From Gammaproteobacteria bacterium HGW-Gammaproteobacteria-15 (GTDB taxonomy: Bacteria; Pseudomonadota; Gammaproteobacteria; Enterobacterales; Alteromonadaceae), in NCBI GenBank assembly GCA_002840125.1, contig PGZF01000002.1, positions 1-64,000 of the forward strand: DNA of 64,000 bases, given 5' to 3'. Positions 1-64,000 of this stretch are shown here, in pieces (positions within the stretch are counted from its first letter, which is position 1; each line of letters begins with the position of its first letter). A model generated the notes under the pieces. The model was not told the DNA's origin. It ran no database searches and was given only the letters and a program-made list of their open reading frames with translations. The position numbers and the translations under genes were made by a program.

Positions 1-1
1 T

Positions 2-886
2 ATTCCGGTAATCGAGCGGGTATCCGGGCTTAAATATAATGTCGATTTTTTCGCCGGCTACAGCCCCGAGCGGATAAACCCGGGCGATAAAGAGCACCGA
101 GTTACCACGATTAAAAAAGTCACCTCGGGCTCTACGCCAGACATAGCCGAATTTGTTGATAAGCTGTACGGCAGCATTATCACTGCCGGTACTTATAAAG
201 CCAGCTCAATCCGGGTGGCGGAAGCCGCCAAAGTGATTGAAAACACCCAGCGCGACTTAAATATCGCGCTGATAAACGAGCTGGCGGTAATCTTTAACAA
301 GCTGGGTATTGATACCGAAGAAGTACTGCTGGCAGCAGGCACCAAATGGAACTTTCTGCCGTTTCGGCCGGGTTTGGTTGGCGGCCACTGTATAGGGGTA
401 GACCCTTACTACCTAACTCATAAAGCTCAGGCCATTGGCTATCACCCCGAGGTTATCCTGGCCGGGCGGCGTATTAACGACAGTATGGGCCGCTATGTGG
501 TAAGCGAGCTGGTAAAAGCTATGGTAAAACGCCGCGTGCATGTGGCCGGTGCCAAAGTATTAATTATGGGTTTAACCTTTAAAGAAAACTGCCCCGATAT
601 CCGTAACACCAAGGTAGTGGATATTTTAGCCGAGCTAAAAGAGTATGGTGTTACAGCCGACGTATTTGACCCTTGGGTAGACGCAGACGAAGCCCAGCAC
701 GAATACGGTATTACGCCGGTGCAGCAGCCAGAGCAGGGCAGCTACGATGCAGTAATACTGGCCGTTGGCCATAAACAATTCCGTGAACTGGGAGCCGAAG
801 GTATCAGAGCCTTCAGTAAACCCAGCGGTGTGTTGTACGATTTAAAATACGTACTTAGTGCTACCGACAGCGATTTACGGCTGTAA
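2..886 (+). CDS. wbpA: UDP-N-acetylglucosamine 6-dehydrogenase, WbpA/TviB family, copy 1 (5' end outside window)
   Basis: Only the last 294 codons are in the window, read from base 2. The product oxidises C6 of a UDP-HexNAc with NAD to give the uronic acid, the first step towards UDP-GlcNAcA-derived sugars. Visible motifs are SPERINPGD near the window edge, the conserved [14 protein letters not shown] helix carrying the active-site Lys, and [11 protein letters not shown] with the catalytic Cys. The protein ends normally at the C-terminal domain. It is nearly identical in DNA to the copy at 8019-9194, but it keeps a 34-residue segment (bases 87-188) that the other copy lacks. It is therefore the better candidate for the working enzyme. 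The family is well established; exact substrate (GlcNAc or GalNAc) is inferred from neighbours wbpB/D/E/I. Confidence 0.88.
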
Positions 887-931
887 ATCGCTGGCGCTTA
901 GTTTTATCCGCCAGCTTTTACCGGCAGTTAT

Positions 932-957
932 GGCGCCGATACGGTATAATCGGCGCC
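932..957 (+). promoter_or_regulatory. Possible rmlC promoter (-10 TATAAT) inside an inverted repeat
   Basis: A perfect TATAAT preceded by CGG lies at 945-950, about 30 bases before the rmlC start. It sits in the loop of a 9-bp perfect inverted repeat, GGCGCCGAT (932-940) and ATCGGCGCC (949-957). No good -35 box is visible at the usual distance. The hairpin could instead act as a weak terminator of the upstream gene, since it is followed by CGTTTT. Confidence 0.4.
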
Positions 958-980
958 CGTTTTACTAACACAGCAAGCCA

Positions 981-1514
981 ATGAATATTACACCTAGCCG
1001 TTTAGCCGGTTGTTTACTGTTGCAGCCACAGCGTTATAGCGATGAACGCGGCTTTTTTCAGGAAAGCTTTCGCGCTGTTACCTACTCTAACGCTGGTATC
1101 ACAGAGACGTTAGTGCAGGACAACTGGTCACGCTCGGTAAAAGGAGTGTTGCGGGGTATGCATTTTCAGCGCAATCAACCCCAGGGCAAACTTGTCAGCG
1201 TGCTGCGCGGCGAAATTTATGACGTTGCCGTAGATATCCGCAAAAATTCAGCCACCTTTGGCCAATGGCAGGGCGTAGTGTTATCTGAGCATAACGCGCA
1301 ACAATTGTGGCTGCCACCGGGCTTTGCCCATGGTTTTCTGGTGCTGTCAGACGTTGCCGACGTAATCTATAAAACCAGCAGTTACTATAATGCCGCCGAT
1401 GAAGCCAGTTTTTGCTGGAATGACCCACAGCTGGCCATTACCTGGCCAGCACCACCACAGTTGTTGTCGGCAAAAGATGCCGCAGCACCCAGCTTTACCG
1501 CAGCACTGGCATGA
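981..1514 (+). CDS. rmlC: dTDP-4-dehydrorhamnose 3,5-epimerase
   Basis: The product epimerises dTDP-4-keto-6-deoxyglucose at C3 and C5, the third step of dTDP-L-rhamnose synthesis in the cytoplasm. At 177 residues it has the usual family length. It shows DERGFF (21-26), the RGMHFQ motif with the catalytic base His61, the cupin segment LPPGFAHGF (111-119) and the catalytic Tyr130 in a VIYK context. It is the first gene of an rmlC-rmlD-rmlB run in which each stop overlaps the next start by 4 bases, so translation is probably coupled. The next reading frame starts at 1511 inside its last codons. Assignment is secure. Confidence 0.95.
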   Translation: MNITPSRLAGCLLLQPQRYSDERGFFQESFRAVTYSNAGITETLVQDNWSRSVKGVLRGMHFQRNQPQGKLVSVLRGEIYDVAVDIRKNSATFGQWQGVVLSEHNAQQLWLPPGFAHGFLVLSDVADVIYKTSSYYNAADEASFCWNDPQLAITWPAPPQLLSAKDAAAPSFTAALA

Positions 1515-2374
1515 AGCTGTTATTACTTGGCGCTAATGGCCAACTGGGGCTGGCCCTGATGAAACAGCTACAACAGCCGCAACAGTTTCAGTACCTGGCG
1601 CTAAACCGCAGCCAGCTGGATATTACCGATATCAGTGCTGTTGTAACTGTCATGGCACAGTACCGCCCGGATGTAGTAATAAATTGCGCTGCTTATACCG
1701 CAGTTGATAACGCCGAGCAGCAAGCTACCACCTGCATTGCGGTTAATGCCACTGCTGTAGGGCAACTGGCTCAGCTTTGCCAGCAGTACAACAGCTTATT
1801 GCTGCAGTTCTCTACCGATTATGTGTTTAACGGCCAAAGCAATAAAGCCTATACAGAGCAAGATATTGCCGCACCGCTTAATGTGTATGGCGGTTCTAAG
1901 TTACAGGCCGAGCACTCCATACAGGCCTCTTGCAGTAAATACGTTATTTTGCGTACCAGCTGGCTATTTAGTGAATTTGGCCATAACTTTTACCGCACTA
2001 TGCTAAAGCTGGCACAACGCGGCCGGATAATTCAGGTAGTTAATGATCAATTCGGTTGCCCTACTTACGCCGGTGATCTTGCCGCTATAACACTGCAACT
2101 GTTGCAACGCTATCAGCAGCAGGGCAGCTTAGCTTATGGTATTTATCATCTGGCTGGCAGCCCGGCAGTAAGCTGGTACCAGTTTGCCGAAGCTATTTTT
2201 GCCGCGCATCAGCTTAAGGTTAATCTTCAGAGCATTAACAGCGAAAGCTGGCCGACACTGGCCTCGCGGCCTGCCAACTCAGTACTTGACTGCAATAAAT
2301 TTTGCGCTACATTCGCTATCGCAGCACCGCAGTGGCAAGCCGCACTGCAGCAACTTGCCTCAGGAGACGCATGA
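1511..2374 (+). CDS. rmlD: dTDP-4-dehydrorhamnose reductase
   Basis: This reductase makes dTDP-L-rhamnose from dTDP-4-keto-L-rhamnose using NAD(P)H. The 287-residue protein is an extended SDR with the nucleotide-binding GANGQLG at 7-13, STDYVFNG at 101-108 and the catalytic YGGSK at 126-130. Its ATG overlaps the rmlC stop and its own stop overlaps the rmlB ATG, so the three rhamnose genes form one tightly packed unit. The gene order C-D-B differs from the B-D-A-C order of enterobacteria, and no rmlA is seen in the window. The glucose-1-phosphate thymidylyltransferase must be encoded elsewhere, perhaps upstream of the window edge. Confidence 0.95.
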
Positions 2375-3399
2375 CTATTTTTATCACCGGCGGCTGTGGC
2401 TTTATTGGCTCAGCGCTTATCCGTTATTTGCTTAACAATACCGCTTATACCGTGGTTAATCTGGATAAGCTTACTTACGCCGCCAAGCCTGCAGCACTGG
2501 CTGAAATAGAACACTCAGATCGGTACCATTTTGTGCAGTTGGATATTTGCGATCTTAATGCCCTGCAACAGATATTTGCCCGTTATCAGCCTTCAGCAGT
2601 TATGCATCTGGCGGCCGAAAGCCATGTCGACCGTTCCATAGCCGGTGCATCGGCTTTTATTGATACCAATATTAACGGTACTTTTGCTTTGCTTGAAGCC
2701 AGCAGGCACTACTGGCAAGCGCTTAATGCTAACCAGCAGCAGGCATTTCGCTTTCATCATATTTCAACTGACGAAGTCTATGGCGATTTAGCGACATTAG
2801 CGGCCCCGGCTTTTACCGAGCAAACAGCCTATGCGCCAAGCAGCCCTTATGCGGCCAGCAAAGCCGCCAGTGACCATCTGGTACGTGCCTGGCATCGCAC
2901 CTATGGCCTGCCGGTAGTTGTTAGTAATTGCTCCAATAATTATGGCCCCTGGCAGCATGCAGAAAAGCTTATTCCCAACACTATTAACAAAGCGCTAAGC
3001 GGCCAGCCAATACCGGTGTATGGCAAAGGCGAACAAATTCGCGACTGGTTATTTGTAGACGACCACGCCTGTGCGCTGTACAAGGTGGTAACTGAAGGCA
3101 AAGTAGGTGAAACTTACAACATTGGCGGCAATAACGAAAAACAAAATATAGAAGTAGTACAAACCATCTGTGCCTTGCTGGACGAACTAGCCCCCATGCA
3201 CCAGCGCGGCTATCCACTAAACACTAAACACTCATCACTGATCACTCACGTAACCGATCGCCCTGGCCACGACGTACGTTATGCGGTAAACACCAGCAAA
3301 ATCCAGCAGCAGCTGCATTGGCAGCCTGCCGAAAGCTTTAGCAGTGGTTTGCGTAAAACAGTACTTTGGTATCTGCAACAACAAGGCAACAGGCCGTGA
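2371..3399 (+). CDS. rmlB: dTDP-glucose 4,6-dehydratase
   Basis: This NAD-dependent dehydratase converts dTDP-glucose to dTDP-4-keto-6-deoxyglucose. The ATG at 2371 was chosen because CAGGAG lies just upstream and the Rossmann motif GGCGFIG then falls at 7-13; an upstream in-frame start at 2302 would add an unlikely leader. STDEVYG (132-138) and YAASK (160-164) give the catalytic Thr/Asp/Glu and Tyr/Lys. The protein has 342 residues, slightly shorter than usual. Before the conserved DRPGHD motif it carries an unusual run rich in Asn, Thr, Lys, His and Ser, encoded by AC-rich repeat-like DNA at 3215-3249 (see findings). The stop overlaps the following GTG start. Confidence 0.94.
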
Positions 3400-3923
3400 A
3401 CATATCAGCTAATCAATGGTATTTGCTGTACTGCAAGCCGCGACAAGAACTGCGGGCTCAACAGCATCTGGCCAATCAGGGCTACAATTCCTTTTTGCCG
3501 CAAATATCACTGCAAAAACTGCGCGGCAATAAGTGGCAGCAGGTTACTGAACCGCTGTTTCCGCGTTATCTTTTTTTGCATATCGGCAACAGTGAGCAGC
3601 TTAATATGCGGGCTATTCGCGCTACCCGTGGCATCAGCGATTTTGTCCGTTTTGGCAATCAGCTGGCAACAGCACCTAATGCGCTGGTGCAGTTACTTAC
3701 GCAGCAGCAAATTACCCTAAAACAGCAGGTTGCAGATTGTCGCTTAAAAAAAGGTGACGAAGTCAGCATTGTTAATGGCCCATTCAGTGGGCTGCAGGCA
3801 GTGTTCGACACCGCTGATGGCGATAAACGCAGCATTATTTTGATCAGTATGCTAGGCCAGTGGGTAACTGCAGCGGTAGATAACCAACAGATAGTGGCTA
3901 AAAAGCATACAGACGAACAATGA
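3396..3923 (+). CDS. rfaH: RfaH-like transcription antitermination protein (NusG paralogue)
   Basis: The 175-residue protein begins at a GTG that overlaps the rmlB stop. It has an N-terminal NGN domain ([11 protein letters not shown] at the start, FPRYLFLHI in the middle) and a C-terminal KOW segment ([20 protein letters not shown]), the RfaH/NusG layout. RfaH is recruited to RNA polymerase paused at ops and suppresses early termination in long polysaccharide operons, while its KOW domain recruits ribosomes. A perfect ops sequence lies about 155 bases downstream, directly ahead of the long export and O-unit operon, so this gene very probably controls its own neighbours. A specialised paralogue rather than the housekeeping RfaH is possible. 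Confidence 0.88.
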
Positions 3924-4143
3924 TAAAGCATAAAAGCGCGATAAGATTCGATTAATCAGCAAAAAAACGGTAAAATTTCGCAGTTTTTTGCCAATGCTGT
4001 GGTCATAGCCGTTGCTTTAACGGCGGCATTTTATAACAAGGCTTTTACTATCAGGCATTAGGGTGCTGTAACCTAATGGCGGTAGCGTGCCTGAAGCCAC
4101 TAAATTAAGCCGTCAGGATCAATAACAACACTGGAGTTTACGG
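3924..4143 (+). promoter_or_regulatory. Untranslated leader with JUMPstart-like region
   Basis: This 220-base leader separates rfaH from otnA. It contains an AT-rich inverted repeat, GCAAAAAAAC with GTTTTTTGC (about 3959-3991), and a GC-rich hairpin, GCCGTT with AACGGC (about 4008-4024). The sequence around 4058-4093 resembles the JUMPstart element of enterobacterial polysaccharide operons and includes ops. CTGGAG at about 4131-4136 is the ribosome site for the GTG start of otnA. No strong promoter boxes with good spacing were found. Confidence 0.6.
4078..4090 (+). promoter_or_regulatory. ops element (RfaH recruitment site)
   Basis: The 13 bases GGCGGTAGCGTGC match the classical ops sequence exactly and are followed by CTG as in JUMPstart leaders. 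In E. coli the polymerase pauses here and the non-template strand binds the RfaH NGN domain. The site lies 54 bases before otnA and downstream of the rfaH-like gene. Confidence 0.9.
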
Positions 4144-6894
4144 GTGCTTAAATTTGTTAAGTTTGCCTGCTTAGCCATAGGCTTAAGTATCGGATCTATA
4201 GGAAGCGTTGCCGCTCAATCTGTTACGCCATCACCAGCTATGCTTGAACAATTTAAACAATTGCCACGAGCTGAGCAGGAGCGTTTAGCAAAGCAATATG
4301 GTTTTGATGTGTCGTTACTACGCCAGTCTTCGGGTAGTAAAAATACAGAAAGCAACACACCGGTTGAACCATTAACTCAAAAACGTCGGGATACTGAGAA
4401 TAGTAAAGAATCAGATAATAAGCGTGCTAAGAAAAACGAACCAGAACGGTTTGGTTTACGGCTCTTTGATGCTGAAATAAGTACCTTCGCACCGGTGTCT
4501 GCAATGCCAGTACCTGATAGCTACATTTTAGGCGCGGATGATGAATTATTACTTCAGCTATATGGCAAACAAAGCAGCGAAGTCAGCCTAAAAGTTAGCC
4601 GCGATGGTAAAGTACTGGTGCCCGATGTTGGCCCGGTTACTGTTGGTGGCTTAAATTTTGCTCAGGCCGCGGCTTTAATATCTGATCGTGTTAGGCAAGC
4701 AAGTATTGGTGTGGAGGCTGCGGTTAGTATGGGGCCGCTACGCACGATAAACGTATTTGTTGCCGGTGAAGCAAAATATCCTGGTGCTTATGCGGTATCA
4801 GCGCTTACCACGGTAACGCAGGCTTTATTTGTTGCCGGTGGTGTATCAGATATTGGTAGTTTGCGGGAGATTTCAGTAAATCGCTCCGGCAAGGTTGTTG
4901 CTCAGTTTGATCTCTATGATCTTTTGTTAAAAGGTAGCAATAAAGATGACGTGCATTTACAGCACGGTGATGTCGTCTTTGTCGCCCCTGTAAAAGCATT
5001 AGCAGAGGTGCGTGGTGAAGTAAAGCGCCCTGCTATATATGAAGTAAAAGCCGGGGACACCTTATCGGATTTACTTGCAATGGCTGGCGGCTCCAAAGCT
5101 GGTGCATATCCAAAAGCTGCTGTGCTCGAGCGTTTTGACAATAGCGTACGTACTTTGCAAAATCTTGACCTGACTAAGGCATCATTCCAGCAATTGCGTG
5201 TTCAGGCCGGTGATGTACTGCGGGTTGATGCCGCCTCGCTTCAGGCAGAAAATCAAATTATTATTGCTGGTGCCGCCGCCCGCCCAGGGTTTTATGCCTG
5301 GCAAAGTGGTTTAAAAGTTACTGATCTTATCCGTAACCACTGGTCCGATTTGTTACCTACAGCAGATTTAGATTACGCATTAATAGTGCGGGAAACAACG
5401 CCGGGGACCATCACGGATTTATTACATTTTAGCCCGGCAAAAGCCATCGCGGCACCAGGTAGTGCCGATGACATTGCCCTTGCGCCACGCGATCGTATTC
5501 TGCTGTTCCATTATGCCGATCAAGCTTATGAACGAGCCAAGCTAAATAGCAAATTACGTGAAATTATCATGGAAAAGCTGGAGCTGAATTTCGAGCAACG
5601 CTGGCTGATGGCAGATTTAACTACAAATGCGTTTGAGTTGATTTTAGAGCAAGACAAAGATATTTTGCCGAAAGAAATTCCAGTAAATGAAATGCAAAGA
5701 ACTTATAACGAGCAACTGTCGGACAAAGAGCAGCAGCAACTGCTAACGGCAGAGTTAAAACAGTTATTTGCGACAGTATTTAGCGATAACAAAGTATTGC
5801 TATTAAGCCAACACCTTAATCGTACGGAATTGCTTTACCCAGTACTACAACAGTTAAGGTTGCAGTCGCGTAGCAACAACTATATTGCCACTGTATCTGT
5901 TGCGGGGGCAGTCAGGGTGCCGGGAGAATATCCATTAAGCTCTGGCGCCAAAGTTGCAGATCTTATCAGCGCAGCAGGTGGTTTAACTGATTCTGCTTAT
6001 ATAAGCCGTGCTGAGTTAAGCCGGGTAGTTAAGCAGGCTGACAGCCGTAATGGTGTAGAAGTAAGCCATAAAAAACTCAATTTGCAGGAAGTTCTGGCAA
6101 ATAACAATGAAGCAAACGTTTCTTTACAAAACCGCGATAGGCTGAATGTTTTTAGTGTACCGAATTGGACTAATCAACGCGAAATAACGCTTGAAGGTGA
6201 AGTCAGGTTTCCGGGAACCTACATAGTGCAGCAAGGCGAAACCTTATCCCAGATACTGGCACGTGCAGGCGGTGTTACCGATAGCGCTTTTGTTTTTGGT
6301 TCAGTATTTACCCGCGAGCAAATAAAAGAGAAAGAAGCTATTCAGTACGCAAAATTATTGGAACAGCTAAAATCGGATGTCGCCACCAGGGCACTCACAG
6401 CTCAAAGTACTCAGATAGCTCCTGCTGATGCAATGCTAATGATTAAGGAAATTGAGACTATAAAACCTTTAGGCAGACTGGTAATTGATCTTGAACAGGC
6501 TATAGCAGCCAATCCTGCCTTCGATATTACAGTTGAACATGGTGACCGGCTATATGTACCACGAATTAACCGGGCAATTTCGGTTGTCGGTGAAGTGCAA
6601 CACGCAGGCACACATCGCTTCGACGCGGCTTTATCTGTAACACAATACCTTAATCTTGCTGGTGGTACTCGCAAACGGGCAGATGCTGAGCGAACTTATG
6701 TTATTCGTGCCGATGGGTCTGTTATGGTGCCAACAAACAGTTGGTTTGCCGTATCTAGAGGAGAGCTCAAACCTGGTGACACTATTATAGTGCCGCTGGA
6801 TACTGAGTATAAAGATAATCTTAGCCTGTGGGCGCAGGTAACACAGATTTTCTATCAGAGTGCAGTAGCTCTAGCCGCGCTGAATTCGTTTTAA
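4144..6894 (+). CDS. otnA: Polysaccharide export protein with multiple SLBB domains (OtnA/WbfF type)
   Basis: This 916-residue protein starts at GTG with CTGGAG upstream and has a signal peptide (about 1-24, hydrophobic core then VAA-Q). A charged linker (about 60-105) precedes the Poly_export domain (about 125-215, with YILGADDELLLQLYG). Several SLBB repeats follow at roughly 220-290, 300-350, 590-660, 700-760 and 830-880, recognisable from recurring GEV.RPG.Y...G motifs. Its length and layout match OtnA/WbfF of Vibrio cholerae O139, a large Wza-related periplasmic or outer-membrane exporter. There is no lipobox Cys, unlike Wza. It is the first gene after ops and is followed by a Wzz-like gene, as in otnAB. 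Confidence 0.87.
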   Translation: MLKFVKFACLAIGLSIGSIGSVAAQSVTPSPAMLEQFKQLPRAEQERLAKQYGFDVSLLRQSSGSKNTESNTPVEPLTQKRRDTENSKESDNKRAKKNEPERFGLRLFDAEISTFAPVSAMPVPDSYILGADDELLLQLYGKQSSEVSLKVSRDGKVLVPDVGPVTVGGLNFAQAAALISDRVRQASIGVEAAVSMGPLRTINVFVAGEAKYPGAYAVSALTTVTQALFVAGGVSDIGSLREISVNRSGKVVAQFDLYDLLLKGSNKDDVHLQHGDVVFVAPVKALAEVRGEVKRPAIYEVKAGDTLSDLLAMAGGSKAGAYPKAAVLERFDNSVRTLQNLDLTKASFQQLRVQAGDVLRVDAASLQAENQIIIAGAAARPGFYAWQSGLKVTDLIRNHWSDLLPTADLDYALIVRETTPGTITDLLHFSPAKAIAAPGSADDIALAPRDRILLFHYADQAYERAKLNSKLREIIMEKLELNFEQRWLMADLTTNAFELILEQDKDILPKEIPVNEMQRTYNEQLSDKEQQQLLTAELKQLFATVFSDNKVLLLSQHLNRTELLYPVLQQLRLQSRSNNYIATVSVAGAVRVPGEYPLSSGAKVADLISAAGGLTDSAYISRAELSRVVKQADSRNGVEVSHKKLNLQEVLANNNEANVSLQNRDRLNVFSVPNWTNQREITLEGEVRFPGTYIVQQGETLSQILARAGGVTDSAFVFGSVFTREQIKEKEAIQYAKLLEQLKSDVATRALTAQSTQIAPADAMLMIKEIETIKPLGRLVIDLEQAIAANPAFDITVEHGDRLYVPRINRAISVVGEVQHAGTHRFDAALSVTQYLNLAGGTRKRADAERTYVIRADGSVMVPTNSWFAVSRGELKPGDTIIVPLDTEYKDNLSLWAQVTQIFYQSAVALAALNSF

Positions 6895-6902
6895 TCTGAA
6901 GC

Positions 6903-7063
6903 GGTGACTAGCTGCTTATGCAGCAGTGACGAGTTGCCTGCGGCAACCGTTACCGCTGGCGCAGCCAGCTAGTTACTGCCGTTAAAAAGTTACCGTTGCC
7001 CCAGGCAACTAGTGACCGCCGGTTGTACCGGCTAGTTACTGCTCGCTGTGCGAGCTAGTCACC
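6903..7063 (+). repeat. Array of six short hairpins with constant linkers, between otnA and otnB
   Basis: Six small perfect stems follow each other: GCTGC/GCAGC (6911-6924), GTTGCC/GGCAAC (6933-6947), GCTGGC/GCCAGC (6955-6969), GTTGCC/GGCAAC (6995-7009), GCCGGT/ACCGGC (7018-7032) and GCTCGC/GCGAGC (7041-7055). Loops are 3-4 bases. The linkers repeat the theme TAGTTAC/TAGTGAC. The whole array is bounded by an inverted repeat, GGTGACTAGC (6903-6912) and GCTAGTCACC (7054-7063). It ends 13 bases before the next start codon. Confidence 0.85.
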
Positions 7064-7075
7064 TTAAGGAAAACC

Positions 7076-8002
7076 ATGACTGAAAATGTTACTCAACAAC
7101 GTCAGGCCGCCGATGACGAAATCGACTTGCGTGAGCTATTCACCGCTATCTGGCAGGGTAAATGGATTATTATCGCTGTAACTGCAGTGTTTGCTGTGGG
7201 CTCGGTATTTTATGTTTTAAGTTTACCCAATATCTACAAATCTGAGGCGCTTTTAGCGCCAGCTTCAGAGCAAAAAGGTGCTGGTTTGTCCGGACAGTTA
7301 GGTGGCCTGGCTGCGCTTGCTGGTGTAAGCCTGGGCAGTGGCGCCGGCGTCAATAAAACCGCACTGGCTATTGAGGTACTGAAGTCACGCGATTTTCTTA
7401 GCCGTTTTATTCAGCAGCGTATTCAGCTAGAAGACTTAATGGCAGTTAAAAGCTGGGAGCTGGCCACTAATACTCTTAAATATGACACTGAAGTGTATAA
7501 CCCACAAACTCAGCAGTGGCTGCGCGAAGCGAAACCACCGAAACAGGCTAAGCCATCGTTGCAACAGGCGTACAAAGCTCTGTCTGGAGTATTGATAGTA
7601 AGTCAGGATGAGGCTACCGGCATGGTAAAGCTCAGCATAGAGCATCACTCGCCTTATCTCGCGCAAAGTTGGGTGCAAATGCTTATAGCCGACTTAAACC
7701 TTGAAATGAAAACCCGCGATATTGAAGATGCAGAAAAAAGCATTGCTTACCTGCAGCAGCAAATTAGCCAAACAAGTGTTGCTGACCTACGCACGACACT
7801 TTATTCACTTGTTGAAGAGCAAACTAAAACACTTATGTTGGCTAATGTTCGAAGTGAGTATGTATTTAAAACAGTGGACCCAGCGATTGTACCAGAGATT
7901 AAATCAAAGCCTGCTAGAGCCTTGATCGTAATCTTGGCAACGATACTAGGCGCTATGATGAGTTCCTTAATAGTTATCCTAGTTGGCATTAGAAAAAATT
8001 AA
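7076..8002 (+). CDS. otnB: Wzz-family polysaccharide chain-length determinant (OtnB-like)
   Basis: The 308-residue protein has a cytoplasmic N-terminus with the family signature DEIDLRELF, then a first membrane helix (about 33-53, [19 protein letters not shown]). A long periplasmic coiled segment follows, and a C-terminal membrane helix (about 282-303) completes the Wzz topology. It sets the modal length of the O chain or capsule in the inner membrane together with Wzy. AAGGA lies 7 bases before the ATG. It follows the export gene otnA, as in the otnAB pair. There is no C-terminal tyrosine-kinase domain, so it is a Wzz rather than a Wzc. Confidence 0.87.
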
Positions 8003-8018
8003 TAATCTGAGCGTATTA

Positions 8019-9194
8019 ATGATTAGTTCGAATAATATTGAAATAGCAATAATTGGCCTCGGCTATGTAGGCCTGCCTTTGGCGGTCGAGTTTGGTAAAC
8101 ATTCCCCTACGCTGGGCTTTGATATTAATCAGGCGCGCATCAACGAGCTAAAGCGCGGTGAAGACCACACACTGGAAGTGAGCAGTGACGAGCTGGCTCG
8201 GGCTACTAAGCTAAGTTACAGTGCGGATATCGCCGATTTACGCCGTGCCAATGTATACATTGTTACAGTGCCAACACCGATAGACGAGCATCGCCAGCCC
8301 GATTTAACTCCGCTTATTAAAGCCTCTGAAACCTTGGGCAAAGTGGTAAAAGCCGGCGATGTCGTGATTTACGAATCTACCGTTTACCCCGGCGCTACCG
8401 AAGAAGACTGTATTCCGGTAATCGAGCGGGTATCCGGGCTTAAATATAATGTCGATTTTTTCGCCGGCTACAGCCCCGAGCGGATAAACCCGGGCGGTAC
8501 TTATAAAGCCAGCTCTATTCGCGTAGCAGAAGCAGCCAAAGTGATTGAAAACACCCAGCGCGACTTAAATATCGCGCTGATAAACGAACTGGCGGTAATC
8601 TTTAACAAGCTGGGTATTGATACCGAAGAAGTACTGCTGGCAGCTGGCACCAAATGGAACTTCCTGCCGTTTCGGCCGGGTTTGGTCGGCGGCCACTGTA
8701 TAGGGGTAGACCCTTACTACCTAACCCATAAAGCCCAGGCTGTTGGTTATCATCCCGAGGTTATCCTGGCCGGGAGGCGTATTAACGACAGCATGGGGCA
8801 ATACGTTGTTAGCGAGCTGGTAAAAGCTATGTTAAAAAAACGCATTCACGTAGATGGTGCCAGAGTGCTGGTAATGGGCTTAACCTTTAAAGAAAATTGC
8901 CCCGATATCCGCAATACCAAGGTGGTAGACATTCTTGCTGAGCTAAAAGAATACGGTGTTGCAGCCGATGTATTTGACCCTTGGGTTAATGCCGCCGAGG
9001 CTCAGCATGAATATGGTATTACACCAATTACTACGCCGGTGCATGGTAACTATGATGCCATTATATTGGCCGTAGGCCACAACGAGTTTAAAGCCATGGG
9101 CGCTACTGGTATCAGACAGCTTTGCCGGCCTGACAGTGTAATTTACGATTTAAAATATGTACTTGATAAAAATCTGGTAGATATTCGTTTTTAA
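8019..9194 (+). CDS. wbpA: WbpA/TviB-type UDP-HexNAc 6-dehydrogenase, copy 2, with internal 34-residue deletion
   Basis: The ATG at 8019 gives the normal N-terminus with [14 protein letters not shown]; a TTG at 7983 would overlap otnB and is less likely. The protein has 391 residues, whereas the family and the reconstructed copy 1 have about 425. Compared with copy 1, 102 bases are missing exactly between INPG and GTYKASS. This removes the strand and helix that end the N-terminal Rossmann domain. The catalytic Cys motif [11 protein letters not shown] and the AEAAKVIEN helix remain. The frame is kept, so a full-length but probably misfolded protein would be made. The C-terminal third differs more from copy 1 than the middle does, suggesting partial gene conversion. 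Confidence 0.85.
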
Positions 9195-9211
9195 AAAACT
9201 AAGAGAACTAA

Positions 9212-10168
<957 letters not shown>

Positions 10169-10169
10169 C

Positions 10170-10751
10170 ATGACTCATTATCAAGTGCACCCAAGCGCTA
10201 TTGTAGACGATGGCGCGGTTATTGGTGAAGGTTCACGTGTCTGGCATTTTGTCCATGTGTGTAGCGGTGCAAAAATTGGCAAAGGCGTATCGCTTGGCCA
10301 AAATGTGTTTGTTGGTAATAAAGTCACTATTGGTAACAAATGCAAAATCCAAAACAACGTTTCGGTATACGATAACGTACACTTAGAAGAAGGGGTGTTC
10401 TGTGGCCCCAGCATGGTGTTTACTAATGTCTATAACCCACGCTCGTTAATCGAGCGAAAAGACGAGTACCGCGATACTTTGGTTAAGAAGGGCGCTACTC
10501 TGGGTGCTAATTGCACAATTGTCTGTGGTGTCACTATTGGTGAATTTGCCTTTATTGGAGCTGGTGCTGTTATCAATAAAGATGTGCCGGCTTATGCTCT
10601 TGTCGTCGGTGTGCCGGCTAGACAAGTTGGTTGGATGAGTGAGTTTGGTGAGCGCTTGAACTTACCAGTGACTGGAGAGGGTGAGGCGCTGTGCCAACAT
10701 ACCGGTACCCGTTATATTCTGAGTAATAATTCTTTAAGTAAGGTTGGCTAA
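10170..10751 (+). CDS. wbpD: UDP-2-acetamido-3-amino-2,3-dideoxy-glucuronate N-acetyltransferase (WbpD/WlbB)
   Basis: This 193-residue left-handed beta-helix transferase carries the hexapeptide pattern throughout (for example [20 protein letters not shown] and [14 protein letters not shown]). It ends with the typical [19 protein letters not shown] tail of the WlbB group. It acetylates the 3-amino group made by WbpE using acetyl-CoA, giving UDP-GlcNAc3NAcA. The start is one base after the wbpB stop. The downstream gene begins one base after its stop. The assignment follows from both the sequence and the wbpB-D-E order. Confidence 0.93.
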
Positions 10752-10752
10752 T

Positions 10753-11817
10753 ATGCAGTTTATTGATCTGTCAGCACAATATCAGCATTTAAAACAGCGT
10801 ATTGATAAACGTATTCAGGCAGTGCTCGACCACGGCCATTACATTATGGGGCCAGAGGTTGACGAACTAGAGCAAAAGCTAGCCGAATATGTTGGTGTAA
10901 AACACTGTATCAGCTGTGCCAACGGTACTGATGCTCTGCAACTTGCCATGATGGTGCTGGATATCAAACCCGGTGATGCGGTTTTTTGTCCAACCTTTAC
11001 TTTTTTTGCTACGGCAGAGGTAATTGCCTACGCCGGTGCTACACCAGTGTTTGTCGACTCGGATGCCCGCACCTTTAATATATGCCCGCAAGATTTAGAA
11101 CGCCGTATTCAAACAGTTATTGCTCAGGGCAAATTAACACCCCGCGCCATTATCGCTGTTGACCTGTTTGGTTTACCAGCAAACTACCCAGAACTGGAAC
11201 AGCTTGCTACTAAGTATAACTTAAAATTAATTGAAGATGCTGCTCAGGGCTTCGGTGGTGAAATTAATGGTAAACGTGCCGGTAGTTTTGGCGATATCGC
11301 TACCACCAGCTTTTTCCCAGCAAAACCATTGGGATGTTATGGCGACGGCGGTGCAATTTTTACCAACAACGACGACTATGCAGCATTGTTCCGCTCATAC
11401 CGGGTGCATGGTAAGGGCAAAGACAAATACGATAATGTGCGTATCGGCATAAACAGCCGATTAGATACCATTCAGGCTGCAATATTACTGGAGAAGTTAG
11501 CAGAGTTTCCTACTGAATTAATAGCCAGAAATAATGCTGCAGCTCATTACAATGAAACATTGTCTGGAAGTTATATCACACCTTATGTACCGCAAGGCTA
11601 TGTTAGCTCATGGGCTCAGTACACGTTAATAAGTGAAAACCGTGATGCGGAAATGGCTAAATATAAAGAGAAAGGAATTCCAACCATGATTTATTATGGA
11701 ACTTGCATGCATCAGCAAACAGCTTTCAAATATTTAGGACATAGCGATGAGGAGTATCCTACAGCAAGTAAATTAGCTAACAGTGTTTTTAGCTTACCAA
11801 TGCACCCTTATCTTTAG
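10753..11817 (+). CDS. wbpE: PLP-dependent 3-aminotransferase (WbpE/WlbC), short C-terminus
   Basis: A DegT/DnrJ/EryC1/StrS aminotransferase of 354 residues that transfers amino nitrogen from glutamate to the 3-keto sugar made by WbpB. The ATG at 10753 is preceded by AAGTAAGG. CANGTDALQ (about 57-65), EDAAQGFG and the PLP lysine in FFPAKPLGCYGDGGA are all present. The protein stops right after LPMHPYL. Relatives such as P. aeruginosa WbpE, from memory, continue for about 14 more residues. The last 300 bases are noticeably richer in AT than the first 750, so the boundary of the variable cassette lies within this gene. Confidence 0.92.
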   Translation: MQFIDLSAQYQHLKQRIDKRIQAVLDHGHYIMGPEVDELEQKLAEYVGVKHCISCANGTDALQLAMMVLDIKPGDAVFCPTFTFFATAEVIAYAGATPVFVDSDARTFNICPQDLERRIQTVIAQGKLTPRAIIAVDLFGLPANYPELEQLATKYNLKLIEDAAQGFGGEINGKRAGSFGDIATTSFFPAKPLGCYGDGGAIFTNNDDYAALFRSYRVHGKGKDKYDNVRIGINSRLDTIQAAILLEKLAEFPTELIARNNAAAHYNETLSGSYITPYVPQGYVSSWAQYTLISENRDAEMAKYKEKGIPTMIYYGTCMHQQTAFKYLGHSDEEYPTASKLANSVFSLPMHPYL

Positions 11818-11826
11818 AATTCTCAA

Positions 11827-13107
11827 TTGAAACTTACTATACTGTTTAAAAGTAAATATGTCAGAAATATTTTTACTTTGGTGAGTAGTGCCTTCTTCGC
11901 GCAGATTTTGGCACTTCTACTCACGCCAATATTAACCCGCATGTATTCGCCAGAAGAATTTGGAATATTTACTGCTTTTCTGAGCTATTCTGGCACACTC
12001 GGAGCTTTTATATTTTTAAGTGTAGAATTAGCTATTGTAAAGAGTAATAGTGTCCGAGAGTTATCAAGTGTGTTTGGTTTAATGTTTCTGATTTCATTAT
12101 CTTTTTTATCGATCTTTATTGTCACAGTTTACTTTGAAAGTTTTTTCTATGCCTTTATCGGTTTCGATAAGCTTTTTGACATAAAAGAGCTTGTTGTTTT
12201 TGGAGTGATATTTGCAGCTGTTAATCTGGTTTTAAATCAATTTATTACACGGAAGGAGCAATTTTCTGTTTATGCTACCTCGCAAGTGTCATTTGTTTTT
12301 TTGAGGTTTTTATTTAGTTATTTGTTTTTTTATTTTGGTTGTAAAAAATATGGCTTGGTGTTTGGTTTTATAGTTGCTTCTATTTTAATTGTCTGTTTTC
12401 TTATCTATACATCTAAAATTTATAAAGAAAAGCTTACTTTTAAAAAAGTCAATATCTTTGCTGTTTACAGAAAGCATAGACATTTAGTGTTTTTCAATAC
12501 GCCAGCTAGTGTAATAAATACGCTTCTGATAAGTTTTCCTGTCTTTTATATTTTTAAATTTTATGGAGCAGAAGCGGCAGGTTTTTTTGGTCTTGCATTT
12601 CGTATGGTTCAATTGCCGATTACAATAGTTAATAAGGCGATGGGGCAAGTTATGTACAAAAAATTTATCGACCTTGAGAATAAACCTCATCAAGTTCAGA
12701 ATTTTGTTTACAAAAATATGTTTGTTTTAAGTTGTTCATTACCTTTTTTTATAATCCTCTATATTTATGGAAGCAGTATTTTTTCGCTTGTATTTGGGCC
12801 ATCTTGGAATAGATCTGGAGAGATGGCTTCTTTGATGTCGCCATATATATTTTTTAGTTTTATTGCTTCACCAATCACTTACTATTTTGTTGCTTACAAT
12901 AAGACGAAACATTTTTTATTAATCAGTTTGTTGTCGCTTCTATGTTTGATAATTATGTCATTGTCAATGGAGATAAATAGCATTGATGAGTTTATCTTTT
13001 ATTACTCTGTTTTAAATATTGGTTTTTGCATCTTTGTAATGCTCTATATAATAGGGGATTTGAGATTAAGTTTAAATAAAAGTTTAGATGTTGTGAGTAA
13101 AAATTGA
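11827..13107 (+). CDS. wzx: O-antigen flippase (Wzx family)
   Basis: This 426-residue, very hydrophobic protein has about 12 predicted membrane helices. Its N-terminus resembles flippases: YVRNIFTLVSSAFFAQ, then LLTPILTRMYSPEEFGIFTAF. It should move the undecaprenyl-linked repeat unit across the inner membrane. No ATG fits the start. The TTG at 11827 is used here because it keeps the first helix, but no clear ribosome site precedes it. It lies in the same frame as wbpE, separated only by TAG and three codons. The DNA is strongly AT-rich, typical of wzx genes. Confidence 0.88.
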   Translation: MKLTILFKSKYVRNIFTLVSSAFFAQILALLLTPILTRMYSPEEFGIFTAFLSYSGTLGAFIFLSVELAIVKSNSVRELSSVFGLMFLISLSFLSIFIVTVYFESFFYAFIGFDKLFDIKELVVFGVIFAAVNLVLNQFITRKEQFSVYATSQVSFVFLRFLFSYLFFYFGCKKYGLVFGFIVASILIVCFLIYTSKIYKEKLTFKKVNIFAVYRKHRHLVFFNTPASVINTLLISFPVFYIFKFYGAEAAGFFGLAFRMVQLPITIVNKAMGQVMYKKFIDLENKPHQVQNFVYKNMFVLSCSLPFFIILYIYGSSIFSLVFGPSWNRSGEMASLMSPYIFFSFIASPITYYFVAYNKTKHFLLISLLSLLCLIIMSLSMEINSIDEFIFYYSVLNIGFCIFVMLYIIGDLRLSLNKSLDVVSKN

Positions 13108-13200
13108 AGAGTGTTCTGAGATTAAAATTTCCTTAATCTTGAGTAATAAATCTTATAAGTATATCTATGATATGAATGTAATTACTGGAGTTATAATTTA

Positions 13201-15111
13201 ATGTGTGGTTTTTCTGCGGTTTATACGACAAGCGGAATGAAATTTGAAAATGTTGTCAAAATGAATAACTATATTTCTCATCGAGGGCCTGATGGAGAAG
13301 GTTTTTATCTTTATGATGTTGAGAATGATATAAGCCGTACGTTGAAAAGTGCAACTGAAATAGATAATCAAAGTGCTTTTTTAGACGAGCAGTTTAACGT
13401 GTTAATTGGGCACCGCCGTCTTGCTATAGTTGATTTATCTGATTCAGGTTTTCAACCTATGGTTAGTGACGACAAGCGTTATATAATTGCTTTTAATGGT
13501 GAAATCTATAATTATCAAGAGATAAAGCATGAGTTGTCGATGTTAGGCTATGCGTTTAGTTCTAACTGTGATACGGAAGTTTTATTAAAGGCATATATAG
13601 AATGGGGAGAGTCGTGCCTTGAAAAATTTAACGGGATGTTTGCATTTCAAATATTAGATATCAAACTTCGTTCGGTGTTTGGTGCTAGGGATCGTTTTGG
13701 TGTTAAACCTTTATACTACTGGAAGTCTAACGGCCTAATCGCGCTAGCTTCAGAGATTAAACAATTTACTGTATTGCCAGGCTGGAAAGCAAGAATTAAT
13801 TCTGCAAGGGTATACGATTTTCTCCAATATGGGCAGACTGACCATACCTCTCAGACATTGTTTTTAGGGGTTAGTCAAATCCCTCCAGGACACAAATTTA
13901 AATTCAATTTAGATGATTTAACCTCCATCGATATTTCTAAATGGTATAAAAAGCAACATAAACTTATTAAAACAAATTTAAATGATGCTAAGGTTAAGTT
14001 TAATCATTTATTTAAGGACTCAATAAGATTGCGGTTGCAGGCCGATGTTCCTGTGGGTACCGGGCTGTCAGGCGGAATGGACTCTTCGTCTATTGCCTGT
14101 GAAATTAATTCTGTGTTGAAAGAACAAGGTAAGGGTGGTCTTCAAAAAACGTTTTCTGCCTACACTGAAGTAAAGAAATATGATGAACGCAATTATATGG
14201 CTGAGGTGTTGGATACTATAGCGGCTGAACCTCATTTTATAGAGTTAAAATGTCCAGATAAGGCATCTCTTCTAGAGCAAGTTGTATGGCATCAAGATGA
14301 GCCATTCGGTACAACCAGCATATTTGCAGAGTGGTCAGTATTTAAATTGGCTAAAACACATAAAGTAAAGGTTACATTAGATGGCCATGGAGCTGATGAA
14401 ACACTGGCTGGATATCATCGTTTCTTTTTTATTTACCTAATTGAACTCCTAAAAAAAGGGCAGTTTGGCCTATTTTGTAAAGAAGTTAAAGCATTAAGAA
14501 GGCTTCATAATTACAACGAAAAAAGGGTGTTTAAAACTATTTTATATCTACTCAAATCCGCTGTGTTTTCAACTTCAGTAAAGAGCAGTTGGTGGAAAGT
14601 TGATAAAGACGATGTAGACGTAAGTAAAATGCATTTCTCACTACTAGAGGAATCTAAATATGAGCTCTTCAATACTAGTGTGCCAATGCAGTTACATTGG
14701 TGTGACAGAGATTCTATGGCACATTCGGTAGAAAGTCGTGCGCCTTTTCTTGATTATAGGCTTGTTGAACATATTTTATCCTGCCCGTCAGAATTTAAAA
14801 TAAAAGAAGGTAAAACGAAGTATCTTTTAAGGGAGTCACTTAAGGGAATATTACCAAAAAGTGTATACGAAAGAGTTAGTAAGATAGGTTTTGCGACTCC
14901 AGAAGAGAATTGGATGTTAGAAAATAAAACATTTTTTTTGGATTTGCTTAACGCAGCAAAAATGAATTTACATTCCTTAGTTGAGCTGTCTGCTTTCGAT
15001 AAAGCAGAAAAAATCATACTAGGACAAGCAAGCTATGACGGATTCGCTTGGCGAATAATATGTTTATCAATATGGGTGAAAGTATTTAACGTAAATATAG
15101 AGTCTAGATAA
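13201..15111 (+). CDS. asnB: Asparagine-synthase-type glutamine amidotransferase
   Basis: The 636-residue protein has an N-terminal class II glutaminase domain with the nucleophile Cys2 (MCGF) and the motifs ISHRGPDGEG and FNGEIYN. A C-terminal ATP-pyrophosphatase domain carries the loop SGGMDS at about 290-295. Such genes inside O-antigen loci (for example wbpS in some P. aeruginosa serotypes) are thought to amidate a uronic acid to a uronamide, rather than make asparagine. That role is an inference from position. CTGGAG precedes the ATG by about 13 bases. The 93-base gap upstream shows nothing else of note. Confidence 0.85.
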   Translation: MCGFSAVYTTSGMKFENVVKMNNYISHRGPDGEGFYLYDVENDISRTLKSATEIDNQSAFLDEQFNVLIGHRRLAIVDLSDSGFQPMVSDDKRYIIAFNGEIYNYQEIKHELSMLGYAFSSNCDTEVLLKAYIEWGESCLEKFNGMFAFQILDIKLRSVFGARDRFGVKPLYYWKSNGLIALASEIKQFTVLPGWKARINSARVYDFLQYGQTDHTSQTLFLGVSQIPPGHKFKFNLDDLTSIDISKWYKKQHKLIKTNLNDAKVKFNHLFKDSIRLRLQADVPVGTGLSGGMDSSSIACEINSVLKEQGKGGLQKTFSAYTEVKKYDERNYMAEVLDTIAAEPHFIELKCPDKASLLEQVVWHQDEPFGTTSIFAEWSVFKLAKTHKVKVTLDGHGADETLAGYHRFFFIYLIELLKKGQFGLFCKEVKALRRLHNYNEKRVFKTILYLLKSAVFSTSVKSSWWKVDKDDVDVSKMHFSLLEESKYELFNTSVPMQLHWCDRDSMAHSVESRAPFLDYRLVEHILSCPSEFKIKEGKTKYLLRESLKGILPKSVYERVSKIGFATPEENWMLENKTFFLDLLNAAKMNLHSLVELSAFDKAEKIILGQASYDGFAWRIICLSIWVKVFNVNIESR

Positions 15112-15112
15112 A

Positions 15113-15754
15113 TTGAATAACTTAATCGATGAATCAATAATAATAATTGATTATGGTGTTGGTAACTTAGGCTCAGTTGCCAACATGCTAAAAAAGATTG
15201 GTGCTAGAAATGTTATTATTTCTAGTGATGCTGATAAAATAGAGGCATCAAAAAAAGTGTTATTGCCAGGAGTTGGATCATTTGATTACGGAATGAGTAG
15301 ATTAAATAAGTTAGGTATTTCATCGGCTATAAAAAACTTAGTTAAGCAGGATGATACTTTGCTTATGGGGATATGTTTAGGAATGCAATTACTAACAGAT
15401 AGTAGCGAAGAAGGCAGTATTCCAGGGCTAGGTTTAGTGCCAGGAAGTGCGAAGTTATTTCCCAAGGTTAAGGGGTTAAAAGTTCCTCATATGGGTTGGA
15501 ATATGATTAGTCCGAGGAAGCCTAGCTTTTTGTTTAGAGATATGCCGTTAGAGTCAAGGTTCTATTTTGTTCATTCATATTTTGTAGATTGTATTAATAA
15601 AGAAGACGTTCTATGTACTACACGCTACGGTGAAGAGTTCGTTTCCTCTTTTCAAAGACGAAATATTATCGGTTGCCAGTTTCATCCTGAAAAAAGCCAT
15701 CGGTTTGGTATGCAATTATTTAAAAATTTTGTGAATTTTAAAGGTTCCAGTTAA
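15113..15754 (+). CDS. hisH2: HisH paralogue, glutaminase subunit for sugar amidation
   Basis: This 213-residue class I glutamine amidotransferase is related to the HisH subunit of imidazole glycerol phosphate synthase. The triad is present: Cys88 in GICLGMQ and His191/Glu193 in CQFHPEKS. It lies two bases after asnB and starts at TTG; no better start exists before the conserved IIDYGVGNLGS. Standing next to hisF2 and wbpG, it probably supplies ammonia for making an acetamidino group on a sugar, as hisH2 does in P. aeruginosa O5. It is unlikely to act in histidine synthesis because no other his gene is nearby. Confidence 0.9.
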   Translation: MNNLIDESIIIIDYGVGNLGSVANMLKKIGARNVIISSDADKIEASKKVLLPGVGSFDYGMSRLNKLGISSAIKNLVKQDDTLLMGICLGMQLLTDSSEEGSIPGLGLVPGSAKLFPKVKGLKVPHMGWNMISPRKPSFLFRDMPLESRFYFVHSYFVDCINKEDVLCTTRYGEEFVSSFQRRNIIGCQFHPEKSHRFGMQLFKNFVNFKGSS

Positions 15755-16516
15755 ATGTTAAGCACTCGTGTGATTCCTTGCTTACTATTGCGAGAAGGGG
15801 GGATTGTAAAAACCAAAAGGTTTAGAAATCCAAGGTACATCGGTGATCCGATAAATGTTGTGAAAATACTTAACGAAAAAGAAGTTGATGAATTAATATT
15901 TTTAGATATTGATGCTTCACCCGATAGGAAAGAGCCTGATTACGAGTTAATAAAAACTATAACAAATGAATGTTTCATGCCATTTTCATACGGTGGTGGA
16001 ATTAAAACAATAGAACAAGCAGGAAAGCTGTTTAATTTAGGTGTTGAGAAAGTAATTATAGGCAGTAGTATTATATATAGTAGAAACTTAATCTCTGAAA
16101 TCGCAAATCAATATGGCAGCCAAAGTGTAGTAGCAACAATAAATATAAAGAGAGATCTTTTTAATAGAGCAAGATTATATAATCCTGCCAATAGAAAATC
16201 ATTAAACGTTGATTTGTGTGGTTTTTGCGAGCTACTTGTTTCTGCCGGAGCTGGCGAAATATTTTTAAATTTTGTCGATCGTGACGGTATGAGAAGTGGA
16301 TATGATAGAGAGATAATTAGCTTACTTTCAAGAATAGTATCTGTTCCTATTACGGTTTGTGGTGGAGCTGGTTGTTTAGAAGATATGCAAATTGCTGTTA
16401 AAGAGTTTGGTGCTTCAGCTGTCGCTGCTGGTAGTTTATTTGTTTATCACGGAAAGCGTGATGCGGTATTAGTTAATTACCCGGATTATTCAACATTATT
16501 AGAACTTTTTAAATAA
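15755..16516 (+). CDS. hisF2: HisF paralogue lacking both catalytic aspartates
   Basis: This 253-residue TIM barrel is related to the HisF cyclase subunit. Canonical HisF uses Asp11 (CLDV) and Asp130. Here residue 11 is Leu (CLLL at 9-12) and residue 130 is Asn (VVATIN), so the histidine-pathway reaction is unlikely. As I recall, the wbpG-associated HisF2 of P. aeruginosa also has CLLL. The protein probably serves as scaffold or ammonia channel between HisH2 and WbpG. Its ATG follows the hisH2 stop without a gap, supporting a paired complex. Confidence 0.9.
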   Translation: MLSTRVIPCLLLREGGIVKTKRFRNPRYIGDPINVVKILNEKEVDELIFLDIDASPDRKEPDYELIKTITNECFMPFSYGGGIKTIEQAGKLFNLGVEKVIIGSSIIYSRNLISEIANQYGSQSVVATINIKRDLFNRARLYNPANRKSLNVDLCGFCELLVSAGAGEIFLNFVDRDGMRSGYDREIISLLSRIVSVPITVCGGAGCLEDMQIAVKEFGASAVAAGSLFVYHGKRDAVLVNYPDYSTLLELFK

Positions 16517-16524
16517 GAATCACT

Positions 16525-17628
16525 ATGAAAAAAGATTACCGAATTTGTACAAAATGTGTTTTGGATACATCAGACTCGGATATTACGTTTGATAATGAAG
16601 GTGTATGTAATTATTGCAATAATTTTGCAGCATTGATGAGTAACTCTTTATCAGGGCAAGAAGCCAATGAATACCTCATAGAGACTGTAAAAAAAATAAA
16701 AGCTTCACGAAAAGGTGAATACGATTGTATTGTTGGAATGAGTGGGGGTGTTGATTCAACTTATGTTGCATATTTAGCTAAACAACATGGGCTCAACCCA
16801 CTAGCGGTTCATATTGACGCTGGTTGGAACTCTGAGATTGCAGTAAAAAACATTGAGTCTGCGACTAATAGACTGGGAATTGACTTAGAAACGATCGTTG
16901 TCAATTGGAAAGAAGTTCGAGATTTACAGAGAGCTTATTTTAAAGCGTCAGTTCCAAATTGTGACGTGCCACAAGACCACGCGTTTATGGCTGGTATATA
17001 TAACCTTGCTGCTAAATATGGTATTCAATACATAATAAGTGGGCATAACAATGTGACTGAATTTATATTACCACCATCTTGGGGTTATGACAGCGGTGAC
17101 TTAAATAACTTAATAGACATCCACAGTAAATATGGTGAAGTTAAGTTGAAAACCTACCCTAGATTGTCATTATTTAAGAAGATCATATATTATAGATACT
17201 TTAAAAATTTAAAATCATTAAGAATATTAAATTATGTATCTTATGATAAAGAAAATGTAAAGAAATTTATTGCCGATAATCTTGGTTGGAAAGATTACGG
17301 AGGTAAACATTTTGAGTCTCGATTTACAAAATTTTTCCAATCTTACTATTTACCCATTAAGTTTGGCTTCGATAAGCGGCGCGCGCATTTATCCAATTTA
17401 ATAGCTTCCGGTCAAATATCTAGGGAGGATGCACTTCGGGAATTGGAAAATTTACCTTATAACCAAACTGAGATAATGGAAGATACGGAGTACTTTATCA
17501 AAAAGTTAGGTTTCTCTGAAGATGAATGGCAAGAGATAATGGAAAGTAGGCCGAGGAGACACACTGATTTTAAATCTGATTATAATCAGTGGTGGTTTAG
17601 ACTGTTGAAAGCTATTAAGAGAAAGTAG
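16525..17628 (+). CDS. wbpG: N-acetyl sugar amidotransferase (WbpG/PseA family)
   Basis: The 367-residue protein begins with a zinc-ribbon-like cluster, Cys8/Cys11 and Cys28/Cys31, followed by the PP-loop SGGVDS at 73-78 and the downstream GHNNVTEF segment. The family activates an N-acetyl group with ATP and replaces its oxygen with ammonia, giving an acetamidino group. With HisH2 as glutaminase and HisF2 as partner, and with wbpA/B/D/E/I in the same locus, the likely substrate is a UDP-2,3-diacetamido-2,3-dideoxymannuronate. Substrate choice is inferred; family membership is clear. Confidence 0.92.
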   Translation: MKKDYRICTKCVLDTSDSDITFDNEGVCNYCNNFAALMSNSLSGQEANEYLIETVKKIKASRKGEYDCIVGMSGGVDSTYVAYLAKQHGLNPLAVHIDAGWNSEIAVKNIESATNRLGIDLETIVVNWKEVRDLQRAYFKASVPNCDVPQDHAFMAGIYNLAAKYGIQYIISGHNNVTEFILPPSWGYDSGDLNNLIDIHSKYGEVKLKTYPRLSLFKKIIYYRYFKNLKSLRILNYVSYDKENVKKFIADNLGWKDYGGKHFESRFTKFFQSYYLPIKFGFDKRRAHLSNLIASGQISREDALRELENLPYNQTEIMEDTEYFIKKLGFSEDEWQEIMESRPRRHTDFKSDYNQWWFRLLKAIKRK

Positions 17629-17633
17629 TTTAA

Positions 17634-18191
17634 ATGAAGTTAGTAATAAAGTTGTTTTTATACCTATATGTATCTGTGTTAGTTTTTTATTTTACTATAT
17701 TAAAAAAGTTAATCGGATTTGAGCCCGTTGCAATGAGAATTAGTCAAATTCCATATAGGATAGGTAATCAAGTAAGATATAAATTTTATAGTAAGCACTT
17801 AAAAAGTGTTGGTAAAAATGTAACATTTTCATTTGGTTGCGTTGTAACTAATATAAATACTGTAGTTGGCAATAATGTAAGGATTGGTCCCTACAATTCG
17901 GTTGGGTTAGCACATCTGGGCGATGATATAATTACTGCGCAGCATGTGCATATTTTAAGTGGCTCTAAACAACATTCATTTCTTGATAGAGATATTCCTA
18001 TCTGGAAGTCAAAAGGCACCATTCAATGTGTAGAGTTGAAAGGCGATAACTGGATAGGTGCGAATGTAGTTGTCATGGCCAACGTTGGTTATGGAACAAT
18101 TCTTGGCTCTGGTTCAGTCGTTGTTACGGAAATTCCCGAAATGTCTATTGCTGCAGGAAATCCGTGTAAAAAGTTAAAGGACCGTCCATGA
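17634..18191 (+). CDS. Left-handed beta-helix acyltransferase
   Basis: This 185-residue protein has an N-terminal hydrophobic segment (about 1-25) and a C-terminal hexapeptide-repeat domain. The latter shows the patterns VGNNVRIGPYNSVG and GANVVVMANVGYGTILGSGSVV, and ends with the AAGNPCKKLKD turn typical of the LbH acetyltransferases in polysaccharide loci. It may O- or N-acetylate a repeat-unit sugar at the inner membrane. Exact substrate cannot be told. Its stop overlaps the start of the next glycosyltransferase by 4 bases. Confidence 0.78.
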   Translation: MKLVIKLFLYLYVSVLVFYFTILKKLIGFEPVAMRISQIPYRIGNQVRYKFYSKHLKSVGKNVTFSFGCVVTNINTVVGNNVRIGPYNSVGLAHLGDDIITAQHVHILSGSKQHSFLDRDIPIWKSKGTIQCVELKGDNWIGANVVVMANVGYGTILGSGSVVVTEIPEMSIAAGNPCKKLKDRP

Positions 18192-19312
18192 GAAAAGTGC
18201 TTTTCATATCATACTACTTTTTACCAGATAAAACAGTTGCAGCTCAACGTGTTAGTTACTGGGCAAATAATATAAAAGAATATATTGATGTTGAAGTCGA
18301 TGTCATTACAGCGTCAGATCAAAATGGTGCAGCTGCTTTAAATATAGACAATATTGTACAAGTAGTTAATTCAAAAGCTGGATTGCTAGGTCGATTATTT
18401 AAAAGTGACTTAGGCGCAACATGGTTTTATGATCTAAAAAGTTACTTTGAAAAAAATAAAAAGAAGTATGATGTTGTTATCGTCACAGGAAATCCTTTTC
18501 TGCACTTTTTTATAACTAGATTTTTGAAAAAGAGAATGAATTGTAGAATATTTCTGGATTTTAGAGACCCTTTCGCTAAGAACGAACGCAATTCAACTAA
18601 GGCTTTGTCAGTGAAAATTAAGCAAAAACTTTTAGTGCTATTTGAGTACTTTTTTTGTGAGTATGCTGATAAAATTATAGTAATGAATGAGGGCTGTAAA
18701 AAGCTACTCTGTAGCAGAAAGAAAGATATTATAGAAATTATTGATAACGGCTATGATGATAAAGTCTTAGATAACGCAAATAAAAAGGTCGCTGTCAGTG
18801 ATAACTCAAAAAAGACAATTGTATATTTAGGGAGCTTCGCTGTAGACCGAAATATAGCTAGTTTACTAGCAGCAAATAAAGCTCTAGGTTTTTCTTTTAA
18901 TCTATTACATATAGGTAAGACAATAGAAGGACTTGATAGCCAGGAAGGAATAACATGTAAAGGATTATTACCTTACTCTGATGCTGTAGGATACGCAAAG
19001 GGAGCTGATATTGGGCTAATTTTAACATCTGGTAAGGCCTTTGAGTCGACAACTAAGGTGTTTGACTATATAGGTCTTGAACTTCCTATTTTGATTATTA
19101 CTAACGGAGAAGTTCAAACTGGTAATATACATGAAGTCACTAAAGATTATCCTATGGTATGGTGGGCTAAAAATAATGAGCAATCAATCATCAACGTATT
19201 AAATAAAATAATAGCTTGTAAATTTAACCATACGTCGGTAAATTTCTGTAAAACCAAGTATTCGAGAAGTCATGGTTTAAGTTCTCTCGTAAGGCTTATT
19301 GATTTAGAATGA
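18188..19312 (+). CDS. Glycosyltransferase, GT4-like
   Basis: The 374-residue protein has a two-domain GT-B layout. The N-terminus ISYYFLPDKTVAAQRVSYW is typical of GT4 enzymes that begin with F.P......R. The C-terminal nucleotide-sugar domain starts at TIVYLGSF (about 215) and contains AKGADIGLIL and FESTTKVFDYIGLELPIL, which resembles the E7-type motif. It should add one sugar of the repeat unit on the cytoplasmic face. Donor and linkage cannot be read from sequence. Its ATG overlaps the preceding stop. Confidence 0.8.
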   Translation: MRKVLFISYYFLPDKTVAAQRVSYWANNIKEYIDVEVDVITASDQNGAAALNIDNIVQVVNSKAGLLGRLFKSDLGATWFYDLKSYFEKNKKKYDVVIVTGNPFLHFFITRFLKKRMNCRIFLDFRDPFAKNERNSTKALSVKIKQKLLVLFEYFFCEYADKIIVMNEGCKKLLCSRKKDIIEIIDNGYDDKVLDNANKKVAVSDNSKKTIVYLGSFAVDRNIASLLAANKALGFSFNLLHIGKTIEGLDSQEGITCKGLLPYSDAVGYAKGADIGLILTSGKAFESTTKVFDYIGLELPILIITNGEVQTGNIHEVTKDYPMVWWAKNNEQSIINVLNKIIACKFNHTSVNFCKTKYSRSHGLSSLVRLIDLE

Positions 19313-19325
19313 CGCTTTAATCAAA

Positions 19326-20447
19326 ATGAATATTTTAATAATTCCTTACAATTACCCAACAAAAGAAAATCAAAATCGCGCGATCTTTGTACAAGATCAA
19401 GTCCATATGCTAAGAAATCAAGGGGATAATGTTATTGTTATTGGAGGAATCCCAAAAACAATAAGTGATATTATCTCTAGTCGGAGCTTACATTTTGGCA
19501 AGCACTTTGAAGAGAGATGGCTAATAACGTTTCCTGCTTTAAGAGGTTTTAATAGATTTAACAACTGGCTTAGAACTTTGTGTGGAAAATATCTTATAAA
19601 AAAATATTTTAAGCAAAATAGCGGGAATTTACCTGATATTTTGCATGTTCATAACTCATCTTCTGGAGAGTTGGCTCTTTGGGTAAAGAAAAAATACAAT
19701 ATTCCGTTTGTCGTTACCGAACATTCTAGCATAATGTGGAGCGGGTATAACAAATTAAGTGGTTTGATTTTTAAAGAAAGTAAGGCCAATATTGCAGTAA
19801 GTAAGAAGTTTGCCCAACAGTTATCACAGCAATATAATGAAAATTTTTACTATATTCCTAATGTCGTAGATACTAGCTACTTTAAACCAATGCAGATCAC
19901 TTCAAAAACAGATAATAATAGCTTCAGTATTGATAGTGCTGTTTTTGTATCAGTTGGAAATTTAACTGAAAATAAAAATCATAAATTAGCTATTAAAGCC
20001 TTAAAACGCCTTTTAGGTAAATATAATAATTTGAAATTATTTATCGCAGGTGATGGCTGTGAAAGGTACAATGTACAAAATTTAATTAATACATTAGAGC
20101 TTTGTGACCATGTTTTTTTATTAGGTAGATTGTCAAGGCCTGAAATAAGAGAGTTGCTATGGAGGTCAGATTATTTTTTACTACCAAGTAAAAGTGAAAC
20201 ATTTGGTGTTGCTCTTATTGAAGCAATGGCTGCTGGCTTGCCTACGCTTTCATTGAAAAATGGTGGCAGCGAATCTATCATAAGCGATAATGTTGGATTT
20301 ATAGCTGATAATGATAACGATTTCATTGAGTGCATGGAGCAACTGCTGTTGACACAGTATGACAAAGAACACATTATAGAGCATGCCCGTTTAAACTTTT
20401 CTCAAGGTGCAGTTTATCAATTACTAAAGCAAGTCTACGCTTTATGA
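19326..20447 (+). CDS. Glycosyltransferase family 4
   Basis: This 373-residue GT-B enzyme has the N-terminal IIPYNYPTKENQNRAIFVQDQVHML, and HVHNSSSGELAL before VVTEHSS. The C-terminal GT4 domain shows VSVGNLTENKNHKLAIKAL (about 203-221), FIAGDGCER and the retaining-GT4 signature LLPSKSETFGVALIEAMAAGLP (about 283-304) with its two Glu residues. It is a strong GT4 assignment. Sugar specificity is unknown. It is one of four glycosyltransferases of the cassette, suggesting a repeat unit of roughly four to five sugars including the initiating one. Confidence 0.86.
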   Translation: MNILIIPYNYPTKENQNRAIFVQDQVHMLRNQGDNVIVIGGIPKTISDIISSRSLHFGKHFEERWLITFPALRGFNRFNNWLRTLCGKYLIKKYFKQNSGNLPDILHVHNSSSGELALWVKKKYNIPFVVTEHSSIMWSGYNKLSGLIFKESKANIAVSKKFAQQLSQQYNENFYYIPNVVDTSYFKPMQITSKTDNNSFSIDSAVFVSVGNLTENKNHKLAIKALKRLLGKYNNLKLFIAGDGCERYNVQNLINTLELCDHVFLLGRLSRPEIRELLWRSDYFLLPSKSETFGVALIEAMAAGLPTLSLKNGGSESIISDNVGFIADNDNDFIECMEQLLLTQYDKEHIIEHARLNFSQGAVYQLLKQVYAL

Positions 20448-20459
20448 ATAAGGTTAAAT

Positions 20460-21728
20460 GTGAAAAAACTTGATATTTTAAAAAGGTTAACTGAGACATT
20501 TATAGTCTGTTTTTTATTGACACCTACAGTTAAAATACCAGGATTTATAGGGATAAGGCTTGATGATATTTTAGCGTTCTTAATTATATTTTTGTTTTTT
20601 GCATTATCTAAAACAGTCACTATAAGTGCTAAAGTGCCAATTCGAGCAGTGTTATTAATTTTATTTTCATTATTATTGCTAACCTCTATCGTATGGGGCG
20701 CAACTTATGGGCTTCCGACTAGCATGCTTGACTTAACAAAATATATTTGGCTTGTTAAGTTGTTTGTTATTTACATAATATTTTATAATTATATTTATTT
20801 TGACTCGACAGTGGAGAATATCAAAAAACGACGAAATTCTGCGTTATTATTCATTGTCTCTATAGGTGCCGTATCTGCACTAATTTGTATTAGCCAGTTT
20901 TTCAATCCATTAAATATTAATAGCTATTACATTTCCTTTGTTGCCCCAACACAGTTCACTACCCTTGTTGAGGGATATGGCACACCTAGGGTTGTGGGAA
21001 TGATTGGAAATCCAAACGCTCAAGGTTATTTGATGGCATTAAGTTTGTTGTCAGGTTTATATCTCATGTTAAATAGGTCTTCTAAAGTCTTAGGCTTTAA
21101 ACTACTTGTAATATTTTTAGCTATGTTAATGACTCTTTCTCGCTCTGCACTAGCCACTTTTGTCGTCGGTGCCTTGATCATGTTTTTTTTGTATAGAAAG
21201 AATAAATCTTTTTTATACTACAAATATTTTGTATTGGTTTTTTTGAGTTTATCTTTATTTTGGTCTTATTTGTTTTTGAAAGAGAATGAAGTTATTTATA
21301 AACTAATTATATGGCGTTTTGAAGGCTTAGCAAATATTATGGAGGATAATAGCTTTGTCACTCGTTTTCATGGATGGGTCGTAAATTTTAACTATTTTGT
21401 TCTAAGTCCTTTTTTTGGTGTCGGGCCACTTCCTAGAGCTGGAGAAGTATTTGGTACCTCAGACAATGAATGGTTATTTTTTTTGAGGTCTTATGGTGCG
21501 ATTGGAACAACTTGGTTATTATTATTTTTGTATTCATCCTTTCTTTTTACCACAAAATTAAAAGTTCTGCCTATAAGAAATTTTAACTACTTTTCTTTAT
21601 CTGTTGTTCTTATGACTTCTATATATATGGTGCCAGCAGGAGTGATAACGAGTAGTAGTCTTAGCTCATTGTTCGTTGCGATATTAGCTTTCAATGATAA
21701 AAACTCTTTTGTTTTTACTAATAGATAG
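20460..21728 (+). CDS. wzy: O-antigen polymerase (Wzy-like membrane protein)
   Basis: The 422-residue protein has about 10-12 membrane helices and a large loop in the second half containing RFHGWVVNFNYFVLSPFFGVGPLPRAGE and DNEWLFFLRSYGAIG. This resembles the Wzy_C region of O-antigen polymerases and ligases. It starts at GTG (20460) with AAGG upstream. As the only polymerase-type integral membrane gene in the cassette besides wzx, it is the probable polymerase joining repeat units in the periplasm. Polymerase or ligase cannot be separated by sequence alone. The 128 bases after it are AT-rich and show no clear element. Confidence 0.82.
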   Translation: MKKLDILKRLTETFIVCFLLTPTVKIPGFIGIRLDDILAFLIIFLFFALSKTVTISAKVPIRAVLLILFSLLLLTSIVWGATYGLPTSMLDLTKYIWLVKLFVIYIIFYNYIYFDSTVENIKKRRNSALLFIVSIGAVSALICISQFFNPLNINSYYISFVAPTQFTTLVEGYGTPRVVGMIGNPNAQGYLMALSLLSGLYLMLNRSSKVLGFKLLVIFLAMLMTLSRSALATFVVGALIMFFLYRKNKSFLYYKYFVLVFLSLSLFWSYLFLKENEVIYKLIIWRFEGLANIMEDNSFVTRFHGWVVNFNYFVLSPFFGVGPLPRAGEVFGTSDNEWLFFLRSYGAIGTTWLLLFLYSSFLFTTKLKVLPIRNFNYFSLSVVLMTSIYMVPAGVITSSSLSSLFVAILAFNDKNSFVFTNR

Positions 21729-21856
21729 CATTATGAAAAGTTGTTATTATATTTTTTAATCTCGAAATATTAATTAGTGTTTTTTATAACTACGCCATGG
21801 ATACGGTGTTATAGATTTTTTAAATTTTAAAAAAATTACAGAAAAGCGGTAATGGT

Positions 21857-22972
21857 ATGAAATATAAAGTAACTCACTTAACATCAGCGCATCCTAGATA
21901 TGATATTCGAATTTTTCTGAAGATGTGTAGTTCATTAGCTAAAGAAGGCTATGTTGTAAATTTGGTTGTTGCCGATGGAAAAGGAGACGAAATAAAAAAT
22001 GGGGTTAATATATTCGACACTGGAGAAAAAGCAAAAGGTCGGATAGAACGAATGACTAAGACTGTAAAATCTGTTTATGAAAAAGCAACAAAATTAGACT
22101 CTGACGTATACCATTTGCATGATCCTGAATTAATTCCCGTAGGAGTAAAGTTAAAAGAGTCTGGGAAACTTGTCATATTCGATGCGCACGAAGACTTACC
22201 CAAGCAGCTAAAATCAAAACCATACCTAAATGTCTTTTTACGAAATTTTTTGCCTATTGCATTTTCGCTTTATGAACAATATGTATTTAGAAAATTTGAT
22301 GCCTTGATCGGAGCTACTGCTTCGATTACTACTAAATTAAAAAAAATTAATTCGAATTCTTTTACAATAAATAACTATCCAATTCTAGGAGAGTTAAGTC
22401 CAGACAATAATTCAATATGGAATAATAGGTCTAATGAAGTTTGCTATTTGGGTGGAATTGCCGAAATAAGAGGAATCAAACAAGTCATAGCTTCTCTTCC
22501 ATATGCCGAAAATGTAACACTTAACCTTGCTGGGCGTTTTTCTGAAAAGTGGGTGGAAGAAGAAGTTAAGTCGTGGCCATCTTGGGGGCAAGTAAATGAG
22601 CTTGGCTTTATTAACCGTGATGAAGCTGCAAAAGTATTAGGGCGATCAAAAGCGGGAATTGTAACTTTCCATAACTACCCTAATCACGTGCATGCGCAGC
22701 CAAATAAAATGTTTGAATATATGTCAGCAGGCTTACCAATTATTACATCAAACTTTCCAATGTGGCGGGAAGTAGTAGAAGGTAACCATTGCGGTATTTG
22801 TGTCGACCCATTGGATAAACATGCTATCGCCGACGCTATTAATTATATAATTAATAATCCTAAAGAAGCTGAGTGCATGGGAATTAATGCAGTAGCTGCA
22901 ATTAAAAATAAATATAATTGGTCGGTAGAAGAACAAAACTTATTTAAGGTATATAAGGAGCTATTGCAGTGA
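21857..22972 (+). CDS. Glycosyltransferase, GT4-like
   Basis: This 371-residue protein starts KVTHLTSAHPRYDIRIFLKMC, a known N-terminal pattern of a GT4 subgroup in O-antigen loci. It continues with DVYHLHDPELIPVGVKL and VIFDAHEDLPKQ. The C-terminal domain includes VCYLGGIAEIRGIKQVI (about 195) and PNKMFEYMSAGLPIITSNFP (about 278-297) with the conserved Glu. Its stop overlaps the wbpI ATG by one base. It probably adds one repeat-unit sugar; the donor is unknown. Confidence 0.83.
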   Translation: MKYKVTHLTSAHPRYDIRIFLKMCSSLAKEGYVVNLVVADGKGDEIKNGVNIFDTGEKAKGRIERMTKTVKSVYEKATKLDSDVYHLHDPELIPVGVKLKESGKLVIFDAHEDLPKQLKSKPYLNVFLRNFLPIAFSLYEQYVFRKFDALIGATASITTKLKKINSNSFTINNYPILGELSPDNNSIWNNRSNEVCYLGGIAEIRGIKQVIASLPYAENVTLNLAGRFSEKWVEEEVKSWPSWGQVNELGFINRDEAAKVLGRSKAGIVTFHNYPNHVHAQPNKMFEYMSAGLPIITSNFPMWREVVEGNHCGICVDPLDKHAIADAINYIINNPKEAECMGINAVAAIKNKYNWSVEEQNLFKVYKELLQ

Positions 22973-24042
22973 TGAAGATTGTAACTATTTTGGGCGCCAG
23001 ACCCCAGTTTGTTAAAGCTGGTAGTGTAAGCCGAGAAATTGCAAAGTATGATAATTTGAAAGAGATTATCATCCATACTGGCCAGCACTATGACGCAAAT
23101 ATGAGTGATATCTTTTTCAACGAAATGAGGATTTCTAAACCAGACTACTTTCTAGGAATTGGTGGCATGTCTCATGGTGCTATGACTGGACAAATGATCG
23201 AAAAAATTGAAGAGATCCTTGTAAACGAGGAGCCTGATTGGGTGCTTGTTTATGGGGACACTAACTCTACACTGGCAGGCGCTATTGCTGCCTCTAAGCT
23301 TCATATAAAGATCGCACATGTTGAGGCTGGGTTACGTTCTTTTAATATGAATATGCCAGAAGAGGTTAATCGGATTCTTACTGATAGAATTAGCACAATA
23401 TTATTTTGCCCAACGCAGGTAGCAGTAAACAATTTGAAAAGTGAAGGTGTAGATAAATGGCATGCTCAAGTAGAACTGTCAGGTGATGTTATGCACGACG
23501 GCGCTCTTTTTTATAAATCGCTTGCTGAAAAACCATCAGATCTTAACTTAGACAGTGAGTATGTTTTATCAACTATCCACAGAGCCGAGAATACTGACTC
23601 AGAGGAGCGTTTAACTGCAATTGTAGAATCTCTTAACGAAATTTCGGAGCGAGTGGTTATAGTGTTACCACTACATCCACGGACTAAAGTTAAATTAGAG
23701 ACTTTACCTGTTAAATTGTCCCCTCGAGTTAAAGTTATTGCGCCTGTGGGCTATTTAAATATGGTTTGGCTAATTCATAATTGTCAGCTAGTGATGACTG
23801 ATAGTGGCGGATTACAGAAAGAAGCATTCTTTTTTTCAAAGCCATGCATAACACTTAGAGATGAGACTGAGTGGGTTGAGTTGATCGATAGTAATTTTAA
23901 CATATTAGTTGGTGCGGATAAGGATGCAATTATAGGTGCTTTTAATAATCATGTTTTTGCTAAAGATTTTAATGTTAATTTATATGGCGACGGAGCGGCC
24001 TCGCGCCATATTGTTAATGTGTTGATGAATTATGAAAAGTAA
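22972..24042 (+). CDS. wbpI: UDP-GlcNAc3NAcA C2-epimerase (WbpI/WlbD), non-hydrolysing
   Basis: This 356-residue enzyme is a member of the UDP-GlcNAc 2-epimerase family. ATG at 22972 was preferred over GTG at 22969 because it gives the usual KIVTILGARPQFVKAG start. It shows TGQHYDANMS (about 38-47), VYGDTNSTLAG, EAGLRSFNMNMPEEVNR, TIHRAENTD and the DSGGLQKEAFF motif. In P. aeruginosa WbpI converts UDP-GlcNAc3NAcA to UDP-ManNAc3NAcA. The presence of wbpA/B/D/E in the same locus makes this role more likely than WecB-type epimerisation of UDP-GlcNAc. Confidence 0.9.
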   Translation: MKIVTILGARPQFVKAGSVSREIAKYDNLKEIIIHTGQHYDANMSDIFFNEMRISKPDYFLGIGGMSHGAMTGQMIEKIEEILVNEEPDWVLVYGDTNSTLAGAIAASKLHIKIAHVEAGLRSFNMNMPEEVNRILTDRISTILFCPTQVAVNNLKSEGVDKWHAQVELSGDVMHDGALFYKSLAEKPSDLNLDSEYVLSTIHRAENTDSEERLTAIVESLNEISERVVIVLPLHPRTKVKLETLPVKLSPRVKVIAPVGYLNMVWLIHNCQLVMTDSGGLQKEAFFFSKPCITLRDETEWVELIDSNFNILVGADKDAIIGAFNNHVFAKDFNVNLYGDGAASRHIVNVLMNYEK

Positions 24043-25258
24043 CGTTTGGTATATATCCAAGTATGCGAATATAAGTAAGTATGGGGCTGATACACGGCAA
24101 GCATTGTTCTGTCGTGAATTTGGAAAGTTAGGTTATAAAGTAAACCTGATAACCTCTAATTTTTCTCATTTATATACAAATCTTCCTAGAGTCAGTGGGC
24201 TTTATGAAGTCGAATCAGTCGATTGTTTTGAGGTTACCTGGATAAGGTCTCTCAGTTACAAGGAAGTTGTTTCAATTAAACGCGTATTGGGCTGGCTTTG
24301 GTTTGAAGCAGCAGTGCTAATTATGAGTCTTAACCCCAAAATAAAAAAACCTGATGTGGTGATTGCTTCTTCTTTGTCATTATTTTCTGTTTTTAGTGGT
24401 AGCTTCCTCAAGTTTTTTTTTAAAGCAAAATTGATTTTTGAAGTTAGAGATATTTGGCCTCAGACATTGGTCGATTTGAAAGGGGCGTCTTATAAAAATC
24501 CATTTGTTTGGTTGTTATCAAAAATAGAAAAGTTCGGCTATTCGTATGCTGATGAAATAGTTGGTACTATGCCGGGGCTTTCAATGCATGTTCATAAAGT
24601 ATTGGGAAGGAAGCGAGATGTTAATTTTATACCTCAGGGGGTGGATGTTAGTCGACTAGATGAATTTAGTCAGGAGCTTCCGTTTGGGTTTGTTAAGAAG
24701 TATATTCCTAAAGAGAAGTTTATAGTCACCTACACAGGGACGTTTGGTCATGCAAATGCCCTTGAGTTTATTATCGATGCAGCAAAAATTGCAGAAGAGG
24801 AAGGGGATGTTGATACGGTATTTTTGCTCGTTGGCGATGGGGTATTAAAAAGTTCGCTTATGGAGCGCGCAAAAGGGCTGAAAAATGTCATTTTTGCTCC
24901 CGCCGTTAAAAAGTCTTGTGTGCAGAATGTGTTGTCCATGTCTGATGTCCTAGTTGCTTCTGTAAGGAATCAAAGTATTTACAATTACGGTACTTCTTTA
25001 AACAAGTTTATTGATTATCTGCTTTCAGCAAAGCCAGTAATATGTATGTATTCCGGTTTTCCTTCACTAATTAATGAATCAGGTTGCGGTGAGTTTACAC
25101 CAGCTGAAGATAGTGAGAAGTTTTATCAGTCAATATTGAAGTTAAAGAGCAAATCAGTTAACGAAAGGCTCTCTATGGGCCAAAAAGGAAGAGATTTTTT
25201 GCTCAATCATAGGGCGCTTGATAAACTTGCCGGGCATTATGTGGGGCTTTTTAAATGA
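24032..25258 (+). CDS. Glycosyltransferase family 4 (WbuB/WbpJ-like)
   Basis: This 408-residue GT-B protein overlaps the end of wbpI by 11 bases. Its N-terminus VWYISKYANISKYGADTRQ and the central FEVRDIWPQTLVDLKGASY are characteristic of the WbuB-like group that acts on amino sugars. The C-terminal domain carries YTGTFGHANALEFIIDAAKI (about 233) and LNKFIDYLLSAKPVICMYSG. It may transfer the sugar next to the initiating residue, since it lies directly before the sugar-phosphate transferase. That is inference. It is the last gene of the AT-rich cassette. Confidence 0.85.
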   Translation: MKSNVWYISKYANISKYGADTRQALFCREFGKLGYKVNLITSNFSHLYTNLPRVSGLYEVESVDCFEVTWIRSLSYKEVVSIKRVLGWLWFEAAVLIMSLNPKIKKPDVVIASSLSLFSVFSGSFLKFFFKAKLIFEVRDIWPQTLVDLKGASYKNPFVWLLSKIEKFGYSYADEIVGTMPGLSMHVHKVLGRKRDVNFIPQGVDVSRLDEFSQELPFGFVKKYIPKEKFIVTYTGTFGHANALEFIIDAAKIAEEEGDVDTVFLLVGDGVLKSSLMERAKGLKNVIFAPAVKKSCVQNVLSMSDVLVASVRNQSIYNYGTSLNKFIDYLLSAKPVICMYSGFPSLINESGCGEFTPAEDSEKFYQSILKLKSKSVNERLSMGQKGRDFLLNHRALDKLAGHYVGLFK

Positions 25259-25851
25259 AGCGAATTTTTGACCTTTTCGTAGCATTCAATGTCCTGCTAG
25301 TACTGTGGCCAGTGCTCCTATTGGTTGCTATATTGATCCGCTTTAAACTAGGCTCGCCCGTGCTGTTTAAGCAGGCTCGTCCAGGGTTAAATGCTAGGTA
25401 CTTTAATATGCTGAAGTTTCGCTCGATGCAGGATACGAGAGATAAAACTGGCAATCCGCTACCAGATGAACAACGTTTAACTCGCTTTGGCAGATTTTTA
25501 CGCTCAACCAGTTTAGATGAGCTGCCCGGTTTGATTAATGTGTTAAAGGGCGATATGAGCCTGGTAGGCCCGCGGCCTTTACTGATGGAATATTTACCGC
25601 TTTATTCACCTGAACAGGCTCGTCGCCATGAGGTAAGGCCAGGTATTACTGGTTGGGCTCAGGTAAATGGTCGTAATGCAATTAGTTGGGAAGATAAGTT
25701 CAAACTGGATGTTTGGTATGTTGATAACCGAAGTATGTGGCTGGATATCAAAATATTATTTATGACAGTTAAGAAAGTGTTTGTGCGTGAGGGTATATCT
25801 GCTGTGGGCGAGGCAACGATGAGTAAATTTACCGGTAATGGCAATAAATAA
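25255..25851 (+). CDS. pglC: Initiating phosphoglycosyltransferase (PglC-like)
   Basis: This 198-residue monotopic enzyme loads the first sugar-1-phosphate onto undecaprenyl phosphate. It has the re-entrant membrane helix (about 10-30, with VLWPVLLLVAILI), the DE dyad Asp88-Glu89, and VGPRPLLMEYLPLY followed by RPGITGWAQVNGRN. Its short length and its pglD/pglE-like neighbours point to a bacillosamine-type substrate (UDP-QuiNAc4NAc). The DNA composition returns to the GC-richer host style here, so this gene marks the right edge of the variable cassette. Confidence 0.92.
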   Translation: MKRIFDLFVAFNVLLVLWPVLLLVAILIRFKLGSPVLFKQARPGLNARYFNMLKFRSMQDTRDKTGNPLPDEQRLTRFGRFLRSTSLDELPGLINVLKGDMSLVGPRPLLMEYLPLYSPEQARRHEVRPGITGWAQVNGRNAISWEDKFKLDVWYVDNRSMWLDIKILFMTVKKVFVREGISAVGEATMSKFTGNGNK

Positions 25852-26475
25852 ATGAAGACCTTGGCTATCATTGGTGCTAGCGGCCATGGCAAGGTGGTTG
25901 CAGATGCAGCGCGAAGTTGTTGCTTATGGAAAGATATTGTTTTTTATGATGATGCCTGGCCAGCGAAAACCAGAAACGGTAATTCAGATATTGTTGGTAA
26001 CACACAAAGCCTTTTAGATTTGGATGACAGGCCGGACATTATTGTGGCTATAGGTAACAACAAAGTCCGGCTGGCCAAGCAGCAGCAATTAATCGCTGTT
26101 GGCTTTACTGCAGCAACTGTTGTTCATCCTCGTGCTGTGGTATCTGTAGCCGCTGTTATTGGCTCAGGATCTGTGGTTATGGCTGGCGCTGTGGTAAATG
26201 CCGATGCGGTTGTTGGCGTTGCTAGTATTGTTAATTCAAATGCGGTGGTAGAGCACGACTGTGTATTAGGAGATGCTGTACACATTAGCCCCGGGGCTTG
26301 TTTGGCTGGCGGAGTTATAGTTGGCGAGTTCAGTTGGATTGGTATCGGCGCCTCTGCCATTCAGTTAAAACGTATTGGTAAGAATGTAAAGGTTGGGGCA
26401 GGGGCTGCGGTTGTTAATGACCTGCCTGATGGCGTAACTGCGGTGGGTGTGCCAGCCAAAATTATTAAGTCGTGA
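25852..26475 (+). CDS. pglD: UDP-4-amino-sugar N-acetyltransferase (PglD/NeuD family)
   Basis: The 207-residue protein has an N-terminal nucleotide-sugar binding domain starting LAIIGASGHGKVVADAA (4-20), followed by a left-handed beta-helix with repeated hexapeptides. The VEHDCVLGDAVHISPGA segment contains the catalytic His of PglD enzymes. It should acetylate the 4-amino group of UDP-2-acetamido-4-amino-2,4,6-trideoxyglucose. ATG follows the pglC stop directly. The C-terminal VGVPAKIIKS is typical. Confidence 0.92.
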   Translation: MKTLAIIGASGHGKVVADAARSCCLWKDIVFYDDAWPAKTRNGNSDIVGNTQSLLDLDDRPDIIVAIGNNKVRLAKQQQLIAVGFTAATVVHPRAVVSVAAVIGSGSVVMAGAVVNADAVVGVASIVNSNAVVEHDCVLGDAVHISPGACLAGGVIVGEFSWIGIGASAIQLKRIGKNVKVGAGAAVVNDLPDGVTAVGVPAKIIKS

Positions 26476-26484
26476 TGGAGCGGT

Positions 26485-27666
26485 ATGTTAAACACTAAAT
26501 TTTCTCCATGGCCAAGCTTCACAGAAGATGAAGCTGAGGCTGTAAAAAACACTATATTGTCCAATAAAGTCAATTACTGGACCGGCCAAGAATGTCGTGA
26601 GTTTGAAAAGGAGTTTGCCGCCTGGGCCGACGCTAAATACGCTGTCGCGCTTTGTAATGGTACGTTAGCGCTTGATGTGGCGTTAAAAGCTTTAGGTGTG
26701 GGGGTCGGTCATGATGTTATTGTTACGCCTCGTACCTTTTTGGCCTCTGCTTCTTCCGTAGTTACTGCTGGTGCGAACCCTGTGTTTGCAGATGTTGATT
26801 TAAATAGCCAAAACATCACTGCAGAGAGTATTGGAAAAGTGTTAACGGCGAACACTAAAGCCGTGATAGTGGTACACCTTGCTGGCATGCCGGCAGATAT
26901 GGAACCGATAATGATGTTGGCTGAGCAACACGGATTTGCTGTAATAGAAGATTGCGCTCAGGCGCATGGTGCTAAATATAAAGGCCGCTCTGTTGGTTCT
27001 ATTGGTCATATTGGTGCCTGGAGTTTTTGTCAGGATAAAATTATGACTACCGGTGGTGAAGGCGGTATGGTGACCACTAACGACAAAACCCTCTGGTCGT
27101 GCATGTGGTCTTACAAAGACCATGGTAAAAGCTTTGAAGCGGTTTACGAGCGGGAACATCCACCTGGTTTTCGCTGGGTACATGAAAGCTTTGGTACCAA
27201 CTGGCGTATGATGGAAATGCAAGCTGTTATTGGCCGTATTCAGTTACGTAGAATGACTGAGTGGACCAAAGCCCGCCAGCAAAATGCTGCAAAACTTGAT
27301 GCAGTAGCCGGTAAATATCCGGTTCTGCGTGTTGTCACAGTGCCAACAGATTATCAGCATGCCGAATACAAACACTATTTCTTCGTAAACCCCGATAAGT
27401 TAGCTGATGGCTGGACCCGTGATCGGATTGTCGATGAAATAATGTCGCGCGGAGTGCCTTGTTATCAGGGGAGCTGTTCCGAGGTGTATTTAGAAAAAGC
27501 CTTTGATAACACAACGTGGCGGCCAGTTGAGCGTTTGCAAAATGCCAAGTTGCTGGGCGAAACCAGTATTATGATGTTGGTGCACCCTACATTAACTGCT
27601 GAGGAAATAGAAAAAAGCTGTCAGGTGTTAAATGAAGTGCTGACTTTTGCAAGTGGTGAGTTTTAA
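26485..27666 (+). CDS. pglE: UDP-4-keto-6-deoxy-GlcNAc 4-aminotransferase (PglE-like)
   Basis: This 393-residue DegT/DnrJ/EryC1/StrS aminotransferase has ALCNGTLALDVALKALGVG (about 53-71), EDCAQAHGA and the PLP lysine in WSFCQDKIMTTGGEGG. It would aminate the 4-keto sugar made by the PglF/WbpM dehydratase at 32817. GGAGCGG precedes the ATG. With pglC and pglD it forms a three-gene set for an initiating diacetamido trideoxyhexose. It is followed by low-complexity repeats rather than another cluster gene. Confidence 0.9.
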   Translation: MLNTKFSPWPSFTEDEAEAVKNTILSNKVNYWTGQECREFEKEFAAWADAKYAVALCNGTLALDVALKALGVGVGHDVIVTPRTFLASASSVVTAGANPVFADVDLNSQNITAESIGKVLTANTKAVIVVHLAGMPADMEPIMMLAEQHGFAVIEDCAQAHGAKYKGRSVGSIGHIGAWSFCQDKIMTTGGEGGMVTTNDKTLWSCMWSYKDHGKSFEAVYEREHPPGFRWVHESFGTNWRMMEMQAVIGRIQLRRMTEWTKARQQNAAKLDAVAGKYPVLRVVTVPTDYQHAEYKHYFFVNPDKLADGWTRDRIVDEIMSRGVPCYQGSCSEVYLEKAFDNTTWRPVERLQNAKLLGETSIMMLVHPTLTAEEIEKSCQVLNEVLTFASGEF

Positions 27667-27672
27667 GTTTTT

Positions 27673-27707
27673 AGTGCTAAGTGCTAAGTGCTAAGTGCTA
27701 AGTGCTA
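27673..27707 (+). repeat. Five tandem copies of a 7-bp repeat
   Basis: AGTGCTA occurs five times in a row, starting shortly after the pglE stop. It is followed to about 27775 by degenerate GT/GC-rich text such as GGTGCTGGTGGCTAA. It belongs to the same low-complexity style as the arrays at 28494, 28971, 30451 and 31710. Copy number is likely variable by slippage. Confidence 0.9.
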
Positions 27708-27778
27708 AGCTGCGGGTGCTGGTGGCTAAAAGCTTGGTAGCTGGTTAAACTTGGTGCGGTGGGCTAAGGAGCTAAGTT

Positions 27779-28065
27779 ATGCGTCTGTCTGAGTTTTAAA
27801 AACAGTGATTTTCAAAGCCATAACTGCAGAAGATGCGTCTGCCAGGGTATTTTTATTTGGCTCCAGAGTTGATGATTCCGTATGTGGTGGCGATATTGAT
27901 TTGTTGGTGTTGTCCGGAGGGTTTGATAAAAAACGGCAACGAGCGGCCCGCTGGCGGATACTTGAAAAATTAGGTGAGCAGAAAATTGATATTGTTAGCA
28001 GTGCTGATGGTTCAGAGCTCTTTGTGAAGATGATACGGGAAAGTGCTGAGGAGATAACAGGATGA
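27779..28065 (+). pseudogene. MNT-type nucleotidyltransferase (antitoxin-like), frameshifted near its start
   Basis: The reading frame from GTG 27805 encodes ARVFLFGSRVDD and GGDIDLLV, the GSxxx...DxD active site of minimal nucleotidyltransferases (MntA-like). These neutralise HEPN toxins by nucleotidylation. Family members usually start MRLS. That start exists at ATG 27779 (MRLSEF) but in another frame; restoring one T in the run at 27794-27797 would join it to the rest. So either the gene is broken by a 1-base loss or translation now starts at GTG 27805 (86 residues). Its stop overlaps the HEPN partner start by 4 bases. Confidence 0.72.
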
Positions 28066-28363
28066 CCCGTCTAAGTTCAACTGAGTACCTCACACAGTGT
28101 GTTACACAACTTAATGATGCTTGCCGATGGCTACAAAGATCTTATGACAAGTGCCAAAGCTTTGACTTTAGCCAAGCACTCTCAGATGACCAATATGACG
28201 ACCTGGAAAATTTGAGTAGCCGTTTTGCCCGTGTAACAGATATTTTGCTGATAAGATATACCGGGCATTGGACGCGGCCGAGTTAATGGAATCAGGCAGT
28301 TTCATAGATACCGTTAATCGAGCGGTAAAGCGAGGCGTGCTTAATGCCCGCCCAGGTAAATGA
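28062..28363 (+). pseudogene. HEPN/HepT-like toxin remnant with internal frameshift
   Basis: The first 63 codons from ATG 28062 (MTRLSSTEYL, then RFARVTDILL) resemble the N-terminal helices of HepT-like nucleases. The frame then changes at about 28250-28253. The -1 frame continues with KIYRALDAAELMESGSFIDT and NRAVKRGVLNARPGK before a stop at 28361. Read together they look like one HEPN domain, but the last part with the RxxxxHxY motif is missing. The gene is therefore frameshifted and truncated, and its toxin activity is probably lost. Confidence 0.68.
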
Positions 28364-28493
28364 TATTGATATTTCAACACAGATATTGCTGGCAGAAACA
28401 GACGCTAAAATGCTGGCAAAGCTTACCATAGCTGACTATTTTAAGTATATTTTTATGACGGTGGCGGGGAAGGGCAGTGGGGATAGAGTTAGG
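28364..28493 (+). other. Gene-poor remnant downstream of the HEPN pseudogene
   Basis: A 50-codon open frame starts at ATG 28344 and ends at 28496, overlapping the pseudogene tail. I do not recognise it and see no ribosome site, so it is not called as a gene. The rest shows no promoter or terminator. Confidence 0.4.
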
Positions 28494-28545
28494 TAGTGTT
28501 GAGGTTTGAGTGGTTAGTGTTGAGGTTTGAGTTGTGGTTTGTAAA
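28494..28545 (+). repeat. GT-rich low-complexity array left of the S23 gene
   Basis: Units like TAGTGTTGAGGTTTGAG occur about twice and then decay. They are roughly the reverse complement of the AC-rich array on the other side of the gene (28971-29027). Together they flank a single small gene as an imperfect inverted pair. Confidence 0.8.
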
Positions 28546-28598
28546 AGTTTTGTTTTTGGCTATAGATATTACATGGTTTGGATTTATGAGGGCCGGGA

Positions 28599-28982
28599 AT
28601 GCCTGTTGAATCGAATAATGTATTGGCCAAGGCTTTTGAGTTTGCGGTTCGGGTTGTTAGGCTTTATCAGTATTTGGTAAAAGAGCATAAAGAATTTGTG
28701 CTGTCTAAGCAGTTAGTGCGCTGTGGTACCTCTATCGGGGCAAATATTAACGAGGCGCAGGCGGGGCAATCTAAAGCTGATTTTATTGCTAAAATGAGTA
28801 TTGCCAGTAAAGAGTCAAGGGAAGCGAAATATTGGTTAGAGCTGCTGTGTATAACTGGTTATCTTGATAGTGAGCAGCCTCATGTAGCAAGCATGCTAAA
28901 CCAAAGCGAAGAGCTAATTAAAATACTAACCAAAATAGTAAAAACCTCCCAAACTAACTCAAAAATCACAACTAAAAACTAA
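28599..28982 (+). CDS. Four-helix-bundle protein, S23/IVS family
   Basis: This 127-residue protein shows the family features LAKAFEFAVRVVRLYQYL, the LVRCGTSIGANINEAQAG core (about 47-64) and SKESREAKYWLELL (about 76-89). Members are encoded in 23S rRNA intervening sequences and in scattered genomic copies, often within polysaccharide loci, and are related to the Avd protein of diversity-generating retroelements. No biochemical function is firmly known. The C-terminal residues (TSQTNSKITTKN) are encoded by the beginning of the AC-rich repeat array, so the repeat supplies the stop codon. Confidence 0.9.
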   Translation: MPVESNNVLAKAFEFAVRVVRLYQYLVKEHKEFVLSKQLVRCGTSIGANINEAQAGQSKADFIAKMSIASKESREAKYWLELLCITGYLDSEQPHVASMLNQSEELIKILTKIVKTSQTNSKITTKN

Positions 28983-29027
28983 AAACTAAAAACTAAAAAC
29001 TAAGCACTCAACACTCAACACTCAACA
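28971..29027 (+). repeat. AC-rich low-complexity array right of the S23 gene
   Basis: The array consists of about four ACTAAAA units, then CACTCAA/ACACTCAAC units, ending 11 bases before the next start codon. It is complementary in style to the GT-rich array at 28494-28545. Its first bases encode the end of the S23 protein. Confidence 0.85.
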
Positions 29028-29037
29028 AGGAGACAGG

Positions 29038-30450
29038 ATGTCGACATTGTATACCTCCCCCCAATTTATCCACCATGGTGCTGTGGATGGCGTTACGGGT
29101 TCTTGCCATGAATACCGTATAGGTGATGATTACGGCCTGTTAATTGATTGCGGGCTGTTTCAGGGCGCTGAAGTATCAAGCAGCGGCTCTGCCAGTAAAC
29201 CCCATATTACATTTGCACTGGCGCATATCCGAGCCCTGATCGTAACCCATGTGCATATTGATCATGTCGGACGTATTCCTTATTTGCTGGCAGCCGGTTT
29301 TACCGGGCCAATTTTTTGTACTACTGCGTCGGCCACCTTATTACCGCTGGTGCTGGAAGATGCACTTAAAGTAGGCGTTACCCGTGATGAGGCGTTAATT
29401 AACGCTTTTTTAGCCAGAGTACGCCGCCAGTTAGTGCCTTGTGAATTTAAGCGCTGGGTGGCTTTGCCTGCGTTAGAGGGCGCTGCAATTAAAATAAGGT
29501 TTCAGCCTGCTGGCCATATACTGGGCTCTGCCTATATTGAGTTGAGCCATAATACGCCAACAAAAAAGGCGTATAAAACGGTGTTTTCCGGTGATTTAGG
29601 CGCGCCTTATGCGCCATTGTTGCCGGCGCCAAAGCCACCTTATGCGGCTGATGAAGTAGTAATAGAAAGCACCTATGGTGATAGCTTACATGACAACAGG
29701 CGCCAGCGGATAAAACGTTTAGAACAGGTGCTGCTGCATTCATTACAGGATAACGGCACTGTGTTGTTTCCGGCTTTTAGTATTGGCCGCACGCAAGAGT
29801 TATTATATGAGCTTGAAGCCATTATTCACCGTTTGCGTGGGCAGAAAATTCATCAGAATTTACACTGGGATGAATTGCAGATTATTGTTGATTCACCGCT
29901 GGCGGCAAAGTTTACTCAGGCATACAACGATTTAAAAAGCTGCTGGGACAGCGAGGCCAAACACCGGCTGCGCCAGGGGCGTCATCCGCTTAGTTTTGGC
30001 CAGCTACACACTGTTGACAGCCACAACCAGCACCTTGAGCTGGTGCAATTTTTAGCCCGCACTAAGCAGCCTGCTATTGTGATTGCTGCCAGTGGTATGT
30101 GCGAAGGTGGCCGGGTAGTGAATTATTTAACCGCCTTACTGGCCGATAAAGCGCATCAGGTGGTATTTGTTGGTTATCAGGCACGGGGCACTCTGGGGGC
30201 CGCAATACAGCGTTTTGGCCCGCAGGGTGGCTATGTTGAAATTGACGGCCAGCGCATTAATATCGGTGCAGAAATTATTACGTTAAGCGGCTATTCAGCC
30301 CATGCCGACCAAGCTGGTTTAACTAATTTTGTCAATCGTATGGTACGTAAGCCACAACGGGTGCGCATAGTGCATGGTGATAACAATGCCAAGCAGGCGT
30401 TGAAACAGGCGCTGGCAGCTTATGTCGAAGAAGTGGTTATTAGTATTTAG
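29038..30450 (+). CDS. Beta-CASP metallo-beta-lactamase-fold RNase-like hydrolase
   Basis: The 470-residue protein has the zinc motif HVHIDH at 71-76, a later GDLG metal segment, and the beta-CASP insertion with FPAFSIGRTQELLYEL. It ends with the RNA-specificity motif GYSAHADQAG. This is the layout of the CPSF73/RNase J-like MBL group found in many gammaproteobacteria. It is likely a cytoplasmic RNA-processing enzyme. AAGGAGACAGG is a strong ribosome site. It has no obvious link to sugar metabolism, yet it stands within the locus, isolated by low-complexity repeats on both sides. Confidence 0.88.
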   Translation: MSTLYTSPQFIHHGAVDGVTGSCHEYRIGDDYGLLIDCGLFQGAEVSSSGSASKPHITFALAHIRALIVTHVHIDHVGRIPYLLAAGFTGPIFCTTASATLLPLVLEDALKVGVTRDEALINAFLARVRRQLVPCEFKRWVALPALEGAAIKIRFQPAGHILGSAYIELSHNTPTKKAYKTVFSGDLGAPYAPLLPAPKPPYAADEVVIESTYGDSLHDNRRQRIKRLEQVLLHSLQDNGTVLFPAFSIGRTQELLYELEAIIHRLRGQKIHQNLHWDELQIIVDSPLAAKFTQAYNDLKSCWDSEAKHRLRQGRHPLSFGQLHTVDSHNQHLELVQFLARTKQPAIVIAASGMCEGGRVVNYLTALLADKAHQVVFVGYQARGTLGAAIQRFGPQGGYVEIDGQRINIGAEIITLSGYSAHADQAGLTNFVNRMVRKPQRVRIVHGDNNAKQALKQALAAYVEEVVISI

Positions 30451-30526
30451 TTGTGAGTGTTTAGTGTTGAATTTTGAGTTAAACTCCGCACTTAAAATTT
30501 ACACCTCACAACTCATAATTCAAAAA
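30451..30526 (+). repeat. Low-complexity imperfect palindrome between MBL gene and ugd
   Basis: A GT-rich left half (GTGAGTGTTTAGTGTTGAATTT) is followed by an AC-rich right half (ATTTACACCTCACAACTC) that pairs with it imperfectly. It is the same type as the 28494/28971 and 31710 arrays. It might act as a weak bidirectional terminator, but there is no U-tract. Confidence 0.75.
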
Positions 30527-30533
30527 GGTTGTT

Positions 30534-31709
30534 ATGTCAGGTCTAAAAATTGCTATCGCCGGTACCGGTTATGTCGGGCTATCTAACGCCATGCTGCTGG
30601 CGCAGCATAATAATGTTGTGGCGCTGGATATAGTGCCGGAAAAAGTAGCGCTGTTAAACGCTAAACAATCGCCAATAGACGACAAAGAAATAAGCGATTT
30701 TTTACTGAATAAAGCGCTGAACTTTACCGCCACGCTGGACAAACAACAGGCTTATACGAATGCTGATTTCGTTATTATTTCTACTCCAACAGATTACGAT
30801 CCGCAAACCAATTACTTTAATACCAAAAGTGTTGAAGCGGTGATTAGTGATGTAATGGCAATAAACCCGAATGCAGTAATGGTAATTAAATCTACCGTGC
30901 CGGTTGGTTACACTAAAATTGCGCGGGAAAAGTTTGTTACCACCAACCTGATTTTCTCGCCGGAGTTTTTACGCGAAGGCCGGGCGTTATACGATAACCT
31001 TTACCCGTCGCGTATTATTGTTGGTGAACAAAGCGAGCGGGCCGCGCAGTTTGCAGCTTTATTACAACAAGGTGCTATTAAGCAGGATGTGCCGGTATTA
31101 TTTACCGATAGCACTGAAGCTGAAGCGATAAAACTGTTTTCTAATACTTACCTGGCGATGCGGGTAGCGTATTTTAATGAGCTGGATAGCTATGCCGAAA
31201 GCCATGGCTTGAATAGCCGACAGATTATTGAAGGTGTAGGCTTAGACCCGCGTATTGGCAAGCACTATAACAACCCCAGCTTTGGTTATGGCGGCTATTG
31301 CTTGCCTAAAGACACTAAACAGCTACTGGCTAATTACCAGCATGTACCTAATAACATTATGCAGGCAGTTGTAGATGCCAACCGCACCCGTAAAGACTTT
31401 ATTGCCGAATCGATTCTAAAGCGTAACCCGAAAATAGTCGGGGTATACCGGCTGGCAATGAAAGCCGGCTCGGATAACTTCCGCGCATCTGCTATTCAGG
31501 GCATTATGAAACGGATTAAAGCCAAAGGCATTGAGGTGGTGGTGTATGAGCCAGAGTTAAAGCAGGACGAGTTTTTCCGCTCGCGCGTAATTAAAGATCT
31601 GGCAGAGTTTAAGCAAATCTCAGATGTGATAGTGACAAACCGGCGCAACGAAGCTTTAGCTGATGTAGAAGATAAAGTTTATACCCGTGATTTGTTCGGT
31701 AGCGATTAA
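30534..31709 (+). CDS. ugd: UDP-glucose 6-dehydrogenase
   Basis: The 391-residue enzyme oxidises UDP-glucose to UDP-glucuronate with two NAD. It begins [17 protein letters not shown] and contains [17 protein letters not shown] and the catalytic Cys in [14 protein letters not shown] (about 255-268). It belongs to the E. coli Ugd type (388 residues), distinct from the WbpA copies. galU follows directly, giving a UDP-glucose to UDP-glucuronate route. Low-complexity repeats flank it on both sides. Confidence 0.95.
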
Positions 31710-31808
31710 GTTAGTGTTGAATGATTAGTGGTTAGTTGTGAGTGTTTAGTGTTGAGTTAACAACTTAAAACTCACCACTCATAACTCATAACTCATAACT
31801 CAACACTG
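31710..31808 (+). repeat. Low-complexity imperfect palindrome between ugd and galU
   Basis: The left half has GTGTTGA and GTGAGTGTTTAGTGTTGAG. The right half has ACTCACCACTCATAACTC with two further ATAACTC units and ends in CAACACTGAG. The halves are complementary in part, so a long imperfect hairpin centred near 31765 is possible. It belongs to the same family as the arrays upstream. Confidence 0.8.
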
Positions 31809-31823
31809 AGTATTGGAGTTTAG

Positions 31824-32723
31824 ATGAAAGTATTAAAAGCAGTTATTCCGGTTGCCGGGCTGGGTACCAGGATGTTGCCGGCAACAAAAGCAATACCGAA
31901 AGAAATGCTGCCGGTAGTAGATAAACCACTAATACAATATGTAGTAAGTGAATGTATTGCTGCAGGCATTAAGCAGATCGTGCTGGTAACGCATTCATCG
32001 AAAAACAGCATAGAAAACCATTTCGATAAAAGCTTTGAGCTGGAATCTATGCTGGAAAAACGGGTTAAGCGGCAGTTGTTAGATGAAGTGCAGGCGATTT
32101 GCCCGAAAGATGTCACTATTATGCATGTGCGCCAGGGCGAGGCTAAGGGCCTGGGCCATGCGGTACTATGTGCTTTGCCTTTAGTAGGCAACGCGCCTTT
32201 TGCTGTGGTGTTGCCTGATGTATTGATAGATAGTTATGACAGTGATTTACGCCGTGATAATCTGGCAAAAATGATACAGTTGTTTGAACAAAGCGGTGTT
32301 AGCCAGGTAATGGTTGAGCCGGTGCCGCATAATATGGTAAGCAGCTATGGCGTTGCCGATGTTGATGGCCAGCAGATGACGGCCGGTGAGTCAGTTAAAA
32401 TGACGGCAATAGTAGAAAAGCCAGCAGTTGAGCAGGCGCCATCCAGCTTAGCTGTAGTAGGGCGTTATGTTTTTAGCCCGAATATCTGGCAACAGTTAAG
32501 GCGTACCCCTGTTGGGGCTGGTGATGAAATCCAATTGACAGATGCGATCGCTTTGTTGATGGAAGCAGAGGCGGTTAATGCCTACCATATTACCGGCCGT
32601 AGCCACGATTGTGGCAATAAGCTGGGCTATATGCAGGCCTTTGTTGAGCACGGCTTGCGCGATAAACACTTAGGGCCAGATTTTAAGCAGTGGTTAACCA
32701 TGCTGCTGCATACGGTAGGTTAG
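31824..32723 (+). CDS. galU: UTP-glucose-1-phosphate uridylyltransferase
   Basis: The 299-residue enzyme makes UDP-glucose from UTP and glucose-1-phosphate. It carries the nucleotide-binding signature [22 protein letters not shown] (about 9-30), [11 protein letters not shown] and the [12 protein letters not shown] segment near the C-terminus. TTGGAG precedes the ATG. It supplies the substrate for the neighbouring ugd. Length is normal. Confidence 0.95.
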
Positions 32724-32816
32724 GCATAATGAAATTAACAGTGGCCGCGGGTGCTATACTTGCGCAGTTAAAATTGATTGTTGGCCACACAGGCTAACCT
32801 TATTCTGGAGTAGTTA

Positions 32817-34802
32817 ATGCTGGCTTGGTTGCTGGGGTTGCCCCGTGCGATAAAACGCTTAATTTCAGTGATAGCTGATATGTTTTTTTTAATCAGCTCT
32901 TTGTTTGCTGCTTATTTTTTAACGCAACATCAAGAGCGTACTGACATCCCGGAAATTGCCCTGGCTTTTGCTGTAACGCTGCCTGTTACGTTGTTTATTT
33001 TTACCAAGCTTGGTTTGTACCGTGCTGTTATACGCTATATTGGCCAGCATGCGCTGGGGGCGGTGCTGGCCGGTATAGTGAGCAGTGCTTTTGTACTGGC
33101 ATTACTGTTTGGCCTGTTTAAGGTACATGATAAAGGTAACCTGATTTTTGTTTACGCTATTCTGGCCTTAATTAGCTCAGGTGGTTTACGTTTATTAGCC
33201 AGAATGTTTTTGGTGCAGCGTAATAATGGCCATAAAGAGCGGGTGTTGATATATGGTGCCGGTTCATCTGGCCGCCAGTTAGCACAAGCACTTATTAATG
33301 GCGAACAGTATCACCCGGTAGTGTTTGTTGATGACGACACCACCTTGCACCGTTCTACTATTCTGGGTGTGCCTGTTGGTGCGCCAGCACAGATTACCAG
33401 CCTGATAAAGTCGCATAATATTAGCCGTATTTTACTGGCGTTACCCTCTGTTAGCCGCTCGCGCCGGCGCGAAGTGCTGGATGCTTTAGAGGAGTTGCCA
33501 ATACCGGTGCAGTCTATCCCCGGCATGAGTGATTTGGTTGATGGCTCTATGCGCATTGACGAGTTGCAGGATGTAAAAATTGAAGATTTGCTGGGCCGTG
33601 ATCCGGTAGCACCGAAAACTAAATTGATGCGAGCCAATATTCACGGCAAGGTAGTTATGGTAACCGGGGCTGGTGGCTCTATAGGCTCGGAGCTATGCCG
33701 GCAAATTATTACCAGTGAACCGAAAACGCTGGTGTTATTTGAATTATCAGAATTTAGCTTGTACAGCATAGAGCAAGAGCTAAGCGCGCTGATTAAACAG
33801 CAGCAGCTGGATATTCAGCTGGTGCCAATAATGGGCACTGCGCAGCGGCGTAACCGGCTGGAAACGGTAATGAAAGCCTTTAAAGTACAAACGGTTTACC
33901 ATGCTGCCGCTTATAAGCATGTGCCCCTGGTGGAATATAACGTGGTGGAAGGGGTGCGCAATAATGTATTTGGCACCTGGTATGCAGCTGAGGCGGCTAT
34001 TGCCTCTGGTGTAGAAACCTTTGTGCTTATTTCTACCGATAAAGCGGTGCGGCCTACTAATGTGATGGGCGCATCAAAGCGCTTGGCGGAGCTGGTATTA
34101 CAGGCTTTGTCAGAGCGGCAAAGCGCTACCAGGTTTTGCATGGTGCGCTTTGGTAATGTGCTTGGTTCCAGCGGTTCTGTGGTGCCGCTGTTTCGCGAGC
34201 AAATACGCCGCGGCGGCCCGGTTACGGTAACGCATAAAGATATTATCCGTTATTTTATGACCATACCTGAGGCGGCGCAGCTGGTGATACAGGCCGGTGC
34301 TATGGGGCAGGGCGGCGATGTATTTGTGTTGGATATGGGCGAGCCGGTAAAAATTGCCGATTTAGCCAAACGGATGATTCACCTGATGGGGCTGGAAGTT
34401 AAAGACGAAGTACACCCCAATGGTGATATTGAAATTCAGTATTCTGGCCTGCGACCGGGCGAAAAGCTTTATGAAGAGTTACTAATTGGCGAAAGCGTGC
34501 GTGAAACCGCGCACCCGCGTATTATGGCCGCCGATGAAGTGTGCCTTAGCTGGAGCCAGATGGAAAGTATGTTATTACAACTGGATACCCTGTGTGACAG
34601 CTTTGCAGTAGAGCAAATTATAGAGCTTATGCGGGTAGCCCCGGCAGGTTTTAATTATAGCTGTGCCAGTAGTGACCTGGTGGTTAAAGCCGGTTGTGAT
34701 ATTGAGTTTGGCGTGCCGGTTGCGGTGGCGTTGAATGTGGTAGTAAATACTGCTTCAGGCGTTGGGGCTGTAACTGCAACACCGGCAAAGAAGTATTGTT
34801 AG
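32817..34802 (+). CDS. pglF: UDP-GlcNAc 4,6-dehydratase, membrane-bound (PglF/WbpM family)
   Basis: This 661-residue protein has four N-terminal membrane helices (about 15-130), a first Rossmann-like domain (GAGSSGRQLAQAL) and the catalytic SDR domain (VTGAGGSIGSELCRQI, about 281). STDKAV and the MGASK variant of the YxxxK motif, with Met for Tyr, mark the WbpM/PglF group. It makes UDP-4-keto-6-deoxy-GlcNAc for PglE and PglD. CTGGAGTAG precedes the ATG. An extended -10 box, TGCTATACT, is visible at 32752-32760 in the 93-base gap upstream. The last 60 residues form an unusual Val/Ala-rich tail ending in KKYC. Confidence 0.93.
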   Translation: MLAWLLGLPRAIKRLISVIADMFFLISSLFAAYFLTQHQERTDIPEIALAFAVTLPVTLFIFTKLGLYRAVIRYIGQHALGAVLAGIVSSAFVLALLFGLFKVHDKGNLIFVYAILALISSGGLRLLARMFLVQRNNGHKERVLIYGAGSSGRQLAQALINGEQYHPVVFVDDDTTLHRSTILGVPVGAPAQITSLIKSHNISRILLALPSVSRSRRREVLDALEELPIPVQSIPGMSDLVDGSMRIDELQDVKIEDLLGRDPVAPKTKLMRANIHGKVVMVTGAGGSIGSELCRQIITSEPKTLVLFELSEFSLYSIEQELSALIKQQQLDIQLVPIMGTAQRRNRLETVMKAFKVQTVYHAAAYKHVPLVEYNVVEGVRNNVFGTWYAAEAAIASGVETFVLISTDKAVRPTNVMGASKRLAELVLQALSERQSATRFCMVRFGNVLGSSGSVVPLFREQIRRGGPVTVTHKDIIRYFMTIPEAAQLVIQAGAMGQGGDVFVLDMGEPVKIADLAKRMIHLMGLEVKDEVHPNGDIEIQYSGLRPGEKLYEELLIGESVRETAHPRIMAADEVCLSWSQMESMLLQLDTLCDSFAVEQIIELMRVAPAGFNYSCASSDLVVKAGCDIEFGVPVAVALNVVVNTASGVGAVTATPAKKYC

Positions 34803-34855
34803 CCAATACTGTTAACAGTAAGCTGCAAAAAAAGCAGTTAATATGCAGTTAGGGG

Positions 34856-34884
34856 TTGAGTAATACTTGTGTTTACGTTACTCT
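34856..34884 (+). promoter_or_regulatory. Likely sigma70 promoter of the yjbE operon
   Basis: TTGAGT (34856-34861) and TACTCT (34879-34884) are separated by 17 bases. They lie 44 bases before the yjbE-like ATG, leaving room for an untranslated leader. The pglF gene ends 54 bases upstream, so an independent start of transcription is plausible. Confidence 0.55.
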
Positions 34885-34927
34885 TCGCCTAACTGGAAAT
34901 CCAAATTTGTTTATTGAGGGAATTGCT

Positions 34928-35248
34928 ATGAAAAAATTAATTATTGCTGCTGCGGTAATGGCGTTAAGCGTTGGTGTTAATGCTCAGGAAGTTGCTGGTG
35001 GTGCAAATTCAAAAGAAGGTACTATTGGTGGTGTTGCTACTACCACTATTGCTGCTGGCGTAGTAGGTATTGCTGTTGCGGCAGCGGTTATTTCTAATAA
35101 CCGTGGTACTTCTGTTACTCAACCACCAGTGTTATGTGATGATGGCACTGAACCGGTAAATGGTGTTTGTACCGGTACTACTGTTACTGTAACAAACTCT
35201 GGCACAGGCACTGTTACTGTTACAGTACCGGTAACTTATACTCTATAA
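34928..35248 (+). CDS. yjbE: Small secreted protein, YjbE/GfcA-like
   Basis: The ATG at 34928 has GAGGG upstream and gives a clean signal peptide (KKLIIAAAVMALSVGVNAQE, cleavage near residue 20). The rest is a short Gly/Ala-rich hydrophobic stretch (about 38-58), two Cys residues and a Thr/Val-rich tail. The 106-residue product is poorly conserved in sequence. Composition and position directly before yjbF-yjbG-yjbH match YjbE/GfcA of the E. coli exopolysaccharide and group 4 capsule operons. Function is unknown. It is followed at once by a terminator. Confidence 0.7.
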   Translation: MKKLIIAAAVMALSVGVNAQEVAGGANSKEGTIGGVATTTIAAGVVGIAVAAAVISNNRGTSVTQPPVLCDDGTEPVNGVCTGTTVTVTNSGTGTVTVTVPVTYTL

Positions 35249-35261
35249 GTTTACTGCTTAG

Positions 35262-35288
35262 AAAAAGCCGCCTGCAGGCGGCTTTTTT
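35262..35288 (+). terminator. Rho-independent terminator after yjbE
   Basis: The stem AAAAAGCCGCC with GGCGGCTTTTTT and loop TGCA is followed by T residues. It lies 14 bases after the yjbE stop. It would produce an abundant short yjbE transcript with limited read-through to yjbFGH. Confidence 0.9.
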
Positions 35289-35332
35289 ATTGCTGTAGGT
35301 TTATTTGATATTTTATTCAGCAGGCATACACC

Positions 35333-36046
35333 TTGATAGCATTAATTAAAACGGTTTTAAGTGGCCTGGCGCTGCTAACCCTTACCGCTTGTGCCGGTAC
35401 TTATCATTCTTATATTGATACCCTTAAGCTAGCTTTTGCTAAGACGCCCGATGCTGAGCTTAGCCTGGCTGAAGTGCAGCAAGCGCAATACGATTTACTT
35501 TATGTAAAGCACGGTGAGCGGGCGCAAGCCGTAATGGTATTAATGCACCTGGAAGCCGGGCAGCACAAATGGGTATCGGCAGATAATGCCATGCTGATAA
35601 TGGAGCAGGGAAGGCTGGTGCGTACTTTGGGTTTGGAAAATGACTTACTGCACCTTACCAATACTGTTAACGACCCAGTGCGCCAATTTAATACTATTCA
35701 GCAGGATAATAGCTGGCTACGTCTGGCAGATTGGCATAACGGCGAGTACGGTTATGCATTGCGCTCGCGCTTTGAAGTATTGCCCGCGCAACCGCTGACG
35801 GTTTTTCAGCAAAAGCTGAATACCACGTTGGTAGTTGAATATGTAAAGTATGAAGATAGCGCTAATTACCTGCGCTTTGATGGCAGCTGGCAAAACTACT
35901 TTTGGTTTGACAGTAAAACCGGCACTTTAATTAAAAGTGAACAGACGTTGTCACCCTTTTTACAACCGATAACCATGACTTATGCCAGCCGGATAGCCCG
36001 CTTATTGTCACCTGCGGCAGCACAACAGATCGGCGGTGCACAATGA
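35333..36046 (+). CDS. yjbF: YjbF/GfcB-family outer-membrane lipoprotein
   Basis: The 237-residue protein starts at TTG and has a lipoprotein signal ending in the lipobox LTAC (Cys20). The remainder looks like a soluble beta-rich periplasmic domain, with WLRLADWHNGEYGYALRSRFE and FDGSWQNYFWFDSKTG typical of YjbF/GfcB. In E. coli these proteins belong to the yjbEFGH exopolysaccharide operon or the gfc group 4 capsule operon. Its stop overlaps the yjbG ATG by 4 bases. The start is uncertain since no ATG is available. Confidence 0.85.
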   Translation: MIALIKTVLSGLALLTLTACAGTYHSYIDTLKLAFAKTPDAELSLAEVQQAQYDLLYVKHGERAQAVMVLMHLEAGQHKWVSADNAMLIMEQGRLVRTLGLENDLLHLTNTVNDPVRQFNTIQQDNSWLRLADWHNGEYGYALRSRFEVLPAQPLTVFQQKLNTTLVVEYVKYEDSANYLRFDGSWQNYFWFDSKTGTLIKSEQTLSPFLQPITMTYASRIARLLSPAAAQQIGGAQ

Positions 36047-36786
36047 AGAAAATAAATATGCTTAAACAGCTCATTTTTAGTGTATTGCTTGTGGCGCCGG
36101 CAGTTTATGGCGCAGTAACGGTAGATATAAATGGTAGCCGCTACCAGTTTGATACCAACCCAAGGCTAAATGAGGTGCTGGCACCGGTTGCGTTGCAAAG
36201 TAACTGGTACTGGCCGGCAGCTGCGCTTTATCAACTTGATAGTGATGAACCGGAACAGTTACGCCAACAGGTGCTGCAGCAAATAGCTCAGCTAAAACAG
36301 CATAAATCCACTGGCAGTGATTTAGTTAGCACACTGCAAGCACTGGAGCGCCAGTTGGCGACCTGGCGTTTGGCAAAGCGTATAGTAGTGCCAATTGATT
36401 ATGATTTTGCCAGAGTACGGCCGGAGTTTAACCCGCGTTTTGATAATGGCACTTATTTATTACAGCTAAAACAGCGGCCTGCCAATGTGTATTTATTTGG
36501 TGCGCTAAGCTCGGAGATGACGGTAACGCATCGTGGTGCTGCAGCGGCGGCTGACTATATTATTTCGGCGCAGCCAACAGCATTGGCTGATGTTGCCGAG
36601 CTGATATTGCTACAGCCAGACGGTAAAGTGCAAGCTGCTGGTGCAGCCTACTGGAACCGGGCTCATATTGAAGCGATGCCAGGGGCACAGATTTTTATTC
36701 CGCTGCAAAGCCCGCTGTTTAGTTCACAATTAGATATATTAAATAAGCGTTTACTTGAGCTTGCCAGCCACAGGGTGTTGCCATGA
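36043..36786 (+). CDS. yjbG: YjbG/GfcC-family periplasmic polysaccharide secretion protein
   Basis: The 247-residue protein has a signal peptide (about 1-23, ending VYGA). A GfcC-like fold follows, with VDINGSRYQFDTNPRLNEVL at the start and VYLFGALSSEMTVTHRGA in the middle. The C-terminal segment AHIEAMPGAQIFIPLQSP is the conserved GfcC motif. It probably acts in the periplasm beside YjbF and YjbH during polymer export. It overlaps both neighbours by 4 bases, so the three genes are co-translated. Confidence 0.85.
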   Translation: MKKINMLKQLIFSVLLVAPAVYGAVTVDINGSRYQFDTNPRLNEVLAPVALQSNWYWPAAALYQLDSDEPEQLRQQVLQQIAQLKQHKSTGSDLVSTLQALERQLATWRLAKRIVVPIDYDFARVRPEFNPRFDNGTYLLQLKQRPANVYLFGALSSEMTVTHRGAAAAADYIISAQPTALADVAELILLQPDGKVQAAGAAYWNRAHIEAMPGAQIFIPLQSPLFSSQLDILNKRLLELASHRVLP

Positions 36787-38891
36787 CTGCCGTACGTATT
36801 CCATTTATACTCTCTTTAATCAGTCTGGCGTTGCAACCTTTAGTTGTAAAAGCAGCTAACAATGATAACTGGCAGCGATTACCTTCGGGTGTGTCACAAA
36901 TGGCGCATGGCGGGGTGGGTTTAATTCAAACGCCAACAGCCCGTATGGCCCCTGCCGGTGATTTATCGATAAACTATACCGATAATGAAGAGTATCGCTT
37001 ATGGTCGGTAAGCATTCAATTATTTGACTGGATGGAGTCCACGGTGCGCTACACTGATGTACGTACCCAGTTATATAGCCCTTTTCCTGGCTTTAGTGGT
37101 GATCAAACCTTAAAGGATAAGGGTATAGACGTTAAGTTTCGTTTACTGCAAGAAAGTACCTATTTGCCTCAGGTAGCGGTAGGTTTTAGGGATTTTGGCG
37201 GTACCGGCTTTTTTGAAAGTGAATTTATCAGCTTAAGCAAAAAGTGGGGTGATTTTGATTTTCATCTCGGTATGGGCTGGGGCTATTTAGGTAACAGTGG
37301 TAATACTAAAAACCCGTTTTGTGAGCTAAAAGACAGTTTCTGCAGCAGGCCCGGTGGCTATAGCGGGCAAGGCGGTAAAATAGATTATGACCAGTTTTTT
37401 AAAGGCCCTGCGGCATTATTTGCTGGAATTGAGTACCAGACCTCCTGGCAACCCCTGCGCTTAAAACTGGAGTATGAGGGTAATGACTATCAAAACGACA
37501 GAGCTGGCGAGCTTGAACAAGATAGCCGCTGGAATGTCGGCGCAGTGTATCGCTGGAAAGACTTTAACTTTGATATAAATTACCAACGCGGCAATACCCT
37601 GGGTTTTGGTGTGCATTACGCGATGAACCTACACAGTATTCGCCAGGTTAAAGTTAAGCCGGCGCCGCGTATTATCCCCGAGCAGTTAGATGCCAATAAA
37701 CAAATTACTGACCGTGATGCCTTGCCCAGAGCATTATTTATGGAAGCAGGTTTTGTATTGCGCTCGTCTCAGATGACAGATGATGAGTTTGTATTGTATG
37801 GCCAGCAGGTATCTTACCGTGACCATGATGAGGCGATTGAGCGTATAGGCCGGATTTTAGCCACAGAGGTACCAGCCAATATTAAGACTTACCGTATAGT
37901 AACCTATGCAGGCAACCTGCCAATGGTAGAAACGGTGGTGGATGCAGAGCAGTTTATTAGTGCTGCCCGTTATGATTCGTTACATAGTAACGTTAAATCA
38001 ACCTATGTACGCCAGCAGCCAGAGCCCCGAACGCTTGGTTTGACCAAGTTGCCGGATCTGACCGGTTTTTATACCGGTGTTGAAACATTCTGGATCCAAA
38101 CTTTTGGTAACCCTGAAGCTTTTTATATGTATCAGGGCGGCGTATTTGCTAATGCTGGTTACAAGTTAACCAGCAATTTTAGTATTAACGGTGCGGCAAA
38201 AATAACCTTGCTGGAGAACTTTGATAAATTTAATTATAAAGTTGATGCGCAGAATACACCGTTACCCAGGGTGCGTACTTATATTCGTGAGTATGTAACC
38301 CGCAGTAAGGTAACAATGGAGAACCTGTATTTGCAATGGCAGGACCAGATAGTACCGGACATTTATGGCCAGGTTTATGGCGGTTATCTGGAGACTATGT
38401 TTGGTGGTGTTGGCGGCGAAGTATTATACCGCCCGGTAGATGCTAACTTTGCTATTGGTCTTGACGTTAACTATGTACGCCAGCGCTCTTATGAGAATGA
38501 CCTGGACTTCTTTGACTATAAAACCTTTACCGGCCACGTGAACGTGTACTGGAAGCCGGAGTTTTTGCCTGACTCTCAGCTGACGTTTAATATTGGCCAG
38601 TTTTTGGCAAAAGACCGTGGCGTAAATGTCGATTTTGCCAAGCGCTTTGATAGCGGTATCATAGTGGGCGCTTATGCGGCTATTACCAATGTATCGTCAG
38701 CGGAATATGGCGAAGGCAGCTTTACCAAAGGCTTTTATTTATCAATACCCTTCGATTTATTCTCACTGCGCCCGGCAACCGGCCGTGGTCGCTTACCCTG
38801 GATACCGATTGCCAGAGATGGTGGCCAGTCGCTTAACCGGCCTAATACGTTGATTAACGCCACTGAACAACGCTCACCATTCTACGACTAA
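36783..38891 (+). CDS. yjbH: YjbH/GfcD-family outer-membrane protein
   Basis: The 702-residue protein has a signal peptide (about 1-24) and the YjbH start GGVGLIQTPTARMAPAGDLS (about 43-62). Many alternating aromatic and polar stretches typical of beta strands follow, such as VAVGFRDFGGTGFFESEFISL. The C-terminus is a second barrel-like part. YjbH proteins are predicted outer-membrane channels for exopolysaccharide. It ends the operon and is followed by a strong hairpin. The locus therefore has two outer-membrane systems, OtnA and YjbFGH. Confidence 0.88.
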   Translation: MTAVRIPFILSLISLALQPLVVKAANNDNWQRLPSGVSQMAHGGVGLIQTPTARMAPAGDLSINYTDNEEYRLWSVSIQLFDWMESTVRYTDVRTQLYSPFPGFSGDQTLKDKGIDVKFRLLQESTYLPQVAVGFRDFGGTGFFESEFISLSKKWGDFDFHLGMGWGYLGNSGNTKNPFCELKDSFCSRPGGYSGQGGKIDYDQFFKGPAALFAGIEYQTSWQPLRLKLEYEGNDYQNDRAGELEQDSRWNVGAVYRWKDFNFDINYQRGNTLGFGVHYAMNLHSIRQVKVKPAPRIIPEQLDANKQITDRDALPRALFMEAGFVLRSSQMTDDEFVLYGQQVSYRDHDEAIERIGRILATEVPANIKTYRIVTYAGNLPMVETVVDAEQFISAARYDSLHSNVKSTYVRQQPEPRTLGLTKLPDLTGFYTGVETFWIQTFGNPEAFYMYQGGVFANAGYKLTSNFSINGAAKITLLENFDKFNYKVDAQNTPLPRVRTYIREYVTRSKVTMENLYLQWQDQIVPDIYGQVYGGYLETMFGGVGGEVLYRPVDANFAIGLDVNYVRQRSYENDLDFFDYKTFTGHVNVYWKPEFLPDSQLTFNIGQFLAKDRGVNVDFAKRFDSGIIVGAYAAITNVSSAEYGEGSFTKGFYLSIPFDLFSLRPATGRGRLPWIPIARDGGQSLNRPNTLINATEQRSPFYD

Positions 38892-38921
38892 ACCCTGAGG
38901 TTTAGCTTGGCAGAAAAAACC

Positions 38922-38946
38922 AAACGGGAAGCCTGGCTTCCCGTTT
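38922..38946. terminator. Bidirectional terminator between yjbH and the GGDEF gene
   Basis: AAACGGGAAG (38922-38931) pairs with CTTCCCGTTT (38937-38946) around a short loop, and A and T runs flank it on both sides. Both genes converge here. The last base coincides with the stop codon of the minus-strand gene. Confidence 0.85.
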
Positions 38947-40460
38947 TACTGTGCGGCGATAATAAACTGGTTACGCCCGTTAGCTTTGGCTTTATACAAT
39001 GCCTTGTCGGCGGCGCTGATAAAGTCGGCGCTGGTGCTGTGTTTATTGGGAGTACTGGTGGCAATGCCTATGCTGGCAGTGACAATACTGGCAATATCAG
39101 ATTGCTGATGCTCAATGGCCAGTTCTGTTAGTTGTTGCTGTATTTGCTTAGCCATCTGTGTGCATGCCTCGGTGTCGCTGCCGGGCAGGATAATAGCGAA
39201 TTCTTCACCACCGTAGCGCGCTGCCAGTTCGCCATTACGGCGGGGTAGCTTATCCAGAGCCTGGGCAATGCACTTTAATGCATCGTCACCGGCCTGATGG
39301 CCGTAGTGATCGTTATAGAGTTTAAAGCGGTCGATGTCGAGCAACAGCAGGCCCAGCGGTAAGTTATTGCGGGCACAGCGTTGTAGTTCATTTTGTAGGC
39401 TGGTATCAAACTGGCGCCGGTTGGCAATGCCGGTGAGGCCGTCCTGACCCGCTTGTTTTTGCAGTTCCAGATTAGCTTGTAGTAGTTGCTGCTGCATCTG
39501 CTGTAATGAGCGCCGGTAACTAACATTTTGTAAGGTGTTGGCGATCATTTCGCCTACCAGTTTCATCCGGCGTAAATCATTGCTGGTCCAGTTGCGTTGT
39601 CGCGATACCATGTCGCAACCAACAAAGCCGCTGAGTTTGTCATTATTGAGCATGGCGCAGCATAGTACCGACTGGATATCTTCAGCGATAAACTCTTGCT
39701 GTTCTGCTGCCGCTTCTGCCGGCAGGCTGGCGACATCATTAACAGCAAACACCAGATCCTGTTGTATTTTTTGGCAAAAGTATGGCATCGCCTGCTGTGG
39801 AATTTGTTGCAGTTTCGCCTTGTGTGAACTGATGCCGTTACGTACCCATTCATGCGTGTTGCTCATTGCAGTTAAGTCGGCATTGAATAAAAAAACGTAG
39901 CTGCGATCGGCATGGCAAAACTCGCCGATAGCAGCCAGTGCATCCTCAATATGCTGATCGAGTTTATCGTCCTGTACGTTGATTAGCTGGGTAGAGATAA
40001 GTGACATTAGTTTGTCAAAAGCCAGCGCTTCTTCTATTTCTGCTTGTTCTGGCAGCAATGCCGGTTGCAATGGCACCACGGTGTTTAATGCCATAGGTTG
40101 CAATGTAACCAGATTAATACTGTGCAGTGTAAACGATAGCGCAACGCTGGTACTTTGCAGCAGTAGCGGGTTGTCGTAGTTATTCAGCTGGATCAGCTGC
40201 TGTAGCGCCGTGCCGCTTAATGCCAATAACAAAGGGTTGTGCAGTAAATCAAAGGCTTGTTTGTTATCTGGGTTGAGTAACGGCAGTTGCTGCAGTTGTG
40301 ATATCGATAACACATTTTGCTGCGCAGGTAGCTGGAACAGGGTTAAAGCGGTCTGGTTAGCAAATACCGCGGCTCTGGTATTTTCTTTATATAACAGCGC
40401 AATGGGCAGGGCATCAAGTACTGCCCAAAAATGGGGGAATGTAACGTCTTGTTTTGACAT
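38946..40460 (-). CDS. Diguanylate cyclase with PAS-like, GAF and GGDEF domains
   Basis: The 504-residue protein has an N-terminal PAS-like region (about 10-110) and a GAF domain (about 150-310, with HADRSYVFLF and SVLCCAMLNNDKLSGFVG). A Gln-rich coiled coil (about 315-340) precedes the GGDEF domain (about 341-500). The active-site motif is GGEEF at 417-421, so it should make cyclic di-GMP from GTP. The allosteric inhibitory site, normally RxxD five residues before the motif, reads RNGE (408-411), so product inhibition may be weakened. There are no membrane helices. Its place next to an exopolysaccharide operon suggests, but does not prove, a regulatory link. Confidence 0.93.
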   Translation of the reverse strand: MSKQDVTFPHFWAVLDALPIALLYKENTRAAVFANQTALTLFQLPAQQNVLSISQLQQLPLLNPDNKQAFDLLHNPLLLALSGTALQQLIQLNNYDNPLLLQSTSVALSFTLHSINLVTLQPMALNTVVPLQPALLPEQAEIEEALAFDKLMSLISTQLINVQDDKLDQHIEDALAAIGEFCHADRSYVFLFNADLTAMSNTHEWVRNGISSHKAKLQQIPQQAMPYFCQKIQQDLVFAVNDVASLPAEAAAEQQEFIAEDIQSVLCCAMLNNDKLSGFVGCDMVSRQRNWTSNDLRRMKLVGEMIANTLQNVSYRRSLQQMQQQLLQANLELQKQAGQDGLTGIANRRQFDTSLQNELQRCARNNLPLGLLLLDIDRFKLYNDHYGHQAGDDALKCIAQALDKLPRRNGELAARYGGEEFAIILPGSDTEACTQMAKQIQQQLTELAIEHQQSDIASIVTASIGIATSTPNKHSTSADFISAADKALYKAKANGRNQFIIAAQ

Positions 40461-40533
40461 GCCGCACTCACTTTATCGTTATACTTTACTATAACTGATT
40501 TGGTGATATTGGCAAAAATAGCGGCCTGGCGGA

Positions 40534-41556
40534 TTAGCGCCATAACGTTTTGCTCAGCTCGCTGACCTCGTCTGGGGTGTCTTGCAGCAGCCAGTTACAA
40601 ATAGCGCTGGCAACATTAGGGTAGTTTACTCTGCCGTACTGCTGTTTTTCGTTCAGCCATTTGGCAATGGCGCCGGTGCTCAGGCTGTCAGTGCGGCTGG
40701 CTAACTTTAACTGTTGTAGTGCCAGAGCATTGGATTGCTGCTCCATCTGGCCTCGTAGCGGCTTTACCATAATGTGTTTTTGCAGTTGCAGTGCTTCGCT
40801 TATCAGTTCAAAACCGGCATTACTGAGTACATGGCTGCAACGGGCTAAATCGGCTTTAAAGGCGTGCAGTGCAGGCGGATGGGTGTCAATGTGGCCGATA
40901 GAGGCTTTAGCCAGCCCCGGGCCATATAGGCTGAACTGGAACTCTGTTAACGGTTTTAGCAAGCCAATAACCTGCTGTTGATCTTCAAACGGTAAATATA
41001 CCAGCACCCGGTTAGCCTCTTTAATGGCATGTTCTGCATCATGCTCTTCATCGATGATAGGTGGCAGGATCGGTTGATTAAAATGGTGCCAGTGCAGGCC
41101 CAGTTGTATTTGTGCCGGAGCAAAATGGCGGAACATCAGGTGGGTAACCAGATTGGCATGTTCCATCGGAATTTTGTGCAGGAAAGCATACTGATGACCA
41201 AGCGCAACACTACGCTTATTTTGCTGCTTTGCGGCGTGGGCGGTAATGGGTTCAAAATCGGTCAGAACCAGATCATAGCTGCTGCAATCGAGCGTTTTAA
41301 TATCCTGCCACAGTGTTTTTACCGATGCTTGTAGCAGGGTTTGCCAGTAATTGACTTTGCCGGCTTCGGTAACAAAAGTTAAGCCACGTTTAACCTGATA
41401 ATCGCCAAACTGCTGCATATCAAACAGTTGATCTGCAGGGCGGCCAGAAAACAGGTAATCGACCTGCACCCCGGCTTTAGCCAGATATTTCCCCATGGCG
41501 CGGGCGCGGCTGATATGACCATTTCCTGTTGCCTGCACACCATAGAGAATTTTCAT
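40534..41556 (-). CDS. MJ1255/VC2487-family glycosyltransferase
   Basis: This 340-residue GT-B-like protein has an N-terminus (KILYGVQATGNGHISRARAM) diagnostic of the MJ1255/VC2487 family. DYLFSGR and LTDFEPITAHAAK follow, and a C-terminal donor domain contains HVLSNAGFELISEALQLQKHIMVKPLRGQMEQ. Family members resemble MurG-type UDP-sugar transferases, but acceptor and product are unknown. It lies 3 bases downstream of tdk on the same strand, so the two are co-transcribed. GGAG precedes the ATG. Confidence 0.87.
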   Translation of the reverse strand: MKILYGVQATGNGHISRARAMGKYLAKAGVQVDYLFSGRPADQLFDMQQFGDYQVKRGLTFVTEAGKVNYWQTLLQASVKTLWQDIKTLDCSSYDLVLTDFEPITAHAAKQQNKRSVALGHQYAFLHKIPMEHANLVTHLMFRHFAPAQIQLGLHWHHFNQPILPPIIDEEHDAEHAIKEANRVLVYLPFEDQQQVIGLLKPLTEFQFSLYGPGLAKASIGHIDTHPPALHAFKADLARCSHVLSNAGFELISEALQLQKHIMVKPLRGQMEQQSNALALQQLKLASRTDSLSTGAIAKWLNEKQQYGRVNYPNVASAICNWLLQDTPDEVSELSKTLWR

Positions 41557-41559
41557 GCT

Positions 41560-42183
41560 TTACTCCGTTGTTTTATCCTGACTGGTACTGGCCAGGGTTG
41601 TTTGGTCTTGCCATACCAGCGCTTTAAAATGTGCCCGGCACATAGAGACATAGCTTTCATTGCCGCCAATTTGCACTTGCGAGCCTTTGGTTGCCGCCTG
41701 GCCGTGTTCGTCTAACCGCACAACAAAGTTGGCTTTACGGCCACAATGGCAAATGGTTTTCAGCTCTATCAGTTTATCGGCCCAGGCCAGCAGCGCTTCG
41801 CTACCGGCAAAGGTTTCGCCTAAAAAGTCGGTACGCAGGCCAAACGCCAGCACCGGTATATTTAAATCGTCAACCACATCAGTGAGCTGGCGTACCTGGG
41901 TTTTAGACAAAAACTGGGCTTCGTCTATCAGTACACAATCTAAACGGCCTTGTGCTTTTAGCTGCTGTACATGGGCGACAAAGTTAAAGTTGTCACTAAA
42001 AATATGCGCGTCCATTGCCAGGCCAATGCGCGAGCTTACTTTGCCCAGGCCATAACGGTTGTCCAGCGCAGCGGTGTAAATAGCCACTGTCATGCCTCTT
42101 TCCTGATAGTTATACGCACTTTGCAGTAAAGAGGTTGATTTACCGGCATTCATTGCCGAGTAGTAAAAATATAATTGCGCCAT
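41560..42183 (-). CDS. tdk: Thymidine kinase (type II)
   Basis: The ATG at 42183 gives the usual [20 protein letters not shown] start; a longer frame would add five residues. The 207-residue enzyme has the P-loop in SAMNAGKST (about 9-17), VLIDEAQFL for Mg/ATP, and a zinc site from the CHCGRK Cys pair plus the Cys/His near SMCRAH. It phosphorylates thymidine with ATP in the salvage pathway. It heads a two-gene unit with the glycosyltransferase downstream. The 141-base gap to the divergent MAPEG gene should hold both promoters, but no boxes are convincing. Confidence 0.96.
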
Positions 42184-42324
42184 AATATCGCTCTGCAAAA
42201 AAACATAGCGCAGTATAACAACATCACAGCCTGAAATATAAAGGCCTGAGATGACAGAATTAAGACGCTGGCATCTTTAACCGGGCTGCATTAAGCTCTG
42301 AGCAGTTTAAATTTGGAGAATAAA

Positions 42325-42744
42325 ATGGAAAAACTGATATTGCTGCCGGTATTTGTGCAGATATTGCTTACCAGTGTGGTAATGGTGTTGATGGGCAAGC
42401 GCCGTATTAAGGCGGCTAAAAATAAAGAAATTACTGTAGCCGCGTTTAAAACCATGAACCTGACCGGTGCCAATGAGCAGGTAATTGCTACCAGCCGTAA
42501 TTTTGATAATCAGTTTCAGATGCCAATGCTGTATTTATTCAGTGTGCTGTTTACGTTGCAACTGGGGTTTGCTGATCTGGGTTATGTCGTATTGGGCGCG
42601 GTGTTTGTGTTGTTGCGGGTGTTGCATACGGTAGTTCATATTGGCAGCAATAATGTGCGCTTACGTTTTAATATATTTTTACTGGGATGTCTGGCCTTAT
42701 GGCTGCTTTGGCTGCGTTTAGCCTGGCAGGTGCTGGTGGCCTGA
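42325..42744 (+). CDS. MAPEG-family membrane protein
   Basis: This 139-residue protein has four membrane helices (about 3-22, 58-78, 82-100 and 113-135). RNFDNQFQMPMLYLFSVLF and LRVLHTVVHIGSNNVRLRF match the MAPEG pattern (membrane-associated proteins in eicosanoid and glutathione metabolism). ATG at 42325 was chosen because GGAG lies at 42315-42318; a TTG four codons upstream would bury that site. Its exact role in bacteria is unknown. The next gene starts 3 bases after its stop. Confidence 0.85.
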   Translation: MEKLILLPVFVQILLTSVVMVLMGKRRIKAAKNKEITVAAFKTMNLTGANEQVIATSRNFDNQFQMPMLYLFSVLFTLQLGFADLGYVVLGAVFVLLRVLHTVVHIGSNNVRLRFNIFLLGCLALWLLWLRLAWQVLVA

Positions 42745-42747
42745 TTA

Positions 42748-43176
42748 GTGCTGGCGTATTTCTCGCTGTTTTGTAGCGGCCTGTTGGCCGCTACGTTGTT
42801 TCCGGCATCCAGTGAAGTAATGCTGCTGGCGCTGTTACAGCAAGGCTATACCCCGTTGTGGCTGTTTATTGCCGCAACAGCAGGTAACACGCTGGGCAGT
42901 TGTGTTAACTGGTATTTGGGGCTGAAGCTGCTTAATTTTCAGCATAAAAGTTGGTTTCCGTTTTCAGATGCCACCCTTGGCAGGGCACAGCAGCAGTTTC
43001 AGCGTTTTGGCAGTTGGAGTTTGTTATTTGCCTGGTTGCCGGTGGTGGGGGACCCTTTAACCTTAGTAGCCGGAGTATTGAAAGTACGCTTTACGCTATT
43101 TTTGTTGTTGGTGCTGCTGGGTAAAGCAGCACGTTACGGCATATTAATTTGGTTTGGTAACCTCTGGCTGGTGTAA
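42748..43176 (+). CDS. YqaA-family membrane protein (SNARE-associated/VTT-like)
   Basis: The 142-residue protein starts at GTG just after the MAPEG stop. The N-terminal SLFCSGLLAATLFPASSEVMLL, GNTLGSCVNWYLG (about 49-61) and FAWLPVVGDPLTLVAGVLK (about 90-108) are characteristic of YqaA, a small DedA/VTT relative. It is an inner-membrane protein, possibly a lipid or small-molecule transporter. Co-transcription with the MAPEG gene is likely. Confidence 0.88.
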   Translation: MLAYFSLFCSGLLAATLFPASSEVMLLALLQQGYTPLWLFIAATAGNTLGSCVNWYLGLKLLNFQHKSWFPFSDATLGRAQQQFQRFGSWSLLFAWLPVVGDPLTLVAGVLKVRFTLFLLLVLLGKAARYGILIWFGNLWLV

Positions 43177-43248
43177 TTATTAATGGTAAAAAGCCGCTGG
43201 ATCCGTCATCATTAGCGGTATTATTGATCCGCTGAACAGGAACCTATT

Positions 43249-43638
43249 ATGGATTATCAATTAACGGCTGAAGAGCTTAAACGCATCATCGCATTAGATG
43301 CAGAGCAGCGTTACACTTATTTTATTCAGGCGGTTGCTGATCTGGAAAAAATCTGGATTTTAACCGATGAAGACGGTTTTGTTCTGGTAAGTGCAGAAGA
43401 CGAGCGTTGTATTCCGGTATGGCCACATGCCGAGTTGGCAGAGCAGTGGATTGAAGGTGAATGGGCGCATTGTACTGCCCAGGCTGTTGATGTTGATACC
43501 TGGCTGGATAAGTGGACGTCAGGCTTAAACGGCGACGAGTTAGCTATCGCCGTGTTGCCCGATACTGATGGCCCGGGCGTGGTGGTAATGCCAGACGAGC
43601 TGGCAGAAACCCTGTTAAGTGAAATGCAGGAAGATTAA
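43249..43638 (+). CDS. DUF2750 domain protein
   Basis: This 129-residue acidic soluble protein matches the DUF2750 pattern: an N-terminal helix (AEELKRIIALDAEQRYTYFIQ), IWILTDEDGFVLVSAEDERCIPVWPH in the middle and the conserved FPT-like region NGDELAIAVLPDTDGPGVVV. Function is unknown. CAGGAACC lies before the ATG and a strong terminator follows. It appears monocistronic. Confidence 0.88.
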   Translation: MDYQLTAEELKRIIALDAEQRYTYFIQAVADLEKIWILTDEDGFVLVSAEDERCIPVWPHAELAEQWIEGEWAHCTAQAVDVDTWLDKWTSGLNGDELAIAVLPDTDGPGVVVMPDELAETLLSEMQED

Positions 43639-43666
43639 CACCTTTGCTGTTTTAGCCTGTCAAAAG

Positions 43667-43690
43667 AAGCAGCCACCGGGCTGCTTTTTT
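43667..43690 (+). terminator. Terminator after the DUF2750 gene
   Basis: AAGCAGCC (43667-43674) and GGCTGCTT (43679-43686) pair around ACCG and are followed by a T run. It lies between the convergent DUF2750 and ldhA genes and may serve both. Confidence 0.9.
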
Positions 43691-44679
43691 TAGTTTATTA
43701 ACTCATTGCCAGTGGCAGTATTACTGGCAAATGCCAGTAAGTTATCACTGGTTACCTGACAAATTTCCTGCAGGGCTTCTTTGGTAAAAAATGCCTGATG
43801 GCCGGTGATCAGTACATTAGGGAAAGTGAGCAGGCGTTTAAATACTTCGTCGTCTATAACCTGCTCTGACAGGTTTTCAAAGAATAAATCGGCTTCCTGC
43901 TCGTAGACATCTAAGCCCAGATAGCCAATTTTGCGGTTTTTCAGCCCGGCTATTACCGCCTTGCTGTCTATCAGTGCGCCGCGGCTGGTGTTTATTAACA
44001 TTACGCCATCTTTCATGCTGCCAATACTGTAGTGGTTAATAAGATGCTTTGTATCGGGTGTAAGCGGGCAGTGCAGGCTGACAATGTCGCTTTGGGCATA
44101 CAGCTCGGCCAGGGGCACATAACGCCCGCCCAGCTCAGTAATTAATGGGTTTTGTACAATGTCGTGGCACAGTAACTGGCAGCCAAAGCCACGCAGTATG
44201 CGCGCTGTGGCAAGACCAATACGGCCGGTACCAATTAAACCGACTGTTTTGCCAAACAGGTTAAAACCAAGCAGGCCATCCAGCGCAAAGTTATCGTCGC
44301 GTACCCGGTTGTAGGCTTTATGCAGTTTACGGTTGAGGCACAGCATCATACCGATAGCATGCTCGGCTACAGCTTCGGGTGAATAAGCCGGTACCCGTGA
44401 TACCCTAATACCAAGCACTTTGGCTGCGTCCAGATCAACGTTGTTAAAACCGGCGCAGCGCAGCGCTATCATCTCAATACCGAGTTCTGATAACTGCTGC
44501 AATACCTCAGCATCCAGCTCGTCGTTAACAAATACGCACACGGCATGGCTGCCTGCGGCAAGTTTAACACTGTCTTTATTTAACCTGATTTCGTGGTAGC
44601 TAAATTGCAAGCTACGGTCAGCCCACTGGCTAAAGCCGTCTCTGTCATACTTTTTTGCGCTAAATACGGCAACTTTCAT
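43690..44679 (-). CDS. ldhA: D-lactate dehydrogenase (2-hydroxyacid dehydrogenase)
   Basis: The ATG at 44679 gives [15 protein letters not shown], the usual LdhA start, and 329 residues, the same length as E. coli LdhA. It contains [13 protein letters not shown], the NAD site [10 protein letters not shown] (about 145-154), catalytic Arg in [10 protein letters not shown] and the His in [13 protein letters not shown]. It reduces pyruvate to D-lactate with NADH during fermentation, or oxidises D-lactate. It is a single gene, convergent with the DUF2750 gene. Confidence 0.93.
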
Positions 44680-44749
44680 GGTATCTCTCCCATTATTTGC
44701 CATAGAGCTTAGCGCAAATACCAGCGCTATATTTAGCGCTGGATCAAAG

Positions 44750-45229
44750 TTACAGCAAATCTTCTATTGATTGGGCAATACTGGCAGGTTTGGTACGCGG
44801 GGCATAGCGTTTAACTACATCACCGTCTTTGTTTACCAGAAACTTGGTGAAGTTCCACTTGATAGCGCGGGTTTTCATCAGGCCCCGGGCCGAATCTTTT
44901 AAGTGTTCAAACAGTGGTGAGGCATCCGGGCCATTTACCGCCAGTTTTGCCATAACCGGAAAACTGACAGCGTAATTCAGTTCACAAAACTGCTGGATTT
45001 CATTATCGGAGCCGGGTTCCTGACCGCCAAACTGATTACAGGGAAAAGCCAGTATAACCAGGCCTTTATCCTTGTATTTTTGGTGCAGCTGTTCCAGCTC
45101 TTTATATTGTGGTGTAAAGCCGCATTGGCTGGCTGTGTTCACGACCAGCAGTACCTTACCACGATACTGGCTCAGATCTATGTCGTTACCGCTGGCATCT
45201 TTTACCTTATATTGGTGCACATTGGCCAT
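44750..45229 (-). CDS. Glutathione/thioredoxin peroxidase (BtuE-like)
   Basis: The 159-residue cytoplasmic peroxidase has the peroxidatic Cys36 in [24 protein letters not shown] with the conserved Gln and resolving-type Cys, and WNFTKFLV with the catalytic Trp/Asn. It reduces hydroperoxides, most likely with thioredoxin as the donor as in other bacterial Cys-type enzymes. AAGGAAACAGC precedes the ATG. It is divergent from the next gene across an 86-base gap. Confidence 0.93.
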
Positions 45230-45315
45230 GCTGTTTCCTTATTTAAGTGCTTTCAATCGTGCTGAGATCTTTGTAAGCTTTGCGCCACAGTATGTCACAG
45301 TTTTAAGTCATTAAT

Positions 45316-46197
45316 ATGTCAATTAATAGTGAGAATAACGTCGCGTTTATCGGCCTGGGCGTAATGGGCTACCCGATGGCTGGCTACCTGCAACAAAAAG
45401 GTTATCAGGTGACGGTGTATAACCGCACTGCTGCCAAGGCAGAAAAATGGGCCGCGCAATATGGCGGTGCTTATGCCGATACCCCGGCTAAAGCTGCCCA
45501 GGGTGCTTCGCTGGTGTTTATGTGCGTGGGTAATGACAACGATGTGCGCTCGGTAGTATATGGCGGGCAGGGCGTTTTAGCCGGTATGCCGCAAGGTTCC
45601 GTGTTGATTGATCATACGACTGCATCGGCCAACCTGGCCCGTGAGCTGGCACAAGCGGCAAAACAGCAGGGTATTGGCTTTTTAGATGCGCCGGTATCCG
45701 GTGGCCAGGCCGGTGCTGAAAACGGCGTGCTAACGGTAATGACCGGCGGCGAAAGTGAGGATTTTGCTAAAGCCGAAGCGGCTATTCAGTGTTACTCACG
45801 TTGCGTTAAGCTGCTTGGCCCGGCAGGCAGTGGCCAGCTGGCGAAGATGGTAAACCAGATTTGTATCGCCGGGGTGGTGCAGGGGCTGGCTGAAGCGCTG
45901 AATTTTGCCCAAAATGCCGGCTTAGACGCCGCAGCCGTGGTAGAGGTAATATCACAAGGTGCTGCTTCATCCTGGCAGATGCAAAACCGCTCGCTAACCA
46001 TGCTCGAAGGTAAATACGATTTCGGCTTTGCGGTAGATTGGATGCGCAAAGACTTAGGCATCGCGCTTAGCGAAGCGCGTGAGAACGGCAGCCATTTGCC
46101 GCTAACGGCATTAGTAGATCAGTTTTACAGCGAAGTGCAGCAAATGGGCGGCAGCCGCTGGGATACATCCAGCTTGCTGGCGAGGTTAAAGCGTTAA
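45316..46197 (+). CDS. NAD(P)-dependent beta-hydroxyacid dehydrogenase
   Basis: The 293-residue protein belongs to the 3-hydroxyisobutyrate dehydrogenase/tartronate semialdehyde reductase family. It has the dinucleotide site FIGLGVMGYPMAGYL (about 10-24), DAPVSGGQAGAENG (about 125-138) and the catalytic Lys in GSGQLAKMVNQ. A true mmsB for valine breakdown exists at 62651, so this paralogue probably has another substrate, such as a succinic semialdehyde reductase-type role. No clear ribosome site precedes the ATG. Its last 12 bases overlap the end of the convergent RES toxin gene. Confidence 0.87.
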   Translation: MSINSENNVAFIGLGVMGYPMAGYLQQKGYQVTVYNRTAAKAEKWAAQYGGAYADTPAKAAQGASLVFMCVGNDNDVRSVVYGGQGVLAGMPQGSVLIDHTTASANLARELAQAAKQQGIGFLDAPVSGGQAGAENGVLTVMTGGESEDFAKAEAAIQCYSRCVKLLGPAGSGQLAKMVNQICIAGVVQGLAEALNFAQNAGLDAAAVVEVISQGAASSWQMQNRSLTMLEGKYDFGFAVDWMRKDLGIALSEARENGSHLPLTALVDQFYSEVQQMGGSRWDTSSLLARLKR

Positions 46198-46647
46198 GCG
46201 TGGGTCTGGCATAAATTCAAGTTCGGTAATTGTTGCCAGACATTGGTTAAAGTGCGAATGCCTTGGGTTAAGCAATATATTGTTTTCGCGCGGTGCAATA
46301 ACACTGGGTACAGATAACGCGAGGCTGGCTTGTTGTGCCAGCCAGCTATCGCCAATACGCGCTGTGTCAATGCTGGCTGGTTGTTGTTGCCAGCTAAGTG
46401 GCAGATTCGCAGGGCTGACCGATAATACTGCTTCGGCGGCAATAGTTAATTGAAATAGCCTGTACTGTTTAAGTGCTGTGCGGTTATTTAAATGTACCAG
46501 AATCTCCAGTATGGCCAGGGCTTCAGATCCGGCCGTATAGACACACAGCTGACCTTTGCTGTTCCAGCGTCCGCCATAAAGTTTTGCGCCTTCGCCGTCA
46601 AATGCTTGTGCAGCCCATTTGTTATGCACTAAGCGATACAGCTGCAT
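46186..46647 (-). CDS. RES-domain toxin (NAD+-degrading)
   Basis: The 153-residue protein carries the RES-fold motifs YRLVHNKWAAQAFDGEGAKLYGGRWNSKG (with the conserved Arg, Gly-Gly-Arg-Trp-Asn) and YTAGSEALAILEILVHL. RES toxins are ADP-ribosyltransferase-like and destroy NAD+ (for example MbcT by phosphorolysis). Its ATG shares one base with the end of the antitoxin gene, the usual order. The pair forms a type II toxin-antitoxin system. Both genes look intact. Confidence 0.9.
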   Translation of the reverse strand: MQLYRLVHNKWAAQAFDGEGAKLYGGRWNSKGQLCVYTAGSEALAILEILVHLNNRTALKQYRLFQLTIAAEAVLSVSPANLPLSWQQQPASIDTARIGDSWLAQQASLALSVPSVIAPRENNILLNPRHSHFNQCLATITELEFMPDPRLTL

Positions 46648-47096
46648 CAGGCAAACACACCGTGTTCTAAGCGGCCAATTAAATCCAGTATCGCCTGCGT
46701 CTCGGCAGAGGTTGCCAGCATATCTAACGGTGCTTTATCGCCAAGGCCGTATACCGGCTCAGTAAGCCAATGTTTGGTTGCTGGCATATCGTTATCGAAC
46801 AGCGCATTGGCCGCTACCAGCACAGTAGCAAAACGATGCAGCCGGTCACTTTCTTCCTGCGTAAATTTATCCAGCTTTGCCCGCCGGGCCAAGGTAGCTG
46901 GTGCTAACTGGCATACCTGCGCCAACTGCTTTTTATCCAGCATTGACACCGTTGCCAGCTTATCAAATACGCTGTAGCTAAATCCCTCATGCAGCGCCTG
47001 ATATAATTTAGGCCCGCGCTCAGCAATACCCAACTGCTGCCACAAATTTGGTGCGGAATAGAGTGTAGGGGTAAATTCACGTACTAAGGCTGTCAT
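46647..47096 (-). CDS. Xre/MbcA/ParS-type antitoxin
   Basis: This 149-residue protein has an N-terminal Xre-like helix-turn-helix region (about 30-80, with SMLDKKQLAQVCQLAPATLARR). The C-terminal toxin-binding domain of the MbcA/ParS family shows ANALFDNDMPATKHWLTEPVYGLGDKAPLDML. It should bind the RES toxin and repress its own promoter. Three ATCANNTGAT palindromes lie directly upstream and fit that role. Confidence 0.9.
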   Translation of the reverse strand: MTALVREFTPTLYSAPNLWQQLGIAERGPKLYQALHEGFSYSVFDKLATVSMLDKKQLAQVCQLAPATLARRAKLDKFTQEESDRLHRFATVLVAANALFDNDMPATKHWLTEPVYGLGDKAPLDMLATSAETQAILDLIGRLEHGVFA

Positions 47097-47108
47097 GATG
47101 CATTCTCT

Positions 47109-47180
47109 ATCATTTGATATTTTAAAAATGTATCACATGATTTTGTTTTGGTCAAAAAAAGAGCGCTAAGATCATGTGAT
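47109..47180 (-). promoter_or_regulatory. Promoter and putative operators of the RES-Xre module
   Basis: On the minus strand TTGACC (47150-47155) and TACATT (47127-47132) are spaced by 17 bases, a good sigma70 promoter. Three copies of ATCANNTGAT surround it: 47109-47118, 47132-47141 overlapping the -10, and 47171-47180 upstream of the -35. They are probable autoregulatory operators of the antitoxin. Confidence 0.7.
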
Positions 47181-47211
47181 CATGGCGCCCTCAATAGGTT
47201 AAACCGACAGT

Positions 47212-47871
47212 TTAGTTAAACACCATCTCCGGCACGTCGCCGTCGATAACCAGCTTGCCAGCGGTTTTCTGTTTGATTTCGTCTACCGAAATACCCGGAG
47301 CGCGTTCCAGTAAGTGGAAGGCGCCGTTACGTACTTCCAACACGGCTAAATCGGTCACGATTTTCTTTACACAACCTACGCCGGTCAGCGGCAGGGTGCA
47401 GTCGGTTAGCAGCTTGCTGTTGCCGTATTTATCGGCGTGGGTCATGGTAACGACAATATTTTGCGCGCCGGCCACTAAATCCATCGCGCCGCCCATACCT
47501 TTTACCAGCTTGCCCGGGATCATCCAACTGGCGATATTGCCGTTTTGATCGACTTCAAAAGCGCCCAGTACGGTTAAATCGACATGGCCGCCGCGGATCA
47601 TGGCAAAGCTTTCAGCCGAGCTGAAAATCGCCGCGCCTTTAATGGCAGTGACGGTTTCTTTGCCGGCGTTAATCATGTCGGCGTCAATTTCGTCTTCCGT
47701 TGGGTAGGGGCCCATACCGAGCAAGCCGTTTTCTGATTGCAGCATTACTTCAATGCCGGCCGGCACATAGTTGGCCACCAGGGTAGGAATACCAATACCT
47801 AAGTTAACGTAGTAACCGTCTTGTAGCTCCTGCGCCACGCGCATGGCAACCTGTTCACGAGATAAAGCCAT
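47212..47871 (-). CDS. scoB: 3-oxoacid CoA-transferase subunit B
   Basis: ATG at 47871 gives [30 protein letters not shown], the normal start; a longer frame would run into scoA. The 219-residue subunit carries the catalytic Glu47 in the SENGLLGMG motif, which forms the enzyme-CoA thioester. With ScoA it moves CoA from succinyl-CoA to acetoacetate, giving acetoacetyl-CoA for thiolase. This joins leucine breakdown (LiuE releases acetoacetate) to acetyl-CoA. Alternative name AtoA. It is the last gene of the minus-strand operon. Confidence 0.93.
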
Positions 47872-47881
47872 TGTTGCCTCC

Positions 47882-48583
47882 TTAACCTTGACGGACCATA
47901 CGACGTTCAATGCGTTTTTCAAAGTTGCCTTTAATAACGCGCTGCACGTAAATACCCGGGGTGTGAATTTGTGACGGTTCCAGCTCACCCGGCTCGACAA
48001 TTTCTTCTACTTCAGCCACGGTAATTTTACCGGCGGTAGCCGCCATCGGGTTAAAGTTCATTGAGGTATGGCGAAACACCAGGTTGCCGTAACGGTCGGC
48101 TTTCCAGGCACGCACTATGGCAAAGTCGCCGGTAATGGCGGGTTCTAACACGTAGTGACGGCCATTAATTTCACGGGTTTCTTTACCTTCAGCAACCGGG
48201 GTGCCATAACCTGTCGCTGTGAAAAATGCCGGTATACCAGCACCGCCGGCGCGCATTTTCTCGGCCAGGGTGCCTTGTGGTGTAAGCTCTACTTCCAGTT
48301 CGCCGCTGAGCAGTTGTTTTTCAAACAGGGCGTTTTCGCCAACGTAAGAGGCAACCATTTTTTTAATTTGCCGGTCTTCCAGCAAAATGCCCAGACCAAA
48401 GCCGTCTACACCGCAGTTGTTAGAGACCACGGTGAGATCTTTGGTCTGCATTTTTTTGATCTGAGCAATTAAGCCCTCTGGTATACCGCATAAGCCAAAG
48501 CCACCGGCAATAACGGTCATACCGTCCTGCAGGCCTGCCAAGGCGTCTTCGTAGCTATGTACGACTTTATTAAACCCTGCCAT
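47882..48583 (-). CDS. scoA: 3-oxoacid CoA-transferase subunit A
   Basis: The 233-residue subunit shows [16 protein letters not shown] (about 20-35), the CoA-binding glycine-rich loop, [15 protein letters not shown], and [22 protein letters not shown] in the centre. It pairs with scoB, 10 bases downstream. A structured-repeat pair (48651-48877) separates it from liuE. Transcription from the liu promoter may pass through these repeats, or they may set a lower level for sco. Confidence 0.93.
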
Positions 48584-48650
48584 TTGTTGTCCTCTGTTCT
48601 TTGCTGAACTATAAACAAAACTTAGTGTTAATTATCGCGGTAATCACTCC

Positions 48651-48738
48651 GTACAACTTTGCCGGAACACGCCGTATATACCTCCCTGTAGGCTCGTGTT
48701 TTTCGTCCCTGAAAAACACGGTTCCGGTCAAAGTGTAC
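48651..48738 (+). repeat. Structured repeat family 1, copy L1 (core on + strand)
   Basis: The core ACGCCGTATATACCTCCCTG followed by TAGGCT carries an apical hairpin (CGTGTTTTTC with GAAAAACACG). A basal stem encloses it: GTACAACTTTG plus CCGGAAC on the left and GTTCCGG plus TCAAAGTGTAC on the right. The core recurs at 63588-63674 with a different but again self-complementary stem. Confidence 0.85.
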
Positions 48739-48765
48739 TGCGCGCTTACCTGTTCAGATGAAACA

Positions 48766-48877
48766 GGCAAGTGCGGATGTGTTTTTTTCGGCGACCGTTG
48801 CAGCCCAGGATGGGCGAATCGAGCCCCCAGGGATGGGTTTACGGCGTGTCGCAGAAAAAATACACGCAGCAATTGCC
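48766..48877 (-). repeat. Structured repeat family 1, copy R1 (core on - strand)
   Basis: The core read on the + strand, CGAGCCCCCAGGGATGGG then TTTACGGCGTGTC, is the reverse complement of the L-type core. A small hairpin (GCCCAGGATGGGC) precedes it. Basal arms from GGCAAGTGCGGATGTG (48766) and from GTGTCGCAG to AATTGCC (48877) pair imperfectly, T-rich against A-rich. With L1 it makes a convergent pair filling the 318-base gap between scoA and liuE. Confidence 0.8.
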
Positions 48878-48901
48878 GGAATGCTGCAACTTATCTGAAT
48901 A

Positions 48902-49816
48902 CTAAACCTTAGTTTGCGTGCACTTGGCCCTTAGCGCCAATCCTACTTTAGAACTAGGCTGCTTCCCCAGTTTGTCGGTAATAAACCAGCCGGCTTTGGC
49001 CTGCGCAGTTAAATCGATGCCGTGTGAAATGCCAAGCCCATTCAGCAAATACACCACATCTTCGGTGGCAACATTGCCTGACGCACCGGCAGCGTAAGGG
49101 CAGCCACCTAAACCGGCGACGGCACTGTCAATCACTGATATGCCGCGGTTTAGCGCCACGTAAATATTGGTTAACGCCTGGCCGTAGGTGTCGTGAAAAT
49201 GCACCGCCAGTTTATCCATCGGCACCATGCTTAGCACCGCATCCAGCATGGCATTCACTTTATCCGGCGTGCCAACGCCTATGGTATCGCCCAGTGAAAT
49301 TTCGTAGCAGCCCATCTCTAACAGGGCTTTGGCGACCAATGCTACTTCGGTAGGCGCAACATCGCCCTGATACGGGCAGCCCACCACGCAAGACACATAA
49401 CCACGCACCTTAATGCCGTCGGCTTTGGCCGCTTCTACCACAGGAGCGAAGCGCTCCAGGCTTTCGGCTATGCTGCAGTTAATATTTTTCTGGCTAAAGG
49501 CCTCTGACGCTGCGCCAAAAATCGCTACTTCAGTGGCACCGGCGGCTTTGGCCGCTTCATAGCCTTTTAAATTTGGCGTTAGTGCGGCGTAAGTGACTCC
49601 GGCTTTACGCGCAATACCAGCAAACACGTCTGAAGAGTCGGCCATTTGCGGCACCCATTTCGGCGAGACAAAAGCGCCGCTTTCAATGTAGCTATGGCCG
49701 GCCGCGGTTAGCATATCAATCAGCGCAATTTTATCGCTGGTGGCGACTGCAGCTTCGTTTTGCAGGCCATCACGCGGGCCTACTTCAACAAGGCGTACAC
49801 TTTTTGGTAAGCTCAT
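48902..49816 (-). CDS. liuE: Hydroxymethylglutaryl-CoA lyase
   Basis: The 304-residue TIM-barrel lyase splits HMG-CoA into acetyl-CoA and acetoacetate, the last step of the leucine pathway. It has [12 protein letters not shown] (about 10-21) with the catalytic Arg/Asp, the metal His pair in [11 protein letters not shown], and [17 protein letters not shown] with the active-site Cys loop. Its start overlaps the liuD stop by 4 bases. The operon order liuA-B-C-D-E matches the gammaproteobacterial pattern. Confidence 0.95.
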
Positions 49817-51798
49817 GCTTCCTCCGGGCTAAAATCAACCAGCTCGGCACCGTCTTTTACCAGGTCGCCGGCGGCATAAAATACTTCATTCACCACGCCG
49901 TTTTTCGGCGCTTTAATGCTGTATTCCATTTTCATCGCTTCCATAATCACCAAGGTATCACCGGCTTTAACTGTTGCGCCAGCTTTGGCCATTACCGCGA
50001 CAATAGTGCCGTTCATCGGTGCGGTTAAGCTGCCGGCGTGATCTGCGCCTTCAACTTCTGTGCTGACTTCAGTCTGGTAGCTAAAGTCGTAACGCTGGTG
50101 TTTAATAAATACGCTGATGGTGTCGCCGTAGCGGCTAACCCGTACCTTAGTACGATGCTCACCCAGCACGGCACTAAGCTCATCGCCGTTAAGCTCTGCG
50201 GTGCAGCACAGCTGTTGGCCTTCAACGTCAATCACATAATGCTGTTGCAGTTGCTGCACTTTTAATACCGAGCTTTGCTCGCCGTGCTGCAGGCTGATAT
50301 CAACTTTAGGTGTTTCATTAATGCGCCAGCCATGGCTAAAGTGCCACGGGCTAAAGCTGTTGCATGACGTTTGCGGTGCTTTTTGCTGCTGCAAAATAAA
50401 CAGCGCAGCCAATACCAGTGCCTGATTATTTTCTTTATTGGCCGGCGCAAATAAGCTTTGCTGATGTTTGTTGATAAAGTTGGTGTCAAGCTCGGCCGCT
50501 TTAAACGCCGGGTGCTCGGTTAAGCTGGTTAAAAAGCTTAAGTTAGTGGTAACGCCGGCAATGCGGTAATCGTCCAGCGCACGTAACATGCGGGCGATGG
50601 CGCGGTCGCGGCTTTCATCCCAAACGATCAGCTTGGCGATCATCGGGTCATAAAAGGGTGATACTTCATCATTTTCTACCACACCGGTATCCACCCGCAC
50701 ATGGCGGTTGGCTTCAGGCTGGCGCAAATAGGTCAGTTTACCGGTTTGCGGCAGGAAGTCGTTATCCGGATCTTCGGCATACACCCGCACTTCAATGGCG
50801 TGGCCATCGAGTTGAATATCATCCTGCGCCAGTGGCAGTTGCTCGCCGGCGGCAACCAACAGTTGCCATTTTACCAGATCCTGGCCGGTAATCATCTCGG
50901 TAACCGGGTGCTCTACCTGCAGCCGGGTGTTCATTTCCATAAAGTAGAAGGAGCCGTCTTCATCGAACAAAAACTCCACCGTACCGGCGCCGCGATAATC
51001 AATGGCTTTGGCGGCTTTTACCGCGGCTTCGCCCATGGCTTTGCGCTGTTCGCTACTAAAGTTGGGTGCCGGCGCTTCTTCAATCACTTTTTGGTGCCGG
51101 CGCTGGATGGAGCAATCGCGTTCGGCTAAGTACACCGCATTGCCGTGGTTGTCGGCAAAGACCTGAATTTCAATATGGCGCGGTTTGGTCAGATAGCGCT
51201 CAATCAGCATTTTGTCATTGCCAAAGCCGGCTTTGGCTTCACGCCGTGCACTGGCTAAGGCATCATTAAATTCTTCCTGTTTCCATACCACACGCATGCC
51301 TTTACCGCCGCCGCCGTAGGCCGCTTTCAGCAGTTGTGGGTAGCCAATGCGGGCTGATTCTTTACTTAACAGCGCATCGCTTTGATCGTCACCGTGATAA
51401 CCCGGCACCAGCGGCACGCCGGCTTTGGCCATAATATCTTTGGCCGCACTTTTTGAACCCATGGCGGTAATGGCGCCCACCGGTGGGCCGATAAACACCA
51501 CGCCGGCGTCCTCACAGGCTTTGGCAAAGCTTTCGTTTTCGGATAAAAAGCCGTAGCCTGGGTGAATAGCCTCTGCGCCGCTTTGTTTGGCGATGGCAAT
51601 AATTTTGTCACTGCGCAGGTATGAGTCTTTGCTCGGTGCAGGGCCCAACAGATACGCTTCGTCGGCCATGCGCACATGGCGGGCATTGGCGTCGGCTTCA
51701 GAATACACCGCCACGCAGCGGATGCCGAGTTTATGTGCGGTGTCGATAACGCGGCAGGCAATTTCGCCGCGGTTGGCGATTAATATTTTACGAAACAT
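49813..51798 (-). CDS. liuD: Methylcrotonyl-CoA carboxylase, biotin-containing alpha subunit
   Basis: The 661-residue subunit has a biotin carboxylase part (1-450, with [12 protein letters not shown], the ATP loop [33 protein letters not shown] and [15 protein letters not shown]). A linker and a C-terminal biotinyl domain follow, with the biotin lysine in [12 protein letters not shown] (about 622-633). With LiuB it carboxylates 3-methylcrotonyl-CoA. Its ATG shares one base with the liuC end. Length is typical. Confidence 0.96.
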
Positions 51799-52598
51799 TA
51801 TGCGTCTTCCTTGCCAAGCCAGGCCGGTTTACGTTTTTCTAAGAATGCGCTTAAGCCTTCCTGACCTTCAGCTGATACCCTAATTTCGGCAATTGCTTGT
51901 TCAGTATGAGCAATAACATTGTTGCTGATTTTGCGGTTATAAATATTATGAATCAGCGATTTTGCTGCCGTCAGTGCTTTCGGGCTATTTTGCAGCAGGG
52001 TGTTGATAAAGGTTTCCAGGCTGTCATTCAGCTCGCCGTCGCTAACCACTTCATGCAGTAAGCCCAGTTGTTGCGCTTTGGCGGCCATAAAGCGTTCGGC
52101 AGTTAAGAAATAACGCCGGCTTTCACGCTCGCCAATGGCGCGCATCACATAGGGGCTGATTACGGCCGGTATTAAACCGATGCGCACTTCACTTAAGCAG
52201 AAGCTGGCATTCTGTTCGGCGATGGCGATATCACAGCAGGCGACTAAACCCAGAGCGCCGCCAAAGGCTGCGCCTTTGATTAATGCGATGGTAGGTTTAG
52301 GGAATTTATCCAGCCGGTGCATTAAGGTGGCAAGCTCTGCGGCGTCGTTTAAATTCTGCTGGTAGTTTTTTTGCGCCATAGAGCGCATCCAGTTTAAGTC
52401 GGCACCGGCAGAGAAGTTTTTGCCGTTGGCGGCCAGCACCAATACCCGCACTTCATCGTTATTGGCTAAGTCTTTCAGCACGGCGATAAGCTCGGCTATC
52501 ATCGCATCGTCAAAGGCGTTATGCACTTGTGGCCGGTTTAGCGTTAAGGTGGCTACGCCGCGCGGGTCAATACTGACTTCTGTGTAAACCTGGTTCAT
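51798..52598 (-). CDS. liuC: Methylglutaconyl-CoA hydratase
   Basis: This 266-residue crotonase-family enzyme hydrates 3-methylglutaconyl-CoA to HMG-CoA. It shows NRPQVHNAFDDAMIAEL (about 18-34), the oxyanion loop FSAGADLNWM (about 63-72), and GGALGLVACCDIAIAEQNASFCLSEVRIGLIPAVISPYV with the catalytic Glu region. The DLNWM sequence is typical of the LiuC/AUH group. It lies 12 bases after liuB. Confidence 0.94.
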   Translation of the reverse strand: MNQVYTEVSIDPRGVATLTLNRPQVHNAFDDAMIAELIAVLKDLANNDEVRVLVLAANGKNFSAGADLNWMRSMAQKNYQQNLNDAAELATLMHRLDKFPKPTIALIKGAAFGGALGLVACCDIAIAEQNASFCLSEVRIGLIPAVISPYVMRAIGERESRRYFLTAERFMAAKAQQLGLLHEVVSDGELNDSLETFINTLLQNSPKALTAAKSLIHNIYNRKISNNVIAHTEQAIAEIRVSAEGQEGLSAFLEKRKPAWLGKEDA

Positions 52599-52610
52599 AT
52601 TCTTCCCCTG

Positions 52611-54218
52611 TTACATCCGAAACACGCCAAAACGGCTCTCTTCAATCGGTGCATTCAGCGCAGCGGCTAATGCCAGCCCCACTGTCATTCGCGTTTGTGC
52701 CGGATCGATAATACCGTCATCCCACAAGCGGCCACTGGCATAATACGGATGGCCCTGTTTTTCATACTGTTCAATAATCGGCTGTTTCAGCGCTTTTTCG
52801 GCGTCCGCCGACAGCGTTTCGCCTTTACGGGCTAAACCGTCTTTGGTCACCTGTGCCATAACACCTGCAGCTTGCTCGCCGCCCATTACCGAAATACGGG
52901 CATTGGGCCACATCCACATCATGGTGGGGTCGTAAGCGCGGCCGCACATACCGTAGTTGCCGGCACCGTAGCTGCCGCCAATCAGCACCGTAAATTTCGG
53001 CACCTTGGCACAGCTTACTGCCATCACCATCTTGGCGCCGTGCTTGGCAATGCCTTCGGCTTCGTATTTTTTACCCACCATAAAGCCGGTAATGTTTTGC
53101 AGGAACAACAGCGGAATTTTGCGCTGGGCACACAGCTCAATAAAGTGCGCGCCCTTTTGTGCGGATTCCGAAAAAAGTATTCCGTTATTGGCGACAATGC
53201 CTACCGGATAGCCGAAGATGCGTGCAAAACCGCACACTAAGGTGGCGCCGTAGTACTGTTTAAATTCATCAAAGTCTGAGCCATCGACAATGCGGGCGAT
53301 CACTTCTTTCACATCAAACGGCTTGCGCAAATCGGTGCCGACTATGCCGTATAACTCTTTGGCATCATACAGCGGCTCTTGCGCCGGCTTAATGTCCATC
53401 GGTTGCGGGGCAGGGCGGTTTAACCGGCTTACTGCGTTACGCGCCAGTTGCAGTGCGTGCTCGTCGTTTAGGGCATAGTGGTCTGCCACGCCGGAGATTT
53501 TACAGTGCACGTCAGCACCGCCAAGCTCTTCGGCAGAGACTTCTTCACCGGTGGCGGCTTTTACCAGCGGAGGGCCGGCGAGAAAGATAGTGCCTTGCTC
53601 TTTTACGATAATGCTTTCATCGGCCATCGCCGGTACATAAGCACCACCGGCAGTACACAAGCCCATAACCACGGCAATTTGCGGTATGCCTTTAGCTGAC
53701 ATATTGGCCTGGTTAAAGAAGATACGGCCAAAATGCAGTTTATCCGGGAACACATCATCCTGGCGTGGCAGGTTGGCACCGCCGGAGTCAACCAGATAAA
53801 TACACGGCAGGTGGCAGCGCTCGGCAATTTCCTGGGCGCGTAAATGCTTTTTCACGGTAAGCGGGTAATAAGTACCGCCTTTTACCGTGGCGTCGTTGGC
53901 GACTATCATGCACTCGACGCCGTTAACGCGGCCGATACCGGCGACGACACCGGCACTGGGTACGTAATCGTCGTAGCATTCCCAGCCGGCAAACTGACCG
54001 ACTTCTAAAAACGGTGAGCCAGGGTCGAGCAGCTTTTGAATGCGATCGCGTACAAACAGCTTACCGCGTGCGGTATGCCGTGCAATCAGCGCTTCGCCGC
54101 CACCGAGTTTAATTTGTTGTACTTTGCTTTGCAGATCATCAACTACGGCCTGCATGGCGGCGGCGTTTTTCTGGAAGTCCTCAGAGCGAGGATTGATTTT
54201 TGAGGTAATTCTGGTCAC
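52611..54218 (-). CDS. liuB: Methylcrotonyl-CoA carboxylase, beta (carboxyltransferase) subunit
   Basis: The 535-residue carboxyltransferase transfers the carboxyl group from biotin on LiuD to 3-methylcrotonyl-CoA. It contains [46 protein letters not shown] and [18 protein letters not shown] with the oxyanion glycines. The size is normal for MCC beta. It is separated from liuA by 275 bases that hold structured repeats of family 2 but no gene. Confidence 0.96.
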
Positions 54219-54262
54219 TTAAGTCACCTTATACCAGAGCTGGTTAGACAAAGCGGAACCGG

Positions 54263-54322
54263 AACAACTAAGCAGACGATCAAAAGCGAGGATGGGAGAT
54301 CCGAGCGGGTCTGCGTGTTGTT
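54263..54322 (+). repeat. Structured repeat family 2, copy a (core on + strand)
   Basis: The core GATCAAAAGCGAGGATGGGA then GATCCGAGCGGG is enclosed by AACAACTAAGCAGAC on the left and GTCTGCGTGTTGTT on the right, which pair over 12 positions. It is almost the reverse complement of the copy at 59173-59232, including GCGGAACCGG on the outside. Confidence 0.85.
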
Positions 54323-54379
54323 ACGGTGTAAGCTTTGGCCTGCACCGGACTTAGATTCACGGCTTCGCTGCTTTCACAC

Positions 54380-54441
54380 ATTTAACACACTCGCCCGTTC
54401 GCCGCTCCCCGGCTCACTTTTGATCGCTCGTTTAGTTAAAT
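54380..54441 (-). repeat. Structured repeat family 2, copy b (core on - strand)
   Basis: The reverse-complement core CGCCCGTTCGCCGCTCCCCG then GCTCACTTTTGATCGCTCG lies between ATTTAAC (54380-54386) and GTTAAAT (54435-54441). Basal stem sequence differs from copies a, c and d. With copy a it forms a convergent pair inside the liuA-liuB gap. Confidence 0.8.
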
Positions 54442-54493
54442 CTGCTACGCGCTTCGCCTCGTTCAACTTTCTATTCAGTTGCGCCTTAAAACC

Positions 54494-55663
54494 TTAGTTT
54501 GATTCGGTAAACAATTCCCGGCCAATCAGCATACGGCGGATTTCCGAGGTACCGGCACCAATTTCGTAAAGCTTGGCATCACGCAGTAAGCGCCCGGTAG
54601 GGTATTCGTTAATGTAGCCGTTACCGCCCAGCAACTGAATCGCATCCAGCGCCATCTTGGTCGCCAACTCTGCTGAATACAGAATAACTGCCGCGGCATC
54701 TTTACGCGTGGTTTCACCCCGGTCGCAGGCTTTGGCTACGGTATAAACGTAAGATTTAGCGGCATTCATCTGGGTGTACATGTCGGCCAGTTTACCCTGT
54801 ACCAGCTGGAATTCACCGATAGATTGACCAAATTGCTTACGGTCGTGAATATAAGGCACTACCACGTCCATACAGGCCTGCATAATGCCCAGCGGGCCAG
54901 CTGATAACACTACGCGCTCGTAGTCCAGGCCGCTCATTAATACTTTAACGCCACCGCCAATTTGGCCCAGTACGTTTTCTGCCGGGACTTCGCAATCTTC
55001 AAACACCAGTTCACAGGTGTTAGAGCCGCGCATACCCAGTTTGTCCAGCTTCTGCGCTGTACTAAAACCTTTGGTGCCACGCTCAACAATAAAAGCGGTA
55101 ATGCCCTTAGAGCCTGCGTTAATGTCGGTTTTGGCGTAAATTACATAGGTGTGTGCATCCGGGCCATTGGTGATCCACATTTTATTACCGTTTAAAATGT
55201 AGTTATCGCCTTTTTTCTCAGCGCGCAGTTTCATGCTAACCACGTCTGAGCCGGCGTTGGGCTCGCTCATAGCTAAGGCACCGATATGCTCGCCCGAGCA
55301 CAGCTTAGGAAGATACTTCATTTTCTGCGCTTCAGTGCCGTTGCGGAAAATTTGGTTTACACACAGGTTGGAATGCGCACCGTACGATAAGCCAACAGAG
55401 GCAGAAGCACGGCTGATTTCTTCCAGCGCTACCACGTGCTCTAAATAGCCTAAGCCTGAGCCACCGTATTTTTCATCGACGGTAATGCCCAGCAGGCCTA
55501 AGTCACCGAGTTTGCGCCACAGCTCATTCGGGAACTCATTTTTTTCGTCAATATGGGCGGCGCGCTGCGCGATTTCTTCGCGGGCAAAGGCGTTAACCTG
55601 CTCGCGGATCATATCGACCGTTTCACCTAAATCGAAATTAAGCCCTTTATAACTGCTAATCAT
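54494..55663 (-). CDS. liuA: Isovaleryl-CoA dehydrogenase
   Basis: The 389-residue flavoprotein oxidises isovaleryl-CoA to 3-methylcrotonyl-CoA and passes electrons to ETF. It has [14 protein letters not shown] (about 131-144), [19 protein letters not shown], and the isovaleryl-specific catalytic Glu in [13 protein letters not shown] (about 248-260). [36 protein letters not shown] closes the protein. The position of the catalytic Glu separates IVD from other acyl-CoA dehydrogenases such as the one at 59400. It is the first structural gene after liuR. Confidence 0.95.
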
Positions 55664-55703
55664 TGTGGATCCCCGTTTGCTATGTTTTTTAACCGTCGCT
55701 GTG

Positions 55704-56114
55704 TTAATTCAGCCCGGTTTTATGTTGTTTGGCGTCGGCTAAGGTATCGCGGCAACGTTTTTCAACGGTGACCAGTTCCATCAGCACAACTTTGATATCG
55801 TCCAATTGTTGGTGCAGCTCGGCTTTTTTCAGCTCTATCAGCTGCAGCATGGTACTTAATTGGGTAACGCTGCTTTTGTCTGCGTCATATAATTCAAACA
55901 ACTGGCCGGTTTCGGCCAGGCTAAAGCCTAAGCGCTTGCCGCGTAATATCAGCTTTAACCGCACGCGGTCGCGCTTGCTGTAAATACGGGTTTGGCCGTT
56001 ACGTAAAGGCGTGATCAGCCCCTGATCTTCATAAAAGCGGATACTACGGGTGGTAATATCAAACTCTTTGGCCAGTTCGCTGATGCTATATGTTTTTTCT
56101 TCTTTTTCTGTCAT
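55704..56114 (-). CDS. liuR: MerR-family regulator of branched-chain catabolism
   Basis: ATG at 56114 (136 residues) was preferred because GGGGAAGG precedes it; a TTG at 56141 would add nine residues. The N-terminal winged HTH reads [26 protein letters not shown] (about 9-34), followed by [24 protein letters not shown] and a C-terminal coiled coil. LiuR in related bacteria represses liu and other branched-chain genes. It heads the minus-strand operon, and a palindrome of the expected type overlaps its own promoter. Confidence 0.92.
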
Positions 56115-56139
56115 ATCCGCCTTCCCCGAAAACGCAGTC

Positions 56140-56168
56140 AATATAAGTGAAGTTTACGTAAAGGTAAA
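56140..56168 (-). promoter_or_regulatory. liuR-liuA promoter with LiuR-like operator
   Basis: On the minus strand TTTACC (56163-56168) and TATATT (56140-56145) are 17 bases apart. The imperfect palindrome TTTACGTAAAGGTAAA (56153-56168, 6 of 8 half-site positions match) overlaps the -35 and spacer. It resembles the ACGT-containing LiuR motif described for gammaproteobacteria. Confidence 0.6.
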
Positions 56169-56302
56169 GCTGAGGGCGTGCTGCTAAGTTGGCAAAATTG
56201 CCATTTTTACCGTGTTTGTAAAGCTAAAATGCCAGTTTGTACTGGTCAGACTGTACACTTTGCTGAACCAAAAGCGCGGTACACTACCATAGTGTTAGGT
56301 GG

Positions 56303-56337
56303 TTGACGTTGGCGTAAACGTAAATTTGGTGTAGGCT
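56303..56337 (+). promoter_or_regulatory. LiuR-like operator and possible promoter upstream of the thiolase gene
   Basis: TTGGCGTAAACGTAAA (56309-56324) shares the CGTAAACGTAAA theme with the site in front of liuR. TTGGCG could act as a -35 with TAGGCT (56332-56337) as a weak -10, 17 bases away. The thiolase ATG is 42 bases further. This suggests that both divergent operons answer to LiuR. Confidence 0.5.
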
Positions 56338-56379
56338 CTGGAGCAACTTTTTAGCCGACAGCTTTTTCAGGAGAACTTC

Positions 56380-57561
56380 ATGGCTACCGACAATATTGTA
56401 ATCGTTGCTGCTACACGTACTGCTATGGGCGGTTTTATGGGCGGCTTAACCGATGTGGATGCCACTGTACTGGGTGCTACTGCTATTAAAGCCGCGTTAG
56501 AGCAGGCCGGTTTAAGCGGCGACAAGGTTAGTGAAGTGATTATGGGTAATGTGTTGCCGGCCGGTTTAGGCCAGGCACCGGCACGCCAGGCGACATTAAA
56601 AGCCGGCTTACCGTTATCCGCGGGCGCCACTACCATTAATAAAGTATGCGGCTCGGGCTTAAAAGCGGTGATGCTGGCCAGCGACCTGTTAAAGGCCGGT
56701 AGCGCCGATGTAGTAGTGGCCGGTGGTATGGAGTCGATGAGCAACGCGCCGTATCTGCTGCCAAAAGCCCGTAGCGGTTACCGTATGGGCCACGGCGAAA
56801 TTAAAGATCATATGATGCTGGACGGCCTGGAAAATGCCTATGACGGCAAAGCCATGGGCTGTTTTGCTCAGGGCACAGCGGATGAAAAAGGCATCACCCG
56901 CGAGCAGATGGACGCTTTTGCCGTGCAATCTACCACCCGCGCCCAGCAGGCGATTGCCAGCGGTGCCTTTAAAAACGAAATTACGCCGCTAACCTTTCAA
57001 ACCCGTAAAGGTGAAATGACTTTTGCGATAGATGAGCAACCGGGCAATGCCAAAATCGACAAAATTCCATCACTGCGTCCGGCCTTTGCCAAAGACGGCA
57101 CTATTACTGCGGCTAACTCCAGCTCTATCTCTGACGGCGCCGCTGCGCTGGTATTGATGCGCGAAAGCGATGCCAAAGCGCAGGGTGCTAAGCCTTTAGC
57201 GCGCGTAGTAGCGCATGCCACCAACTCAATGGAACCGGCACTGTTTACCATAGCTCCGGTTGGCGCGATGCAAAAAGTGCTGCAAAAAGCCGGCTGGGAT
57301 AAACAGCAGGTAGATCTGTGGGAAATTAACGAAGCTTTTGCCATGGTAACTATGCTGGCCATTAACGAGCTGGGCCTGGACGAGAGCAAAGTAAACGTAA
57401 ACGGCGGTGCCTGTGCGCTGGGCCATCCTATCGGTGCTTCAGGTGCGCGTATTCTGGTTACCCTTATTCATGCGCTACGCAACCGCGGTTTAAGCAAAGG
57501 CGTGGCCTCACTGTGTATCGGTGGCGGCGAAGCGGTCGCATTGGCTGTGGAAGTACTGTAA
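56380..57561 (+). CDS. Acetyl-CoA C-acyltransferase (thiolase)
   Basis: The 393-residue thiolase has the acyl-accepting Cys90 in NKVCGSGLKAV, GGMESMSNAPYLL (about 115-127), and the second catalytic Cys with the preceding His/Asn loops in NGGACALGHPIGASGARI near residue 380. It splits acetoacetyl-CoA to two acetyl-CoA or 2-methylacetoacetyl-CoA in isoleucine breakdown. Its place opposite liuR and before mmsA suggests both uses. AGGAGAAC lies before the ATG. Confidence 0.93.
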   Translation: MATDNIVIVAATRTAMGGFMGGLTDVDATVLGATAIKAALEQAGLSGDKVSEVIMGNVLPAGLGQAPARQATLKAGLPLSAGATTINKVCGSGLKAVMLASDLLKAGSADVVVAGGMESMSNAPYLLPKARSGYRMGHGEIKDHMMLDGLENAYDGKAMGCFAQGTADEKGITREQMDAFAVQSTTRAQQAIASGAFKNEITPLTFQTRKGEMTFAIDEQPGNAKIDKIPSLRPAFAKDGTITAANSSSISDGAAALVLMRESDAKAQGAKPLARVVAHATNSMEPALFTIAPVGAMQKVLQKAGWDKQQVDLWEINEAFAMVTMLAINELGLDESKVNVNGGACALGHPIGASGARILVTLIHALRNRGLSKGVASLCIGGGEAVALAVEVL

Positions 57562-57635
57562 CGAACATTTAAGCTGCTGGCGCAATTACACAGATAACAA
57601 GCTGGCGGCATAGCCAAACAATCGGGAGAAGCAAC

Positions 57636-59132
57636 ATGACACAACAGGTTAAGCATTTTATCGACGGCGAATTTGTCGCACCAACAGGTGACAAACTGAT
57701 CGCGGTTACCAACCCGGCAACACAAGATGTGATTGCTCAGGTCGCATGCGCCACACCGGCAGAAATGGAACGCGCTATTGAGTCGGCCAAAGCGGCGTTT
57801 TTAACGTGGAAAGAAGTACCGGTATCAGAACGCGCCCGTTTAATGATGCGCTTTGCTCATCTGTTAAAAGAGCACCAGGGCGAGATTGCTGACATTATCT
57901 GCCGCGAACTGGGTAAAACAGTAGAAGACGCCAAAGGTGATGTCTGGCGAGGTATCGAGGTAGTTGAGCAGGCGGCAAATATTCCGTCATTAATGATGGG
58001 CGAAACGGTAGAAAACGTCGCGCGCAGCATCGACACCTACAGCTATATTCAGCCGCTGGGCGTGTGCGCCGGTATTACGCCGTTTAACTTCCCGGCGATG
58101 ATCCCGCTGTGGATGTTCCCAATGGCCATTGCCTGTGGTAACACCTTTATTTTAAAACCGTCAGAGCAAGACCCAATGACGGTAAACAAAATTGCCGAGC
58201 TGTTCGTGCAGGCTGGCGCGCCAAAAGGCGTGTTGCAGGTAGTGCACGGCGCGAAAGAGCAGGTAGATGCCATTTTGCATCACCCTGATATTAAAGCTAT
58301 TTCCTTTGTTGGCTCGGTAAATGTTGGCCAGTACATCTACAAAACCGGTACCGACAATTTAAAACGCGTACAGGCTTTTGCCGGTGCGAAAAACCACATG
58401 GTTATTATGCCGGATGCCAATAAGCAGCAGGTTATCAATGCGTTAGTCGGTGCCTCTGTTGGCGCCGCCGGTCAGCGCTGTATGGCAATCTCTGTAGCGG
58501 TATTTGTTGGTGCTGCCGCCGATTGGATCCCTGAAGTTGCTGCGGCCATTGGTAAAGTACGCCCGGGTGTTTACACTGACCCGAACGCCGCTTACGGCCC
58601 GCAAATCAGCCCGCAGGCGCGTGCCCGGGTGTTATCACTGATTGAACAAGGTAAAAAAGAAGGCGCTACCTGCGTGCTGGATGGCTCAGACTGCAAAGTC
58701 GACGGCTACCCGAACGGTAACTGGGTAGGCCCCACGGTGTTTAGCAACGTCACTACCGATATGGAAATTTACAAGCAGGAAATTTTCGGCCCGGTATTAA
58801 CCACTATGCAGGTTGGCTCGCTGGCTGAGGCGTTAAAAGTAGTAAACGATAGCCCTTACGGTAACGGGACTTCTATCTTTACCGCCAGCGGTGCAGCGGC
58901 ACGTAAGTATCAGCATGAGGTGGAAGTAGGCCAGGTAGGTATTAACATTCCTATTCCGGTACCACTGCCGTTTTTCTCGTTCACCGGCTGGAAGGGTTCG
59001 TTCTACGGCGATCAGCATGCTTATGGTAAGCAGGCAGTGCGTTTTTATACCGAGACGAAGACCATTACAGCGCGTTGGTTTGACGACGATATTCCGGTGT
59101 CTGGCCCGAATATGTCGATTAACTTACGTTAA
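57636..59132 (+). CDS. mmsA: Methylmalonate-semialdehyde dehydrogenase (acylating)
   Basis: The 498-residue CoA-dependent aldehyde dehydrogenase turns methylmalonate semialdehyde into propionyl-CoA in valine breakdown. It has [23 protein letters not shown] (about 139-161), [12 protein letters not shown], the catalytic Cys in [10 protein letters not shown] (about 279-288) and [15 protein letters not shown], all typical of MmsA. GGGAGAAG precedes the ATG. It is followed by a 267-base gap holding repeats of family 2. Confidence 0.95.
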
Positions 59133-59172
59133 GTCAGATTAAAGTGTATTTGTAGTGCGGCGCTTCCACCGT

Positions 59173-59232
59173 AACAACACGCAGACCCGCGAATTTCTCC
59201 CAAATTCGCTCTTGATCGTCTGCTTAGTTGTT
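59173..59232 (-). repeat. Structured repeat family 2, copy c (core on - strand)
   Basis: AACAACACGCAGAC and GTCTGCTTAGTTGTT enclose the reverse-complement core CCCGCGAATTTCTCCCAAATTCG. The arms match copy a at 54263-54322 in opposite orientation, and similarity extends into GGTTCCGC outside the stem. The internal hairpin differs: here AATTTCTCCCAAATT, in copy a GGATGGGAGATCC. Confidence 0.85.
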
Positions 59233-59290
59233 CCGGTTCCGCCCGCCTGCAAGTCCTGAGTAAATTACTAATCGGAACAAGCGCAGCGTA

Positions 59291-59360
59291 AGGGGAATTA
59301 ATTAGCGAGCGATCAAAAGTGAGGCTGGGAGAGCCGAACGGGCGAGCGTTTAAATCCCCT
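59291..59360 (+). repeat. Structured repeat family 2, copy d (core on + strand)
   Basis: AGGGGAATTAA on the left pairs with TTTAAATCCCCT on the right and encloses GATCAAAAGTGAGGCTGGGA then GAGCCGAACGGGCGAGCG. The internal hairpin GGCTGGGAGAGCC is variable among copies. It ends 39 bases before the acyl-CoA dehydrogenase start. Confidence 0.85.
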
Positions 59361-59399
59361 GAAAGCGTAGCGATTGGTTAAGCGGTAAGGTCCAAACAG

Positions 59400-60557
59400 A
59401 TGAATTTCAATTTAACAGAAGACCAACAAGCCTTTGTCGATGTGGCCAAACAGTTTGCCGAACAAGAACTGGCGCCACACGCAGCGCAGTGGGATCGTGA
59501 GCATCACTTTCCTAAAGACGTGATTCAAAAAGCCGGCGAACTGGGCTTTTGCTCATTGTATACGCCCGAAGAAGACGGCGGCATGGGCTTGTCGCGGTTA
59601 GACTCCTCGATTATTTTCGAACAGCTGTCGATGGGCTGCACCGCCACCACGGCCATGCTGACCATTCACAATATGGCGACCTGGATGATTGCTAACTGGG
59701 GCACCAGTGATGCCAAGGCAGAGTGGATGGAGCATCTGGTCACCGGCCAGAAATTAGCCTCTTACTGCTTAACCGAGCCAGGCTCAGGTTCAGACGCAGC
59801 CAGCCTGCGTACCAGTGCGAAAAAAGATGGCAACGAATACGTGTTAAACGGCTCGAAGATGTTTATCTCCGGTGCCGGTGAAACTGAAGTATTGGTAGTA
59901 ATGGCGCGCACCGGTGAAGCCGGGCCAAAAGGTATTTCAGCCTTTATAGTGCCGGCCGATGCCAAGGGCGTTATTTACGGCAAAGCCGAAGAGAAAATGG
60001 GCTGGAACGCTCAGCCAACCCGGCTGATTACCTTTGAAGATGTGCGCATTCCGGCGCATTACCTGTTAGGTAATGAAGGCGAAGGTTTTGGCTTTGCCAT
60101 GAAAGGCTTAGACGGTGGCCGGATTAATATTGCTACCTGCTCTATTGGTACCGCGCAGCAGGCGCTGAATACTGCGCGTAACTATATGTTAGAGCGGCGG
60201 CAGTTTGGTAAGCCATTGTCAGCATTTCAGGCGCTGCAGTTTAAGCTGGCCGATATGGCTACCGAATTAGTGGCAGCACGGCAGTTAGTGCGCTTAGCGG
60301 CGTTTAAGCTGGACCAAAAAGACGGTGAAGCAACGGCTTATTGTGCGATGGCGAAACGCTTTGCTACTGATGTTGGTTTTCAGGTGTGTGACCAGGCGCT
60401 GCAGTTGCATGGCGGCTATGGCTATATTAAAGAATACCCATTAGAGCGGCATTTCCGTGATGTGCGCGTGCACCAGATTTTGGAAGGTACCAACGAAATT
60501 ATGCGGTTGATTATCGGCCGGCGTTTACTGGATGAAGCCGCAGGCGACATTCTTTAA
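59400..60557 (+). CDS. Acyl-CoA dehydrogenase, probably isobutyryl-CoA/2-methylacyl-CoA type
   Basis: The 385-residue flavoprotein has CLTEPGSGSDAASLRTSA (about 122-139), MFISGAGETEVLVVMART, and the catalytic Glu in QILEGTNEIMRLIIGRRLL near the C-terminus, the common position for short-chain enzymes. LiuA by contrast carries it in the middle. With mmsA, two crotonase genes and mmsB alongside, the likely substrates are isobutyryl-CoA (valine) and 2-methylbutyryl-CoA (isoleucine). Substrate is inferred from context. Confidence 0.9.
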   Translation: MNFNLTEDQQAFVDVAKQFAEQELAPHAAQWDREHHFPKDVIQKAGELGFCSLYTPEEDGGMGLSRLDSSIIFEQLSMGCTATTAMLTIHNMATWMIANWGTSDAKAEWMEHLVTGQKLASYCLTEPGSGSDAASLRTSAKKDGNEYVLNGSKMFISGAGETEVLVVMARTGEAGPKGISAFIVPADAKGVIYGKAEEKMGWNAQPTRLITFEDVRIPAHYLLGNEGEGFGFAMKGLDGGRINIATCSIGTAQQALNTARNYMLERRQFGKPLSAFQALQFKLADMATELVAARQLVRLAAFKLDQKDGEATAYCAMAKRFATDVGFQVCDQALQLHGGYGYIKEYPLERHFRDVRVHQILEGTNEIMRLIIGRRLLDEAAGDIL

Positions 60558-60582
60558 GTCGCAGATGAATTCAAGCTGGGGG

Positions 60583-60677
60583 AACAGGATTGTTCTAAAC
60601 CGACCGTTGGAGGCCATGGATGGCCGGAGTCGAGCCCCAGGGACGGTTTATGGCGTGTCGGTGTGGACAATGCTGTT
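60583..60677 (-). repeat. Structured repeat family 1, copy R2 (core on - strand)
   Basis: The + strand reads CGAGCCCCAGGGACGG then TTTATGGCGTGTC, the same core as R1 and R3, after a GGCCATGGATGGCC hairpin. The basal arms AACAGGATTGTT (60583-60594) and GACAATGCTGTT (60666-60677) pair in 10 of 12 positions. It is a single copy without an L partner, between the acyl-CoA dehydrogenase and the hydratase. Confidence 0.83.
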
Positions 60678-60722
60678 TCACCGGGCACGTAGCATGAACT
60701 ACGCCCATATCAGGAGACAACT

Positions 60723-61496
60723 ATGGCTCAACTAAAACTCGAAAAACGCGGCCACACGGCGCTTATTACCATGTCTAACCCGCCGGCTAATACCTGGACG
60801 CGCGAAACCTTGATCCAACTGCGTAACGCAGTAAAAAGCCTCGATGAAGACAAAAATATCTATGCGCTGGTGATCACCGGTGAGGGCGATAAATTTTTCT
60901 CTGCCGGCGCCGATTTAAAGCTGTTTGCCGATGGCGATAAAGCCGTGGCCAGCGATATGGCGCGTATTTTCGGCGAAGCCTTTGAAACGCTGAGCAGCTT
61001 TAGCGGCGTATCTATTGCCGCCATTAACGGCTATGCCATGGGCGGCGGCTTAGAAGTGGCGCTGGCTTGTGATATCCGCATTGCCGAGCAACAAGCCCAA
61101 ATGGCACTGCCGGAGGCTAAAGTCGGCTTATTGCCTTGTGCCGGTGGCACGCAAAACCTGGCCTGGTTAGTGGGCGAAGGTTGGGCGAAACGGATGATTT
61201 TATGCGGCGAGCGTATCGGCGCTGAAAAAGCGCTGCAAATTGGCCTGGTAGAAGAAGTGGTTGCTAGCGGTATGGCGCTGGAAACCGCACTGGCGATGGC
61301 CGATAAAGCGGCAGAGCAAAGTCCGTCGTCGGTTACGGCCTGTAAAAAGCTTATTCAACAAGGTCGTAGTGGCAGCATTCAAAGTGCCTTACCACTGGAG
61401 CGTGAGCTGTTTGTCGGCCTGTTCGACACTAAAGATCAGGTAGAAGGCGTGCAGGCGTTTTTAGAAAAACGTAAAGCCAACTGGGTGAACGGCTAA
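60723..61496 (+). CDS. Enoyl-CoA hydratase (crotonase family)
   Basis: The 257-residue enzyme hydrates the 2-enoyl-CoA made by the upstream dehydrogenase (methacrylyl-CoA or tiglyl-CoA). It shows SNPPANTWTRETLIQL (about 17-32), FFSAGADLKLFADG (about 59-72) and MGGGLEVALACDIRIAEQQAQMALPEAKVGLLPCAGGTQ with both catalytic Glu regions. AGGAGACAACT precedes the ATG. Its stop overlaps the next start. Confidence 0.92.
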   Translation: MAQLKLEKRGHTALITMSNPPANTWTRETLIQLRNAVKSLDEDKNIYALVITGEGDKFFSAGADLKLFADGDKAVASDMARIFGEAFETLSSFSGVSIAAINGYAMGGGLEVALACDIRIAEQQAQMALPEAKVGLLPCAGGTQNLAWLVGEGWAKRMILCGERIGAEKALQIGLVEEVVASGMALETALAMADKAAEQSPSSVTACKKLIQQGRSGSIQSALPLERELFVGLFDTKDQVEGVQAFLEKRKANWVNG

Positions 61497-62638
61497 TGAG
61501 CGGCGTAAATGAGGTGGTGCTGTATCAAGAGCTGACAGCACAAAACGGCAAAAAGATTGGCGTGGCTACACTTAACTCAGAAAAGTCGCTGAATGCACTA
61601 AGTTTGCCGATGGTGGAGTCGTTATTGCCACAATTATTAGCCTGGCAGGCCGATAGCAGCATCAGTATGGTGCTGCTACAGGGCGCGGGCGATAAAGCCT
61701 TTTGCGCCGGTGGCGATATCCGCGACTTATATAAAGCCATGCTGGATAAACCCGGTACCTATGCGCCTTATGTCGAAGAGTTCTTCACCAAAGAGTACAC
61801 ACTGGATTATTTAATCCACACCTTTGGCAAGCCGGTGCTGGTGTGGGGCAACGGCATAGTGATGGGCGGTGGTCTGGGCTTAATGGCCGGTGCGTCGCAT
61901 CGGGTGGTCACTGCAACCAGCCGCATAGCGATGCCGGAAATGGCGATTGGCTTGTATCCGGATGTTGGTGCCAGCTGGTTTTTAAACCGCATGCCAGCCG
62001 GTTGCGGCCTGTTTTTAGGCTTAACCGGCGCTTCTATTAACGCTGCCGATGCCAAATTTATTGGTTTGGCGGATAACTTTTTATTGCATGAGCGCAAAGC
62101 CGCGTTGCTGGAAAAGCTACTGGCAGTAAATTGGGGCGATACTGTTGCACTGAATCATCAGAAACTCAGCGATGTGCTGCGTAGCGAGGAAGATCAATGC
62201 CGCACCCAGATGCCGCTAAGTAATATCCGGCCGCATCAGGGCGAAATTGAACAGCTGGCCAACCACGGCAATCTGCAAAGCGTGATCACTGCAATTAATA
62301 CTATGGCCGGTGAAGATAAGTGGTTGCAAAAAGCCAAAGAGTCGCTGGCTTATGGCAGCCCCATTACCGCGCATATCGTATTTGAGCTGTTAAAGCTGGG
62401 CCAGAGCAAAATACTGGCTGACAGCTTCCGCCTGGAGCTGGGCTTAAGTGTACAGTGCGGCAAGCTGGGTGAGTTTACCGAAGGCGTGCGCGCCTTGCTG
62501 ATGGACAAAGACTTACAACCGCAGTGGCAATACAAAACCGTTAGCGACGTGCCGCAAAGCGTGATTGATGAGCTGTTTCGCTCACCGTGGAGTGCGAACG
62601 AGCATCCGCTGTGCGAACTGGGTCAACCGGATAACTGA
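61496..62638 (+). CDS. 3-hydroxyisobutyryl-CoA hydrolase
   Basis: The 380-residue crotonase-fold hydrolase has LNSEKSLNALSLPMVE (about 26-41), FCAGGDIRDLYKAM (about 68-81), WGNGIVMGGGLGLMAGASHRVVT and MPEMAIGLYPDVGASWFL with the hydrolase-type Glu/Asp pair. The C-terminal SVQCGKLGEFTEGVRALLMDKD is typical of HIBCH. It frees 3-hydroxyisobutyrate from CoA for MmsB in the valine pathway. The ATG overlaps the preceding stop, and mmsB follows 12 bases later. Confidence 0.93.
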   Translation: MSGVNEVVLYQELTAQNGKKIGVATLNSEKSLNALSLPMVESLLPQLLAWQADSSISMVLLQGAGDKAFCAGGDIRDLYKAMLDKPGTYAPYVEEFFTKEYTLDYLIHTFGKPVLVWGNGIVMGGGLGLMAGASHRVVTATSRIAMPEMAIGLYPDVGASWFLNRMPAGCGLFLGLTGASINAADAKFIGLADNFLLHERKAALLEKLLAVNWGDTVALNHQKLSDVLRSEEDQCRTQMPLSNIRPHQGEIEQLANHGNLQSVITAINTMAGEDKWLQKAKESLAYGSPITAHIVFELLKLGQSKILADSFRLELGLSVQCGKLGEFTEGVRALLMDKDLQPQWQYKTVSDVPQSVIDELFRSPWSANEHPLCELGQPDN

Positions 62639-62650
62639 TTAGGAGCAAAT

Positions 62651-63544
62651 ATGGCGAAGGTTGCATTTATAGGCTTAGGCAATATGGGTGGCCCTATGGC
62701 CATTAATCTGGTGAAAGCCGGCCACGCTGTTACGGCGTTTGATTTATCGGCAGCGGCACTGGCACAGGTAAAAGTGGAAGGCGCTGCGGTTGCCGCCACA
62801 GCAGCAGAAGCCGTAACAGACGCTGAGTTTGTTATTTCTATGCTGCCGGCGGGTAAGCATGTGCTGGGTTTGTATCTGGGCGAGCAGGGTGTGGCAGGCA
62901 ATATCAGCAAAGATGCCCTGGTGATTGACTGCTCTACTATCGATGCTGACAGTGCGCGTAAAGTTGGCGCTGGCCTCTGTGCGCAGGGCATTGCCTTTAT
63001 CGACGCACCGGTATCCGGTGGGGTGGGTGGCGCGAAAGCCGGCACCTTGACCTTTATTGTCGGCGGTGAAGCAGCGCACTTTGAGCGCGCGAAAACCGTG
63101 CTTGGCAATATGGGTAAAAACCTGTTTCACGCAGGTGATGTCGGGGCCGGTCAGGTAGCGAAAATTTGCAACAATATGCTGCTGAGTATTTTGATGGTTG
63201 GCACCTCAGAAGCGCTGCAAATGGGCGTGGATAACGGCCTGGATCCAAAAGTGCTGTCAGACATTATGCTGAAAAGCTCCGGCCGTAACTGGACCTTAGA
63301 GCTGTATAACCCCTGCCCGGATGTGATGCCCAATGTGCCATCCAGCAACGGTTATCAGGGCGGTTTTATGGTCGATTTAATGGCGAAAGATTTAGGCTTG
63401 GCGCTGGAAGCGGCAATGCAAAGTAACAGCAGTACCCCGATGGGCGCACTGGCGCGCAGCCTGTACGTGGCGCACCAGCGGGCCGGCAATGGCAAACTGG
63501 ATTTTTCCAGTATTTTTAAGCTGTTTGAAAAGAAAGCAGGTTAG
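62651..63544 (+). CDS. mmsB: 3-hydroxyisobutyrate dehydrogenase
   Basis: The 297-residue enzyme oxidises 3-hydroxyisobutyrate to methylmalonate semialdehyde with NAD. It has FIGLGNMGGPMAINLVKAG (about 5-23), DAPVSGGVGGAKAGTL (about 118-133), the catalytic Lys in GAGQVAKICNNML (about 169-181) and SSGRNWTLELYNPCPDVMPNVPSSNGY, which is typical of MmsB. AGGAGC precedes the ATG. It completes the valine route with mmsA and the hydrolase. Confidence 0.95.
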   Translation: MAKVAFIGLGNMGGPMAINLVKAGHAVTAFDLSAAALAQVKVEGAAVAATAAEAVTDAEFVISMLPAGKHVLGLYLGEQGVAGNISKDALVIDCSTIDADSARKVGAGLCAQGIAFIDAPVSGGVGGAKAGTLTFIVGGEAAHFERAKTVLGNMGKNLFHAGDVGAGQVAKICNNMLLSILMVGTSEALQMGVDNGLDPKVLSDIMLKSSGRNWTLELYNPCPDVMPNVPSSNGYQGGFMVDLMAKDLGLALEAAMQSNSSTPMGALARSLYVAHQRAGNGKLDFSSIFKLFEKKAG

Positions 63545-63587
63545 CTTGAGCTTTATGGTGGCAGTTGGATAGAGCGACTGCCACTGC

Positions 63588-63674
63588 GTACATTTTTTGT
63601 CAGACACGCCGTAAATACGTCCCTGTAGGCTCGTGTTTTTCGTCCATGAAAAACACGGTCTGCCAAAAAAGTAC
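63588..63674 (+). repeat. Structured repeat family 1, copy L3 (core on + strand)
   Basis: The core ACGCCGTAAATACGTCCCTG then TAGGCT and the apical hairpin CGTGTTTTTC/GAAAAACACG are almost identical to L1. The basal arms GTACATTTTTTGTCAGAC and GTCTGCCAAAAAAGTAC are unrelated to the L1 arms except for the outer GTAC, yet pair well. Confidence 0.87.
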
Positions 63675-63759
63675 ATCCGTGTCAGCCTTAGTGCTAACCG
63701 GAACCTTAAAAGCATTTAATAGAGCGGAGCGGTGAGCTTCGTTCCAAACAAGATGATAA

Positions 63760-63870
63760 GCCTGCGCGAAGATACTTTTTGCGTAAGACCGTTGGCGGCC
63801 ATGGATGGTCAGAATCGAGCCCCAGGGACGGCTTGTGGCGTGTCGCAGCAAAAATGTTCGTAGCGCAGGC
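63760..63870 (-). repeat. Structured repeat family 1, copy R3 (core on - strand)
   Basis: The + strand core CGAGCCCCAGGGACGG then CTTGTGGCGTGTC follows a GGCCATGGATGGTC hairpin. The basal arms begin GCCTGCGC (63760-63767) and end GCGCAGGC (63863-63870), perfectly complementary, with further ACTTTTTGC/GCAAAAATG pairing inside. L3 and R3 fill most of the 344-base gap between mmsB and the SDR gene. Confidence 0.85.
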
Positions 63871-63888
63871 GATTACGGAGAAAGTCAG

Positions 63889-64000
63889 ATGAACCTGCAA
63901 AACAAAACCATCGTTATCACTGGCGGCGCACAAGGCTTAGGCCTGGAAATGGCCCGCATGTGTGCGAATGAAGGCGCCAAACTGGCATTAATCGATATGA
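63889..64000 (+). CDS. SDR-family oxidoreductase (3' end outside window)
   Basis: Only the first 37 codons are present. The start MNLQNKTIVITGGAQGLGLEMAR shows the TGxxxGxG cofactor motif of short-chain dehydrogenases. CGGAGAAAG precedes the ATG. In this setting it may be a 3-hydroxyacyl-CoA dehydrogenase-type enzyme of isoleucine breakdown, but the fragment is too short to decide. Confidence 0.82.
   Translation, partial: MNLQNKTIVITGGAQGLGLEMARMCANEGAKLALIDM

What the first reader, a model, noticed from the sequence alone, without database searches (positions are those of the whole stretch)
48651..63870. Family 1 structured repeats: one conserved core inside basal stems that covary between copies
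Five copies (48651, 48766, 60583, 63588, 63760) share a core related to ACGCCGTAAATACGTCCCTG plus a small hairpin. The outer arms differ from copy to copy (CCGGAAC/GTTCCGG, CAGAC/GTCTG, AACAG/CTGTT, GCCTGCGC/GCGCAGGC), yet pair within each copy. Cores alternate in orientation, giving convergent L-R pairs in two gaps. Random decay would break pairing, so the structure is kept or is made anew, or the element targets existing palindromes such as hairpin loops. I know of similar repeats in other gammaproteobacteria but of no assigned function.
Basis: partly seen in the sequence, partly recalled or inferred. Interest (0 to 1): 0.7.

Follow-up and report, generated by a model that had tools for sequence, protein, structure and literature searches.

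The report
YPAL-related folded mobile DNA repeats
Short hairpin-shaped repeats scattered between genes of this bacterium belong to a mobile DNA family, related to one described in Yersinia, whose outer arms differ from copy to copy yet still pair with each other.

Summary
R1, a covariance model built from 30 own-genome copies, finds the five window copies and 50 in the genome; arm covariation exceeds every shuffle for pairing and score. The core matches the printed Yersinia YPAL/RU-2 repeat at 28 of 29 positions, so the kind has a name. It is much wider than the range I found in print: 80 loci from many gammaproteobacterial genera, 31 of 369 class genomes, 31 of 31 genus genomes with 11-65 copies. 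Copies sit between genes, often as inverted pairs, and are gained, lost, enlarged and flipped in place. Insertion into existing palindromes is not supported at the sites compared. Two features look new. Hairpin 2 keeps a TCC loop (GGA on the other strand, CsrA-like) in 100 of 102 analysable copies while its stem varies. Arm mismatches outside Rheinheimera favour folding of the GGA strand; within Rheinheimera the bias is weak by one count. Best reading: a non-autonomous YPAL-type mobile element whose working form is the folded GGA strand. CsrA binding is the boldest open reading, untested.

The parts
48645..48748 (+). Copy 1, TCC strand on +. Inner arms GCCGGAAC 48661-48668 / GTTCCGG 48721-48727
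48671..48693 (+). Copy 1 hairpin 1 (GCC, bulge, stem, loop with TCC, GGC)
   Evidence: structure
48696..48719 (+). Copy 1 hairpin 2, GTGTTTTTC-GTCCCT-GAAAAACAC
48768..48871 (-). Copy 2, inverted relative to copy 1 (convergent pair); GGA loops read on +
48803..48845 (+). Copy 2, the two GGA-loop hairpins as read on +, GGA at 48808 and 48831, 20 nt between them
60577..60680 (-). Copy 3, single; in the orthologous gap the element is in the other orientation in some relatives and absent in others
60612..60654 (+). Copy 3, the two GGA-loop hairpins as read on +, GGA at 60618 and 60641
63582..63685 (+). Copy 4, TCC strand on +; arms CAGAC/GTCTG; hairpin 1 63608-63630, hairpin 2 63633-63656
63760..63870 (-). 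Copy 5, inverted relative to copy 4; arms GCCTGCGC 63760-63767 / GCGCAGGC 63863-63870; GGA-loop hairpins 63797-63839 as read on + (GGA at 63803 and 63826)
52599..52610 (.). Empty allele: 12-bp gap here; 25 of 30 comparable relatives have at least one core in this gap

Best explanation
These are copies of a non-autonomous mobile element related to the Yersinia YPAL/RU-2 repeat. Each copy is about 105 bp: paired arms close a junction that carries two small hairpins, each with a TCC loop (GGA on the opposite strand). SHOWN here: sequence relation to YPAL, arm covariation, conserved hairpin-2 loops on variable stems, presence or absence and in-place flipping between related species, frequent inverted pairing, and, outside Rheinheimera, a bias of arm mismatches towards G-U (G-T) pairs on the GGA strand. 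INFERRED: the element acts as a folded single strand, the GGA strand, as RNA or as single-stranded DNA; a change in one arm is compensated in the other because folding is needed; a partner reads the loops and not the stems; spread is driven in trans by an enzyme not found here. The confidence covers all of this except the identity of the partner.
For: Core equal to the printed YPAL/RU-2 at 28 of 29 positions (7 of 2000 shuffles of the 168-mer match at up to 8 mismatches). Covariation. All 31 genus genomes carry it, 11-65 copies; patchy in the class, 31 of 369. Orthologous gaps with and without copies: 63.5 kb gap empty in 3 of 30 loci; gap at 48.6 kb 22 of 29 with a core, 6 empty; gap at 52.6 kb 25 of 30 with a core, 3 empty and the window itself empty; gap at 60.6 kb 19 of 24 with a core, 2 empty. 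Flipped copies with closely similar arms in the same gap (read by eye). Neighbours within 300 bp convergent in 35 of 46. Hairpin 2: TCC in the loop in 100 of 102 analysable of 132 copies. Isolated mismatches A-C (G-T on the GGA strand) versus G-T: 55 to 23 in 67 non-Rheinheimera arm clusters, p 4e-4; 27 to 8 in 26 clusters of G419, p 0.002. Arms alone fold better on the GGA strand in 43 of 68, on the TCC strand in 11, equal in 14, p 3e-7.
Against: No Y1 transposase in the genome and no other mobilising enzyme identified. No constant target duplication: one site shows CAGTA on both sides of an extra copy, which deletion between repeats would also give. On the model's basal pairs in Rheinheimera the A-C excess is small (56 to 43 and 82 to 76); the larger Rheinheimera count (67 to 26) includes a recurrent position of the arm type. 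No orientation preference relative to tandem genes (33 and 33 of 132; 22 and 23 of 83), so no sign of selection on one transcript. Strand-biased deamination could also produce the mismatch bias. Clustering reduces but does not remove relatedness.
Confidence: 0.62

Rival explanations
1. CsrA/RsmA ligand: the GGA-strand RNA shows two C-ANGGAY-G hairpins with 20 nt between the GGAs in window copies 2, 3 and 5, a layout one CsrA dimer could bridge. The repeats titrate CsrA or bring neighbouring mRNAs under it.
For: Loop conservation, C-G closing pair 30 of 30 in both hairpins of A1, GGA spacing, GGA-strand bias, CsrA gene present. A second repeat of the same design is matched weakly by Rfam TwoAYGGAY, a family proposed to bind CsrA (PMC4333381, passages). 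The CsrA consensus itself is recalled.
Against: No orientation preference; copies flip in place. No copy passes a CsrA-RNA family in Rfam: none in the window at gathering or at E <= 10 in 48500-49000; one named copy reaches 31.7 bits for TwoAYGGAY against a cut-off of 43, none in eight further loci. In G419 some inserted hairpins have GGA on the other strand. No expression or binding data.
Confidence: 0.27
2. Pure mobility signal: the loops and arms are what an unknown enzyme reads on single-stranded DNA of the GGA strand; no host function.
For: Patchy spread, high copy number in G419 (83 in 400 kb), inverted dimers as in REP elements (PMC3733652, passages), strand bias present in all four gene contexts of G419.
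Against: No Y1 transposase here; no enzyme gene found associated, though I did not search systematically for one. Bias is weaker where the TCC strand is sense (21 to 18 versus 60 to 13, Fisher p 0.002), which points to transcription.
Confidence: 0.3
3. Arm covariation is mutational: template switching across the hairpin copies one arm onto the other (quasi-palindrome correction, recalled).
For: Near-perfect, copy-specific arms; in-place inversions between arms show that such sites rearrange.
Against: Predicts equal A-C and G-T; observed 55 to 23 and 27 to 8. Single-mismatch intermediates are seen by eye in orthologous B arms.
Confidence: 0.12
4. Two-way terminator or mRNA stabiliser at gene ends.
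For: 48 of 132 copies lie between convergent genes and 8 between divergent ones; YPAL may affect RNA stability (review).
Against: In G419 divergent gaps are as frequent as convergent (20 and 16 of 83). Does not explain the invariant core and loops. I ran no terminator scan.
Confidence: 0.15
5. The element inserts into existing palindromes, whose halves become the arms.
For: Arms differ between copies; the review says YPAL targets span or adjoin dyad symmetry.
Against: Empty alleles of 0-29 bp without a palindrome; the same arm types recur at many sites; L291 has arms without core but as a remnant of a filled site.
Confidence: 0.06

Closest known systems
YPAL / RU-2, Yersinia palindromic sequence (De Gregorio 2006, not held; Delihas 2007)
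   Same: Core equal at 28 of 29 positions, both TCC-loop hairpins, paired arms, intergenic, polymorphic presence
   Different: Window units are about 105 bp against 167-168 bp; own arm types; frequent inverted pairs; hosts far outside Yersinia, Erwinia and the 3 E. coli matches in print
Rfam TwoAYGGAY (RF01731)
   Same: Two hairpins with A-Y-GGA-Y type loops inside an outer stem, on the GGA strand
   Different: No window match; one named copy at 31.7 bits below the cut-off 43. The genome's RF01731 matches lie at a second repeat family, not at R1 copies
CsrB/RsmY/RsmZ-type CsrA-binding sRNAs
   Same: Works-like comparison only: several GGA-loop hairpins in one RNA (recalled; PMC4333381 passages)
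   Different: Dispersed repeats, not single sRNA genes; no Rfam match at gathering in the window
REP/BIME elements with RAYT transposases
   Same: Palindromic, intergenic, inverted dimers (PMC3733652 passages)
   Different: About 105 bp with two inner hairpins against 20-40 bp; no Y1 transposase in the genome

Membership tests
YPAL/RU-2 | Shared core sequence and hairpins | tested here: met
   28 of 29 core positions, same TCC-loop hairpins
YPAL/RU-2 | Length 167-168 bp with YPAL's outer ends | tested here: not met
   R1 copies have 104 model positions; YPAL's outer ends were not searched for separately. So 'YPAL-related', not 'a YPAL'
YPAL/RU-2 | Empty and filled sites in relatives | tested here: met
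   Four gaps
YPAL/RU-2 | Target duplication of 3-26 bp | tested here: inconclusive
   CAGTA at one site; other junctions not resolvable
YPAL/RU-2 | Targets at or next to dyad symmetry | tested here: inconclusive
   Empty alleles show none by eye; no statistical test
YPAL/RU-2 | Transcribed with neighbouring genes | not testable with these tools
   No transcript data
TwoAYGGAY RF01731 | Score above Rfam's gathering cut-off | tested here: not met
   0 matches in window at gathering, best named copy 31.7 of 43
REP/RAYT | Y1 (REP-associated) transposase in the genome | tested here: not met
   PF01797: 0 matches, control positive in 5 of 14
CsrA-binding RNA | Paired hairpins with ANGGA loop | tested here: met
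   Reverse strand of 100 of 102 hairpin-2 loops holds GGA; hairpin 1 by alignment A1
CsrA-binding RNA | Binds CsrA | not testable with these tools
   Needs a binding assay

The most novel reading that the evidence does not exclude
A family of mobile elements spread over Gammaproteobacteria carries a ready-made CsrA/RsmA ligand: on its GGA strand each copy is a paired-arm stem with two C-ANGGAY-G hairpins. Its spread seeds CsrA sites through genomes. The arms are free in sequence because only the fold matters, and inverted pairs offer a GGA copy whichever strand is transcribed.
Probability: 0.27. Interest if true: 0.78.

Novelty: new variant of a known kind. Interest (0 to 1): 0.52.

Why it matters
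It places the YPAL repeat of Yersinia in a much wider gammaproteobacterial family and shows that fold and loops, not arm sequence, are what is kept. It turns the question whether such repeats work as RNA or DNA, and on which strand, into one with a favoured answer (the GGA strand). If CsrA is the partner, mobile elements would be a source of new post-transcriptional control sites.

Tried and rejected
Considered and set aside. (1) REP/RAYT mobilisation: no Y1 transposase. (2) A known Rfam RNA: none at gathering in the window, none at E <= 10 in 48500-49000. Weak miRNA, Ysr224 and Ysr141 matches to some copies or their neighbourhood were taken as chance or generic long-hairpin matches and not followed. 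(3) Literature by core letters: 0 papers for six core strings; for GTAAATACGTCCCTG 0 occurrences in the 20 papers listed of 243 that hold one of the two terms. YPAL: 17 papers, six of them on repeats or Yersinia; passages of these six were read, and they place YPAL in Yersinia, Erwinia carotovora and 3 matches in E. coli. Rheinheimera with repeat terms: 7 papers listed, none holding the word Rheinheimera. De Gregorio 2006 (PMC1636318) is not held; what is said of it comes from the review. (4) Cis action through orientation: no preference in 132 model copies or in G419; a weak excess of TCC-sense (26 against 18) among the 83 classified of 90 strict-pattern copies vanished when all model copies were counted. 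(5) A crude gene caller put 22 copies inside genes; a codon-trained one gave 0 of 90 and 2 of 132. (6) A first wobble count by local alignment overcounted A-C because of a constant internal loop and was replaced.

Controls against: pattern search of the family gave 3 control matches (one each in G044, G045, G062) in 147 genomes. TwoAYGGAY at E <= 10 also rang in 1 of 14 control genomes; at E <= 0.01 in 0 of 14.

Rows dropped before counts: one search dropped 30 of 132 copies; one search kept 79 of 95, 96 of 132 and 124 of 150 rows of A2, A3 and A4 (anchor not found, duplicate or N); one search aligned 63 of 83 copies; A4 holds 150 of 186 hits; one search covers 30 of 31 genus genomes; loci with no comparable gap were left out (29, 30 and 24 of 31 kept).
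Full report
CHECK OF THE OBSERVATION. The five repeats exist at the stated places and their arms pair as described. A core pattern with up to 3 mismatches has 46 matches in the 4.68-Mb genome and none for the reversed pattern. Thirty copies were aligned (A1). A named structure (basal helix in two parts, hairpin 1, hairpin 2 and a two-pair closing helix) pairs in 91.6% of cells, against 73.1% in shuffles and 29.9-48.0% when partners are slid by 1-3 columns. Nineteen of 28 pairs show changes on both sides: all ten of the outer basal helix and four of six of the inner one (the other two never vary). The covariance model R1 finds 50 copies in the genome, 11-65 in each of 31 genus genomes and 186 in 31 fetched genus segments. 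Copies used for training match by construction.

WHAT THE UNIT LOOKS LIKE. Written with the TCC loops: left arm, ACACGCC, hairpin 1 (GCC, a short bulge, variable stem, loop with TCC, GGC), TCG, hairpin 2 (variable stem, loop with TCC), ACGG, right arm. In Rheinheimera two arm types recur, GAACCGG...CACaCCAAC / GTTGG..TTTAG...CCGGTTC and TGCGTACATTTTTT... / ...AAAAAAGTACATCCG, each with covarying variants. Stenotrophomonas and Xanthomonas copies also show recurrent arm types of their own (by eye). Elsewhere arms are mostly unrelated between copies; the median stem outside Rheinheimera has 27 Watson-Crick pairs in 67 arm clusters, though some copies pair poorly beyond 6-10 bp. Hairpin 2 keeps TCC in the loop in 100 of 102 analysable of 132 copies while the four pairs next to the loop take 24 forms. 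Hairpin 1 was part of the search pattern and is not independent evidence there. The C-G pair that closes each loop never varies in A1 (30 of 30 for both) while its neighbours do.

DISTRIBUTION. With up to 2 mismatches 38 of 147 family genomes match, with 3 control matches. With a longer pattern and 1 mismatch, 31 of 369 class genomes (28 of 272 genera) match, with no control match in the rows shown. The host genus is Rheinheimera-type by inference: the same-genus genome G063 has a contig of 3,308,353 bases, the length of the Rheinheimera sp. D18 chromosome.

SURROUNDINGS. Of 132 model copies in the 80 named loci, 48 lie between convergent genes, 33 and 33 between tandem genes in the two orientations, 8 between divergent genes, 2 inside called genes and 8 at edges (genes called by my own script). 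Neighbours closer than 300 bp are convergent in 35, divergent in 8 and head-to-tail in 3 of 46 cases. In G419 the contexts are 16 convergent, 22 GGA-sense, 23 TCC-sense, 20 divergent and 2 inside, so the preference for gene ends is not general.

DYNAMICS AT ORTHOLOGOUS SITES. Four gaps were compared in the genus. Gap 63545-63888: in 3 of 30 loci (L273, L281, L285) the genes overlap; the other 27 have 154-532 bp with recognisable copies (by eye). L263 and L267 have one copy where L265 and L266 have two, with CAGTA on both sides of the extra one. Gap 60558-60722: 24 of 31 loci comparable, 19 with a core, L301 and L304 empty, L291 with arms but no core, L309 and L310 with another hairpin. L294, L295, L297, L299 and L313 carry the element in one orientation, L307 and L311 in the other with closely similar arms; the same holds for L306, L312 and L315 against L302 (by eye). 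Gap 48584-48901: 22 of 29 with a core, 6 empty (21-29 bp), one of 60 bp without; the whole pair is inverted between own, L294, L307, L311, L313 and L288, L291, L293, L296, L297, L299, L301, L306, L312, L315. Gap 52599-52610: the window is an empty allele, like L296, L298 and L313, where 25 of 30 have a core. Cassettes of about 70 nt with more hairpins sit between hairpins 1 and 2 in some copies. Elements are gained, lost, enlarged and flipped in place, and arms arrive with them.

WHICH STRAND FOLDS. A transition on either side of a paired arm gives G-T or A-C. If one strand must fold, G-T on that strand is tolerated. Counting mismatches flanked by Watson-Crick pairs, A-C (G-T on the GGA strand) exceeds G-T 55 to 23 in 67 clusters outside Rheinheimera (p 4e-4) and 27 to 8 in 26 clusters of G419 (p 0.002). 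By element it is 38 to 13 (p 6e-4). Arms alone fold better on the GGA strand in 43 of 68, on the TCC strand in 11, equal in 14 (p 3e-7). Against it: on the model's basal pairs in Rheinheimera the excess is small (56 to 43, 82 to 76), and the 67 to 26 there includes a recurrent position. By context the bias is weakest where the TCC strand is sense (21 to 18, against 60 to 13 for GGA-sense plus convergent, Fisher p 0.002; counts, test), but in G419 it has the same direction in convergent 14:2, GGA-sense 15:4, TCC-sense 12:8 and divergent 11:5 (unclustered). Strand-biased deamination is not excluded. Pure arm-to-arm copying would give equal numbers.

COMPARISON WITH WHAT IS KNOWN. The printed Y. 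pestis RU-2/YPAL sequence (PMC2759123, passages with Table 1b) holds the core with one mismatch in 29 and folds with both TCC-loop hairpins; its GGA strand is the more stable, -68.1 against -59.4 kcal/mol. A review (PMC2229807, passages) gives YPAL as about 168 bp, in Yersinia and Erwinia carotovora, mobile by empty/filled comparison, with target duplications of 3-26 bp and targets at or near dyad symmetry. PMC2847712 (passage) counts YPAL in all Yersinia genomes it lists (2-144) and 3 in E. coli. The window family is therefore YPAL-related, differing in length, arms, pairing and hosts. The wide host range, the copy-specific arms, the loop rule and the strand bias were not found in print in the searches named, but the primary paper was not available. 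A second structured repeat of this genus has the same design and is matched weakly by Rfam TwoAYGGAY (own genome 4 places at E <= 10, best 0.0012; 21 of 31 genus genomes at E <= 0.01, none above the cut-off, 0 of 14 controls). TwoAYGGAY has been proposed to bind CsrA (PMC4333381, passages).

JUDGEMENT. Real, well supported as structured mobile DNA, and related to a named family: a new variant of a known kind. Arms that keep the fold but not the sequence, the loop rule and the strand bias are what would interest a specialist. The CsrA reading fits loops and strand but has no orientation support and no binding data.

Noticed in passing
L319:560-689 (-), L320:619-762 (+), L321:642-784 (-) and 1261-1375 (-); by eye also in gaps of L305 and L308: A second repeat family with variable paired arms and two GGA-loop hairpins (GCGGCAKGGATGCCGC and one with AGGGAY or AAGGAT), matched below cut-off by Rfam TwoAYGGAY.
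   Followed up: partly
window 54250-54335 and 59165-59245: A third structured sequence, once in each orientation: arms AACAAC..GCAGAC / GTCTGC..GTTGTT with an AC/TTA internal loop like that of the GAACCGG arm type, and a different inner part (marginal R1 hit 24.2 bits).
   Followed up: no
L323-L342 (G419:C1:1-400000): An unnamed 5.1-Mb gammaproteobacterial genome extremely rich in these repeats: 83 copies in 400 kb, with several subfamilies each having its own arms; some carry inserted hairpins with GGA on the TCC strand.
   Followed up: partly
L216:2488-3356: Six copies in strict alternation with a period of about 303 bp in Xanthomonas hortorum.
   Followed up: no
L141:3107-3747: Four copies head to tail, about 180 bp apart, in a Saccharophagus metagenome bin; an exception to the inverted pairing.
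   Followed up: no
L258-L318, cassettes inside copies (for example L270, L276, L277, L299): Cassettes of about 70 nt with two or three more hairpins (AAACTTCATCC.TGAAGTTT, CAAATTCGTTCC.GACGAATTTG) inserted between hairpins 1 and 2, present in one species and absent in its neighbour.
   Followed up: partly
L187:3104-3376, L168:266-1920: Pairs in unrelated genera (Amnimonas; a Pseudomonas metagenome bin) with different spacing; the 1.5 kb between the L168 copies was not examined for genes of its own.
   Followed up: no
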